DNA from: Limnomonas spitsbergensis
Lineage: Eukaryota > Chlorophyta > Chlorophyceae > Chlamydomonadales
Direction of reading: 5' to 3'
NCBI GenBank assembly: GCA_037349105.1
Contig: JAYJMM010000069.1
Coordinates: 62,001-126,000 of the forward strand
DNA: 64,000 bases
Of the stretch, positions 1 through 64,000 are shown in pieces. The notes beneath the pieces are model-generated. The model did no database searches. It was given only the letters and a program-made list of their open reading frames with translations, and had not been told where the DNA came from. The position numbers and the translations under genes were made by a program. The stretch's first letter is position 1; the number at the start of each line of letters is the position of its first letter.

Positions 1-991
1 TTTTAGCATGGATGCCTTCATATGCAGCATGTTCATACAATCTTCTGAGGGTGACGAGTCTGTCTTTGGCGATTGCCCCGACGCACCGGCCGTTCCCATT
101 GTACACGCATGCCATCTCTGTAGTCGTGATTTGGTTGGTACTCTTAGGGTTCCATGTCTCAAACTCTCTCACTTCGATTTTACACTCTCCCGTCACAGCA
201 TGGATGTCCACTTGCGGGTTAATTGGCTCCATGTCGAAGGTTATCATTTCCCGGATATTGTCTCCCAGGGTGGTATCCCAATCGCTGTGATTTTGGTGAA
301 ACCCATGTCGGGCCATGTTAGACAGGTGCCTATCTAGCATGGTGCCTTCGGAGGTCCTCGCAGGTGGCTGGTCGTGGTTTTCAGAGATCCATTGTCGTAG
401 GAGGGCGGCCGTGTTTTCTTCGGTAAGGAGCATCTCTTCAGGTTCCCAGCTAGGCTCCCATGTGTTTTTAACCAGCCCCTCCACTTGTGTGGTGCTAGTT
501 GCATGTGTACACGCCGGGCATGTCCATTTGTCTTCGCTGGGTCTCCAGTCCACTGGTTGGCCTAGGCATTGGACATGAAAGTACTTGTAGCAAACATCGC
601 ATGTGATGATGTCATCATAGCATCCCGATGCGTCATCGTACTGCAGGCTATGTGGGTTCCAGCAACATTCGCATGCTGCAACACCTGCCCAATCATGGGC
701 ATGCAGGTCTTGACCAAGTCAAAGAGTCTTCCGGCAAGAAGCCTCTATCTTCTCTGGTGTGTACCCTGCCATGCTGTGGTATGGGATGGCCCATTCATCG
801 ATGATGCTTGGGTGCCAGGTGACTTGGTATTGAATTTGCTTGATTCTGTCTTTCCCTCGTTGGTGGCGTCCTTTGCTTGGCTCTGTGACCATCCTCCAGC
901 CTGTGATGGCTGCTACTTGGTTGGTGTGCCCATACATCTCTTGTATGACTGTTGCCGCCCTTTCTCCTTCTGATATTTTGCTCTGAACAAA
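1..991 (-). CDS. PHD-finger ORF, partial, with one internal stop
   Basis: The minus-strand frame is open from about 991 to the left edge except for one TGA at 721-719, so it is missed by simple stop-to-stop scans. Just after the TGA, at about 680-509, it encodes a cysteine/histidine array of PHD type: ACECCWNP, then ITCDVCYKYFHVQC, then WTCPAC. This gives the C4HC3 spacing of a zinc-binding PHD finger, a module that in other proteins reads histone tails. Before the TGA the segment IQYQVTWHPSIIDEWAIPYH resembles the core of a chromodomain, but that is only a suggestion. After the PHD finger about 160 further residues run off the window without a domain I recognise. The ORF lies about 100 nt downstream of the reverse transcriptase ORF on the same strand, so it probably belongs to the same retroelement or to a neighbouring copy. 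The TGA may be true decay or a read-through site. Confidence 0.6.
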
Positions 992-1004
992 TTAGAGAAC
1001 ACTT

Positions 1005-1020
1005 AAACTAGCCTTTATTC
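1005..1020 (-). terminator. Possible polyadenylation signal (AATAAA) 3' of the RT ORF
   Basis: On the minus strand CTGAATAAAGGC lies about 85 nt downstream of the RT stop codon. It could end an RT transcript. However, the PHD ORF begins just after it, which would make two transcription units. The motif is short and could occur by chance. Confidence 0.25.
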
Positions 1021-1097
1021 AGAATTTAGTTGAATGTTTAATCCATAGTATCTTTTCGGCAAATGCAAAAATGCGCTCTGCCTCCTTCCTTTTGTAG

Positions 1098-4000
1098 TCA
1101 TGTCTGGTACATAGGCATGTTCCTGTTATCTGGCACTTTCTGCGTGGGGCCGCAATCTCTTTCCGTAGGCTCGTAGTTGACGAGCATCCTTGTCTTTTCT
1201 TGTCTATATGGAGGGTAGGGTCCTTGCGCCAATGCTGTTTCTTCTTGCTGCCTTGCTGTCCAGTCAGGTTTCAAACGGCGTCGGAAAAAGTCGGAAAAAG
1301 TGGAAAAAGTTGCTGTGCCCTCTTGTTGTTGTGTGGGGTCTGGGGCATCAGCGAGGTCTCCCGGTCTCTCTGTTTCTGTTGCTTTTGGAATGCCGATGTC
1401 CTTGGTATTCAGATACTGGGTGATCAGTGTCTGGTCGGGGTGAAGGGAAGCCTGAAACATGGTTCCCGTTGGCATGGGGTTTCTTGCTATAGCAGTGATG
1501 TACATGTTTCCCTCGTGTATCTCTCTTTGATCCTTTGGGAGGCTCAACACCGTTCTTTTTCGTATCATGTCTCTAAGGTCTCTGTCTGCACCCGGTCCGT
1601 TGTTTGCCATGACTGAGAGTCTGTTTAAGGCTATGATGTACTTGTCTTCGACATTTCTCCCGTATCTGTTTCTCAGGCCTCTCCCATCCATCACGTGCTT
1701 GCCTCCCTGTTCCGTCAGGTCTGCTAGGTGAGTGATCCCCAGGTGAAACAAGGGTTGAAGCATGGTGTACGCATTGAGGGGGTCTGTGGCAGGGAGGGCA
1801 GCAGTGGCAGGGTTAAGCTGTTCTAGCGCTTGGGCGAGTTCCGGGGTATGTGCAGTGAATTGTTGCACATTGCTTTTCATGATGACCAGGTCATTATCTG
1901 TGATATGGGACAGTTGTCTGAGCCGCATGCAATGCTTAGCCTGTTGGGTGTCTTTAAACCCTGTGGGGCACCCGCCCATGTATTTGAGCTGCTTCTCCCT
2001 GAGACTTCGAGTGACTGTGCCCATGCGTCCTTCATCGCGTAGGGATGTGATGAGCAGTTCTGCATTCTTCTTTGCGTATTCTGTCGCCAGGGATGCACAC
2101 CCCAGCCCAAAGGACGCGACATCTTGGTGTACGGTAGCTGAGTTGGCACATCTCCACAGTCCGTACGCCTTCTTGACGGCTGTGGCCATGATGCTGTCTA
2201 GAATCTGAAGGTCAGCTCCCGTGCATGGGGTTATCCCAAAGGTGTTTGAGATTGAGGGCTTGATAATTGTCTCAATGATATGTTTAATTTGTCTTGGAGT
2301 GGCATGTGAGGCTTGCAGCTCCTCAATCTTTTGCCTTGCCTTCTTTATCAAGTTTTGGTGCTGGAACTTCCAGTCTAGTGTCATCGTGAGCTCTGCACCG
2401 AGGTATCTGAAGGGATCTATGGGGGGAAGGTGTTGCACATATTGTCCTTGGACCATTATCTGGTTTTCTAGTTGTCTTCTTATTTGCACCAGAGCATCCT
2501 TGTTCCCATATAGTCCTGTGCGGATGTTTTGATAAAGGACACCTGATACTAGAGTTTTCCCAGTGTTGACCTTCATTTTCGCAAAGTCGGAGTAGAGACT
2601 AAGTTTCTCTGCTTGTACGTGCAGGTCCGACAGTTTACTTGTCAGCATTGACAAGTCGTCTGCATAGGCTGCATTGCTGAGTGAGTGCTCCATGCGAGCG
2701 TTAATGTCATCTATGCATCCAAACATGTAGCCCCTGGCCCCGACTTGGGCCCACCGGAGCAGTGGTTCAATGTAGATGAGGAAAAGGAGAGGTGACAGAG
2801 TGTTCCCTTGTATGCTGCCCCGCCCCATGGGGATCTTTCCAGTGAGCTCTGTGCCCCATCGGACCTGGGTTGTTGCCCCCATGTACAGGTTTTTAACTGC
2901 ATCTACCGCATCTGTAGGGAACCCTAGGTCATACATGATCATGAGGAGAATGTCGTGATCCATCATGTTAAAGGCTGATGAGAAGTCGACTTGTAGGTTA
3001 TAGATATTCTGGCCGGTGTGTCGCGCATCTTCGAGCGCCATGACTAGCATCTGAAGTTGGTCCATGGTGCTGGCTTTTGTCCTGAACCCCTTTTGGGTAG
3101 AGCTCAGAAGCAGGTGTTTTTCAGCGTAGTCGGACATAGCCCTTGTTTGGAGCCTCGTCCAGAGTTTGTATAGGGCATTTAGCATCCCAATAGGCCTCTT
3201 CTTATCTATCAAGGTTCCGTCCGGCGCCTTCTCCAACAATTGTGTAGTGCTTTGTTTCCATTCGTCTGGGGTCACACCGGTTGCCCACATAATGATCATG
3301 AGCATGTGCATGCACTCCTTGAACTCGTAGGTCATCATTTTTAGCAGTTCATTCACGATCCCATCTGGTCCCGGTGATTTCCCATCACTTAGGGTGTGCA
3401 GGCATTCTTCAAATACTGAGGATTGCTGGATTATTTTGTGCAACCATGTTCGGTTTGGGAGACGGGTTGCCAGCGTTTCCAAGGTAAATTTATCAGGGCC
3501 CTTTGTCCATGGATACTGCCGAGTGACCTCATGAGGGTGGTATTTGCCGCTCTTGGGGGCACATGGGGTCAGCAATTTGGTGAAATGTTCCTCGACAATT
3601 GTAATCATTTTCTTGGGGTCGTCAGTGATTTGGTTTGTGGCCGGGTCCAGAAGGGCTTTGTAGTTGGTTCCGGAGGTTGGTTTCTTGAAGATGTTCCTGT
3701 TCGCCATCTTTGGTTTTTTGTTAATGAGGCCTCTGGTAGCTTTGATCGCTTGGTCGAGATTTTGCTTGTCCTGTTCCTTGTCCATGGTCCGGATCTCGGA
3801 CCTAATGCCTCTGATGACTTGTGAGAGGATCTGCCCATTATTCATGCCCACGTTTGTCTCCAAGGTTGTGGCTTTGTTTAGTCTCTTCTCCATACCGCTG
3901 GGGAGATCAGTTTGGTTAGCTATGATTTCTTGCATCCCTGTAGTTGTGTCAGTAGCAGTATTGCGGACTTCATTTCTAATCTCACCCTGATTCAACTGCT

Positions 4001-5144
4001 CTGTTGTAGCATATTCTCTTTTTAAAGGGTGCATTTTAGGGGCATGCGTCAATTTCCCTTTGTATTCACTGCTGGCTTGATGGGCCGCCTTGCATGGCAT
4101 GTTGGGCTTTTTTGCACGGCATGCGTCGTGCATGGTATCTTTATGTGCACGTCTGCTGGGCTGTGCACTGGTATATGGCTGCGTAATTTGCTTGGCGTTC
4201 GGTGGGTAGACGTCGCTGTCGTTCACCGGTACCTGTTTTGAAAACCTGTTTTCTATGTGGGTGGTGCATGATGCTGACCCTGGTGAAGACCGTTTGGCAA
4301 CTTTTGCAGTTTGGGTTCCTCGGGCACGCTGTTGAATCTCGTCTTTCCTATTGGCTGTTGTCTTCCGCTTCTGAGCAGGCTGTCTGGAGTCTCTCGTCCT
4401 TTTACGGCGATTGTTCAGGAGTCGGTGAACCAGCTTCTGAAAGGCTTTTCCATACAGTCCCCATCTCGTTTCTCCGTTTGAAAGGTGCATGGCATATTTC
4501 GCCCGAACGTAGATGAGTATCGCTTTGCGGTGGGATACCATGCATGACTCATAATATTTCCTGGGCTTGCGCTTTCTCTTCTGTTTTTCCTGCTTGTCCG
4601 AATGTGGAGATGGGTAGAAAAGCATGCCACTGTTTAAGATATTGGCGTGAATCTGCGTCCGGTTGGGACCAACATGTTGGCACGAAGTCGACCCCATCGT
4701 CACGGACTCTTGGTCCAGGGTCGTCAGTTTCGCAGTGTCTTCGCATCGCATTGTCACAGTCTTGTTACATCCTTGCATTGTCCTCGCGTGTGTCTCTTGT
4801 TTTTGGCATACTTCGAGATGTCGAATTGCAATCTTCCTGTATTCAAACATCTTGGAGGAAACTTGGGTCCGAGGGATTTCTTTGTAAACCGTGTCACACC
4901 CCTCGGTATATGACATCGGCTGCCACGTCCGAAGAGTAGAGGGCGTCATCAGGGGTCCGATTCCAGGGCAACCTGGCGTAGGTATCGCGACCTTGCTGAT
5001 GCTGATAGCCCAACTTCTACAACGGTACGTGGCGTGCATCAGCGCATTAGTGTGCATGATGCTCAGCTTCACAGGCGTCACCTGAGTCAAATTTTTGGTG
5101 ACGATGCCTACAGCTGTCCGCGCCATATCGAGGAGTGCTTTCAT
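1098..5144 (-). CDS. Non-LTR retrotransposon reverse transcriptase (LINE ORF)
   Basis: This uninterrupted ORF of 1348 residues starts at an ATG (5144-5142). The reverse transcriptase core is complete. It has the LINE-type SPGPDGI motif at residues 590-596, the KRPIGMLNALYK segment at about 649, motif A LQVDFSSAFN at about 717-726 with its catalytic Asp, motif B RGSIQGNTLSPLLF at about 775-788, and motif C YADD at 827-830. The protein would copy the element RNA into DNA at the target site. The first 500 residues are rich in Lys, Arg, Gln and Thr. I do not recognise an apurinic-type endonuclease there, so the element may be 5'-truncated, may use another nuclease, or may have a very diverged one. 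About 400 residues follow the RT core without a recognised domain. The intact frame suggests recent insertion. The 5' end lies against a 43-bp satellite block. Confidence 0.9.
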   Translation of the reverse strand: MKALLDMARTAVGIVTKNLTQVTPVKLSIMHTNALMHATYRCRSWAISISKVAIPTPGCPGIGPLMTPSTLRTWQPMSYTEGCDTVYKEIPRTQVSSKMFEYRKIAIRHLEVCQKQETHARTMQGCNKTVTMRCEDTAKLTTLDQESVTMGSTSCQHVGPNRTQIHANILNSGMLFYPSPHSDKQEKQKRKRKPRKYYESCMVSHRKAILIYVRAKYAMHLSNGETRWGLYGKAFQKLVHRLLNNRRKRTRDSRQPAQKRKTTANRKDEIQQRARGTQTAKVAKRSSPGSASCTTHIENRFSKQVPVNDSDVYPPNAKQITQPYTSAQPSRRAHKDTMHDACRAKKPNMPCKAAHQASSEYKGKLTHAPKMHPLKREYATTEQLNQGEIRNEVRNTATDTTTGMQEIIANQTDLPSGMEKRLNKATTLETNVGMNNGQILSQVIRGIRSEIRTMDKEQDKQNLDQAIKATRGLINKKPKMANRNIFKKPTSGTNYKALLDPATNQITDDPKKMITIVEEHFTKLLTPCAPKSGKYHPHEVTRQYPWTKGPDKFTLETLATRLPNRTWLHKIIQQSSVFEECLHTLSDGKSPGPDGIVNELLKMMTYEFKECMHMLMIIMWATGVTPDEWKQSTTQLLEKAPDGTLIDKKRPIGMLNALYKLWTRLQTRAMSDYAEKHLLLSSTQKGFRTKASTMDQLQMLVMALEDARHTGQNIYNLQVDFSSAFNMMDHDILLMIMYDLGFPTDAVDAVKNLYMGATTQVRWGTELTGKIPMGRGSIQGNTLSPLLFLIYIEPLLRWAQVGARGYMFGCIDDINARMEHSLSNAAYADDLSMLTSKLSDLHVQAEKLSLYSDFAKMKVNTGKTLVSGVLYQNIRTGLYGNKDALVQIRRQLENQIMVQGQYVQHLPPIDPFRYLGAELTMTLDWKFQHQNLIKKARQKIEELQASHATPRQIKHIIETIIKPSISNTFGITPCTGADLQILDSIMATAVKKAYGLWRCANSATVHQDVASFGLGCASLATEYAKKNAELLITSLRDEGRMGTVTRSLREKQLKYMGGCPTGFKDTQQAKHCMRLRQLSHITDNDLVIMKSNVQQFTAHTPELAQALEQLNPATAALPATDPLNAYTMLQPLFHLGITHLADLTEQGGKHVMDGRGLRNRYGRNVEDKYIIALNRLSVMANNGPGADRDLRDMIRKRTVLSLPKDQREIHEGNMYITAIARNPMPTGTMFQASLHPDQTLITQYLNTKDIGIPKATETERPGDLADAPDPTQQQEGTATFSTFSDFFRRRLKPDWTARQQEETALAQGPYPPYRQEKTRMLVNYEPTERDCGPTQKVPDNRNMPMYQT

Positions 5145-5237
5145 AAGCGACGAGTGTTTAATAAACCGGGCACAACCGACTTACTTTTGAATCGCCATGC
5201 AATCGCCATATGGCGCTCAATCACGGAATAGGACATC

Positions 5238-5820
5238 ACTGGCCCCCCTCCCACCCTAATGCACTGCCTGCATGCTGCATCACCGCCCCCTCCCATCCTA
5301 ATGCACTGCCTGCAGAATGCATCACCGCCCCCTCCCACCCTAATGCACTGCATGCAGAATACATCACCGCCCCCCTCCCACGCTAATGCACTGCCTGCAT
5401 GCTGCATCACCGCCTTCCTCCCATCCTAATGTACTGCCTGCAGAATGCATCACCGCCCCCCTCCCACCCTAATGCACTGCATGCAGAGTGCATCACCGCT
5501 CCTCTCCCACCCTAATGCACTGCATGCAGAATGCATCACCGCCCCCTCCCACCCTAATGCACTGCCTGCAGAATGCATCACCGCCCCCCTCCCACCCTAA
5601 TGCACTGCCTGCAGAATGCATCACCGCGCCCTCCCAACCTAATGCACTGCATGCAGAATACATCATCGCCCCCTCCCACCCTAATGCACTGCCTGCAGAA
5701 TGCATGACAGCCCCCCTCCCACCCTAATGCTCTGCATGCAAAATGCATCACTGCCCCCCTCCCACCCTAGTGCACTGCATGCAGAATACATCACTGCCCC
5801 TCCCACCCTAATGCACTGCC
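5238..5820. repeat. 43-bp satellite, small block (about 13 units)
   Basis: Tandem units of 42-44 bp have the consensus CTCCCACCCTAATGCACTGC followed by CTGCAGAATGCATCACCGCC and a C-run of variable length. Units differ mainly in the C-run length and in CAGAATGCA versus CATGCTGCA at one position. It is the same family as the large block at 10.03-15.39 kb. Short open frames in several phases are by-products of the repeat. Confidence 0.95.
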
Positions 5821-5824
5821 TGGC

Positions 5825-6340
5825 CATCTTGGGCCTCATTTCGGAGACCGGATTGTAGCTGAAAGAAACAGAACCTCTGCAGGAACGCAGGACAGGGCCC
5901 CGCGTCCGGTAATGCTTACCCCATTTGCTCCCCGAGCCCCTCCGATGCTGCGCCCCGTCTTGTTACTCCTGTGCCTTGGCGCACCTCTCTGCAATTATAT
6001 TTGCTGCCCCCTCCCCTCCGAGGAGCCCCCCGGCCCCTGGAGGTCATTGCCTGCTGCCCATAATGTCTCCTACCCCACTTGATACCGGTATATTTAATCA
6101 TCTTCTGACAGATAGTTTGTTCTTTTTTGCCTGCAGCGGCGGCGGCATGGGCGGCGGCGGCAGGGGGAGCAGGGGGAGGTGGGTTGTTTAGTGGGAGGGA
6201 CAGGTGTGGAGCGAGGAAGGTTACGATTATGACTCATCATGGATTCCACCGAAGCCCGCGTATGAGGCTAGTGTAGGGGGCCCAAGGGCCCTTGAACAGG
6301 GATTCTGCTGTGGCCTATGAGCCCCCCTCTGCCAGCTTTA
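5825..6340. repeat. Dispersed repeat, copy 1 (pairs with 9290-9790)
   Basis: This stretch aligns by eye with 9290-9790. Both begin with a GGCCTC...GGAG segment followed by TTGTAGCTGAAAG, and both contain TGCCTGCTRCCCA. Both then have a TTTATCATTT-like stretch leading to a CGGCGGYGGCGG run, an AAACCCGCGT-type stretch and an ACAGGGATT stretch near the end. It directly abuts the end of the small satellite block, while copy 2 precedes the large block. No coding is evident. The association suggests a mobile element that travels with, or seeds, the satellite. Confidence 0.6.
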
Positions 6341-8303
6341 CCATCTCATGCGCGGCCCTGGGAAGCTATATTTTTATTTTTGTGCTGAAGCACAATGTGG
6401 TTCCCTCAATCGACGCCTCATGGCGTATTATTTCCCGCGCCTCCCCGTTGCATGCAGTGTTCCCATGTTTGTTGTCCATATGTTGTCTTCATGCACGTAT
6501 GGAGCCACAGCCTCATCTCACATATGGACAGGGCGGGGCTGGGTGCAGGGAAGGGCATGGCGTGAGCGCGGCTGCCTCCTCGCCTCTCCTTGCATCCTGC
6601 TCCTCCCTGCTCCCTGCCACTCCCTGCATCCTACATATTTGCTGCAGCAAACTGTGTGTGCCGCCCCTGGTTTGTACCGCCCTTGTGGCCCTCCGTCCCG
6701 CCCAGCCAGGTGTGCATGGGATCCCTCCTGCATGCATGGGCTCCCTGCATGGACGCCGCATGCATGGGCTCCATCGGCATGCATGCGTGGAGCCTCTTGC
6801 CAGGAAGCTGCATTCCATGCGGCGGTCTGCACGCCCCCCCTTCACGGCAGGTGTTGTCACACGCCACCCCAGCGGGGCACGTGCTGTCACACGCCTGCCC
6901 GACCCCGGGGTGGGTGGGAATGCCCAATCAGTCCACGCTTTGTCTCCCAAGAGCCCCGGCATGAGCGAATGAACTCCATGTATATGCTGCCATGTGCCAT
7001 CCAGTCTGGCTAGCCGCGCGCGCACGGGGCTTCCCGAAGGGTAGCTGAGCTGTAGCTCAACTGTAGCCCATCTGTCTGGGCACCATGGTCAGATTGGCTG
7101 GCAGGCTGTCACAGTACTTGCCTCTGTAATCTGACATGCCACACTTCCATGCTTCATTCAGAGTCCCACAACGTTGCCCCCACGTTGAGGGCTCTTCCAC
7201 ATCATCCTCTGCTTCGTCATAGCGAGCTGCTTCTGCTACCTCTGCTTCTTCTTCTGCTGCTTTTTCCTTTCTGTTGTTACAGCTGCTGTGCCATGTTGCT
7301 GCGTCGATCGCGAGGGTCCTGCTGTGCCGCTTCCCTTCGATCAGCCAATCCTAGGTGCGGCGTGCTGGAGAGAGTTTGTCAGTATTGTCTGTGTAAAGAA
7401 TATGAGATTCGTAAAGATCCTTTCGGTCTGACAGACATTCTATATCGCGAGCACTGGTCACCCAATGCCCTGTGCGAGTGGCTGTAAGAGACTGACAGTG
7501 ACTAGAGTATTATATATTAGGAATGCTAGTCAATACAAACGCAGTAGCGTTTAGAATCAAGGAGTATAATTAAATGAGTATGTGAATATTCGTCGTCCCC
7601 CTCTTTTCCCCATCGGCATCCCCCCTTGTGTGGATGGACAATTACTGGTGACCTGACTCTGAAATCAGGTACTCCAAGCTTGGACGGCGGTGTACGGCAT
7701 TTAAAATCCCGTATTCCTCAAGCCACGCTCAGGCGTTTTCTTTCTTTCTTTCTTTCTTGGACAATACCTATGTTCACATTACACATTCTTTCTTGACCCC
7801 TTCCATTCCCTTCAGCTCCTCCCTCATCTCTACCCATTACTTCTTTTGATTGACCTCAGCAATATTTTTCTTTCCCTCGGCGATTCTCTGTGGCTCTGGT
7901 ATCTAAAGATTCCTTGACCGGACGAGCTTCTTGGAAAGCCTTGTGTTTGCCAGTTTAGGTGAGATTTGAGAGGGACAGAAGCAGCGAGGTGATTAGCTTC
8001 GCTTTAGCTTCTGGAATGAAGACCTTGCAAGGAGAGGCCACGAATTGGGTGACGCTGCGGAGTCGGCGCGAATAGCAAGCGCTACCCCTTTTATGTGCTT
8101 GCTTGCTGGTTTACTTCTTGTTCTTGTCCATGCCTACGTCGACCATTTTCGAGGTACCGGTACTGTGTCACACCCTCGCTTGCCTGGCCTCATTTCCTGC
8201 ATGAGGCTCTTGTCACAAGAGGTGTCTTAAGAGTCGAGTTGATGGATTGCTAGATTTTTGCCTGCAGCTGGTGGCTCCCTTTTTATTAATATTCCCCCTC
8301 TTG
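6341..8303. other. Stretch without a supported gene
   Basis: I see no supported coding region. The 6500-7030 part is rich in GCATGCATG and TGCATGGG motifs, and open frames on both strands there have no protein-like signal. Around 7210-7270 there is a CTGCTTCTGCTACC-type trinucleotide run. At 7490-7600 the DNA is AT-rich. The 5' part of the downstream hypothetical gene may lie in 7900-8300, but no start exon can be chosen with confidence. Confidence 0.4.
7689..7760 (-). repeat. 65-bp dispersed repeat, copy 1
   Basis: Read on the minus strand it begins with a GAAAGAAAGAAA run, then AACGCCTGAGCGTGGCTTGA, then GGAATACGGGATTT and AAATGCCGTA. Nearly identical copies lie at 24481-24545 and 26466-26530 on the plus strand. 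The near identity over about 60 bp against diverged flanks shows it is a discrete element. Confidence 0.8.
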
Positions 8304-11300
8304 ATGCATGCTAACAGGATGCCAATCGGAGGTGTTGGAATTGCGAAGGCCAGGACACTCGTCCCGGCGCATGAGCGGATTGATTTTGATCTGGATGTGG
8401 CTGGCCTGGACCCAAATGTGTTAACGTATGCTGGAAAGGAGGACGATAACTCTGCGGAAGATCTGTTTCAGTACTTGAACAAGGCAATCGAGAGGAAGAA
8501 AGGTGATTTGTGAACTTGGGGATGACAGCCTTCGGATGTCATTTTCCGGCACTGAGGACATTTTGCACACAGGGCGGTCAAACAACCAGTGGCCCGCTTT
8601 CCCATGTGAACTCGCATGCTGCATGTTGCCTTGCCAGCATGGAATGCCAGGCATTGTGAATCCAACAAGCCATATGCCATGCGTCCATAGCTGCATTTTC
8701 ACTTCTCCCATGCTTCGCCCCCCATCGCTCCTCCCCTGCTGTGGAGCACCTTCCTTGCAAATCTCTGGAGACACCCCCTTCCCCCCAGCGCATTGCCTGC
8801 CGCCCAGGATGTGTCTGCCGATTGGCATGCATGGTGCCATGCATCGCCATACACTATTATGGCCTTGTGTGCCTCCGAAACGCAATGCAAATCTGTGAGC
8901 TGCCTAGGTCTCACAATGGAGGCCCATGCAACATGCCTGGCCACATCAGGGCCCTCCGGCCGGTGGCCCAAGTGTAGCTGAACCTTAATACAAAATGTTT
9001 AAGACACCCCGCTTCTTTCCGGCCGGAGGTTCAGCTATATGTCAGCTGCAATCCGGTCCCCCTGCGCCCTCCTGCGGACCTGACCGCGCCGGAGGACAAA
9101 GAGCAGGGATCGCGCAGTTGCGAAGACGGCTGCAGTGGGGCGCCCACTGTCCACCTACATCTGCCTTGTCAGAGCCCGTAAACAAGCCTGACTCAAGCCC
9201 TACCGCCCCCCACACATCTCTTTACCTCAACACCTCCCCCATTTTCCCGCATTTGACCTCGGGGGGACCATTTGGGGAGGCCTTACGAGCATGCCTGGCC
9301 TTCTGGGGCCTCAGTCCGGAGGCCGGCTTGTAGCTGAAAGTAACTGCACCTCACGTGCATAAGAATGCAGATGGCCATGTCGGCATGTCAATAGTGTGCC
9401 TTGCGCTATGATGCCCGTCTGCATTTGGCGCAATGCCTGCTACCCAAAATCTGACTCACTCTTGCTAGATTTTATCATTTCCTCAGCATTCCTTTTGTGC
9501 ATGCTGCCTATAGCGGCGGTGGCGGCGTCTTTGGCGGCAGCGGCAGGTGCGTGATTTGGGTTTGGTGGTGGGGAATGGTGTGGAGGAAGGGTTACATTTT
9601 GAGCAAGATTGACCAACCAGGACCGGGATCTGGCGGTCTTCCCTTGCCTGTTTGATTCTAAGTTTGTGCGCACTGGATTGCAACGAAACCCGCGTGTGCC
9701 CCGTTCACGCCTGTTTTTGTGCATATGAGGCTAGGGCAGGGTGTCTCAAGGGTGGGGGGGTCAATTCCTTACACAGGGATTACGATGCTAGTGAGGTTGC
9801 TTTACAGCTACACTCCGGCCTTCAAACAGAGGCCCAGGTGTCTCAAGCCTGAGGCGGCTGTGCACTCATCCCTTTGGGCCTGCATGCCATGCAGTAGGGC
9901 AAGCCTATTTCTCTAGAGCTTGTGTGCCACGTGTTGGGCCTTCCACCGCCATACCGGCAAACAGCTAGGCAAGAGACGGATATGCCGGTATGCTGGTTGA
10001 GAAGCCCTAGCCCCCCCCCCCCAAGGCAGTTAATGCACTGCCTGCAGCATGCATCACCGCCCCCTGTCAAACCCTAACGCATTGCATGCAGAATGCATCA
10101 CCACCCCCCTCCCACGCTAACGCACTGCATGCAGAATGCATCACCGCCCCCCTCCCACCCTAATGCACTGCCTGCATGCTGCATCACCGCCCCCCTCCCA
10201 CCCTAATGCACTGCCTGCATGCTGCATCACCGCCCCCCTTCCACCCTAATGCACTGCCTGCAGAATACATCACCGCCCCCCTTCCACCCTAATGCACTGC
10301 CTGCATGCTGCATCACCGCCCCCCTCCCACCCTAATGCACTGCCTGCACACTGCGCCACCGCTCCCCTCCCGCCCTAATGCACTGCCTGCAGAATGCATC
10401 ACCGCCCCCCTCCCACCCTAATGCACTGCCTGCATGCTGCATCACCGCCCCCCTCCCACCCTAATGCAATGCCTGCATGCTGCATCACCGCCCCCCTTCC
10501 ACCCTAATGCACTGCCTGCAGAATACATCACCGCCCCCCTTCCACCCTAATGCACTGCCTGCATGCTGCATCACCGCCCCCCTCCCACCCTAATGCACTG
10601 CCTGCACACTGCGCCACCGCTCCCCTCCCGCCCTAATGCACTGCCTGCAGAATGCATCACCGCCCCCCTCCCACCCTAATGCACTGCCTGCAGAATGTAT
10701 CACCGCCCCCCTCCCACCCTAATGCACTGCCTGCATGCTGCACCACGGCCCCCCTCCCACCCTAGTGCACTGCATGCATAATGCATCACCGCCCCCTCCC
10801 TTCCTAATGCACTGCCTGCAGAATGTATAACCGCCCCCCTGCCATCCTAATGCACTGCCTGCAGAATGCATCACCGCCCCCCTCCCACCCTTATGCACTG
10901 CATGCAGAATATATTACCGCCCCCCTCCCACCCTAATGCACTGCCTGCAGAATACATCACCGCCCACTCCCACCCTAATGCACTGCCTGCAAAATGCATC
11001 ACCGCCCCCCTCTCACCCTAATGCACTGCCTGCAGAATGCATCACCGCGCCCTCCCGCCCTAATGCACTGCCTGCAGAATGCATCACCGCCCCCCTCCCA
11101 CCCTAATGCACTGCCTACAGAATACATCACCGCCCCCTCCCAACCTAAGGCACTGCCTGCAGAATACATCACCGCCCACTCCCACCCTAATGCACTGCCT
11201 GCAAAATGCATCACCGCCCCCCTCTCACCCTAATGCACTGCCTGCATAATGCAGCACCGCACCCTCCCGCCCTAATGCACTGCCTGCAGAATGCATCACC

Positions 11301-14300
11301 GCCCCCCTCCCACCCTAATGCACTGCCTACAGAATACATCACCACCCCCCTCCCACCCTAATGCACTGCCTGCAGAATGCATCACCGCCCCCTCCCACCC
11401 TAATGCACTGCCTGCAGAATGTATCACCGCCCCCTCCCACCCTAATGCACTGCATGCAGAATGCATCACCGCGCCCCTCCCACCCTAATGCACTGCCTGC
11501 AGAATACATCACCACCCCCCTCCCACCCTAATGCACTGCCTGCAAAATGCATCACCGCCCCCTCCCACCCTAAGGCACTGCCTGCAGAATACATCACCGC
11601 CCACTCCCACCCTAATGCACTGCCTGCAGAATGAATCACCGCCCCCCTCCCACCCTAATGCACTGCCTTCATGCTGCATCACCGCCCCCTCCCACCCTAA
11701 TGCACTGCCTGCATGCTGCATCACCGCCCCCCTTCCACCCTAATGCACTGCCTGCAGAATACATCACCGCCCCCCTTCCACCCTAATGCACTGCCTGCAT
11801 GCTGCATCACCGCCCCCCTCCCACCCTAATGCACTGCCTGCACACTGCGCCACCGCTCCCCTCCCGCCCTAATGCACTGCCTGCAGAATGCATCACCGCC
11901 CCCCTCCCACCCTAATGCACTGCCTGCAGAATGTATCACCGCCCCCCTCCCACCCTAATGCACTGCCTGCATGCTGCACCACGGCCCCCCTCCCACCCTA
12001 GTGCACTGCATGCATAATGCATCACCGCCCCCTCCCTTCCTAATGCACTGCCTGCAGAATGTATAACCGCCCCCCTGCCATCCTAATGCACTGCCTGCAG
12101 AATGCATCACCGCCCCCCTCCCACCCTAATGCACTGCATGCAGAATATATTACCGCCCCCCTCCCACCCTAATGCACTTCCTGCAGAATACATCACCGCC
12201 CACTCCCACCCTAATGCACTGCCTGCAAAATGCATCACCGCCCCCCTCTCACCCTAATGCACTGCCTGCAGAATGCATCACCGCCCCCCTCCCACCCTAA
12301 TGCACTGCCTACAGAATACATCACCGCCCCCTCCCACCCTAAGGCACTGCCTGCAGAATACATCACCGCCCACTCCCACCCTAATGCACTGCCTGCAAAA
12401 TGCATCACCGCCCCCCTCTCACCCTAATGCACTGCCTGCATAATGCATCACCGCACCCTCCCGCCCTAATGCACTGCCTGCAGAATGCATCACCGCCCCC
12501 CTCCCACCCTAATGCACTGCCTACAGAATACATCACCACCCCCCTCCCACCCTAATGCACTGCCTGCAGAATGCATCACCGCCCCCTCCCACCCTAATGC
12601 ACTGCCTGCAGAATGTATCACCGCCCCCTCACACCCTAATGCACTGCATGCAGAATGCATCACCGCGCCCCTCCCACCCTAATGCACTGCCTGCAGAATA
12701 CATCACCACCCCCCTCCCACCCTAATGCACTGCCTGCAGAATGCATCACCGCGCCCCTCCCACCCTAATGCACTGCCTGCAGAATACATCACGGCCCCCT
12801 CCCACCCTAATGCACTGCCTGCAGAATGAATCACCGCCCCCCTCCCACCCTAATGCACTGCCTTCATGCTGCATCACCGCCCCCTCCCACCCTAATGCAC
12901 TGCCTGCAGTATACATCACCGTCCCCTCCCACCCTAATGCACTGCCTGCATGCTGCATCACCGCCCCCCTCCCACCCTAATGCTCTGCCTGCAGAATGCA
13001 TCACCACCCCCCTCCCATCCTAATGCACTGCCTGCAGAATGCATCACTTCCTCCCACACTAATGCACTGCCTGCAGAATGCATCACCGCCCCCTCCCACC
13101 CTAATGCACTGCCTGCAGAATGCATCACCGCCCCCCTCCCACCCTAATGCACTGCCTGCATGATGCATCACCGCCCCCCTCCCACCCTAATGCACTGCCT
13201 GCAGAATACATCACCGCCCCCCTCCCACCCTAATGCTCTGCCTGCAGAATGCATCACCGCCCCCTCCCACCCTAATGCACTGCCTGCAGAATGCATCACC
13301 GCCCCCCTCCCACCCTAAGGCAGTGCCTGCATGCTGCATCACCGCCCCCCTCCCTTCCTAATGCACTGCCTGCAGAATGCATCACCGCCCCCCTCCCACC
13401 CTAATGCACTGCCTTCATGCTGCATCACTGCGCCCTCCCGCCCTAATGCACTGCCTGCAGAATGCATCACCGCCCCCCTCCCACCCTAATGCACTGCCTG
13501 CAGAATGCATCACCGCCCCCTACCACTCTAATGCACTGCCTGAAGAATGTATCACCGCCCCCTCCCACCCTAATGCACTGCCTGAAGAATGTATCACCGC
13601 CCCCTCCCACCCTAATGCACTGCCTGCAGAATACATCACCGCCCCCTCCCACCCTAATGCACTGCCTGCAGAATGCATCACCGCCCCCTACCACTCTAAT
13701 GCACTGCCTGAAGAATGTATCACCGCCCCCTCCCACCCTAATGCACTGCCTGCAGAATGCATCACCGCCCCCCTCCCACCCTAATGCACTGCCTTCATGC
13801 TGCATCACCGCGCCCTCCCGCCCTAATGCACTGCCTGCAGAATGCATCACCGCCCCCCTCCCACCCTAATGCACTGCCTGCAGAATACATCACCGCCCCC
13901 TCCCACCCTAATGCACTGCCTGCAGAATGCATCACCGCCCCCTACCACTCTAATGCACTGCCTGAAGAATGTATCACCGCCCCCTCCCACCCTAATGCAC
14001 TGCCTGCAGAATGCATCACCGCGCCCCTCCCACCCTAATGCACTGCCTACAGAATGCAACACCACCCCCCTCCCACCCTAGTGCTCTGCCTGCAGAGTGT
14101 ATCACCGCCCCCCTCCCACCCTAATGCACTGCCTGCATGCTGCATCACCGCCACCTCCCACCCTAATGCACTACCTGCAGAATGCATCACCGCCCCCCTC
14201 CCATCCTAGTGCACTGCATGCAGAATGCATCACTGCGCCCCTCCCACCCTAATGCACTGCCTGCAGAATGCATCACCGCCCCCCTCCCACCCTAATGCAT

Positions 14301-16422
14301 TGCCTGCAGAATGCATCACCGCGCCCCTCCCACCCTAATGCACTGCCTTCATGTTGCATCACCGCCCCCCTCCCACCCTAATGCACTGCCTGCAGAATAC
14401 ATCACCACCCCCCTCCCACCCTAATGCACTGCCTGCATGCTGCATCACCGCCCCCCTCCCACCCTAATGCGCTGCCTGCAGAATACATCACCGCCCCCCT
14501 CCCACCCTAATGCACTGCTTTCATGCTGCATCACCGCCCCCCTCCCACCCTAATGCACTGCTTGCATAATACATCACCGCCCCCCTCCCACCCTTATGCA
14601 CTGCATGCAGAATGCATCACCGCCCCCCTCCCACCCTAATGCACTGCCTGCATGATGCATCACCGCCCCCCTCCCACCCTAATGCACTGCCTGCAGAATG
14701 CATCACCACCCCCCTCCCACCCTAATGCACTGTCTGCAGAATACATCACCGCCCCCCTCCCACCCTAATGCACTACCTATAGAATACATCACCGCGCCCC
14801 TCCCACCCTAATGCACTGCCTGCAGAATGCATCACCGCCCCCCTCCCACCCTAATGCACTGCCTGCATAATACATCACCGCCCCCCTCCCACCCTAATGC
14901 ACTGCCTTCATGCTGCATCACCACCCCCCTCCCATCCTAATGCACTGCCTGCAGAATACATCACCGCGCCCCTCCCACCCTAATGCACTGCATGCATGCT
15001 GCATCACCGCCCCCCTCCGACCCTAATGCACTGCCTGCAGAATGCATCACCGCCCCCCTCCCACCCTAATGCACTGCCTGCAGAATGCATCACCCCCCCC
15101 TTCCCACCCTTATGCACTTCCTGCATAATGCATCACCGCTCCTCTCCCACCCTAATGCACTGCCTGCAGAATGTATCACCGCCCCCCTCCCACCCTAATG
15201 CACTACCTGCAGAATGCATCACCGCTCCTCTCCCACCCTAATGCACTGCATGCATGCTGAATCACCGCCCCCCTCCCATCCTAATGCACTGCTTGCAGAA
15301 TACATCACCGCCCCCTCCCACCCTAATGCACTGCATGCAGAATACATCACCGCCCCCCTCCCACCCTTATGCACTTCCTGCAGAATGTATCACCGCTGCT
15401 GTGATTATTGATGTAGCTACTGTTGTTGATGCTTTTGTTGTTGATGATGCGGTTGTTGATGCTGCTCCGGCTGTTGTTGCTGTTGTTGTGGTTGTTCCTG
15501 CTTTGGCTCATGCAGCAACAGCTAAAACAACAGCTTCCTCTCCGGACACAGTCCCCCCTGCAGCTGCGCCTCATTTTTTAATGTTTGCTTTCGTTACTGC
15601 TTTTCCTCCGGCTGTTGCTGCTACAGTTGTTGGTGTTGTTTTTGCTGTTGCTCCGGCTCATTGAGGCTCATCACTTTCATTTTGTTTGCTAATTCGTAAG
15701 CAATACTAAGCATCCATGCAGTGCAGATGTGAAGATATGGGAGGGTTTGATGCCGCTATACTTGTACCGACATTTCCTACTGCCCCACTCAGCCATCACA
15801 GTACACTACCTCAAAGGCAAGGCTTGCCATGAAACCGAGCTGTCTCTTTCGAAGGGAGTTGTCCAACTTCCGGACAACTTGTTCAACAATCCAAACAACC
15901 GACTTCGCTTCGCGAAGAAGGAAGCCGGCAGCACGCCCATGCAACGCGAATACCGGGATATGGAATTCCAGGAGCTTCATATGAAGCTAGGGGAACACCT
16001 GTGGATCAAGATTGACAAGCTCATGCAGGGTGAGTTATGGAGCTGCTTGTAACTTGTCCTTGGCATGCCTAGACATATTTCCTATTTAAATCAGACAGTT
16101 GTTGCTTGTGTAGGCCCCGCATGGCTTCGTTGGATACTGCCAATGTGACAAGCGTGTGTGCTTTATAACAGGACGCCGGTGGCACCTCCGCTTGTTGGCA
16201 TGGCCTGCACAATATGTGCTATGGACAGCAATTTTGGGGGCGATGTCCTCCGGGGGCAACATGCTCTTGCATGCCCTCGGCGCAGCAGAGGTCATTATTG
16301 ACTCAAGAAGGTGGTTGTTGCAGGGTATTGAAAGCATGGTAAAGAGGGGCAAGCCGGGGGAGACTAGCAATGGAGAAGTGATGAATGAGGCTCGCCGTGT
16401 GGCCACCGACTACTGGCCCTAA
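8304..16422 (+). CDS. Hypothetical protein, three exons, intron filled by satellite
   Basis: Exons are 8304-8502, 15727-16029 and 16172-16422. The joins are phase-consistent: exon 1 ends AAGAAAG before GTGATT, exon 2 starts after TGCAG with AT completing an Asp codon, exon 2 ends before GTGAGT, and exon 3 starts after ATAACAG. The stop is TAA. The product would be about 250 residues. Readable parts include DFDLDVAGLDPNVLTYAGKE, IWEGLMPLYLYRHFLLPHS and GRRWHLRLLAWPAQYVLW. The last part has a hydrophobic stretch around LAWPAQYVLWTAILGAM. I do not recognise the family. The start is uncertain: ATG 8304 and ATG 8319 are in frame, but an acceptor-like CTAACAG ends at 8317, so the true 5' exon may be upstream. 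The first intron is about 7.2 kb, most of it the 43-bp satellite. Confidence 0.5.
9290..9790. repeat. Dispersed repeat, copy 2 (pairs with 5825-6340)
   Basis: This is the partner of the segment at 5825-6340, diverged by substitutions and small indels. It lies within the long first intron of the hypothetical gene, about 240 bp before the large satellite block begins. Confidence 0.6.
10029..15392. repeat. 43-bp satellite, main array (about 125 units)
   Basis: Tandem 42-44-bp units share a TAATGCACTGCCTGCAGAAT core followed by GCATCACCGC and a run of C, then CTCCCACCC. Variants such as CACACTGCGCCACCGC, GTATAACCGC and CCACTCTAATGCACTGCCTG mark individual units and reveal higher-order duplications, for example a block near 10494 repeated 1236 bp later. 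The array lies inside the first intron of the hypothetical gene and ends about 330 bp before its second exon. The many proline- and histidine-rich open frames are artefacts of unit lengths near a multiple of three. Confidence 0.97.
15393..15664. repeat. GTT/GCT trinucleotide-rich low-complexity stretch
   Basis: Repeated TGTTGTTGATGC and GCTGTTGTTGCTGTTG motifs give Val/Ala-rich (plus) or Asn/Ser-rich (minus) open frames. It sits between the satellite and the acceptor of the second exon at 15727, and is best read as intron sequence. Confidence 0.7.
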
Positions 16423-17595
16423 ATACCCGGGATTTGCTTCTTATGTTTTTCTTTACTTGCAAGGGCTCTTGTTGGGCGCCGGTCCTGAATTGTGCAGGAA
16501 TTTAAAATTGTAATACGAGGGGAACATGCTTCGAACATTGCCATTGCCGACTTGAGGACACCTTGTAGTGTAGACAATAATGCCCTTACTTGTATCTCTT
16601 ATCTGTCAATGCTGAGAGGGGAAGCGAAGACCGGGTAGTCGGGAACACGGTGGAGAATCGCTGGTTACATCTTGATACAATCGGTAAAGCAACAAAGTCG
16701 GCGTACAATAAGATCACGAATCAACAGAGTCTCAGTATAAGAAGGCTAGGCAAACAAGGCATGCCCTAGTCTATGACAAATCAGAATTACTACCATGCAT
16801 AGCATAGTCATGAGCACGGTCATAGTGTCATGGCTAACGTGTCACTAGTCATGGCAACTAAAGTAAACACTTAACTTCGGAAGGAAGTTCATGAGAACAA
16901 ACACAAACGGAAACGAGCTTCAATCCGCACAGAGTAATATGCGAACTAGCATGGCTAAAGCATGGCATCCTAGCTACCATCTTTGACAGGCATTAGCATG
17001 GCACTTGCTAGGTGCCAGCTCTGTTACATTCTCCCCCCTTTTCAAACAGGCTACGCCCTCGGAGCCATCCAAAATTAAAATGCTTCTGGCGAAAAAAAGT
17101 AGAGTACCATACGATGATCAGTCGACGGAAGTCCGGCGTATTCGTTCATAAACAATCATCTAACTGCCAACTAATTTATTTTCTCAAAAGTCAGAACATC
17201 ATTTCTTGTAACATATCATGTCCTTTGCTCCTCATAGTACGGCAGACTCGCTGACTTGTTTTGCTTTCTCTGCCACAAGACCAGACACACTAACATTACA
17301 TTTTTGGAGAAGCTGTACGCCGTTGCGCAGCCCATGGACATGGTGCGCTCATAATAGTTCATTCAGGGTGTTTCAGCTACCTTGCAACATGCCATGCTGT
17401 TAGGACCACTGGCCGGCCAAAGTTTTTTATGCATTGGCTCAATGATGGCTGGCCAGTACCATGTTGTCAGAGTTAGGCGGTATAGTTTAGGGAGTATGTT
17501 CATTGCTTAACTCCTTGGACCGGCATGAGATGCAACTACTTCTTTTGTACCACATACATCTTGACTTGATCCCTGGATTCCCCTTGCCACCCTAG
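16423..17595. other. Intergenic or intronic stretch, no supported gene
   Basis: The stretch lies between the TAA at 16422 and the acceptor at 17595. Around 16790-16990 there are repeated CATGGC and AGTCATGG words. I see no exon with both boundaries and codon bias. It may hold the missing 5' exons of the 17.6-kb gene. Confidence 0.4.
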
Positions 17596-18456
17596 GACGA
17601 AGAGGCCTGGGAGGAGGAGGACAACGATTCGGATGAGCTCTCTGAGGAGGAGGAGGGGGAGGAAGAGGAGGAGGAGGCCTTGGCTCCGACAGTGCTTGCG
17701 AGACGCTCGCCGCGGCGTCACGAGGTACAGTCTAGGGCGGCTGTGCCATCTCGGCTGTCATATGCGGGCCCCGCTGCCGGCCCCTCTGCTGGCCCCTCAG
17801 CCCTCCCCGCCAACAACCTCAATGCAGCAACGCCGGCCGTTGCCTTGTCACGTGGCCCATGTCGCCCAGCAGCTGGCCCTCCGGCTGGCCCTTCCACCCA
17901 GCCACACATGAACACCTCAACCCGCCCCTCCACCTACCGCCCCTCCTCTCACCCCCCCACCCGCCCCTCGACTCGCCCTCGATCCGCACCCACTGCCCCG
18001 AGCCAGGTTTCACCTAGGGGCAGGAAGCGGTCCTCACCATGCACGCCGGCAGACGACTATATTGTCGCCCTCAGGGCGCAGAAGGTGACCTTTCAGGTCA
18101 ACCAGAGGCCTGTCCTGGCCCAGCTGCCGGGCCACGAGGTTTCCACCGGGGAGTGGTACCCCATCCGGCGGTTGCGCCGCTGCATGGCTGTGGCCCAGGG
18201 CATCAGCCCGACTGCCACGTGCCATGACTGCGGCAACGCCACCATCTCCAAGGGTGGCGCCGAGGCCATTAAGGTCGTCATTGCGCCTCGTCGCCCCTTG
18301 GAGAAGGGCGGCTACAACATGGTGGCCAAGTTCCGTTGTGCCGAGTGTTCTGTGGATGAGGCGCCCGATGTTGCAGCCTTGAGGATTGAGCTGAGGGACG
18401 CGGGGGTATACCCTTCCTTTATTAACGGTATTCTGGAGCGCATGGGCCACGTGTGA
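17596..18456 (+). CDS. Acidic, proline-rich protein with CxxC...CxxC motif (3' exon)
   Basis: The frame is open from an acceptor (CCACCCTAG, exon from 17596) to TGA at 18454-18456, about 286 residues. It starts with an acidic run (EEAWEEEDNDSDELSEEEE) and passes through a Pro/Ala/Ser/Gly-rich linker of about 110 residues. It then enters a folded-looking C-terminal part with TCHDCGNATISKGG and KFRCAEC, a likely zinc ribbon of two CxxC pairs about 35 residues apart. I do not recognise the family. Acidic tract plus zinc ribbon would suit a nuclear or transposon-associated protein, but that is inference. The end is ambiguous, because CACGTGTGAGTAAG contains both the stop and a good donor (GTGAGT). 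Upstream exons were not found. Confidence 0.5.
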   Translation, partial: DEEAWEEEDNDSDELSEEEEGEEEEEEALAPTVLARRSPRRHEVQSRAAVPSRLSYAGPAAGPSAGPSALPANNLNAATPAVALSRGPCRPAAGPPAGPSTQPHMNTSTRPSTYRPSSHPPTRPSTRPRSAPTAPSQVSPRGRKRSSPCTPADDYIVALRAQKVTFQVNQRPVLAQLPGHEVSTGEWYPIRRLRRCMAVAQGISPTATCHDCGNATISKGGAEAIKVVIAPRRPLEKGGYNMVAKFRCAECSVDEAPDVAALRIELRDAGVYPSFINGILERMGHV

Positions 18457-18789
18457 GTAAGTAGATGAGCTGGCTTTGCAGGAACAAACAAATTGAGGCT
18501 GAGTTCCCCTAGCTTTGCAAATTTCAAGTACCATTTGGGCGGACTTGTGGGGTGACCCCTTCGATAAGCTGTTGTTAGGCTGCTAGGCCCATACAATTTT
18601 GAGAGGCCCAATTTGCCTTTTATATTGCAGTGACTGACATAATGCGCATCTCGGAGCGTTGTGGCAGCTGTCGGTTGGTACGTCAGTGGCTTTGCTGCGG
18701 TGGCCTTTGCTTGGCCTCAGTTTATGTGCACTATGACGCAAGGTTGTTGGTTGTTCAAACTGATGTAACAAGTAAATTCAAAACCTAGG
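18457..18789. other. Stretch without a supported gene
   Basis: I see no supported coding region between the zinc-ribbon exon and the 138-bp repeat. A last short exon of the upstream gene cannot be ruled out. Confidence 0.3.
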
Positions 18790-19290
18790 GCTGGACAATA
18801 GGGCCACAATTCAATGCCTTCATAGCCCATTCATAATTCCTTCAGTTTATGCCCATTGCTTTGGGCCCACTGGCCTGAGCTTATGACGGCTGTTCAGCCC
18901 GATGTCACTGATAAAATTCAAAACCTGCTGCTGGACCATAGGGCCACAGATCAATGCCTTCATAGCCCATTCCTAATTCCTTCAGTTATGTCCATGCTTC
19001 GGTCCCACTGGCCTGAGCTTATGACGGCTGTTCAGCCCGATGTCACTGATTAAATTCAAAACCTACGGCTGGACCATAGGGCCACAGCTCAATGCCTTCA
19101 TAGCCCATTCCTAATTCCTTCAGTTATGTCCATGCTTCGGTCCCACTGGCCTGAGCTTATGACGGCTGTTCAGCCCGATGTCACTGATTAAATTCAAAAC
19201 CTACGGTTGGACCATAGGGCCACAGCTCAATGCCTTCAGAGCCCATTCATAATTCCTATAGCCTATGTCCATGCTTCGGGCCCACTGTGA
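18790..19290. repeat. Tandem repeat of about 138 bp, 3-4 copies
   Basis: The words CTTCATAGCCCATTC, TGACGGCTGTTCAGCCCGAT and GACCATAGGGCCACA recur at steps of 137-140 bp. Copies two and three are nearly identical and the first and last are more diverged, as expected for tandem duplication with edge decay. Confidence 0.9.
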
Positions 19291-19737
19291 CCTAAGCGTG
19301 CCTAACGTTCCAGAAAGATAGCAGTTTCCTAGATTAAAATAGCAGTATCACAGATTCTGCAAGGCAGCCAAAGCCAAGCCAAAGGGGTATTGGCTGTTCA
19401 GTGATTTCAAACAGTGATTGCAAACAGCCTGAAGTAGAGGTACCGGCAGCAACAATGCAGCCGCACCGGTTGTAACAGTGTTTGCACACACCCTGAAGTA
19501 GCGGTACCGGCAGTTGCTACGCTAGCGACAGTGATTGCACACAGCATGAAGCAGTGGTAATTGTTCAACCATACCCTAACAATACAAGACTAACATAATT
19601 GTTAAACCGTAAATAAACACTAGAAGGTGAACATAATTAATCAATACGGTTCTAATACCAGAAAATGAACTCCAGAAAATCATGATAACAACTACCGGGG
19701 TAATCTCAGAGTGGCTAACTTTCCAGAAGCAACAGTT
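19291..19737. other. Stretch with short imperfect repeats, no supported gene
   Basis: Two copies of a segment with GAAGTAG(A/C)GGTACCGGCAG occur near 19430 and 19494. No coding region is supported. It could be the 3' UTR or last intron of the minus-strand gene that starts at 23891. Confidence 0.35.
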
Positions 19738-20118
19738 TCACAGATCATGTAGGGCAGCCAAGGCTGCAAGCTCTGGAGTGAAAAAGCTGTTGCTAGAGCT
19801 GCTCTGCACTCTCTTGGGTGCACGAACATTCACTGGGGCTTCTCCAGCTGGTTGAATCCCGGCTGGTCTGTATTGCAGGGCTGTGTGCGGTTGCAATGCG
19901 ATAGCAGCATCAAACATTAGTTGATGTTGCTGTTGCATCTGTTGCTGCATTTGTTGCTGCATCTGCTGCTGCACATATGCATGCTGGCGGTGGGTGTTAG
20001 CTAGACACAGAGCCGGGGCTGGGCAGTGCACTGGGCAGTACTGACACACTTGCCTCACAGCTAATTTGGCGCGGCATGTTACTGCAAGACAAAAGAGATT
20101 GTCGCCTCGCCGTGTCAC
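19738..20118 (-). CDS. Candidate last exon: Cys-rich and poly-Gln segment
   Basis: The minus frame carries VTCRAKLAVRQVCQYCPVHC, then repeats of QQQMQQQM, then a tail ending in LAALAALHDL and a stop. It could be the 3' exon of the minus-strand gene above it, since TTTGTCTTGCAG provides an acceptor. However, the phase does not match the preceding exon (20436-20280, ending in phase 0 at GTAAGA), so the join is unresolved. A different acceptor (CTGCTAG) gives a shorter in-phase end. The Cys-rich part looks like protein, and the Gln run is low complexity. Confidence 0.35.
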   Translation of the reverse strand: MTRRGDNLFCLAVTCRAKLAVRQVCQYCPVHCPAPALCLANTHRQHAYVQQQMQQQMQQQMQQQHQLMFDAAIALQPHTALQYRPAGIQPAGEAPVNVRAPKRVQSSSSNSFFTPELAALAALHDL

Positions 20119-20279
20119 ACCATAGCGAGTCTCCGGACGACTAGCAGGGGGAGATGACGCACTGGCCGGGATGTGGCCGATTGCCGGAGAAGCAAGAAAG
20201 ACCGGGGAAAAGTAGTGGACATGGGAGGCAATCCCATAGCAGGTATGGGCACCAGGGTTGGGGCGACATGGCCTCTTAC

Positions 20280-23200
20280 TTGCAAATGCAGAGCCTGCCG
20301 GACAACAGCCCGGACCTCATCCTCCTTAGCTTGTTGCTCAACAGTTGCCCCCACAAAAACATCAAGAGTGTGTTCCCAAGATTGCTGATTCTTCAGCATC
20401 GCATCCTCTGCCCGCTTGTCTCTCGTCGCATGGCTCCTATGTTTGGTAGTGATGCACAAGTGAGGAGTGAGTAAGTAAATACCTTAAAAAGCCGAGGAAT
20501 ACAGCAGGCTCTCACAGATTTCATGTTGAAGGACGGTCAAATGGTCAAGTGGTCAAGCAGTGAAAAATTCATATGGTACCTGCTGTTATGGATCCATGCA
20601 GACAAGAGGCCCTTGTCCCGCACAAGGCTCTCTCTGCAGTACAGGGCCAAGCCCACCGGCTGGCCTTTGTGGTCAGTGTAAACATGCTTCATCGTGAAGT
20701 TTGTGCCTTCACACTTTCCGGTTGTGACGTTTGTCGTGGCTGTCACAGGAATTTCAGCAGTGGTGCCGGTGAAATTGTTGCACAGCTCGCCGTGGAACCC
20801 GTGAAGGATGGGTAGAGACATGGGGGCATGCATGCCAGCCGCTGCCGCAACCTTCGCTGCTCCAGGGCAAAAAAGCGGATTGACAACAAGGATGCCTGCC
20901 AGCACAAACTCCTCCTCTGCCACCTCAGCCTCAACAAACCAGGCTGAGATGTCGTGTCGAGGGCCGTTTTCTTCTTGTTGCTCCTCCTCCGGGTCAGCCT
21001 CCGGGTCGGGGCATGCCATCTCCTCCAACTCCTCCATCGTCTTGACATCATCATCATAGATGCGCAACTTCATAGAGGGGGGAGGAAAATCAACATAATA
21101 AGTGATGAACTTGATTTTGGCCCCAGATCACCCCATTTTGCCCCAAGCCGGCACGCTCAAAGCCCGCTTTAAGGGCAGGCACGCAACATGTGGTCCAAGA
21201 AAAGTCAGATTTCAACAGGAGAACAAAATATTATGCATCGTGAAAGGCAGCTAGGACTATCCTGCAAATCGTGATAAATTCTGACAAACTCAATTTGGGC
21301 CCCAGATCACCCCATTTTGCCCCAAGCCGGCACGCTCAAAGCCCGCTTAAAGGGCAGGCACGCAACATGTGGTCCAAGAAAAGTCAGATTTCAACAGGAG
21401 AACAAAATATAATGCATCGTGATAGGCAGCTAGGACTATCCTGCAAATCGTGATAAATTCTGACAAAATCAATTTGGGCCCCAGATCACCCCATTTTGCC
21501 CCAAGCCGGCACGCTCAAAGCCCGCTTTAAGGGCAGGCACGCAACATGTGGTCCAAGAAAAGTCAGATTTCAACAGGAGAACAAAATATTATGCATCGTG
21601 ATAGGCAGCTAGGACTATCCTGCAAATCTTGATAAATTCTGACAAACTCAATTTGGGCCGCAGATCACCCCATTTTGCCCCAAGCCGGCACGCTCAAAGC
21701 CCGCTTTCATCGCAAGCAAGCAGCAGGTGGTCCAAGAAAAGTCAGATTTCAACAGGAGAACAAAATATTATGCATCAGCATAGGCAGCTAGGACTATCCT
21801 GCAAATCGTGATAAATTCTGACAAACTCAATTTGGGCCCCAGATCACCCCATTTTGCCCCAAGCCGGCACGCTCAAAGCCCGCTTAAAGGGCAGGCACGC
21901 AACATGTGGTCCAAGAAAAGTCAGATTTCAACAGGAGAACAAAATATTATGCATCGTGATAGGCAGCTAGGACTATCCTGCAAATCTTGATAAATTCTGA
22001 CAAACTCAATTTGGGCCGCAGATCACCCCATTTTGTCCCAAGCCGGCACGCTCAAAGCCCGCTTTCATCGCAAGCAAGCAGCAGGTGGTCCAAGAAAAGT
22101 CAGATTTCAACAGGAGAACAAAATATTATGCATCAGCATAGGCAGCTAGGACTATCCTGCAAATCGTGATAAATTCTGACAAACTCAATTTGGGCCCCAG
22201 ATCACCCCATTTTGCCCCAAGCCGGCACGCTCAAAGCCCGCTTTAAGGGCAAGCACGCAGCAGGTGGTCCAAGAAAAGTCAGATTTCAACAGGAGAACAA
22301 AATATCATGCATCAGCATAGGCAGCTAGGACTATCCTGCAAATCTTGATGAATTATGACAAACTTGATTTGGGCCCCTGATCACCCCATTTTCTGGAGAC
22401 ACAAGGAAGCAATAGTAAAAGCAGGCAAGCAGAGTTACGCTACGATGACAGGCCCATGGCCGGTGGCCTGAGCAGCAGGGATCCTTGCACCAGGCCCCCA
22501 CGGCCAAAGGCCGCGGGGTACTTGAATTGTTCCTGGAGCGTGCTAAATAATCCCTGGCAAGCAGAGGCATGAAATTTAACTTACCAAACCACCCACTGTG
22601 TCAATGTACCAACCATGGCGGCCCCTCGCCTTACAGAATTTCCAGCGTCTGACTTGCCCCTCAATGGCGCGCACAATGAGGAAGTGCCCATCCTCCAAGT
22701 TGACGACCAGCTGTGTGTCTCCATACATGATCCTGCCGGCCTCCGGGGTGGCATTCATGTCCTGCTCTGCCAGATCCTTAGACAGCAGAATCAGGGACAG
22801 CACGTCGTCTTTGTGGCGGATGAAACGCCGCTTGTGCTCCTCCGAGATGGCCTGCCTAAGGACTTGGGAAGAGGTGCCAACCAAGCTGGTTGTGTTGTCA
22901 AGCTGGTGCACAAGCGGCCGGGCACTGAGGCTGAGTGCATGCGTATAGGCTGGTGCTCTGCCTACCGCTGTGGTGACAGCTGCCTGGCGTGCTGCCCCAC
23001 AGAGTCTTCCTACCACTCTCCCGCCTGAGGTGTGCTGGCAGTCTCCGTTGAAGACCACGCGCATCTCGCCTGGAGCATCGCGAGTTTGCATGAGCATGCA
23101 TGCCCCGGGGCACCCGTTTTGCATCTGCACACAGCATCTACAGAAGTACCACTGGGCATCCTCATGGACAGCTTTACCCAAGGCCTTCGTGCGGTTGGTT

Positions 23201-23891
23201 TCACTTGGCCTCTGGATGAAGACTGCACGACTTGACGGTTGTGGCCACCATTCTGGCCCTGCTGTCCATGCTGCCCTTGCTGTCTCTGAAGTCCCAGCTG
23301 GCAGCCCCGCTGTGTCTGCTGCCCCTACAGCACTACATGTCCTTGCTGCTCCAGCCAGGGTAACCCGGTACGGAAATACGGTACGGTCATACGGTACGGT
23401 ACGGGTACGGTACGGTACGGGATTTTTGGATGGGCTAGTCAGAAAATGGACAATACGGTAGTTCCGAGCGGTACGGTACGGCCAAATGGTACGGATACGG
23501 TACGGGTTTTTTCGCCAATACGGCCGTACTGTGTTACCCTGGCTCCAGCTGACCCGACATGGCCAAACGAGGCTAGTCTTGCAGATGTGGGCCAGTAAAG
23601 CTGGAAGTGAGCTGGCCAAAAAGACATGAGGGCAGCGAAGAGGCTCTTCACTGCCTCCCTAGCGGTTGACCTGAAGCCCGTGGTTGAGGCAGCGTCCAGA
23701 ATTCTGGCATCCACGAACTTCTGATCAACTAGCTCGTCCGCTGTTTCTCCAGGCGGGATGCATCTTGCCGAGCCCAGCGGTATGACGAAATTCTGGTTGC
23801 GCAAGGTTCTGACACTGCTGGCAGTAGACATGGGCTGATGTAGATGCGAGGCTAAGATGCCACTAAGCTCCTGGCTACTTTGCTCGTCCAT
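20280..23891 (-). CDS. Unrecognised multi-exon gene, disrupted by a MITE
   Basis: Exons are 23891-22585 (containing a hAT MITE), 21067-20580 and 20436-20280. Donors are GTAAGT, GTACCA and GTAAGA, acceptors are TATGAAG and ACATAG, and phases agree. The product starts MDEQSSQELSGILASHLHQ. After a low-complexity stretch it has YFCRCCVQMQNGCPGAC followed about 20 residues later by FNGDCQH, a Cys/His array reminiscent of FLYWCH/GCM-like zinc fingers of transposase relatives. Next come HKDDVLSLILLSKDLAEQD, a segment ending in HGWYIDTVGG, an acidic LRIYDDDVKTMEELEEMACP, and a coiled-looking VEQQAKEDEVRAVVRQALHL. Removing the MITE and one target-site copy restores a single frame through exon 1. With the MITE the frame shifts by two, so this copy is probably broken. 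A related start exists at 54704. Function unknown. Confidence 0.5.
21085..22390. repeat. 179-bp satellite, about 7 copies, two alternating variants
   Basis: The word GATAAATTCTGACAAA recurs at steps of exactly 179 bp (21271, 21450, 21629, 21808, 21987, 22166), with diverged copies at both ends. Two unit types differ at one spot: AAGGGCAGGCACGCAACATG versus TCATCGCAAGCAAGCAGCAG. Units at 21629 and 21987 are of the second type, and 21808 between them is of the first. The array fills most of the intron between exons 21067-20580 and 23891-22585 of the minus-strand gene. Confidence 0.95.
22391..22584. other. Intron remainder after the 179-bp array
   Basis: This is the 5' part of the intron (minus strand). 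It contains GCACCAGGCCCCCACGGCCA, also seen in similar form near 42608 in an LCB2 intron, so a dispersed repeat fragment is likely. Confidence 0.4.
23356..23541. mobile_element. hAT-type MITE, 186 bp, with 8-bp target site duplication
   Basis: The ends are CAGGGTAACCCGGTACGG and, on the other strand, CAGGGTAACACAGTACGG, which are terminal inverted repeats with two mismatches in 18. They are flanked on both sides by GCTCCAGC (23348-23355 and 23542-23549), an 8-bp target duplication. Termini starting CAG and an 8-bp duplication are hallmarks of hAT transposons. The inside is rich in TACGG/GTACG words and has no ORF of its own. It sits inside exon 1 of the minus-strand gene and shifts the frame by 194 nt (two bases modulo three). 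Confidence 0.9.
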
Positions 23892-24480
23892 CGTTATCCG
23901 GTGCGAAATCAGGTGGGCGCTAGCGATTAGCCTCAGGCTGCGGACCCCGATTTAACAGGATACCAAATTGCATAAGGGGAACACGATTCTGCGATATGAA
24001 AAGTTGTGAGACTCAGCGACATGTACCTTTCATTCATGGTGATTTCATACCTGGCGTTCTTGACAGGGGGCATAAGCCATGAATCAGCCGGTGGCGCATA
24101 TGCAAGATCCTGCAGATCCTATGCGGCACATACAACCAGGAACCATGATTGTGCATTCCTGATGTGAGCTGAACATCCTCATCTATCCGCGAGCTCATCT
24201 CGGCCAGTTACGGTGAGAGTGCATAAGAGCTCCGGATCAGATGGCATGGTGACACACACGCGAAGACAATCTGCCGTTTGGTCAAAGCCGTGTTCTAGAT
24301 GTCGCCGAAAAAGTCCGAATGGCTTAACGCACTATCCGCAACCTAGAGGAGGAGAATCCTTCATCCATTGGCATGTCACAACGGGCCGTTGAAAATGGAA
24401 TACCCAAGACGAATCACGCAAAGGATCCCGTGGGCGGTGTTTAGATATCGGGTTGATTCTAGGAACACCTCATCTCCGTG
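23892..24480. other. Upstream region of the minus-strand gene, no supported CDS
   Basis: The promoter and 5' UTR of the 23.9-kb gene would lie here. I see no defined promoter element and no coding region. Confidence 0.3.
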
Positions 24481-24545
24481 AAAGAAAGAAAGAAAACGCC
24501 TGAGCGTGGCTTGAGGAATACGGGATTTGAAATGCCGTATTCCGT
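24481..24545 (+). repeat. 65-bp dispersed repeat, copy 2
   Basis: This is nearly identical to 26466-26530 in the same orientation and to 7689-7760 inverted. It starts with a GAAAGAAAGAAA run and ends AAATGCCGTA. With copy 3 it forms direct repeats 1.98 kb apart. Confidence 0.85.
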
Positions 24546-25396
24546 GCAAAGAAACCTCTGTTTTGACATGTACCGCCGGCACGGGGAGATTTGCGTGTGA
24601 TGCAGGTTGGTGGAGCGACGTGCGGGGCTGGACTGGGCGCTTCGTTTTAGTTACGTTACGTCGTGTCTGTATACTTATCCGGACGAACGGAGGAAAGACG
24701 TCGCCCAAATATAGGGAGGGATGCATGAGGAGAATGTGAGAGGGGCGAAGGACGCAAGAACATGGGGATCCCTTGTGATCCTGAAAATGCAGCCGAGGTG
24801 GACAGTGTTCTGAAATTTGAATGTAAGGTCATGCATGTTTGGTTGGGGAGGATGTCGAAATCTTTGTGTAAGTTGTAAAGAAAAGATGGAGTGGATGTAA
24901 GGCGGGTTGAGAATGGCGGTATTTTGGGGCTATGCTTAACGCGTGGCTGTGTAGGGCTAGTAGGGAATGACTAGGGTCAATGTTAGCTACAATGCCTTGG
25001 CCTGGGATTGGTGCAGCCATGCCATTGGCAGGTACATGGAATCCGGCGATGTAGTAATGTGGCAAAGTCGCAGCATGAAATAAAACAGCATGAACGAGGA
25101 ACCACTCTGGCTTAACTACACTGTGTATTCTTGAAGTTGAGTGACATAAGTGTTGCTAGCGACGAGGTAAAGTATGGGTATGACAGATCACCCCTTCAAT
25201 CATGTGGGAGACACAAAGCCCAGTTGGCAACTATAATGAAGGTAGGAAGACAAAACATGGCACTTCCCAAGAATCCTGTACAAAAAGATAAGAATGTGAA
25301 TATTTGTTTGGGCACACCCAAGCACACATTACACGAGCTGTGTTTTCACTCTCAAGAGCACGTCAAATTTTCAGAGTTGAAATTATAGACACTCAC
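24546..25396. other. Stretch without a supported gene; contains a dispersed repeat
   Basis: The part at about 24950-25055 shares TAGGGAATGACTA, CCATGCCAT and CATGGAA(T/C)CCGG words in the same order with 57430-57540, so it is a dispersed repeat. No coding region is supported. Confidence 0.4.
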
Positions 25397-25744
25397 TTAA
25401 CGCGAGCTCCATGCCCAAGCATGGCGATGCGATTGATGGCATCTGCGCTGCCCATAATAGGGTGCGTGCAGCCAGCGACCACCTCGGGCCAAGACTTGCA
25501 GCTTGGTGGTGAACTTGTTCTTGTCCGTAGCTGGCCCCATCTGGAGGACCACATACTCATCATCTGCAGATATAGAATAAAACATTACGCGAATACAACA
25601 TTAGGCTGGGAGAGCAACGCACTGGTAGGACTAACCTGCTGGTGCCGCTTGCTTTGACGAGCCTGAGCTCGGTTGGCCACACTCTCCTTCCGGGGCACCC
25701 CGCTTGCTCGAAACAGAGCCAAATGAAAACTTTGTGTTGCTCAT
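25397..25744 (-). pseudogene. Possible two-exon gene end with a frameshift
   Basis: Candidate exons are 25744-25636 (starting at ATG, ending before GTTAGT) and 25563-25397 (after CTGCAG, ending before GTGAGT). Read in phase they give MSNTKFSFGSVSSKRG and then DDEYVVLQMGPATDKNKF with codon-like GC3. After LQVLA the good codon pattern moves to another frame, which reads EVVAGCTHPIMGSADAINR and IAMLGHGAR up to the donor. One extra C near CTTGGCCCGAGG would explain the shift. This may be a sequencing slip or a decayed gene. The family is not recognised. Confidence 0.3.
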
Positions 25745-26199
25745 CTCGCTGCCACTGCCAACAGATTACACACACGCCGTTTTGTTGTCGGGAAATAAAA
25801 AGTAAGAGCGATCTGCATGCCAGGTGCCAGGCGTGTTTTTATGCCTTCTGACTGCACCGAATCTTGGACTCATCCTACTCGTCGAGGACAGATTGCATCT
25901 CGTCAACTACGAGGATCTTCATGTCCACGACGTTTCGCTACAATCTCGAGGCAGGGCTAGCACTGAAATAACCTCATGTCCTTGTGCCTTCCAATGCCAC
26001 GTCAGTCAAACGCCGCTTCGGTTAGCATCGAGGCCAACGTTAGAAAAGAAAAGAAAAGAGAACGCCGATGCGGCGTGGATTTTGGGAAGTACAGGTTGAC
26101 GAGACGCCCAAGCCCCGGTCTGTATACCCTTAAAGGGAGAAAGGGGCTATGGCGGGTCAGTGAGAACAGGGGGAGATGCTGGACGGCAGTCGGGTGGAC

Positions 26200-26360
26200 T
26201 GTTTTCAAGGTAACGGCGAAGTCGAAGAATGGGATAGGCATCACATGGAGAGTTCCAATGATGCCTAGGGTCACTGTACTGACGGCCCAGGACGCATTGT
26301 AGTACTCTCCAGGCACATCGTGGCCTCTCATGTTCAGGATGACGCAGGATGACACATTCT
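26200..26360 (-). CDS. Possible exon with a membrane-like segment
   Basis: One minus frame reads SSCVILNMRGHDVPGEYYN and then ASWAVSTVTLGIIGTLHVMP with high GC at third positions and a hydrophobic stretch long enough to cross a membrane. An acceptor-like TACGGCAG precedes it. The 3' boundary is unclear. It could belong upstream of the exons at 25.4-25.7 kb on the same strand. Weakly supported. Confidence 0.25.
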
Positions 26361-26465
26361 GCCGTACCGGAAGCTGCCAAATGACACTAAGTTAGCGACG
26401 TTTTTTTGTTGTAGTTGGAATAATGTAAGCTAGCTAACGCAAATCTAACATGTAAGAATCTTCAT

Positions 26466-26530
26466 CTCGAAAGAAAGAAAGAAAACGCCTGAGCGTGGCT
26501 TGAGGAATACGGGATTTTAAATGCCATACA
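26466..26530 (+). repeat. 65-bp dispersed repeat, copy 3
   Basis: This copy has the same order of words as the other two (GAAAGAAAGAAA, AACGCCTGAGCGTGGCTTGA, GGAATACGGGATTT) and lies about 300 bp upstream of the AT-hook gene. A strongly diverged relative may lie at 29770-29832. Confidence 0.85.
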
Positions 26531-26634
26531 CCGGAAACTTAGCACAGTCTTGACATTGCCCCCTTTGGTCTCGGAGCTAAATGCGTCTGCGTCATACGTC
26601 ACGTCATGGCGCGGGGTTCGGCAGGACGCACAGT

Positions 26635-26722
26635 ATACAGATTGAATATATATTGTGACGTATATATCAGTATACCGGTATACAGATTGAATATATATTG
26701 TGACGTATATATTTATTGAGCC
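26635..26722. repeat. Tandem duplication of about 48 bp
   Basis: TATACAGATTGAATATATAT followed by TGTGACGTATATAT occurs twice back to back about 50 bp apart, upstream of the AT-hook gene. The repeats are AT-rich and could lie in its promoter, though no element is recognised. Confidence 0.8.
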
Positions 26723-26827
26723 ATTCATAAAATAAGCACTCGTCGCGAACTTCTCGACAGCGGCAGAGTTCTGTGCGGGGCGGCCCCTCGAGTGGGGATT
26801 CTCCAGCTGGTCCATTCTCATTCTGTA

Positions 26828-27865
26828 ATGTTCAGAGCGCGTGGACGGCCTCGCAAGTATCCTCGAGTCGACGATGCCGTCCAACAATCGCGTGTAAATG
26901 TGATGATGATTCAAGCCCAGCTTCAGCTGAAGCAGCGACGCCTCGAGTACGACGAGGCCAACGCTTTGCATGAGGTCTTACTAAAAAGGATCGCCACGCT
27001 CGAGGCCATCATCTCTTGCTCAGCAAACAACGGGGAGGAGAGCGAAATCAGTGTCATCCATGACGTGGAGAGAAGGAGTCGAGCCATCCCTAGATCACCT
27101 TGCGAGGTCGAACTCGAATTTTCGCCGTCCACCCTCTCCATGCATTACGAAGCTTTGCCCGACAATTTAAGCTTTTACTCTGATGAGCTGCTCCAGCGAA
27201 TGACAAACATGAATCTTGGAGACTCGACAGCTATCTTCAAAGGATACATTGCGAGGTGAGTGGGTAGTCGCTGACACACTACCGGTATCTGACAGACTTT
27301 GCCCATCCGTTAGCACCCAAGCTTGAACAACTATGCATAGGCACCCATGCATGAACAGCCATGCACATGAACTCATGCCTGAAGACCTGTGCATACCGGT
27401 AAGCCCTGATGCATTGGCACCTTTCCATGAGGACCCATGCTTCAGCACCCATGCACACACGCTCATGCACAAACTCCCGTGTGTGAACAAATAAGGAACT
27501 TACGCCTGGACATGAAGCGCAGAAGATTGCCATGTGAAGCTACCCTAAACACATCTGTCCGTCTACCCATACCCCCCTGTGCCCTCTCCCCCCTTGATTT
27601 TCCTGATTGAAGATTTCATTTCGGCCCTGCACCCCCTCCGTCGCATGCCCCTTTCAGCGTTCATGGCTTGATCGTCACCGTTGGTTGCCACGGTCGGACG
27701 CCGGCGACGACAGGCATGCACGATGAGCTTTCGCGCCATGTCACCAAGTACTTCCACTTCAGGATAGCGCAGGGCTTCACTAGTGAAAATGTTATTAAAC
27801 GACAGAGGCGCCTCAACCTGATGACAGGCGTTGAGGAGGAGGCACCGCCAGGTGCGGCGGTGTAA
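26828..27865 (+). CDS. AT-hook, coiled-coil protein (two exons), putative DNA-binding
   Basis: Exons are 26828-27255 and 27658-27865, joined in phase (AG before GTGAGT, then C after CTTTCAG), with stop TAA at 27863-27865. The product is about 211 residues. It opens MFRARGRPRKYPR. The RGRPRK core is an AT-hook, a motif that binds the minor groove of AT-rich DNA. A helical, Gln/Leu/Glu-rich part follows (QAQLQLKQRRLEYDEANALH, then EVLLKRIATLEAI) and looks like a coiled coil. A polar linker leads to a conserved-looking end with SFYSDELLQRMTNMNLGD, FKGYIA, GLIVTVG and a C-terminal KRQRRLNLMTG. The layout suggests a small nuclear regulator, but I cannot name the family. The start is the first ATG in frame before the AT-hook. 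Confidence 0.65.
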
Positions 27866-29082
27866 GATTTTTACAAAAGATTTGAGTGGGCTGCTTGAAC
27901 AAGTATTGACGGATTATGGCGAGTCAGGATCGATAGGTGACCTTGACTCCCCACAATATAGATGAACAGATTGTTTGAAAAAGTGTGAAGGTGCGCATCA
28001 AAGGATAGGAGCCATGAGGCGCAGATGAATGGGTCCTGCCATGAAACCATGATGGAAAGTGTTGAACTCGCTTGGCACTCTGGGTTTAGTTCTGGGCACA
28101 GTAGTTCCTCCTAGAGCCTTGTTTTCTTGGCGCAGCAAGCCCTATTCCTTGGGTCTCAGGCCGGTCATGCTTTGGTCCCAATCTCCCCTATGTTGGCGTC
28201 CCCTTTTAACACTCCTGCCCCCTCCAAATGATGGTATAGTACGCACCAAATTGCGGCAAAATTGGCGGGGTCCAATTACGTGGCAGGGGCCGTCATGGCA
28301 TTTACATGGCATATAAAGTGGCAGACATAAAAGCAGTTTGAAAATATAGCATAAAACAGATGCGCGCAGGAGTATGTCTTTCTTTTACCAGCTGCTGCAG
28401 TTGGGCGTAGGCAGCAGCTTACTAAAACAGCAGAGGGAGCGCTGTCGCGCGGAATGAGTTCCAGGTTTTACGTTTCATGCGCACCAACCGTCCTTTAAGA
28501 GGCGGGGGGGGACCTTGGAAAATACGCACAGCTACTTTCCTGGGAAGGGTGGCTTGGCAAAATGCCATGTTGGACACTCAATAAAAAGATAATAAGTACT
28601 TGCTATTTTTTTGTCTGTTTTCACAATGTCAGCGGACCCTGCCATAACTGGGTGCATTGTGACATAAACTTGACCGGCAAACTGCCGGCTGCCTTGGCAG
28701 CAGTGATTGCCGCACTAGGCCGTTTGAGCTGTAGGCTGGGTGGTAGCTGAATTGTAGCGGAGGCACCCTTGAGGAAAGTGTAGATAGTATATGAATTGTA
28801 GCTGAAACACCCTGATGTATACAGGGGTTGGTAGATGAATTGTAGCTGACACACCGTTGAGTGGACAGGGGTTGGCAGGGTCTTCACTAAAGAACCTTCC
28901 ACTCTGGATTTTGGAATTGGGGCGTAGCTGGTGCCTGGTGGAAATATCTGACAGTTTGGAAATATCTGACAGTTTGGCCTCGGCCCAGGCTGCACTGTTT
29001 CCTTCTGCCTTCTGCCCTTATAGGGGCGTAGCTCTCGTTATGTGTCCTTCTTGAACCCAGCCCAAGCCTCTGCCTTTGCCCC
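27866..29082. other. Spacer with GTAGCTGAA-type short repeats, no supported CDS
   Basis: Between 28736 and 28860 the word GAATTGTAGCTGA and close variants recur with GTTG and CACCC words between. Similar GTAGCTGAA words occur near 5860, 7040, 8975, 9330 and 38710-38900. GGAAATATCTGACAGTTT is tandemly duplicated near 28940. Coding frames are not convincing, although a 5' exon of the next gene could be hidden here. Confidence 0.4.
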
Positions 29083-29262
29083 TGCTTGCCCGCCTACCTA
29101 CCTGCCTGCTTGTTTGCCTGCCTGCTTGCTTGCTTGCTTGCCCGCCTACCTGCTTGTTTGCCTGCCTGCTTGCTTGCTTGCCCGCCTACCTGCCTGCCTA
29201 CCTGCTTGCTTGCCTGCCTGCCTGCTTGCTTGCTTGCCTGCCTTCCTGCCTGCCTCATAGGA
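29083..29262. repeat. CTTG/CCTG/CTAC tetranucleotide microsatellite
   Basis: This is about 180 bp of (TGCC)(TGCT)(TACC)-type units. It directly precedes the acceptor of the decayed exon copy at 29266 and serves as its pyrimidine tract on the plus strand. Confidence 0.95.
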
Positions 29263-29265
29263 TGG

Positions 29266-29327
29266 TACCAACAAGTGGCCGATCTGATCCCTATGGACAA
29301 GAATCTGGCAGCCTTCTTCAGGACAAC
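29266..29327 (+). pseudogene. Exon echo: partial copy of exon 29392-29522
   Basis: CATAGGATGGTACC(A/G)ACAAG and the following 60 nt are repeated 126 bp upstream of the real exon with only a few changes. The copy includes the acceptor AG. It breaks off where the true exon continues AGAGCGGGAACCAC, and has no good donor there. Confidence 0.8.
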
Positions 29328-29391
29328 CACGCCTATTTTATTTCTTTCAACCGAGCCATTGTCGCCGTCCACCTGCTTGCCTGCCTCATAG

Positions 29392-32300
29392 GATGGTACC
29401 GACAAGTGGCCGATCTGATCCCTATGGACAGGAATCTGGCAGCCTTCTTCAGAGCGGGAACCACAATGTTCACTGGCCTGTTCAAGGAAGCCAGGCCCAC
29501 AGTCAAGGAGCATGTTCAGGAGGTATGATGTTCCCGAATGACCTGAATCACCCGAATAGGAAACACCGAGTTAGTGGGAAGGCTAGGCCCACCGTGTAGG
29601 GAGCATACTAGCATAGGAGCTCAATCCATGTCAATGTGTGCTGTATCATGCTACCTTGGTAGTGCAATCCGGATGCTGCTTTGCCGTATCGAGCTACTGT
29701 GTTAAGGAGCATGTTAGCAGGACAGGGATGCAGCAGGGTGAGGAGCGGATGATCCTCTTTGAAGCTAGGGAAAGGAAACGCGCTTCCGTTAGCGTGGATT
29801 GAGGAGTATGGCACTGGCTGGACATGCCGTGTTTTGTTGTATTTTCATATTTTTGAGTGATCAAGACTTCAGAAAGTTACATGGGTATGGGGACTGAGGC
29901 GCCGAGCATGTGGAGGGTGTCATATGGGCAGGCTACTGCCCGCTGCCCTGCCACTCACTACTCTATCTGTGGCGCAGATTTGTCAAGCCATCAAGACCAC
30001 GGACCGGAATTACGGTATCGGGACTGAGGCGCAGCATGTGGAGAGCGTGGTGCTGCTGGACAAGGCACTGGCGAAATACCAGCGGTGGGTGCCCCATGCA
30101 CTGTTGTTGAACAAGACTCTGTAGAGTGCGGTGGGTACCCATGCACTGTTGTTGAACAAGGTGATATGGAGGTACCAACTGTGGATGTCCCACTGCCCCT
30201 GCACTGCTCTTGAACAGTGGCCAGGCGATAGGGCGGTACCAACTGTGGTGTCCCTCCCGTGGATAACAAAAGGTCGTCTGCTGTGCACCGAATAGATGTA
30301 CGGGCAAGTCTGATATTTGCATTGTTTACCTCACGCACCCTAATCCCTGAACCCTGTGTGGAGCGGCCTGAGCAATGTCATGTACCCTAAACCCAGAATC
30401 CTGTGCGCAGCGGCCTGAGCAACGTCATTTACCCTAAACCCTGAACCCTGTGCGCAGCGGCCTGAGCAACCTCACGTACCCTAAACCCTGAACCCTGTGC
30501 GCAGCGGCCTGAGCAACCTCACGTACCCTAAACCCTGAACCCTGTGCGCAGCGGCCTGAGCAACCTCACGTACCCTAAACCCTGAACCCTGTGCGCAGCG
30601 GCCTGAGCAACGTCATGTACCCTAAACCCTGAACCCTGTGCGCAGCGGCCTGAGCAACCTCACGTACCCTAAACCCAGAACCCTGTGCGCAGCGGCCTGA
30701 GCAACCTCACGTACCCTAAACCCTGAACCCTGTACGCAGCGGCCTGAGCAACCTCACGTACCCTAAACCCTGAACCCTGTGCGCAGCGGCCTGAGCAACC
30801 TCACGTACCTTAAACCCTGAACCCTGTGCGCAGCGGCCTGAGCAACCTCACGTACCCTAAACCCTGAACCCTGTGCGCAGCGGCCTGAGCAACCTCACGC
30901 ACCCTAAACCCAGAACCCTGTGCGCAGCGGCCTGAGCAACCTCACGTACCCTAAACCCTAAACCCTGAACCCTGTGCGCAGCGGCCTGAGCAACCTCACG
31001 TACCCTAAACCCTGAACCCTGTGCACAGCGGCCTGAGCAACCTCACGTACCCTAAACCCAGAACCCTGTGCGCAGCGGCCTGAGCAACGTCATGTACCCT
31101 AAACCCTGAACCCTGTGCGCAGCGGCTTGAGCAACCTCACGTACCCTAAACCCAGAACCCTGTGCGCAGCGGCCTGAGCAACCTCACGTACCCTAAACCC
31201 TGAACCCTGTGCGCAGCGGCCTGAGCAACCTCACGTACCTTAAACCCTGAACCCTGTGCGCAGCGGCCTGAGCAACCTCACGTACCCTAAACCCTGAACC
31301 CTGTGCGCAGCGGCCTGAGCAACCTCACGTACCCTAAACCCTGAACCCTGTGCGCAGCGGCCTGAGCAACGTCATGTACCCTAAACCCTGAACCCTGTGC
31401 GCAGCGGCCTGAGCAACCTCACGTACCCTAAACCCAGAACCATGTGCGCAGCGGCCTGAGCAACCTCACGTACCCTAAACCCTGAACCCTGTACGCAGCG
31501 GCCTGAGCAACCTCACGTACCCTAAACCCTGAACCCTGTGCGCAGCGGCCTGAGCAACCTCACGTACCCTAAACCCTGAACCCTGTGCGCAGCGGCCTGA
31601 GCAACCTCACGTACCCTAAACCCTGAACCCTGTGCGCAGCGGCCTGAGCAACCTCACGTACCCTAAACCCTGAACCCTGTGCGCAGCGGCCTGAGCAACC
31701 TCACGCACCCTAAACCCAGAACCCTGTGCGCAGCGGCCTGAGCAACCTCACGTACCCTAAACCCTAAACCCTGAACCCTGTGCGCAGCGGCCTGAGCAAC
31801 CTCACGTACCCTAAACCCTGAACCCTGTGCACAGCGGCCTGAGCAACCTCACGTACCCTAAACCCAGAACCCTGTGCGCAGCGGCCTGAGCAACGTCATG
31901 TACCCTAAACCCTGAACCCTGTGCGCAGCGGCTTGAGCAACCTCACGTACCCTAAACCCAGAACCCTGTGCGCAGCGGCCTGAGCAACCTCACGTACCCT
32001 AAACCCTGAACCCTGTGCGCAGCGGCCTGAGCAACCTCACGTACCTTAAACCCTGAACCCTGTGCGCAGCGGCCTGAGCAACCTCACGTACCCTAAACCC
32101 TGAACCCTGTGCGCAGCGGCCTGAGCAACCTCACGTACCCTAAACCCTGAACCCTGTGCGCAGCGGCCTGAGCAACCTCACGCACCCTAAACCCAGAACC
32201 CTGTGCGCAGCGGCCTGAGCAACCTCACGTACCCTAAACCCTAAACCCTGAACCCTGTGCGCAGCGGCCTGAGCAACCTCACGTACCCTAAACCCTGAAC

Positions 32301-34613
32301 CCTGTGCGCAGCGGCCTGAGCAACGTCATGTACCCTAAACCCTGAACCCTGTGCGCAGCGGCCTGAGCAACCTCACGTACCCTAAACCCAGAACCCTGTG
32401 CGCAGCGGCCTGAGCAACCTCACGTACCCTAAACCCTGAACCCTGTGCGCAGCGGCCTGAGCAACCTCACGTACCTTAAACCCTGAACCCTGTGCGCAGC
32501 GGCCTGAGCAACCTCACGTACCCTAAACCCTGAACCCTGTGCGCAGCGGCCTGAGCAACCTCACGTACCCTAAACCCTGAACCCTGTGCGCAGCGGCCTG
32601 AGCAACGTCATGTACCCTAAACCCTGAACCCTGTGCGCAGCGGCCTGAGCAACCTCACGTACCCTAAACCCAGAACCATGTGCGCAGCGGCCTGAGCAAC
32701 CTCACGTACCCTAAACCCTGAACCCTGTACGCAGCGGCCTGAGCAACCTCACGTACCCTAAACCCTGAACCCTGTGCGCAGCGGCCTGAGCAACCTCACG
32801 TACCCTAAACCCTGAATCCTGTGCGCAGCGGCCTGAGCAACCTCACGTACCCTAAACCCTGAACCCTGTGCGCAGCGGCCTGAGCAACCTCACGTACCTT
32901 AAACCCTGAACCCTGTGCGCAGCGGCCTGAGCAACGTCATGTACCCTAAACCCTGAACCCTGTGCGCAGCGGCCTGAGCAACCTCACGTACCCTAAACCC
33001 AGAACCCTGTGCGCAGCGGCCTGAGCAACCTCACGTACCCTAAACCCTGAACCCTGTACGCAGCGGCCTGAGCAACCTCACGTACCCTAAACCCTGAACC
33101 CTGTGCGCAGCGGCCTGAGCAACCTCACGTACCCTAAACCCTGAACCCTGTGCGCAGCGGCCTGAGCAACCTCACGTACCCTAAACCCTGAACCCTGTGC
33201 GCAGCGGCCTGAGCAACCTCACGTACCTTAAACCCTGAACCCTGTGCGCAGCGGCCTGAGCAACCTCACGTACCCTAAACCCTGAACCCTGTGCGCAGCG
33301 GCCTGAGCAACCTCACGTACCGCACGCGGATGATCCACAGCCTCGCCTACACGCGCATCGCCACCTCCTCGCCGCCACACATCTCTGCCAGCATCATGGC
33401 CTCCTGCTGGCCTTACGTGGTGCACGGGCCTCCCATAATAAAAGCGTACATCGACAGGGCTGAAGAGGAGAAAGTACTGCAGCCACTGGCGCAATCGAAT
33501 ACGGCACTGATGTGGCAGTACGATCATCTGCTGGCACATGGTCCCAGGGTCCCTACTGGATGCTCTCAGACAGCTGCTGGAAGCTGCCAGGAAGGTGCAG
33601 ATGCACCCTGGGTAACTGCCAGAAGCTCTCAAGCAGCTGCTGGAAGCTGCCAGGAAGCTGCAGGTACACCCAGGTTAACTGCCGGAGGCTACCAGGTAGC
33701 TGCTGGAAGGTGTCAAGAAGCCGCAGGTGCACCCTGGGTACCTACTGGAAGCTCTCAGGCAGCTGCTGGAAGGTGCCAAGAAGTTGCCGGAAGCCCCCAG
33801 GTACCTGCCAGAGGCTCCCAGACAGCTGCCAGAAGGTATCAGGAACCTGCCAGAAGCTCCCAGGCAGCTCCCCGAAGGTACCAGGGACCTGCCGGAAGTT
33901 CCCGTGTACCTGCCAGCGGCTCCAACACAGCATCTGCTCTGTCCTTGCCACCCAGTTTGGTGTTGCACCAGGTGCAAGGCATGAGTACCCAGCTCTCAGC
34001 GGCAGCTGGGAATGGCCAGCCTTCATCCACAACTGGGAATGGCCAGCCCTCAGCCACAGCTGTAAGCTGGGGGAAGGCTAGACGGGACGCCAGGGATGGC
34101 GCGGGTGCGCAGAGGCTGGGTCTGACGCGCCTCCGGCCTGAGGGTCCTGCCGTCCCAGATCTGTCAGATTTAGGTCCAGCCGTCCTAGATCTGTCAGATT
34201 TAGGTCCAGCCGTCCTAGATCTAACAGATCCATATCCAGATCCGGATCCTGGAGGCTCTCCCTGGTCGGCCAACTGCGAGCCAAGAGCTGCCATGGAGGA
34301 CCTCTTGGATGCCGCACGGAACGCATCGTGGCCCATGACGCGGCAGCTTGGCATTGGGCCAGAGCGCCTGGAGGAGCCAACTAGGTGTCCCATGAAACAG
34401 GTGGCAATGGCGAGCCATGCCGCTGTGTCAGAGGCCCTCCCTTACCAGTTTGGACAGGGGCAGGAGGTCGAGACTGGCTTTCACTTGAGGGGGGGGCATG
34501 TGGAGGACCCCGCCGTGTCTGACGCCACCGTGGCCCTCGTCAGCCAGTTTGCTGGTGAGGAGGGATGGCTGGAAGCCTTGGGCCGCCTCTATCCTGCCTT
34601 TGGATCCGGCTAG
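29392..34613 (+). CDS. Unrecognised multi-exon gene with an amplified splice acceptor
   Basis: Exons with matching phases are 29392-29522 (after CTCATAG, before GTATGA), 29978-30084 (after GCGCAG, before GTGGGT) and one starting at 33299 (after GTGCGCAG). They read WYRQVADLIPMDRNLAAFF... then ICQAIKTTDRNYGIGTEAQ... ending LLDKALAKYQR, then GLSNLTYRTRMIHSLAYTRI and AYIDRAEEEKVLQPLAQ. After about 33535 the frame runs through degenerate 60-bp repeats, so further introns are likely. The last coding part ends ALVSQFAGEEGWLEALGRLY and stops at 34613. I do not recognise the family, and upstream exons are not found. Neighbouring introns carry decayed or amplified copies of the exon edges. Confidence 0.5.
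30080..30165 (+). repeat. Donor-side echo after exon 29978-30084
   Basis: GCGGTGGGTGCCCCATGCAC with TGTTGTTGAACAAG, which spans the donor, recurs at 30128-30162 as GCGGTGGGTACCCATGCAC. A third, poorer copy lies near 30190-30225. Confidence 0.75.
30330..33320 (+). repeat. 47-bp tandem array carrying a splice acceptor in every unit (about 63 copies)
   Basis: The unit reads CCCTAAACCCTGAACCCTGT, then GCGCAG, then CGGCCTGAGCAACCTCACGTA. The first part matches the end of an intron, with a telomere-like CCCTAAACCC and an acceptor GCGCAG. The second part is identical to the first 21-22 nt of the exon that begins at 33299. The array ends exactly where that exon goes on with CGCACGCGGATG. Sequence variants (GTACGCAG, GTGCACAG, ACCATGTGCGCAG, an extra CCCTAAA) recur at larger steps of about 0.8 and 1.2 kb, so blocks of units were also duplicated. 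Confidence 0.97.
33560..33920 (+). repeat. Degenerate 30/60-bp repeats (GCTGGAAGCTGCCAGGAAG type)
   Basis: AGCTGCTGGAAGCTGCCAGG and variants recur. In one frame the first copy reads LLDALRQLLEAARKVQMHPG, the second LPEALKQLLEAARKLQVHPG, and later ones decay to PEAPRQLPEG. The first copy may be coding and the rest echoes of it in an intron, or all may be translated as a repeat region. The sequence does not settle this. Confidence 0.6.
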
Positions 34614-34644
34614 TCGGGTGGGCAGGAAGGACGCCCGCGGCGGA

Positions 34645-34745
34645 CCCTGCTGCTCTTCAGGCCCTTCTAAGCCAGTTTCCTGTCGAGGAGGGATGGCAGG
34701 ATGCCCTGAGGTGGCTCCATCATGCCCTCTGTTCAGGCGGATTTT
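34645..34745 (+). pseudogene. Echo of the last coding segment, downstream of the stop
   Basis: SQFPVEEGWQDALRWLHHAL is encoded here, 130 bp after the real end SQFAGEEGWLEALGRLYPAF. It is a tandem copy of the end of the gene, placed in the 3' flank. Confidence 0.7.
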
Positions 34746-36070
34746 TGTTGCGCCAACTCAGGCCAACCGAACTGAGCACAAAAAATGTGGAGCTTGTATT
34801 TTAAGATGAGCTTGTTCGTATGTTCTTGTTTCCGTACCTGATGCAATGTTTTGTTTTTATGCCATGTTCAAAATAGTGATTGCGATTTTTGCCTGATCAT
34901 CATGAAAATTTGGTAAGAAAATTTGGTATGTCGAAATTGATTTTAAAATGCCAAGTATAATTTGAGCCTGGGATGAAATCATGGACCTCGAATACTGATC
35001 TGTCTGTTTCCGACTGTGAACCTTTTTATGTTGAATGGCACCTGGGACTGAACTCCGCCGTTTTGGGTGTGGTTTTCACGCGATTGGCGATACTTTCGCC
35101 AGTTCTCATAATTTCTAGGTATGGTAATGCAAATGCGCGTCATGTTGTGTAAGAGATTCAGGGTGTTATTTTCGGGTCATAACAGGAAAACGTTGGGTGT
35201 CATGCCCGCGTTCATTTTATTCGTGACTCGTTTGTTTGCTGATTCCTGTTCAGTCATTGGTGATTGCTCGTTTAAGATAATTCGCGGACCTGTCTATCAA
35301 GTGGAGATCATATTTTCAAAAGGATGAATCAAAAAACAGATGTTGCATAGGATAAATACCCACCGGGTCATTGTAAATATTTTTTGTTGTGCGGCATTGG
35401 TCTTACACAACGGGGAGGGGGAAGTCAGAATGTCAATTGTTTAAGAAGGAATTGTTATCGGTATCAGGGTTTCCGTTATTTGCATCAGGGTTTCCCAATA
35501 TTTGCTGTTGCCTGCGACCCAGGGTATTCTATCAGTGGCAAATTCGTTTCCTACGTTATGATGTGGGCGTTTTTTTGCACGCGCGCTGTTTACGGACACA
35601 GGTCTCAAGCGCATGTTGACGTCCCTTGTTATGTAAATCAAGATCTAATGGAGGTCAAGAGTAATTCGTATGATAATGAAAAGGTTAAACACCTAGATCA
35701 CCGATACTCGCTGTTGATAAGATCCCTTATGAGGCGGCGCATGATCATATGTTCGACCTGCCGCCACAGCCAACAAGTTAACGACGGTACACCTCAGGGC
35801 CATGCTGAAATGAATCTCGGCCACGTCGGCAAACAAAAATTCAGCTAGGAAACGTGATGATGAAACCTCACACCCGAGCCTGCTTACAGCGTATCACTCC
35901 CTCGAAAATTCGACTTATCACCAATTCACGCGCCTAGCTCTCTTACTGTCAACAAGTGTGGAGTCCATTTATGTCACGCGGCACATAGCGCCACTTAGTA
36001 TATGTACGCCACGTGCCCTAAATGCTTGACTTATAAAGCCGACTGGATTGTCTTAACTTAACACATCCAT
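34746..36070. other. AT-rich spacer, no supported gene
   Basis: Base composition shifts to AT-rich with no clear exon. Short open frames at 35121-35848 lack codon bias or recognisable motifs. Confidence 0.4.
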
Positions 36071-36077
36071 GTTTGGA

Positions 36078-36455
36078 AGGTGAACTTGCTTTCCTTTCTT
36101 TCCTCTTATGCCTTCTCCCTTGCCTTTCCTGGCTGAAGTCTTGTTTGCCGACGTAGCCGAGCTTCATTTAAGCAGGGCCCAGAGGTGTGTCGTCATTGAC
36201 ACATTCAAATCTAGAAACTAAAAATTTCAGATCTGTGTCTTCCATTCGCCACTTGCCTTTGGGCACCCATAGACTCAGGTTATCCAACCAGAACTTGAAA
36301 GAAAAGGACAAGGGTAAATAATTAAAGAAGGGGTCAAAGGCTTTGTATCCGAGGTGCAAATTGTGAAGGATGTCACACCTCTGGGCCCTGCCAGAATCAG
36401 CTAGGAAAGTCAAGGGAGAAGGCACACGAGGAAAGAAAGGAGAGCAAGTTCACTT
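36078..36455. mobile_element. Foldback (long inverted repeat) element
   Basis: The left arm starts GTGAACTTGCTTTCCTTTC, continues through CTTCTCCCTTG and TTTCCT(G)GCTGA, and ends GGGCCCAGAGGTGTG. The right arm is its imperfect reverse complement: CACACCTCTGGGCCCTGCC, then CAGCTAGGAAAG, CAAGGGAGAAGGC, and GAGCAAGTTCAC at the end. Arms are about 90-110 nt around a loop of about 170 nt. Flanks TTGGAAG (left) and TTGGAGA (right) could be a decayed target duplication. Probably a nonautonomous DNA element. Confidence 0.7.
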
Positions 36456-37740
36456 GGAGAGGCAAGTGGGCAAATACCGGTAGTGACCCGGAGCATTGAG
36501 GTGACTTTGTCAAGCATCTGCATGTGCACATAGAGGTCATCAAGTGGGTAATTGGATCAGGGCTTACTCCATGTCTTGAAGGCTAAATATGAGAGTAATC
36601 CCCCCAATCCGGCGAGGAAATCGGTCCACTTTTATTAGGTACACTGAAGTAATTGGAGACTTGCGAGGATCGGCGGCCCTATGGAGCAGGCTAGTCGGTC
36701 CTGCCACACAACCGTTCAGTGAAATCTCGGCCAGGGTGTGAAGCACTCAGGATGAACACTACATTGCAAGATGACTCGCTACAGTGTACCAGAATGCCAT
36801 CACTAAAAATGTCGTCCGTACAAACAACATTTGCAAACACAAATCATGCTGGGCACCACGTTTCTTCTTGATTGCTGTCCTTCGTCCATTTATCAGTGAA
36901 TGAAACTTCAAGTTGTAGCCGTAACACGTTTGTCTTGTTCATTACACATGTCAGTAATTCGGAGTCTCTTGTCTATCACGCTGAAGACGCATTCAAAGGC
37001 ATGCTTCAAATAGACCCCTCAGGCGGCAGGGGATGGTATTGCAGAGGGGCGACACAGCACACAAACACAAAAACTCCGGAGTGGAAGCTGAGGTAGAAGC
37101 GCTAAGAAAAGCGTCTCATCTCTTATTTAAGAAAACCGTATTTCCTGCCCGGAGGGGCACAGTGTGCTTGCCACTTTTTGTTCGAAGGGTGGTCGATTAT
37201 GCTCATTCCCAATATGTAAAAACAACTGGCAGTCCTAAAGGACAGTGATATTGACCAGACTCCGGACATGGATACAAAACAGTTGTTCGCCCACGCAGCC
37301 GTGCCTTTTAGCGCACGGCCCAGGCGTAACGGCATTAACTTGTACATGATTCTCTGCATTGCGTGAAGAAATATCACAGCACAGCATCCGAGGTCACCCA
37401 GGTTGAGCTGTTGAATGTCTAACTAAGGGCCTTTCAGAATTCATGAATGATATTTACTGCACCCTCACTGGACATGCTCCACTTGGTACGCATCCCCTAC
37501 CCAGAAGCGCTGGTCGGATATGCTGGCTTGGCTGAAGGGTTACAGGGCCGGCCCATCTGATTTCTGGGCAGCCCCCATCGACCAACTGCGGGAAGCTTCA
37601 GTACTGCCACCAAGAGCACCATAACAGCTCCGCTAAACACATCATCTGTCGCTGCGATGCTGCAGCTCAGGTGGCTGAACTGTAGCTAAATCGGAGCCGA
37701 GTCACGTAAAAAGAAACCGTCACATTCCGGCGCGTAGCTG
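36456..37740. other. Spacer downstream of LCB2, no supported gene
   Basis: No exon with boundaries or codon bias was found. The LCB2 3' UTR should lie at the right end of this stretch (about 37500-37777). Confidence 0.4.
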
Positions 37741-37777
37741 CCATCCATCAGGCTTTGTCGTTCTTGGCCGGCATCCA

Positions 37778-40700
37778 TCAGGCTTTGCCGTTCTTCAGCT
37801 TGCCGTTCGAGCCATAAGCCTTGGCTCCATTGCTGGACTTTCCGTTTGACCCGTGCGCCAGCACCCCTTTGCCGGACTTGCTGTTGGGCCCATGAGCCAG
37901 AACCCCATTCACGGACAAGCCGTTACTTACGCACTCGCTCCTGCCCTCGCCGCTTGCCTCGACTGTTGCGACGGCGTCCGACAGAACCCCATCGAAGCAG
38001 GCTGCAGAGTCCAACAGCAGCTGGACCTGCACACGGCGGAATAGGGATCTGTTGGCTAATGCGGACATTTATAAGGAAAATCAGCAGGGGACAAGTAATT
38101 TGGATTGTGAAGATAAGGGCAAGCTGATGAGTTCAACGGCAGCTACAGCAGCTGGACCTGCTTGTGGCAGCGGCAGCAGCAGGTGCAAATGGGCGAGGTT
38201 ATGCTTCAGCGTACAACACCGCCCTTAGCAAGCATCAGATGCAGAGTCCTCCAGCGGCAGGTCTGCAGACACAAAACAATTTGTTTGTTGATTTGTAAAC
38301 AACACAGCATGCACAGGTCTTTTAAATTGCGCAAGTGAAATGGGCTGCTGAGTCGAACAGCAGCTTGACCGACTTGCAGCAGCAGCAGGGGCAGCAGGGC
38401 GAGGTTTTGGTGTAGCGCATCCTCCCCGTAATGACGCAAAATATGCAGAGCCCAGCAACAGATCTGCCCACGCCAACATGATTTGTGTTAGTCGGTTTAG
38501 AACAGTACAGCATGTGTGAGTTCTTTGAATTGCGAAATCGGAACAGGCTGCAGAGTCGAGTGGCAGCTGGACCTTGACGCCGGAGCAGTGGGACTAAGGC
38601 TTCACCTTCTCAACAGCTTCTTAGGGCACAGGGTTGACGGGTAGAGGGATTATGTGGGGAGGTGTGACATCGAAAGCATGGCTTGGTGTAGGACCAGGTC
38701 CCTTCGGACGCAGGCTGTGAGGTAGCTACAATGTAGCTGTAGCGCGGTAAGATGTAGCGTTAGTGTAGCTGAGGCACGGCAAGATGTAGCGATAGTGTAG
38801 CTGAGGCGTGGTAAGACATATAGCGGTACCAGCACATCCCTAACCCCTCAGCAGCTTCCTTCTTGCTGCACCAGGTCCCCTCAGACGCAGGCTGTGAGGT
38901 AGCGACACTGTAGCTGAAGCGCGCTAGAGCGAATAGTAACAGTAACAGTAATAGTAACAGTAACTGTCAGTCCCTACCTCCTTGGCAGCCTCCTCCTTGT
39001 TGTTGTACTTCAGCATGCATTGGTCCGCGACGTACTCCATCACCTGAGCCAGGTACGCATAGCGATTACACGCAGCAGTTACATAAAACAGTTACATGTG
39101 GCTGTTACATGCAACAGCTCCTCATCAAGGCGGCTTCTCACATGACCGTCAGCCAAGGCAGCGACAGCACTGGCCACCTAGGTGTGTGTTCTCTTTCAAG
39201 GCAATGATGTCCCCCCCCCCCCCGGCAAAAGTCAGAGGGGCGGATTTCAGCGCAAACCCACATCTAGGGCGCCCTCCAGGCGGTGCTTGGGGTGCGAGGC
39301 AGGGATACAGACGCAGGCGAAGTTTCGAGAGGAAACGGAGTGGCAGGAGTTTCGTGAGAGCAGCGTGCATCGCGCTTCAATGGCCTACCACCATACCGGC
39401 CCACCAGGTCATTCGGGGGGAGTGGGGCAGAGATACAGGTGCTGAGCCGTACCATCACATAAAGGGCGATGCAATACATGGTGCATACCCTCCTATAATG
39501 GTCTCGTAGCCATCAACAACGCTAAACCCTAATCAGAGACAAAAACATAAACCCTTGACCCTAAACCAGAGACACAAAAAAACCTTTGTAGAGTTAAACC
39601 ACATGATTGGCAGCTCGGCATCCTCCCAGGCATGCAGCCCCCAAGCCTCGTACCTCAAGAGTGCGCTGCAGATCATCCGGGCAGCGCGAGGCACGGAGGC
39701 TGAGATAAAGATGCGAACACACACCGTCACTCAGAGGGCAATGCAGTGTATCCTACCCTCCCAGGCAAGCAGCCCCCCACCCTCGCACCTCCAGAGCATA
39801 CTCCAGGTCATCAGGGGTGTGCGAGGCTGAAATACAGATGCGGGCGCGCACGGTCAGGACCGATGTCGCCGGAGGGCCCACGACGACCTGCATGGCAGAA
39901 AGCCTAGTTTAGGGTTTAGAATTTAGGGGGGCCCACGACAACCTGCATGTCAGAAAGCCTTGTTTATGGTTAAGGGTTTAGTGGGGCTTTCGGGGTTGGG
40001 GGAGCTTTAGGGTTTAGGGGGGCTTAAAGGGTTAGAATTTAGGGGGGCCCTACAACGACCTGCACAGCAGGATGCTTTGTTTAGGGGGGCTTTCGGGGTT
40101 TGGAGAGCTTAGCGGTCAAGGGGGGTTTATGATTCAGGGTTTAGGGGGGCTTTCGGTGCTGGGGGAGCTTTAGGGTTAAGTGGGGCTTCAGGGTTAAGGG
40201 GGGGCCCACGACGAGCTGCACAGCAGGGGGCCTAGTTAAGGGTTAAGAGTATAGTTGTAGGGGGGGCTTGCGGGTTCAGGGTTTAAAGGGGCCCACGACA
40301 ACCTGCACAGCAGGAAGCCCGCAACCCATCAGGAGAGGAAATTGATCAGGGAGGACAAGGGACGCAAATCGGACTACCGGTTGGGGAGGATTAAACCCTT
40401 CAGAGTAATGAATGAGGGTTCAAGGACACAAACCTGAGGCCACCATCCCTATCCTCCTCCCCTGTTGCAGCTTATGCACCCGCTCATACCTCGCATCATC
40501 CATTTCACCATGTTTTTTCTGCAGGCACATCCTGCTGAAGATGTGCAGCTGCACCTGCCCCTCCCGTCACCCAACAAGCCCAAGCAACAGCTGTCATAAG
40601 CCTCACAGCTAATGCATACACCGTGGCCACACGTCGATATCCTGCCAAAGATATGCAGCTGCACCCAGCCCTCCCTTCACCCAACATGCAACAAGAGCCA

Positions 40701-43700
40701 CCAGAAATAGCCCCCAGCAACAGGAGACCCCAGCAACAGCTGCCCCAGCCCCATAGCTACTGCACCCACCGTGGCCACGTGGTTCTCCAGGCACATCCTG
40801 CTGAAGATGGTCATCTTGCCCATGTGGTACACCATGACAGGCATCACCGGCGAGTTCCAATCGCCCAGCACGTGCAAGCCCTTCTCCAGCAGACGGCGGC
40901 GCACGTAATTGGCGTTGTTGTGAAGCTGCTTGACCTGCTCAGGAGAATGGGGAGGGCGGGAACAGGGGGGTCAGCAAACGGGAGATAATGGTACCCAGCT
41001 CGGGAGGAACCTGCGCTAGCGCGCTTGGGAATTCTTGACAAGCAGCCGGCAGCGCATGTAGTCAGAGCCAAAATCAGCTGCATAGCCTGATTCACAGGGC
41101 TTTAAGGGTTCAGGGTTACGGGTTAAGGCTAGGCAGCTGATGACGCATTCAGTCAGCGCGGGCAGAACCTGCACCCTAACCAGTGCAGGGTTCTCAGGGT
41201 TTAGGGTCATTGACACTTAACCCCTCAACTATGGGAGGAACCTGCGCCATCACCAGTGCAGGGTTTGGGGTTTACAACTCAACAGCCGTCGTTACACTTA
41301 TTCAGCCGACGCCACACTTATTCAGCGCCAAACACCAGGTGTCCGACCTCCTTCAGCAGGGTCCAGGGTGAGGGGATAACAAATAGGCAGCCGGCCGTGC
41401 ACATGCAACACGCTACAGGGCAGCCGCTCGACTTGCTCCAGTGCTCCGGCAGGTTCAGGGTCAGGGCACAGGCTTAACATCTAGGCAGTCAGCGACGCAC
41501 ATAGTCAGCTATGTCACAAAGTGGCATAATGTTAGAAGTTCAAGGTTTAGGGTCGATAATTAGGAGGTGATGGCTTACAGACACGGTTTAGGGTTCACAC
41601 TTACGGGTTTTAGGTTTAACAACTGGGCACCCGATAACGCACCAACTAAGCTGCTTGACGAGCTCACCCACTCGTCCGTCACTGCACCACTTACTCGTTA
41701 CCGAGCTACTCACCCGTCACCGCACCACTCACCTTGTCCCTGCCACGAGTTGTTCCGTCTTGTCCGTCAATAAGCTTGATGGCCGACAGGATCTGTTGCG
41801 CAGCGCCCGGCGAAATGGACGCAGCGTACAGGTGTGCCGGGCCGTTGCGGCGCAGGTAGTTGACCAGGTCAGCGCTTCCGGCGATGTAGCCGCCGCACGA
41901 GCCAAACGACTTGGTGAAGGTGCCTGGAAGGGGCGAGGCGGGTTAGGGCTGCGGTCGAAGGTTCTGGTTTAGGGTTAAGGGTTAGACTTGAATTAGGGGA
42001 TGAAGATATGCCACACGAGCCAAGCGACTTGGTGAAGGTGCCTGGAGGGGGCGAGGCGGTGAAGGGCTTTCGTCGGACGTTCTGGTTTAGGGTTACGGAT
42101 TCGGACTTGAATTAGGTGATGAAGCTTTGCCGCGTGAGCCAAACAGTTTATTAAGATGCCAGGAAACTTCAAGGGGATTTGGGTTGAGGTTTAGGCGATG
42201 AGGTCAGGCGAGGGGGGGTGGGTTGAGTTCAGGCCACGAAGTTGGGCGATGCAGCTGCCACCTCGTGAGCCAAAAGACTGGGTGAAGGTGCCTAGAAGCT
42301 GGGTAGGAAGATACTGGGTCAGACGCTCTTTTAGCAGAGAAACTGGATCTTGATCTGACACAGAAACCTGGACATAGATCTGGGGTCTGGATTGCTGGTT
42401 CTGGATCTGGCGTTCAGGTCCATGGCCGCAGTTGACTGAAGGGTTATGGCATTTGCAAAAAAAGCGCCTTCCTGACAACGCTTATTTTAGCAAAACAGTC
42501 ACACACGATACCATGGCTAGCAGACCGTTGAGCGGCCCCCACTGGCCCTAAGGGGCCCAAAGCTGGACCGGCATTTGCCCCGTGGCCCAAGCAGAGAAGG
42601 GCTTGGTGCACCAGGCCTCTACGGCCACAGGCCGTTAAACAGCCAAGCCCCCAACCAGCGGTCCATTGCTGGCTGCCTGGCAGGCCCTTCAGGCGGTCTG
42701 TTGTGCCCGAAAATAGAAACAGGCATGCTGTGCATGCGGAATGCACGGACACCAAGATACAAAATATTATCTGAAAAAGGATGCCCCAATAATAACGGTA
42801 CCTTCAGATCAAATACTAAAAGGCCCCGTTGCTCCCGTCTAAAATATACCAAAATGCCAGCAGAAAATGGATGCTCTGATGCTCACCCATCATGATATCA
42901 ATATCAGCGGGGTCAACGCCCCAGTGCTCGCATGCTCCACGGCCAGACCTGCGGTCATGGGATAGCAGGGAGTGTGAGAGGCAGCAGGTGTGATAACAGT
43001 ATGTGTGAGAGGTAGCAGGTGTGAGGGCAGGAAGTGTGAGAGGTAGCAGGTGTGAGGGCAGGAAGTGTGAGATGCAGACAGTGTGAGAGGCAGCAGATGT
43101 GATAACCAGCACGCATGAGAGGCAGTTAGTGGGAGAGGCAGGAAGTGTGGGAGGTGGGAATTGTGAGACAACAGGTGTGAGAGGCAGGAAGTGTGAGAGA
43201 CAGGAAGTGTGAGCAATGGAAAGTGTGAGAGCAACATGTGTGGGAGGCAGTAAGTGTGAGAGACAGCAGGTGTGAGGGCCAGGAAATGTGAGGGGTGGGA
43301 AGTGTGAGAGACAGCAGGTATGAATACCAGCAAGCGTGGGAGGCAGGAGGTGTAACAGGTGGGAAGTGTGAGAGACAGGAAGTGCGACTGGTGCGAGAGG
43401 CGGCAGGTGTGACGACCAGGAACTGCGAGAGGCAGGTACAGAAAGACCAAAGGCACATTGGGGACAAACCTGGACATGCTTACAGCCAGCATCCCTTGAG
43501 CGAAATAGGCCATGCTCCACCAGGACTGCTCAGTCGCAGGCAGGGGGAAGTAGCTGTCATGCAGTTATACTGGTGCCGGTAGTGCTCAATCCATAACGTG
43601 AGCGCCCACCTGCCTATTGCCGTGATGCAGTGCGTTTCGTTTAAGTTAAGGCAGACACGCTTGTTCCTCACCTCGGGAATCTCCTTCAACTAGCAATTTT

Positions 43701-46700
43701 GGTACCTCACAGTCGGGCGACAACGCCCACCCCACTGCCTATGCTCACTGCACAAATCCTGCCGCTAGCAAGGTTGGCAAAGTCCCGTGTGCGGACTTGT
43801 GGAACCTACCCACGCCACTGCCCATGCCCTTGCCTCTGTCCACCTGCCCCTGCCCACCTGCCTCTGCCGTGGAACCTGCCCCTGCCCACCTGCCCCCCTG
43901 CCCCTGCCCCCCTGCCCCTGCCCCTGCCCACCTGCCCACTTGCCCCTGCCCCTGCCCACCTGCCAAGCGCCCCGATGCTGTGCGCTTCGTCCAGGTACAA
44001 GTAAGCGCGGTACTTCTTCTTGACCTCGACAATCTCCTTAAGCCGACATGTCTCACCCTCCATGCTGTAGATGCCCTCGACCATGATGATGATCTGCTCA
44101 CACGAGGGTGCAGCGATGACATTGGCACGATTTGAATTTGAATTCAAATTGAAGTTCTGAAGATGCCAATTACAGTTAATCTTCAACACTTCAGTTGCTC
44201 TTTGACAATAATGTAGGATGCTGTCCATGTCTTAAAGATACTTAAGATGATTTACCGGGGGCTGATTTAAAAAACAGCCTGGGCTCGTTACCATGAGGAC
44301 CCGCCCACAAGGGCTCTGCGACCAGGTTCCGGCTAAATTTAATTCGAATCATAATCACGGGGTGGGAGGGGGAGGGCACACACCGGGAGATGAATGCTGC
44401 CATACTCTAAATCAGCTGCCCGGTGTTCTCCCCTTGTCTGCTTTCGGCAATAATTGGCTTAAAGCCCAGAGGGACACCTGGAGCTTGTCCTAGGCTGTCC
44501 GATAACGTAGACCCGAAGCAGCTGCACCGAGCCGTCACACATGCTGGTCTCAACACCACACGCCCTGCCTTGATCCTCCCCCCCCTGGGCCACCCATGGC
44601 TGGCCACACACCGGCTAGCAGACATCTGAGTGGGGACCCAATCAAGCGAAATGGAGGAAACACTGAATCCGGAAGTGTGGATACTCTTAGAGTAGATATA
44701 GTCTCCAGTCTCCACACGCTTTCTGGTGTTGGAGAAATGAACCCTCCCCAGTCCCCACTCAGCACACTAAAAAAACATATTGTAAAAATGCAAGAACACA
44801 AAAAGCTGTGCAAAACGAGCAAGACGCGTTGTGCCCATGCCCCGCACCTTCTTCCAGGGTGTGTGGAAGCGGGGCTGGCCCTCAGCAATGCTTGCCCGCA
44901 ACACGTCCTCGAGGTGCACCACATCGTTGTGCCTAAAGGGGGTGGGGAGTACAGGGCTTTAATGTGCATGGCTCACAGCAACGGCTCTGCTTCATTTCAG
45001 CGAACTCCTGAAAACTGGGGTCGACGAACATACCGGTATAATTAAATATATTTGCGAGCACCCCCCACCTGAACACCTTGACCTTGGCGCCTGATGAGCG
45101 CGCACCCACGACAATCGATGCATGGTTCAGCGCATCTGAGATGAGGAGGCAGCCCTGTCACACACCCAGGATTCAGGGTTCAGGAAATAGATTTCACAGC
45201 TCAGGTTAGGGGTTACAGGTTACAGGCACCTGAGATGAGGAGGCAGCCCTGTCACACACCTAGAATTCAGGGTTCAGGGTTCAGGGTTCAGGGTTCAGGA
45301 CATAGATTTCACAGCTCAGGTTAGGGTGAGCGACACCTGAAACGTTGGTTGCCCATCAGGCCATCATTGACGCAACCCACAGTTGGAAATGCAGGTTGAG
45401 AATCAAAAAATTTCCTGGGGCCAGCTTAAAATGAAATCATTCACAAGTACCCGAGGACATGCAATTCAAATGCACATGAGCCATCACAGACCCCTCCTGA
45501 ACAAGCCGTACATCTGTATATTGCATCCATATGCTCCATACATTTGTGTGGTGCACTTTGCCGGCCAGCACGGGCACAGTGGTTGAGTTCATGGTGTAGT
45601 CCATGCCACATTCATACATACGCCCTACATCCACACATCGTATCCCTTTCGCCAACCCATCATGAATTTGTGTGCAGAGCGTGCGCCGGTTTGCTCAGGA
45701 ATGAAGTATGTGGCCCCCCTGTCGATCACTATTAGATATCCACTATCCTCCAAACCCGGCTCGTCAGCGACTCAGCGTCCAGCTGTCCTGTGGAAGTCAC
45801 GGCCACATGCACCTTGCCAGCTAGGACAGGGATGACAGCACAGTTGGCGGCATACCCCATTCCCCTTCTCTACATCAGCCTTAACCAGTCCTGTGACAGT
45901 AACCGCCACACACACCTTGCCAGCTAGGACAGGGATGACAGCAGAGTTGGTGGCGTAGCCCATACCAAACACGACAGCCTGCTCCTTGCCCAGGAAGGTT
46001 GCGATGGACTTCTCAAGCTCCACGTGCAGATTCGTGGTGCCTGCGACAGTGGCAGTCGGAGACTGTTTGAGAGGCTACTCTTGTACGCACTGGCAGGCCC
46101 ACAGACGCAGGCGGCAGGCCACGGACCACGGAAGAAGAAGAACTGGCGTTGACAGCCTTGTGGTACGGCACATCACGCATAGCTCTGATTTGAATAACAG
46201 TTCAAGTCCACCAGTGCTCAATAACTGTATGCTAATATAGCATTGCTGGATCTGATGTTAAGGGACATGCCGGATGGCAGCCACTAGGACAACTCAGACA
46301 AAACAAGATGTCGCCTCCAGCCAGTGGCCTCAGCGGCAGACCCTGCCGCACCAGGAGACCCCGGCTGTAAACCCTAACGGAGCTGTAATGCAGCAGTGCA
46401 GCTGAGTCCCCGTCAAATAAGCGCTGCACGGCGCACCTGCTTCGATGCGTGAGCTGCAGGTGCTCACTCCCAGCTCCTTCAGGGAGGCCTGCACCCGGGG
46501 CGTGCAGTACTCGTCCGCCGCGGCAAAGCCGAGGTAGTTGTAACTGCCCAGGTTGAGGCAGCGCTTGGCAGTGCCCGTGAAGCGGAGGGGGCGGCTGAAG
46601 CCACTGCGGAGGGGAGGGGAGGCAGTGCTCTCGCATTTAGGTTTCAGGGCAGTGGAAATTTGAGTTTCTGGTATACACCAGGGGTAAAACAACCTTACAG

Positions 46701-49700
46701 AAATGGATTTTAGGACATCTAATGCCAGTCTTTTTTGCGGGGCAGGGAATGCCTCAGCACTGCTAACGCAGCACCTGCTCCAAGGCACTCGAGCAGTTAC
46801 CTGTGAAAAGGCACTACATCCCGCTCCACGACGTCAATCCAAGCGCCGGGGGCGCTGCAAATGGGTCGATTCCAGCAATCCTGCAGAGGGACCAACAGGG
46901 GGCCATTCAGCAGTTTTTGTGCCGGGGGTTGAACATACACTGCGAGGTCTGCGAATGGATCGGCTCAAAAAAACGAGGGTTTATCTGCCGGAGACGACCT
47001 TGGAGGACTATCCCCGGCAGATACAGTTGCATGCCCCAATCATCCTGCACAGCCAGCAGGGTTGTACCCCAAAGTTGGTACCCCGAGCTTATTTTGGCTG
47101 CTATTACCAGCTGGTCAAACATGATGCTCCCGAAGTTGGTCAAGCATGGTACTTCAGAGCGTCGAACAATAAGGGTCCCCCCCCATCCCTTCCGTTGGTG
47201 CCCTGATCCCCCCCATCCCTTCCGTTGGTGCCCTGATCCCCCCCATCCCTTCCGTTGGTGCCCTGATCCCCCCCATCCCTTCCGTTGGTGCCCTGATCCC
47301 CCCCATCCCTTCCATTGGTGCCCTGATCCCCCCCCATCCCTTCCGTTGGTGCCCTGATCCCCCCCCATCCCTTCCGTTGGTGCCCTGATCCCCCCCCATC
47401 CCTTCCGTTGGTGCCCTGGTCCCCCCCCATCCCTTCCGTTGGAACCCTGATCCCCCCCCATCCCTTCCGTTGGTGCCCTGATCCCCCCCATCCCTTCCGT
47501 TGGTGCCCTGATCCCCCCCATCCCTTCCGTTGGTGCCCTGATCCCCCCCCATCCCTTCCATTGGTGCCCTGATCCCCCCCCATCCCTTCCGTTGGTGCCC
47601 TGATCCCCCCCATCCGTTCCGTTGGTGCCCTGATCCCCCCCCATCCCTTCCGTTGGTGCTCTGATCCCCCCCATCCCTTCCGTTGGTGCCCTGATCCCCC
47701 CCCATCCCTTCCGTTGGTGCCCTGATCACCCCCATCCCTTCCGTTGGTGCCCTGATCTCCCCCCATCCCTTCCGTTGGTGCCCTGATCCCCCCCCATCCC
47801 TCCTGTTGGTGCCCTGATCCCCCCCATCCCTTCTGTTAGTGCCCTGATCCCCCCCATCCCTTCCGTTGGTGCCCTGATCCCCCCCATCCCTTCCGTTGGT
47901 GCCCTGATCCCCCCCCATCCCTTCCGTTGGTGCCCTGATCCCCCCCATCCCTTCCGTTGGTGCCCTGATCCCCCCCATCCCTTCCGTTGGTGCCCTGATC
48001 CACCCCCATCCCTTCCGTTGGTGCCCTGATCCTCCCTTCCGTTGGTGCCCTCATCCCCCCCCATCCCTTCCGTTGGTGCCCTGATCCCCCACATCCCTTC
48101 CGTTGGTGCCCTGATCCCCCCCATCCCTTCCGTTGGTGCCCTGATCCCCCCCCATCCCTTCCGTTGGTGCCCTGATCCCCCCCCATCCCTTCCATTGGTA
48201 CCCTGATCCCCCCCCATCCCTTCCGTTGGTGCCCTGATTCCCCCCTTACCTTCCGTTGGTGCCCTGATCCCCCCCATCCCTTCTGTTGGTGCCCTGATCA
48301 CCCCCATCCCTTCCGTTGGTGCCCTGATCCCCCCCATCCCTTCCGTTGGTGCCCTGATCCCCCACATCCCTTCCGTTGGTGCCCTGATCCCCCCCCCATC
48401 CCTTCCGTTGGTGCCCTGATCCCCCCCCATCCCTTCTGTTGGTGCCCTGATCCCCCCCATCCCTTCCGTTGGTGCCTGATCCCCCCCATCCCTTCCGTTG
48501 GTGCCCTGATCCCCCCCCATCCCTTCCGTTGGTGCCCTGATCCCCCCCATCCCTTCCGTTGGTGCCCTGATCCCCCCCCATCCCTTCCGTTGGTGCCCTG
48601 ATCCCCCCCCATCCCTTCCGTTGGTGCCCTCATCCCCCCCCATCCCTTCCGTTGGTGCCCTGATCCCCCCCCATCCCTTCCGTTGGAGCCCTGATCCCCC
48701 CCATCCCTTCCGTTGGTGCCCTGATCCCACCCCATCCCTTCCGTTGGAGCCCTGATCCCCCCCATCCCTTCCGTTGGTGCCCTGATCCCCCCCATCCCTT
48801 CCGTTGGTGCCCTGATCCCCCCCATCCCTTCCGTTGGTGCCCTGATCCCCCCCATCCCTTCCGTTGGTGCCCTGATCCCCCCCATCCCTTCCGTTGGTGC
48901 CCTGATCCCCCCCATCCCTTCCGTTGGTGCCCTGATCCGCCCCATCCCTTCCGTTGGTGCCCTGATCCCCCCCATCCCTTCCGTTGGTGCCCTGATCCCC
49001 CCCATCCCTTCCGTTGGTGCCCTGGTCCCCCCCCATCCCTTCCGTTGGTGCCCTGATCCCCCCCCATCCCTTCCGTTGGTGCCCTGATCCCCCCCCATCC
49101 CTTCCGTTGGTGCCCTGATCCCCCCCCATCCCTTCCGTTGGTGCCCTGATTCCCCCCCTACCTTCCGTTGGTGCCCTGATCCCCCCCCATCCTTTCTGTT
49201 GGTGCCCTGATCCCCCCCATCCCTTCCGTTGGTGCCCTGATCCCCCCCATCCCTTCCGTTGGTGCCTGATCCCCCCCATCCCTTCCGTTGGTGCCCTGAT
49301 CCCCCACATCCCTTCCGTTGGTGCCCTGATCCCCCCCATCCCTTCCGTTGGTGCCCTGATCCCCCCCTATCCCTTCCGTTGGTGCCCTGATCCCCCCCCA
49401 TCCCTTCCGTTGGTGCCCTGATCCCCCCCCATCCCTTCCGTTGGTGCCCTGATCCCCCCCCATCCCTTCCGTTGGAGCCCTGATCCCCCCCATCCCTTCC
49501 GTTGGTGCCCTGAACCCCCCCATCCCTTCCGTTGGTGCCCTGATCCCCCCCCATCCCTTCCGTTGGTGCCCTGGTCCCCCCCCATCCCTTCCGTTGGAAC
49601 CCTGATCCCCCCCCATCCCTTCCGTTGGTGCCCTGATCTCCCCCATCCCTTCCGTTGATGCCCTGATCCCCCCCATCCCTTCCGTTGGTGCCCTGATCCC

Positions 49701-52700
49701 CCCCCATCCCTTCCGTTGGTGCCCTGATCCCCCCCCATCCCTTCCGTTGGTGCCCTGATCCCCCCCATCCGTTCCGTTGGTGCCCTGATCCCCCCCCATC
49801 CCTTCCGTTGGTGCTCTGATCCCCCCCATCCCTTCCGTTGGTGCCCTGATCTCCCCCCATCCCTTCCGTTGGTGCCCTGATCCCCCCCCATCCCTCCTGT
49901 TGGTGCCCTGATCCCCCCCATCCCTTCCGTTGGTGCCCTAATCCCCCCCCATCCCTCCTGTTGGTGCCCTGATCCCCCCCATCCCTTCTGTTGGTGCCCT
50001 GATCCCCCCCATCCCTTCCGTTGGTGCCCTGATCCCCCCTATCCCTTCCGTTGGTGCCCTGATCCCCCCCCATCCCTTCCGTTGGTGCCCTGATCCCCCC
50101 CATCCCTTCCGTGGGTGCCCTGATCCCCCCCATCCCTGCTGTTGGTGCCCTGATCCACCCCCATCCCTTCCGTTGGTGCCCTGATCCTCCCTTCCGTTGG
50201 TGCCCTGATCCCCCCCATCCCTTCCGTTGGTGCCCTGATCCCCCACATCCCTTTCGTTGGTGCCCTGATCCCCCCCCATCCCTTCCGTTGGTGCCCTGAT
50301 CCCCCCCCATCCCTTCCGTTGGTGCCCTGATCCCCCCCCATCCCTTCCGTTGGTGCCCTGATCCCCCCCCATCCCTTCCGTTGGTGCCCTGATTCCCCCC
50401 TTACCTTCCGTTGGTGCCCTGATCCCCCCCCATCCCTTCTGTTGGTGCCCTGATCACCCCCATCCCTTCCGTTGGTGCCCTGATCCCCCCCCATCCCTTC
50501 CGTTGGTGCCCTGATCGCCCCCCATCCCTTCCGTTGGTGCCCTCATCCCCCCCCATCCCTTCCGTTGGTGCCCTGATCCCCCCCCATCCCTTCCGTTGGT
50601 GCCCTGATCCCCCCCATCCGTTCCGTTGGTGCCCTGATCCCCCCCCATCCCTTCCGTTGGTGCTCTGATCCCCCCCATCCCTTCCGTTGGTGCCCTGATC
50701 TCCCCCCATCCCTTCCGTTGGTGCCCTGATCCCCCCCCATCCCTCCTGTTGGTGCCCTGATCCCCCCCATCCCTTCCGTTGGTGCCCTAATCCCCCCCCA
50801 TCCCTCCTGTTGGTGCCCTGATCCCCCCCATCCCTTCTGTTGGTGCCCTGATCCCCCCCATCCCTTCCGTTGGTGCCCTGATCCCCCCTATCCCTTCCGT
50901 TGGTGCCCTGATCCCCCCCCATCCCTTCCGTTGGTGCCCTGATCCCCCCCATCCCTTCCGTGGGTGCCCTGATCCCCCCCATCCCTGCTGTTGGTGCCCT
51001 GATCCACCCCCATCCCTTCCGTTGGTGCCCTGATCCTCCCTTCCGTTGGTGCCCTGATCCCCCCCATCCCTTCCGTTGGTGCCCTGATCCCCCACATCCC
51101 TTTCATTGGTGCCCTGATCCCCCCCCATCCCTTCCGTTGGTGCCCTGATCCCCCCCCATCCCTTCCGTTGGTGCCCTGATCCCCCCCCATCCCTTACGTT
51201 GGTGCCCTGATCCCCCCCCATCCCTTCCGTTGGTGCCCTGATTCCCCCCTTACCTTCCGTTGGTGCCCTGATCCCCCCCCATCCCTTCTGTTGGTGCCCT
51301 GATCACCCCCATCCCTTCCGTTGGTGCCCTGATCCCCCCCCATCCCTTCCGTTGGTGCCCTGATCGCCCCCCATCCCTTCCGTTGGTGCCCTCATCCCCC
51401 CCCATCCCTTCCGTTGGTGCCCTGATCCCCCCCCATCCCTTCCGTTGGAGCCCTGATCCCCCCCATCCCTTCCGTTGGTGCCCTGATCCCCCCCATCCCT
51501 TCCGTTGGTGCCCTGATCCCCCCCATCCCTTCCGTTGGTGCCCTGATCCCCCCCCATCCCTTCCGTTGGTGCCCTGATCCCCCCCATCCCTTCCGTTGGT
51601 GCCCTGATCCCCCCCATCCCTTCCGTTGGTGCCCTGATCCCCCCCATCCCTTCCGTTGGTGCCCTGATCCCCCCCAACCCTTCCGTTGGTGCCCTGATCC
51701 CCCACATCCCTTCCGTTGGTGCCCTGATCCCCCCCCATCCCTTCCGTTGGTGCCCTGATCCCCCCCATCCCTTCCGTTGGTGCCCTGATCCCCCCCCATC
51801 CCTTCCGTTGGTGCCCTGATCCCCCCCCATCCCTTCCGTTGATGCCCTGATTCCCCCCTTACCTTCCGTTGGTGCCCTGATCCCCCCCCATCCCTTCTGT
51901 TGGAGCCCTGATCCCCCCCATCCCTTCCGTTGGTGCCCTGATCCCCCCCATCCCTTCCGTTGGTGCCTGATCCCCCCCATCCCTTCCGTTGGTGCCCTGA
52001 TCCCCCCCCATCCCTTCCGTTGGTGCCCTGATCCCCCCCATCCCTTCCGTTGGTGCCCTGATCCCCCCCCATCCCTTCCGTTGGTGCCCTGATCCCCCCC
52101 CATCCCTTCCGTTGGCGCCCTCATCCCCCCCCATCCCTTCCGTTGGTGCCCTGATCCCCCCCCATCCCTTCCGTTGGTGCGCTGATCCCCCCCCATCCCT
52201 TCCGTTGGTGCCATGAACCCCCCATACCTTCCGCTGGTGCCCTGATCCCCCCCATCCCTTCCGTTGGAGCCCTGATCCCCCCCATCCCTTCCGTTGGTGC
52301 CCTGATCCCCCCCATCCCTTCCGTTGGTGCCCTGATCCCCCCCATCCCTCCTGTTGGTGCCCTGATCCCCCCCCATCCCTTCCGTTGGAGCCCTGATCCC
52401 CCCCCATCCCTTCCGTTGGTGCCCTGATCCCCCCCATCCCTTCTGTTGGTGCCCTGATCCCCCCCCATCCCTTCCGTTGGAGCCCTGATCCCCCCCATCC
52501 CTTCCGTTGGTGCCCTGATCCCCCCCTTCCCTTCCGTTGGAGCCCTGATCCCCCCCCATCCCTTCCGTTGGTGCCCTGATCCCCCCCATCCCTTCCGTTG
52601 GTGCCCTGATCCCCCCCATCCCTTCCGTTGGTACCCTGATCCCCCCCATCCCTTCCGTTGGTGCCCTGATCCCCCCCATCCCTTCCGTTGGTGCCCTGAT

Positions 52701-52992
52701 CCCCCCCCATCCCTTCCGTTGGTGCCCTGATGCCCCCCCGCCCTGGCCGTAACATCCCGCACCCTGGCCGTAACATCCCCCACCCTGGCCGAAACATCCC
52801 CCGCCCTGGACCAATCCTGGCCCGATCCTCGGTGATCTGGCCCGGGAGACCTGCAGGTCTGACTAGACAGAGGACCCCCCTATCCAATCAGTGGGTTTAG
52901 GCCAAGGGGGGCTGACGGACACTCACTTTGATTCGAGAGAACACGCGGCGATCATAGAAGTCCTCCTCCTTCTCTCGAATGGGAGCATAACC
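37778..52992 (-). CDS. LCB2: Serine palmitoyltransferase catalytic subunit (LCB2), 13 exons, 5' end not found
   Basis: Exons in transcript order: 52992-52927, 46880-46801, 46603-46437, 46040-45916, 45154-45069, 44932-44848, 44093-43960, 42948-42887, 41923-41733, 40934-40770, 39887-39789, 39043-38978, 38026-37778. All introns are GT-AG and all phases agree, giving 524 residues. The enzyme joins L-serine and palmitoyl-CoA to 3-ketosphinganine at the ER, paired with LCB1. Landmarks are GYAPI with [87 protein letters not shown], the PLP-lysine motif [26 protein letters not shown] and [13 protein letters not shown]. The N-terminal 40-60 residues with the membrane helix are missing and should lie beyond 53 kb. 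The last exon adds a repeat-rich tail ([14 protein letters not shown]) absent from typical LCB2. The DCWNRP and GYAPI segments exclude ALAS or KBL. Confidence 0.95.
38138..38578 (-). repeat. Echoes of the 5' edge of the last LCB2 exon (3 copies)
   Basis: Decayed copies of the start of exon 13 ([13 protein letters not shown]) lie at about 38138-38162, 38345-38375 and 38548-38578. They read for example [11 protein letters not shown] and [13 protein letters not shown]. They are about 200 bp apart, inside the intron just upstream of the real exon. Confidence 0.75.
39240..39730 (-). repeat. Echoes of LCB2 exon 11 (3 copies downstream of it)
   Basis: Exon 11 carries [20 protein letters not shown]. 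Decayed copies follow in the next intron at about 39650-39730 ([10 protein letters not shown]), 39375-39450 ([17 protein letters not shown]) and 39240-39320 ([20 protein letters not shown]). The first also keeps a donor-like GTACGAGG after LE, but has a frameshift. Confidence 0.8.
39926..40312 (-). repeat. Echoes of the acceptor and start of LCB2 exon 11 (4 copies)
   Basis: The real junction is CATGCAG before GTCGTCGTGGGCCC. Copies with CAG before GTTGTCGTGGGCCC or the like lie near 39930, 40050, 40205 and 40290, spaced by intron sequence rich in CCCTAAA-type words. Each offers a plausible acceptor followed by VVVGPP and then loses similarity. Confidence 0.8.
40505..40665 (-). repeat. Echoes of the 3' end of LCB2 exon 10 (2 copies)
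   Basis: The end of exon 10 includes ATCTTCAGCAGGATGTGCCT and GTGGCCACG before the donor. Copies at about 40625-40665 (ATCTTTGGCAGGATAT...GTGGCCACG before GTGTAT) and about 40505-40560 (ATCTTCAGCAGGATGTGCCT) lie in the downstream intron. Confidence 0.75.
41016..41675 (-). repeat. Echoes of the 5' part of LCB2 exon 10 (4 copies)
   Basis: Exon 10 begins [19 protein letters not shown]. Partial copies lie near 41033-41065 ([12 protein letters not shown]), 41386-41440, 41484-41513 (ADYVRR) and 41640-41672 (ELVKQL), in the intron before the exon. Confidence 0.7.
42000..42300 (-). repeat. Echoes of the PLP-lysine exon start (3 copies, period about 120 bp)
   Basis: The acceptor and first 30 nt of exon 9 ([12 protein letters not shown]) recur at about 42005-42050, 42127-42165 and 42250-42300. 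The most distant reads [12 protein letters not shown], with the catalytic Lys position changed to Gln. The intron sequence between copies is also repeated (TCTGGTTTAGGGTTA), so the duplicated unit spans intron plus exon edge. Confidence 0.85.
43000..43450. repeat. Degenerate GTGTGAGAGGCAGCAG repeat in an LCB2 intron
   Basis: About 20 imperfect units of roughly 18-24 bp with the core AAGTGTGAGAG(G/A)CAG. It lies in the intron 5' of exon 8 and gives long spurious Ser/His/Leu-rich frames on the minus strand. Confidence 0.85.
43606..43690 (-). pseudogene. Echo of LCB2 exon 7 (DEAHSIG exon)
   Basis: [20 protein letters not shown] and ITAIGR are encoded with a GT donor after R, copying [20 protein letters not shown] and SIGALGR of the real exon 44093-43960. 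The active-site Asp of LDEAH is Asn here, so the copy cannot serve as the normal exon. Confidence 0.8.
43810..43960. repeat. CCCCTGCCCACCTGC low-complexity run
   Basis: (CCTGCCC)(CACCTGC) units begin immediately at the donor of exon 7 (GTGGGCAGGGGCAGG on the minus strand). It looks like slippage growth from the splice donor into the intron. Confidence 0.9.
45225..45330 (-). repeat. Echo of LCB2 exon 5 start plus TTCAGGG microsatellite
   Basis: GAGATGAGGAGGCAGCCCTG with TCACACACC (plus strand), which spans the acceptor and first codons of exon 5, occurs at 45138-45167 and again about 95 bp on. It is followed in both copies by ATTCAGGGTTCAGG and ATAGATTTCACAGCTCAGGT. The second copy has an expanded TTCAGGG run. 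Confidence 0.85.
45551..45865 (-). repeat. Echoes of the 3' part of LCB2 exon 4 (2 copies)
   Basis: The exon end [17 protein letters not shown] before GTGTGT recurs at about 45805-45865 as [17 protein letters not shown] before GTGCAT. It recurs at about 45551-45606 as [17 protein letters not shown] before GTGCAC. Both keep the GT donor, and the nearer copy is 103 bp from the original. Confidence 0.85.
47174..52735. repeat. 30-bp minisatellite, about 185 copies, in an LCB2 intron
   Basis: The unit is ATCCCTTCCGTTGGTGCCCT followed by GAT and a run of 6-8 C. Variants (GTTCCGTTGG, TCCTGTTGG, a shortened GATCCTCCCTTCC unit) recur in the same order at steps of about 850 bp and about 2.15 kb, so large blocks were duplicated. 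It fills most of the 6.0-kb intron between LCB2 exons 52992-52927 and 46880-46801. Minus-strand open frames of up to 670 codons ([11 protein letters not shown] repeats) are by-products. Confidence 0.97.
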
Positions 52993-53264
52993 CTAGGTTG
53001 TAGAGGAATAACAGAAAAACATCTCAAGAGCATGGACGGAAGGTAGGTTTGTCATGAGGACGTGTGGCTTCAGTCGCATGGGGCATGTCTTGAGACCTGC
53101 CGCTCGAGTCACTAAACAGGCTCCAACTAAAAGGGAAGCATGCACAATCTATGATTGCTTGGCCCTGAATAACCGACCCGCTGGAGGCAGGTGTGGATCC
53201 CTTTTTGCGGCTCTAAAGACAGCCCTTGGGGATGTGCGCGCGGGTGAGCACAGCAGTCCATGCG
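52993..53264. other. LCB2 intron or upstream region; first exon not located
   Basis: The region just 5' of exon 52992-52927 has a good pyrimidine tract and acceptor (CTCTACAACCTAG). I searched by eye for the hydrophobic N-terminal segment of LCB2 on the minus strand up to about 55 kb and did not find it. Confidence 0.4.
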
Positions 53265-53560
53265 CATGTACACATGTAAGCATGTGCGCATCTTAACGCA
53301 TGTGTTAACCCTGTCCCATGTCAATGTTTGCATGCACGGCATGCATGTGCATGTATGGCATACATGTGCATGTGCGGCATGCGTGTGTATGATAGCATAT
53401 GCGGCATGCATGTGCATGCCGCACATGCTAACATGCATGTGCATGTTTGCATGTGTGGCATGCATGTGCATGTTAGCCCGTGCGGCATGCGTGTTTATGT
53501 AAGCATGTGCGGCATGTGTCTGCATGTGAGCATGTGCGGCATGCAGGGTTATGTACCGCG
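53265..53560. repeat. GCATGTGCGGCATGCATGTG tandem repeat
   Basis: About 15 imperfect units of roughly 18-20 bp made of GCATG, TGTGC and GGCATG words. The unit is nearly palindromic around GCATGC, so open frames appear on both strands. Confidence 0.9.
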
Positions 53561-53578
53561 CGTGGCTGTCTCCTTCCA

Positions 53579-53857
53579 GCAGAGGTGAGGAGCTCCCTCA
53601 ATCTTCCGAGCCAGTACACGATCGTAAGCCTGCATGAACCAAGGGTGGAGGATCTGAACACGGGTGAAGCTTTGGGCGTTCTTCCTTCAGGCAGCTCATT
53701 TACAGGCGCTTCCGGGGAAACTCACACCAACAGCGTGTTCAAGCTAGTGAGGAACGGCGGAGAAGCCACCCGGACGGGCTTAACGTTCTCAATCAAAGGC
53801 ATCATGTTGCAGCTGTGCACTTTGCGACGGACGATGTTGTTCCGTGACTGGAGTTGA
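53579..53857 (+). CDS. Possible exon, function unknown
   Basis: After a CTCCTTCCAG acceptor the plus frame reads EVRSSLNLPSQYTIVSLHEP and EALGVLPSGSSFTGASGE, and stops at TGA 53855-53857. The composition is protein-like but there is no recognisable domain and no partner exon. Weak. Confidence 0.25.
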   Translation, partial: AEVRSSLNLPSQYTIVSLHEPRVEDLNTGEALGVLPSGSSFTGASGETHTNSVFKLVRNGGEATRTGLTFSIKGIMLQLCTLRRTMLFRDWS

Positions 53858-54703
53858 CCTTGTCCACACAATTCAAGTCGCGAGTAGTTTCGCGACACGT
53901 GAAGTGACGCGCCCGATTCCAAAGACGAATGTAAAGTTCCGGTGCCTGAATGTGTCCCGTTAATCAATGTGGGGACACGCAATGGTCAAATTGGCGATTC
54001 AGGGCGATTGAATCAAGTTTGACAGCCACCCCTAGGATTATAGCTCCAGTATCCGTGTTGCCTAATCAATCACGCTTTCACTGGCGTGTGGGGCGAGAAG
54101 AAGGAGGTGATATCAAAGGAAAGAAACACAGCTCGGCCAAATTTTTGTAGGAATAATTAAGCCCACGATCATGGCATTTTTGACCTGTTACCGAGACGGC
54201 ATAGTATGAACTCCCGTATGAACACGCAGTAATCCAGGAACGTATAACTTAGGTCGGGTTCAACCAGCTCCGAGACATCAGCGGAGAGCCCCTTGCCCTC
54301 GTCAAGAAACCCACTTATGAAAAAGCCAGGACTGGAGGGCCGCGACGAGTCTTGCACAGTATCACAATCTTTTATATCGTGAAACTGTGTGACTTATATA
54401 CGATACCACCGGCCACGCACGGCCGCGGCATCCAGCGTGGTCGGATTCCAGCATCAGCCTCCGCACAATTTGAATTCGGCCCTCTCCTACCGGCGTTACG
54501 TCACGGGTTTTCGAGTGTTTAGGCTGACACCTTACACTTCGTGAAGTACCGACAAATAAAGAACCTTAGGCGCGAGGTACATACCACAAGAGGTTTGGCG
54601 ATGGGCGTATTTTGCATTTTTTGCTACGTGTCTGGCCAAATCGGGTACGCGCTCTGAGGCTGAGAAATCCCTGGTGCGTGTCGCCCCGAATTGGCAGAGG
54701 ACA

Positions 54704-54856
54704 TGGATGGACGAGAAAAGCAGCCAGGAGCTAAACAGCATAATAGCCGTGCATTGTAATATGTCCAGCCGAAGACTCTTAACACTTGTCAACGTCTGGG
54801 GCAGAAGAAGACATCAAACTGGAAAAGGGTCACTTGATGTACCTGCTTCATCTTAA
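54704..54856 (+). pseudogene. Fragment related to the gene start at 23891
   Basis: MDEKSSQELNSIIAVHCNMS is encoded here. The minus-strand gene at 23891 begins MDEQSSQELSGILASHLHQP. The shared start and the following Ser-rich spacing indicate the same family, here cut off after about 40 residues. Both probably come from a multicopy, perhaps transposon-derived gene. Confidence 0.5.
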
Positions 54857-56430
54857 TCCAAGATCCAGCAGCTGACAGCCTGGCTTAGTTGCTTCAGTCA
54901 GTGGCAGTGTCGGGGGCTGTATTTCGGTCGCTTTCTTCCTACATGCGCCAACTCAGCCAAGAAGGCGCATCGGACTAATCGGACTAACGCCCATAACGAA
55001 GACACATCAGATCTGAGGCACCCTTGGACTTGATACACTCCAATCAGCACCAGGACAAAATGAGGCATGAGCATTATTAGTCAGCCCCCTGATGATTCCC
55101 TGATCCTGGCTACCTTCATTGACCAGTCCATTGATTCAGCGCCTGAGCTCCCCTCCACTCGAGCAAAGCGATGGCGCACTCTCCCACCGGCCTTCGAGCC
55201 CCCCCGGCCCCCCTCTTCCTCCCTCAGCATTCAGGTTTTTATTTCAGGGTTACGGATGCAAAACCCTTCCTCCGTCAGCTCTCCAATGCACCGTAGGATG
55301 AAGCCCTCTCTCAGTCTGGTAATCTGGTTTGTTGGCCACAAGTAGCCCATGGACAAGTAGGCAAGTAGCCACCTGCACTTTTCTATGCATGTTGTGGGCT
55401 GCAGCCAATCCATCATCCCTGCCTGCGAAAAGAAGCAAGCCCGATTTAGCAAAAGGAAACGGAAACCAGGCAAGCCCTTCTTGCGCCGCTTTACCCACTG
55501 CTAGTAGTTGGCTAAAGCAACCTGTGAAAACGGGAGCTGAGGCCCAACCGGGGATCCAAAACTTGCGCTAGTACACGGGCGCATCCTCAAGAAAAAACAT
55601 GATGATGACCGTGTTTGTCTATTCAGAGCGCGCACTTCATTCTTTTGTAGGGCACTCAAGTCTTGCATTTCGACAAACTGTTTTGTAAAGCCACTTATGC
55701 AGTTGTGCACCCCACTATAAGGTTGATGACATTATTTATTTTCGTGGGCATCATGTAGCCTTGGGCTGGTCGTTGCGCAGCCATCCCTGGGCCGCTGGAA
55801 ATTAAACCTTGACTGGCCAATGGTCTACAGCTTGTAGTACTTGCTGCGCCAGCCCCCCAATCTAAATGCTTTGATATAGCTTAGTTGTACATGATGCATA
55901 TTAAACCAAGCAGAGTAGGCCGGGCTTCATCATGTGCATGGCCTTGCACATGGCGCATGGCTGCATGTACAAGGCCATGCTCACGGCGGAGGGCTGAATG
56001 TACAATGCCATGATCACGGCACAGTGCTTCATATGCTTGGCCTTATATATTGCACAATGTGGTACGTACCTTTGGAATGAAAGGAAGCTAACAAGCCACT
56101 AAGGGGCGTATGCGTTGCAGGGAAATGTTACAGCATGCGTTGGGGCCCTACCCGGCCGGGGCCGGGGTCAAGGCTTCGACCCAACATCCACTACTCCGCG
56201 TTGTTCCCATTGCACCCCTGCCTTATGTATAGGACATACCCTCATACCTTCATTACCGTGATACCTTCATCACACCCTCATACATTTCTACCTTCAACAC
56301 ACTTTCATACCTTCATGCATGCCTTCACTACGTACCTGCATACATTCATTACATTCATTACCTTGAAACCTGGTTGTTTGGGGGCTTCAAGAGATGTCCC
56401 CCAGCTGGACAGCCAGATCCCCACGATGGG
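54850..56430. repeat. Segmental duplication, copy 1
   Basis: Long stretches match 58505-60245 in order: CAGTCAGTGGCAGTGTCGGG, CCTGATGAT with CCCTGA, GGCGCACTCTCCCAC, CCCTCTCTCAGTCTGG, GGCCACAAGTAGCC, GGCACTCA with GTCT, and the GGGGGCTTCAAGAGA end. Within it, 56220-56370 holds TACCTTCAT repeats. No coding region is supported. Confidence 0.85.
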
Positions 56431-57566
56431 GTCCCCACCAGGGCCCCTGGGCTCGCTCGCATCAACATTCCAGGTAACACGGGTGACAAGGAATGTCCGT
56501 GGCAAGGAATTCCTAGTTTTGGGGTTCTAGAGGGGGTTTTGAACCCAGTAAAATTGAAACTACCAGATAGGCAGCTTCCTGGTAACCAACATGTAGGCTT
56601 CTTCCGCAGTTCCGCGCAACTAGTACCAAGCTAGCTGCTTCCGTCCCCTCCGGCGCCAGATAGGCAGTTTCCTACAGCTTCACAATTCACATTACCAACC
56701 AGATAGTACAGGTAGGCAGCTTCATCCCAGCTACCAGAAGAATTTTGGTCAGCACGGCAAGCACGGCAAGACCGGCTAGCATGGTCAATAACGGCTAGCA
56801 CGGTAAGAGTGGCACCTCGTGCACATTTTGGTCAACACGGCCACTCAGCACGGCGAAACCGACTAGCACTGTCCGAGTACCGTAACTGTTCTTGTGGAAA
56901 TCTTGGTCAGCATGGCTAGCACGGTCAGAGTAAATCGCTCCTCTTTTGAAAATTTTGGTCAGTACGACAAGCACGGTCAGAGTGGCACGTTAACACGTCA
57001 GTCTTGGGGTTCTTAAGCACAAAATAGGGGTTGATTGATACTTCTCGCCCATTGTAACGCACGCGTCTGTGAGTTAGTCCTCGAGAGAGAAAGACCTAGG
57101 GTTTGTTCGTAAAAGGGCGCCAACGCCGGTAAGACGCATTTTATATATACTGGATCTCTGCAGGAACTTTGTGTCAAGCACCAGTGACTTGGATCGTTCG
57201 ACGCCGAGATATTTATAGAGATGGTTGACTCCTTGTCTCCTTGATTGGTGAGTAGTGTGCATTGTAGTCGTGAATGAGTAGGCTTGCATGACCTGTGACT
57301 GGTTTGGGTGTGAATAATGTGACAAACACGTTTTTGCTTAGCGCATGCATTGGCCACGGTCAGTTGCATGTTTAGAACAGTGTATAGTACCCGCTGAGCC
57401 CTGCTGAACGCTCGGCCACGTGGGAGCTGGTAGATAGGGAATGACTATGCTCAATTCCAGCTATCATGCACAGCATGGGCCATGGTGCAACCATGCCATC
57501 CTCCTATGTGAGGGGGCAGGAACATGGAACCCGGAGCTCTAGTCGGGGGAAGAGAGAAGATATCAG
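56431..57566. other. Spacer with GTCAGCACGGC-type degenerate repeats
   Basis: From about 56745 to 57000 TTTTGGTCAGCACGGC, TAGCACGGTCAGAGT and variants recur at about 60-110 bp. The part at 57430-57540 is the partner of the dispersed repeat near 24950-25055. A short minus-strand stretch near 57160-57240 (YKYLGVERSKSLVLDTKF) resembles the end of a retroelement RT domain but is too short to call. Confidence 0.4.
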
Positions 57567-58087
57567 TTGCATGTGGATGGAGTAATTGGCAGCCAGGGTG
57601 CTGCTGGCTGGGCGGTAGAGGCGCATGCGCGAGTTACGTTGTGTGATTGTTTTCCCGGTCAACAGTGCCTGTTTTCAATTCCCCCCCCTGCTTCCCCTCT
57701 CCAAGAGAGAGGCTGTACACTACGCTTGTGCTCAATTAACAGTGCCACTGATCAAGTGATAAGGGATGGCTATGCACGGATTGACTCACCAACTTGAAGG
57801 TGGTGCGCGTGGTGACATTTCTATGGAGTCGGGAGGGCCTTTATGCATTTAAATGCATATGCATAAACATTTCTCTGGGGGGCCTCTAATGCATTCATGC
57901 GGTGCATTGTAGCACGATGCAGCATATAGCGGCGCATTACCATAGGGCACAGGTTTAGCAGGGTTGCATTACCAAGGTGGCACGATACAGGACGATACGG
58001 CACAAGTTTAGCCGGATCGTGCTTGCTACCATGATGCGGTGGTCTTTGCCTACTTTGCCTAATTGCAAGGCTTTGATTGCTGTGCAG

Positions 58088-58302
58088 GACCTGCATTCAT
58101 GTGCCCTGGCGGCTGTCTACAAGGCGATGGGTGGACAGGGCTCTGGACTGTGCGGGACAGCAGTTGAGAAGTTCATAAACAACCACGTAAGCTACCATGG
58201 CACGACGGCCTCAGCAGCAGAGGAGATACTCCTCCATGGCTTAAAGCCATCGGAAAACGGCTTGCTGGGCGGCGGTGTGTTTCATCCCATGACTATGAGA
58301 AG
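58088..58302 (+). CDS. PARP-like (ADP-ribosyltransferase fold) exon, partial gene
   Basis: The exon lies between acceptor TGCTGTGCAG and donor GTAAGG. It encodes LHSCALAAVYKAMGGQGSG and ends YHGTTASAAEEILLHGLKPS with GLLGGGVF. The pattern YHGT, about 10 residues, then GhKPS...GhLGxGVf is the N-terminal nicotinamide-binding part of the PARP catalytic fold as seen in small PARP-like proteins (GIG1 type). The later Tyr and Glu positions would be in further exons, which I did not find. The next 200 nt contain another open stretch ending at AAGATCCAG before GTAACA that may or may not belong. Activity cannot be judged from this fragment. Confidence 0.5.
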
Positions 58303-58504
58303 GTAAGGCACATGGGGACAGGCTGCTAGGGGAGAATAAACCGATTCGCACCTACTTAGGGTCATAGAGGCGATCAATAATTATGATGGTCTGGATGGAT
58401 GCGACCAGTGCTGTGCACATGCGCCATAATTCACTTGTCAGCGGCGGCTATGGCACGGCTGGAAGAAATCAGATTGGAATGGGGTTGCGTGTTGTAACTG
58501 CTTT

Positions 58505-60245
58505 ATCTCAATCTAAGATCCAGGTAACAACCTTGCTCCAGTCAGTGGCAGTGTCGGGAGCGTAGTTTCAGTATTTCAGTCGCTTTCGGACTCACACCCA
58601 TAATAGACCTACACCAGATCTGAAACAATCTTCGACTTGAAAGACTCCAATCAGCCCCATGATGAAATACAACAAGGCTGAGCATTACCAGCCCCTGATG
58701 ATCCCCTGACCCTACCTACATTGACCAGTCCATTTGACTACCCGTTTTGACATGAAAAACAACAGCATGGCGGCAATAACCATGAGAATAACCGCTTACT
58801 GGTCGATTTGGACCTAGTCTTGGACCAGCCTACGGATGGTGGCCCAAGCAGCTGCAGGCCCGTAGGCTGTGATGCAGCGGTTGTGTAGCACTCGTAGCTG
58901 TGACTAAATAATGTCTGATACTCGTCCTCGCCGATCAGGAATTCGGCACCTGAGCCTTCCTACATCCGCGAGCAAAGCATTGGCGCACTCTCCCACTGGC
59001 CTTTGAGCTTCCCCCGCTTCCTCCCTCAGCATTCAGTTTTTATTTCAGGATTCAGGACGCAAATCTCTCCCCCCTTCAGCTATCCAAGGCAGCGGAGACT
59101 CAGGCCCTCTCTCAGTCTGGTTTGTTGGCCACAAGTAGCCATTTGCACTTCTCTGTGCCTACTGTGGGCCATAGCCAATCCATCATCCCCGCCTGCAAAA
59201 ATAAGCATGCACAATTTAGCAGTTGGAAACGGAAAGCAGACCCGCTATTCGAGGCAACTTAAAAAAAAGGGAGCTGAGGCCCAACTGGGGATCCAAAACC
59301 TGAGCTAGTCCACGGGCGCATCCTCAAGAAAAAACATGATGGTGCCCATGTTTGTATATTCAGAGCGCGCACTTCATTCTTTTGCAGGGCACTCACGTCT
59401 AGCATTCCGACAAACTGTTCTATAAAGCCACTCATGCAGTTGTGCACCCCACTAAAGGGTTGATGACTTTATTTATTTCTGTGCGCATCAGGCAGCCTTG
59501 AACTGGTCGTCGCGCAGCCACCACTGGGCCGCTGGAAAGTAAACCTTGACAGGCCAATGGCGTACGGCTTGTAGGACTTGCTGCAACAGCCCCCCAATCC
59601 AAATGCTTTGATATAGCTTAATTGCAGCCTCAGCATCTTAGAACAAACATAGTTGGCCGGGCTTCCTGTGCATGGCCTTGCACATGGCACAGGGCTGCAT
59701 GTACAAGGCCATGCTCATGGCAAAGGGCTGCATGTGCACGGCCTTAGATATGGCACAGCGTGGTACGTACCTTTGGAAAGGAAGGAAGCTAAGCCGCTAA
59801 GGGGCTCATGAGTTGCAGGGAAATATTGCAGCATACGCCGGGGCCAAGCAAGGCTGGGGCTGGGGCTGAGCGAGGCTACGACCGCACAGCTGCTACTCCG
59901 TGCTTTTCCATTTCACACCTGTCTCATACATAGAGCATACCCCCATGCCTTCGTTACCTTGCTACCACAACATACACCTTCACACCTTCATGCATGCCTT
60001 CATTACCTTGCTACCTTCAGCACACCTTCATACCTTCATGCATGCCTTCATTACCTTGCTACCTTCAGCACACCTTCATACCTTCATGCATGTCTTCATT
60101 ACCTTCATACCTTCAACACACCTTCCCACCTTCATGCATGCCTTCTTACCTTCATACCTTCAACACTCCTTCACACCTTCATGCATGCCTTCATTACCTA
60201 ACACCTGGTTGTTTTGGGGGCTTCAAGAGAGGCCACCCAGCTGGA
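58505..60245. repeat. Segmental duplication, copy 2
   Basis: This is the partner of 54850-56430 in the same orientation, about 3.7 kb downstream. It carries an extra segment of about 200 bp at roughly 58740-58945 that is absent from copy 1. From 59960 to 60195 it has about five TACCTTCAGCACACCTTCAT with ACCTTCATGCATGCC units, more than copy 1. Confidence 0.85.
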
Positions 60246-61806
60246 CAGCGAGATCCCCACCCGGCCCCTGCTGAGCCCAATGACCCACCTGCATGTGTGT
60301 CTGGGCTCAAGAGAAATCCCCCGGCTGTATCAGGGTGAACGGCGCTATCCCAACAATGAGCCTTCGCGTCGCTTCCTGGTTCCGCCCGTCAGCGTAAACG
60401 TCCACCTGCACATGATGGGGCATGTTTGTAGCATGTATGCACATGGCCAGACATCATTCCAGGAGACTAGAATGGAAGCTACTTGGCAAAGGGAGATAAA
60501 CCTTGAGCGGAACCACCCACCTGCACATGCAGGATCAAGCTATGTCTGGGATGCAAATCTGGCTAGGAAGCACCTGACACTCTGGCAGTGTGAGGCAGGC
60601 GGCGGTGAAACGCGGCACATCCTATAATTCTGAACCCAATCAGGATGATCTGAACCCAGTCAGGTGAAACGCGGCACATCCCATAATTCTGAACCCAGGT
60701 CATTCTCTGTCTGGGATGCAAGCCTGGGCTTGTTAGCACCGGGTAATGTGCACTGGTGCAGCAGGCGGCAGAGACACACTGTAGACCCTGAAACGCCGAG
60801 CCCCAGTCAGAATGATACAAAGGGCCTGTATCAAGCTGCAGGAGGGTAGGCAGTCAACCCTCCTGCATTGACCTGAAGTCCCTACCAACGCCCCAACCCT
60901 CTCCCTTAAAGCCTAAACTACAGCAGACCGCAGGGCAGGCAGGCAACCTGTCTGCACCCACTCAAAGCTGCTACCGACGCCCTAACCGTCAACCCTAACC
61001 CTTAACTATATCAGATGTGAAGGTACGCACCAAACCCTTGTGCTTCATTATTATTCGTACGTGGACCTGAAGCTGCAACTGATGCCCCAACCCTAAACCT
61101 AACACAGTATCCGACCTTGGGATCCTTAACAAACCGTCCTGCTGCCTGAGTCCTGCGTGGACCTGAAGTATCTACCGACACCCCAATCCTCACTATCAGC
61201 CCATCTGTTTATTTAACGATTTTTCTGCTACCCTCCAGTTACAACCCGGCATACAGCTGGCAGAGCTTGGTACAGCAAGACACAGTCTTTGGGCCACCGG
61301 ACCTGGGACATTGAAGGCTATTCCTCACATCCGCCCAGTGGTAGCCGAGATAAACCACCTCAATGGGGTAGGGTGCGCAGTTGCGCACTAAAATAAAGAT
61401 CGATCAGAGCCCAAACCCTCAGCAACCAACCCTTAGGACCAGCACCTCTACCGGCACCCCGTCGACCACCAACAAACACACATACCCTCACAATCCACCA
61501 CCCAAACCCTCACCATCAGCACCATTATCAGCACCCCACTAACCACCGACCAACACCCAACCCCTCACCAACCAACACTCAGACCCTCACAAACCATCAC
61601 CCAAACCAAAACACAAACCACCCCACCAACTCTCACCACCAGCACTGTTATCGGCACAGGGCACCCCAAGCAGGACCACTAGCGACCCAAACCCTCACCA
61701 ACCAACACCCAAAGCAGCACCACTGGCTACCCAAACCCTCACCCACCAACACCCAAACCCTCAACACCAGCACCTGAAGCAGCTACACCAGCTACCCCAC
61801 CCTCAC
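60246..61806. other. Repeat-rich stretch, probably introns of the ApaG gene
   Basis: GTGAAACGCGGCACATCC with ATAATTCTGAACCCA is duplicated near 60605 and 60664. CCTGAAG(T/C) with a CTACCGACGCCC-type segment recurs about every 97 bp from 60870 to 61180, and read on the minus strand each copy ends TTCAG, so these may be acceptor echoes of an exon not identified. From 61390 to 61800 CCAACACCCAAACCCTCACC words repeat. Confidence 0.4.
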
Positions 61807-63802
61807 CATCAGCGAGCCGCTTTGGAGCCCCGATTGCGTGTCTAGGTCAGTACCCGAAAAGTACTCGAAAGTGTGACCGGGCGCAAGTGTGGGCTGCTGT
61901 CCCACTACCGCGTTGTCGGGATCCAGAGGGATGTGTGCGCGCAGGTCACCACGGTTGTTCTGAGAGGAGGTGTTTAGGGCATAGGGTTGAGAGGGTATAG
62001 AGGGGGTTTACGCAGGTCACCACGGTTGTTCTGAGAGGGGGTGTATGGGATTCATATTTTAGGGCATCGGGTTTGGGGCTAAATGTAGCAATGTGTGCAA
62101 TCACCACGGTGGTCCTGACAGAAGGGTGTGTAGGGTTTAGGGGTTTGAGGTTAAGGGTCTAGATGGGCGGGCATGCATGTCACCCCTCACCAAACCTCTG
62201 AGAGGGGTGTGTCTTGGGGGTAAGGGTTAAGGGTTGAGGGTTCAGGGTTATGGGTTAAGGCTCTAGGTTCTACATGGTGCGTGTGTGTGTATCACCGTGG
62301 GGGTTTGGAGAGGGATAAGGCAAGGGGTTTAGGGTTTAGGGTTCAGCCTGACATGGTCAACGTTCCAGCCTCAACTGTGTGTGTATCACCGTGCTTGTTC
62401 AGAGGGGGATGAGGCGAGGTGTTTAGGGTTCCGCAGGAAATGGTCTTAGTTCCAGCCTCAACTGCGTGGCACAAGTGCAAGCAGGTCACTGCGGTGGCTG
62501 TGGGGAGGTGGGGCGAGGAGGGTAGGACTGTGAAGCACTGCTAAATTTATTGCGCATGTGTGTGTGTCATGGCGGTTGTTTAAAGAGGGGTAGGGTCTTG
62601 GTCCCCGCGGTGTCTCAGGTCATCGCAATTGTTGTTAGAGGGGCAGGGCCCAGGTGGGTAGGGCTGCGAAGCAAGAATCCATTTACTGTGAGCCGGAGCA
62701 CCTTATTAGGGATCACCCGGATCACAATCAGCTATACTGTGAACCTCCTTCTTAGGGATCCGCCGAATTCTAATAAGCTTAACTGCGAACCAGCTGATTA
62801 GGGATCCGCTGGAGCTGTGTAGGGTATCAGCACAGTTTGTAGCAGAGAGGCAGGGTCAAAGGAGTAAGGGCTGTGATTAGGGTTTAGGATTAAGGGGCAG
62901 GGTCAAAGGAGTGGGGGCTGTGATAAGGGTTTAATAATAAGGTGCAGGGTCAAAGGAGTGGTGGCTGTGATAAGGGTTTAAGATTAAGGGGCAGGGTCAA
63001 AGGAGTGGGGGCTGTGATAAGGGTTTAAGATTAAGGGGCAGGGTCAAAGGAGTGGGGGCTGTGATAAGGGTTCAGGGTTGGGGGGCAGGGTCAAAGGAGT
63101 GGGGGCTGTGATAAGGGTTTAAGATTAAGGGGCAGGGTCAAAGGAGTAAGGGCTGTGATTAGGGTTCAGGGTTGAAGGGCAGGGTCAAAGGAGTGGGGGC
63201 TGTGATAACTGAGGGTTTAGTGTTCAGGGGCAGGGGCAGGGTCAAAGGAGTGGAGGCTGTGATAACTGAGGGTTAAGGGTTTGGGGTTTAGGGGCAGGGT
63301 CAAAGGAGTGTGGGCTGTGAAGCGCTGCTTGTGTAGTGTGTACAGGTAACCAGTTTGAGGATCAGCCTGTATTGTGTGGGAGGTGTGAACGCAGGTCACC
63401 GCAATCGTTCTGACATGTTCAGGGTACAGCCTGAGCTGATTGAGGGTTTAGCCTGAAGTCCCTTTTAGGGTCGGCCCTAAACCCTTTTGTCTTACCCTAA
63501 AACCTTAACACTTAGACAGGCTGTCGAATACCTTGATGGTCCCAGACCTCACCTGGGTATAGACCCTGTTGCTTAACCTGAAGCAGGGAAACATCCATCA
63601 CACATACATAAACATGCCCCTGTGGAGGGAGGATCCGTCACCCTAAACCCGAGGCAGGCTTTCCTCCAGCCCACATGGATGAACTTGTCCCTGGGGGAGA
63701 CACTTTCACCGTGTACCCTTTTAGCGTTCAGAATAAGCCCCAAAAGGCCTACTACGTACCTTGATGGTCCAAGACCTCCCTAGGACACAGATGGGCTCTG
63801 GT
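61807..63802 (-). CDS. ApaG-domain protein, two exons seen, partial
   Basis: Exons are 63802-63760 (after GTCCGTAG, before GTACGT) and 61959-61807 (after CTCTCAG, before GTGAGG), joined in phase 0. The first reads PEPICVLGRSWTIK. The second reads NNRGDLRAHIPLDP, AVVGQQPTLAPGHTFEYFSG and TDLDTQSGLQSGSLM. The order 'LxRxWxI ... VVGxxPxLxPGxxFEYxSGxxLxTxxGxxxGS' is the signature of the ApaG beta-sandwich domain, found in bacterial ApaG and in eukaryotes in FBXO3-type F-box proteins and PolDIP2. Which of these it is cannot be told. Upstream exons lie beyond the right edge, and the rest of the domain should lie below 61.8 kb but was not found. The intron carries about nine echoes of the second exon's acceptor. 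Confidence 0.7.
61960..63420 (-). repeat. Echoes of the ApaG exon acceptor (about 9 copies)
   Basis: The true junction reads CTCTCAG before AACAACCGTGGTGACCTGCG. Similar segments occur on the minus strand near 62020, 62105, 62185, 62295, 62390, 62490, 62575, 62630 and 63400. The nearest repeats 19 nt of exon exactly. The farthest still reads TGTCAG before AACGATTGCGGTGACCTGCG. Similarity fades in between. Confidence 0.75.
62850..63310. repeat. Tandem GGGCAGGGTCAAAGGAGTGG repeat, about 9 copies
   Basis: Units of about 50-60 bp, GGGCAGGGTCAAAGGAGTGG with GGGCTGTGATAAGGGTTTA and a variable spacer, lie in the ApaG intron. The spacer is TTTAGGG-like. Confidence 0.95.
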
Positions 63803-63814
63803 CTACGGACACAC

Positions 63815-64000
63815 AAAAGAGGGGGGGGGAGTACAGAGGGGTGAATACGACCAGATGTACAGGGGGTGGGGCGCGACCAGTTGCACATAAGTTGAAGTGT
63901 GGCCAGATGTACAGGGGGCGGATGCGGCGGTGAGGCCAGATTGGCAAGGGGAGAGGTGTGACTGGATGTACAGAGAGTGAGGCATGACCAGATGTAAAAG
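63815..64000. repeat. Tandem CCAGATGTACAGGGGG repeat at the right edge
   Basis: CGACCAGATGTACAGGGGGTG and variants recur about every 30-60 bp up to the window end, in the intron 5' of the first visible ApaG exon. Confidence 0.85.

Follow-up and report, generated by a model that had tools for sequence, protein, structure and literature searches.

Tandem repeats of intron–exon boundaries are known in amphioxus, where they have been named 'mirages' (PMC3087553, PMC3902484). In the available text of these reports they occur in Adh3, in the globin genes BflGb6 and BflGb9, and in TnC and PGBD5, with units of 10–72 and 150–160 bp that lie at acceptors as well as donors and bring in extra splice signals; the RT-PCR data given there suggest that splicing is undisturbed, as far as tested. 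In humans, the 31-bp VNTR of CBS (c.1444_1467+7; 16–21 copies) is a minisatellite whose unit, judged by its name in the portion of the report available, crosses from exon into intron, with 24 nt of exon and 7 nt of intron (PMC2630376). Minisatellites with units of about 30 bp have also been reported to alter splicing at exon–intron boundaries in human segmental duplications; in the accessible part of that study they average about four copies and belong to recent primate paralogs (PMC2812944). Finally, introns have been proposed to arise through tandem genomic duplication or through break-repair insertion with direct repeats (PMC3443670, PMC2809761, PMC11782384); in the sections available, splice sites are copied along with a local duplication, and the coding sequence can stay as it was. 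Those proposals concern new introns, whereas in the genome analysed here it is existing introns that appear to lengthen from their edges.

The window analysed comprises 64,000 nucleotides of the green alga Limnomonas spitsbergensis (contig JAYJMM010000069.1, positions 62,001 to 126,000), and the array and its predicted gene lie on its forward strand. Tandem Repeats Finder identified a tandem array at 30328–33321 with a period of 47, 63.3 copies and 94% matches, spanning the acceptor of a predicted intron. In each 47-bp unit, a 24-nt intron end is followed by the same 23 nt that form the head of a predicted exon starting at 33299. The preliminary description had proposed some 63 tandem copies of an acceptor and exon head, which agrees with the 63 units found; the exon part is indeed a repeated exon head, but measures 23 nt rather than the 21–22 nt first given. 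That description also held that no described gene had such an arrangement, a view that has to be abandoned, as the amphioxus mirages, in the published text available, have the same one (PMC3087553, PMC3902484): there too the unit holds an intron end plus the adjoining part of the exon, and the splice signals are kept. What is new relative to known mirages is the lineage, the size and the prevalence. The array has 63 copies, whereas the two BflGb6 haplotypes for which the available text gives numbers have 6 and 3; its intron part is telomere-like, its host is a green alga, and roughly one sampled acceptor in six has a junction copy. The splicing and length instability of the amphioxus mirages were studied by RT-PCR and genotyping, according to the text available, whereas the present array was analysed in the DNA sequence of one assembly. 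The CBS repeat, as its name describes it, lies on the donor side, unlike the array; its closer match is a dynein array at another locus (L045, see below). Among the papers listed by a literature search that covered mainly open-access journals, none reported boundary repeats in algae and the name 'mirage' appeared only for lancelets; human boundary repeats were found.

When cut at the acceptor, the array resolved into 63 junctions and 14 unit types. Fifty-nine units are 47 nt long, three are 54 nt long and contain one extra heptamer, and the first, which is degenerate, has 46 nt. An AG is present at all 63 acceptors, and a CAG at 62 of them. Every unit contains the telomere-like tract CCCTAAACCCTGAACCC, and 54 of the 63 contain a CTCAC that resembles the branch-point consensus and might act as a branch point. 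The most diverged units are those at the left end, a pattern typical of the margin of an array. The last unit spans 33275–33321, with 24 nt of telomere-like intron end, the acceptor 33298/33299 and 23 nt of exon; it belongs to the commonest type and is identical to the preceding one over 45/45 aligned nt. The 11-unit block DIJKFELDHDD occurs twice, at units 12 and 29, as does the 8-unit block DHDDEMGD, at units 19 and 45; the longest recurring block in 1000 shuffles of the unit order was 5. These recurrences suggest that whole blocks were copied, and point to past turnover of the array as represented in this one assembly. A 30-mer of the unit has 43 exact matches, every one inside the array. 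A search with a 341-base query, which scores only the top candidates and passes over very frequent words, returned among those candidates the array plus at least seven places on five other contigs, with 65–72% identity.

The predicted gene comprises exon A (29392–29522; acceptor ATAG/GATGG, donor GAG/GTATGA), exon B (29978–30084), which ends in phase 2 at GCG/GTGGGT, and exon C (33299–34613), which lies within a 444-codon open frame (33279–34613) with its stop at the frame end. Splicing to the last acceptor would give GLSNLTYRTRMIHS followed by an open frame, and this is the only acceptor that opens a long frame in the predicted gene. From each of the 62 acceptors upstream of 33299, the predicted frame reads GLSN..YPKP.. 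or similar and meets a stop 11–18 codons on, as had been anticipated; the stop lies inside the telomere-like tract for 49 of these decoys and in the next unit for the other 13. Past the first decoy acceptor, exon-like sequence begins at 30364, with the stop 18 codons on and an implied intron of 279 nt, an ordinary length. We infer from the reading frame that the last acceptor is likely to be the one used, because only 33298/33299 keeps the predicted frame. Counting against exon-proximal use, a first-AG scanning rule would favour the decoys, and the intron implied between 30084 and the last acceptor would be 3214 nt long, longer than any of 75 introns sampled in this genome (maximum 1940, median 402). 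Translation through the array was ruled out, since the predicted frame meets a stop after each of the 62 upstream junctions. Recursive (ratchet) splicing was ruled out as well, the units reading CAG/CGG and not the CAG/GT needed to regenerate a donor.

The array is accompanied by other exon-edge copies in its own gene. Two of these contain a junction: a copy of acceptor A at 29241–29321 (20 nt of intron end plus 61 nt of exon head; 77/81 identical) and a copy of donor B at 30128–30160 (GCG/GTGGGT plus the intron start; 32/34). A weak copy of the exon A tail lies in the intron after exon A (29701–29722; 19/22), with no GT next to it; it scored 28, against a highest score of 23 in 300 shuffles. 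The intron before exon B also holds a decayed copy of the inner part of that exon (29884–29915; 29/32), which stops short of the acceptor.

The exon start at 33299 is a prediction, and the predicted peptide of 167 residues has no detected homolog. Its comparison with a large protein collection gave 13 candidates, none at E 0.01, and comparisons with Pfam and PDB gave no homolog, exon C showing only a sub-threshold match to DUF1581 in Pfam; no paralog or homolog that would fix the exon border was found in the same genome. The open run at 33299–34613 spans 437 codons, against a maximum of 305 in 2000 base shuffles of the same stretch. Codon use gave 0.49 bits per codon for exon B in the predicted frame (its two other frames fell below zero) and 0.15 for exon A; these are the frames that join exon C, and the others were below -0.4. 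Codon use in exon C is weak, at 0.04 bits per codon over its first 87 codons (training exons, n = 78, began at 0.20); its repeat part scored -0.82, with both other frames better, and the remainder after the repeats -0.25. The minisatellites inside exon C have periods of 63, 126, 42, 27 and 30 bp, each divisible by three. The weak codon use of exon C and the lack of a detected homolog count against the gene model. There might be no intron at all, the array being a non-coding satellite ahead of a distinct gene whose start would be the in-frame ATG at 33330, with the array edge just entering the 33279–34613 frame; the unusual length of the implied intron and a peptide with no homolog to fix the border would fit. 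We consider this unlikely, as exons A and B look coding in just those frames that join exon C, their splice sites are plausible, and they too have junction copies.

The sampled introns were modelled by protein homology, 47 of them in dynein AAA_9 and 28 in CCT genes; introns shorter than 100 nt (4/51 dynein, 1/29 CCT) were dropped before counting. The junction window comprised 10 nt of intron and 10 nt of exon, and a copy was called at 16 or more matches in these 20 nt. Acceptor-junction copies were present inside their own intron in 12/75 cases and donor-junction copies in 6/75, each against 0/300 mismatched exon–intron pairs, so that both border types are affected in this genome. Among the 12 acceptor cases, four share at most 10 nt of exon and may be mere similar intron ends, and two have no AG. 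Exon heads recurred in the intron (at least 15/20) in 14/75 cases, 11 with an AG in register, compared with 2/75 for a control of exon-interior 20-mers (p = 0.0025 for the 14, p = 0.017 for the 11). Exon tails did not differ significantly from inner-exon controls (10 versus 3 of 75; p = 0.078). Dynein exon heads were found in introns of other genes in 2/235 cases. Telomere-like tracts were present at the intron end in 11/47 dynein introns and 0/28 CCT introns. The splice sites in both gene sets are the aligner's choice by fit to homologs, and exon-proximal use there is presumed. Tandem repeats abound in this genome; of 3800 random AG sites drawn from 19 loci, 1104 had an upstream copy matching at least 16 of 20 nt (899 with an AG). 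A telomere-like motif followed by CAG was rejected as a mirage marker: 10 of 20 such sites had an upstream copy at this threshold (8 with an AG in register), but the random AG sites of those loci had them as well, and this set is not taken as evidence of enrichment.

Two further loci, first met in that marker set, have copies beside conserved domains. At a protein kinase exon (L039; Pfam E 1.3e-18), eight junction copies are spaced 49 bp; telomere-like sequence adjoins seven of them, the eighth adjoins a longer exon copy that has decayed, and a ninth junction opens the kinase frame. A PLAT exon (L040; E 1.6e-7) has three junctions. On the donor side, the dynein donor AAACAG/GTGCA stands at the head of a 30-bp array of 36.4 copies (L045). 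Elsewhere, a tandem unit of 187 bp (L054; 152/153 nt on the intron side) and two 89-nt junction copies (87/89) flanking 56 nt of unmatched filler (L044, 238–649) suggest a mixture of simple tandem duplication and insertion with long duplication. The dynein genes with exon-edge copies keep conserved, open exons. These similarly marked genes speak against the array's gene being a decaying one, in which exon-edge copies would mark a pseudogene and the array would be unconstrained. The missing homolog and weak codon bias would suit such decay, but the frame stays open for 437 codons from 33299 and its inner minisatellites keep to multiples of three; we regard it as very improbable.

Copies of exon edges are thus frequent in conserved genes unrelated to this one, at donors as well as acceptors, and this speaks for a general process of duplication rather than a dedicated switch. 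If the array were such a switch, it would be a regulated set of decoys: part of the splicing would end in mRNA that contains a stop and is removed by nonsense-mediated decay, and copy number would set gene output. All 62 decoys are AG sites with a stop 11–18 codons on, and the branch-point-like CTCAC of 54 units would fit this reading. Regulation of this kind is nonetheless doubtful, given that so widespread a feature needs no special purpose and that, in the text available, the lancelet Adh and TnC mirages were reported without aberrant mRNA (PMC3902484).

The array is probably a 'mirage' minisatellite that arose as a side effect of local duplication and is tolerated, splicing in the predicted gene taking the acceptor nearest the exon. 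A local duplication would have placed in the intron a copy of the splice site together with the exon edge beside it, and would have survived because the protein is unchanged while the exon-proximal copy is spliced; the number of units could then have risen via unequal exchange or slippage. The CCCTAAACCCTGAACCC tract is likely to be the polypyrimidine tract of each unit, and its G-rich complement may promote expansion. The last acceptor and its neighbour have the same intron side, so the choice between them would have to rest on what lies on the side of the exon, as under exon definition. We tentatively propose, as a possibility for the genome as a whole, that introns grow at their edges by local duplications carrying splice sites and exon edges inward, up to 63 acceptors or 36 donors, and that these are tolerated because, where identical sites compete, the spliceosome dependably selects the copy next to the exon.

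Most work on splice-site choice deals with a small number of competing sites. If the proposed reading is true, this array would be a natural test of how one is chosen among 63 near-equal acceptors; with the intron sides almost identical, exon definition and AG scanning would become directly testable in a natural gene, within a genome whose conserved genes have milder versions of the array. Mirages would then be known from a green alga as well as from lancelets, and the array would reveal a route by which introns may lengthen without a change in the protein.

The array at 30328–33321 comprises 63.3 copies of a 47-bp unit in which a 24-nt intron end with telomere-like heptamers (CTAAACCCTGAACCCTGTGCGCAG) is joined to 23 nt identical to the start of predicted exon C (CGGCCTGAGCAACCTCACGTACC); telomere-like CCCTAAA is compatible with a green alga. 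Cutting the array at the acceptor yielded 63 junctions and 14 unit types; AG lay at the end of all 63 units, and three units carried one additional heptamer. The unit order contained recurring blocks of 11 and 8 units, compared with at most 5 in 1000 shuffles. A search of the 260-Mb assembly, in which the window lies on contig 69, with a 30-mer of the unit found 43 exact matches, every one inside the array; with a longer query, matches outside the array were 65–72% at most among the best candidates listed. Elsewhere in the window, a shared 43-bp unit occurs at 10031–15396 and 5234–5822 (∼126 and ∼14 copies), a 30-bp unit at 47178–52739 (∼183 copies; long open frames run through its minus strand), and further tandem arrays at 18773–19287 (138 bp × 3.7) and 21114–22392 (179 bp × 7.1). 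A reverse transcriptase domain (RVT_1, E 4.5e-20) is encoded on the minus strand at 1098–5180, within a frame of 1360 codons.

The predicted exons A (29392–29522), B (29978–30084) and C (33299–34613) share a single reading frame, which remains open from the last array acceptor (33298|33299). The preliminary description had proposed that only this acceptor gives a productive frame, and for the predicted gene this was borne out: a stop follows 11–18 codons after each of the 62 earlier ones. By a codon-use measure trained on dynein and CCT exons (4591 codons), scores above zero were obtained for both upstream exons and for the initial 87 codons of C, in the joining frames only; the other frames were clearly negative. 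The repeat part of C (inner periods of 63, 126, 42, 27 and 30) scored −0.82 in its own frame, below both other frames, and the remainder after the repeats −0.25, above both. By this measure, therefore, the start of exon C resembles coding sequence and its repeats are doubtful. Its open run was longer than in any of 2000 shuffles. No homolog of the predicted protein was found in the genome, a large protein collection, Pfam or the PDB.

The same predicted gene contains further junction copies: acceptor A has one upstream (77/81 nt) and donor B one downstream (32/34 nt). The A–B intron holds a decayed copy of the exon B interior together with a weak copy of the exon A tail that lacks GT. Two control comparisons within this gene gave nothing exceeding shuffles.

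Conserved genes were sampled through spliced models built by alignment to homologous proteins; four CCT genes and 15 dynein AAA_9 stretches gave 75 introns with a length of 100 nt or more. Against the PDB, one dynein stretch matched most closely an inner-arm I1 dynein from Chlamydomonas (entry 8glv), which likewise fits a green alga. A 20-nt window across each splice site was sought inside the intron, with exon edges paired with other genes' introns as controls (n = 300 per site type). At ≥16/20, the window recurred for 12 of 75 acceptors and 6 of 75 donors, compared with 0/300 controls for each; at 15/20, the values were 14/75 versus 1/300 and 8/75 versus 1/300. In the 14 acceptor cases, AG was kept in 12, and the exon share was at most 10 nt in 5. 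Exon heads were copied in 14/75 introns versus 2/75 for exon-interior pieces (P = 0.0025), or 11/75 versus 2/75 when AG in register was required (P = 0.017). For exon tails the excess was not significant (10/75 versus 3/75, P = 0.078); seven of the ten copies had GT. If used, nine of the 11 dynein exon-head copies would meet a stop ahead of the true exon and the remaining two would shift the frame; two of the 11 lacked AG. The arrangement of the array is thus not one of a kind, since exon-edge copies also occur in dynein and CCT genes.

The donor-side counterpart of the 63-acceptor array was found at dynein locus L045 (303–1395; G000:C119:2228100-2233500), where a 30-bp unit, a multiple of three, is repeated 36.4 times from the donor AAACAG|GTGCA and its first units read open. 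At L039, eight junction copies spaced 49 bp precede a ninth that opens a protein kinase frame (Pfam E 1.3e-18); seven adjoin telomere-like sequence and the eighth a longer decayed exon copy. A PLAT exon (L040; E 1.6e-7) has three junctions, its frame being opened by the last. At L054, a 187-bp acceptor unit is present three times, and one donor has four junction copies. Telomere-like CCCTRAA was present in the last 60 nt of 11/47 dynein introns (L042–L056) versus 0/28 CCT introns; at the dynein intron ends, 17 motifs were C-strand and none G-strand.

Contrary to the earlier statement that no described gene is so arranged, PMC3087553 and PMC3902484 describe the same arrangement, at acceptors and donors, in the 'mirages' of amphioxus (tandem repeats of intron–exon boundaries), for which RT-PCR suggests regular splicing and copy number is unstable. 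Human CBS has a VNTR of 16–21 units spanning an exon end (PMC2630376), and minisatellites lie at boundaries in human duplicated genes (PMC2812944). The array therefore joins a known class of boundary repeats as a further, very large case, in what is probably a green alga. Intron gain by duplication is reviewed in PMC3443670, and direct repeats at splice sites are treated in PMC2809761 and PMC11782384.

The conserved genes keep their proteins unchanged only if splicing takes, at every duplicated site, the copy nearest the exon; such use would make the duplications nearly harmless and leave them free to grow. We infer such use from conservation, not from RNA, because the aligner picked sites by homolog fit. 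In the array, the last acceptor and its neighbour agree at 45/45 aligned nt; selection of the last one would therefore have to depend on the exon side, as under exon definition. The 3214-nt intron that this implies counts against use of the last acceptor, since all 75 sampled introns are shorter. How often this genome carries exon-edge copies is more surprising than the array itself.
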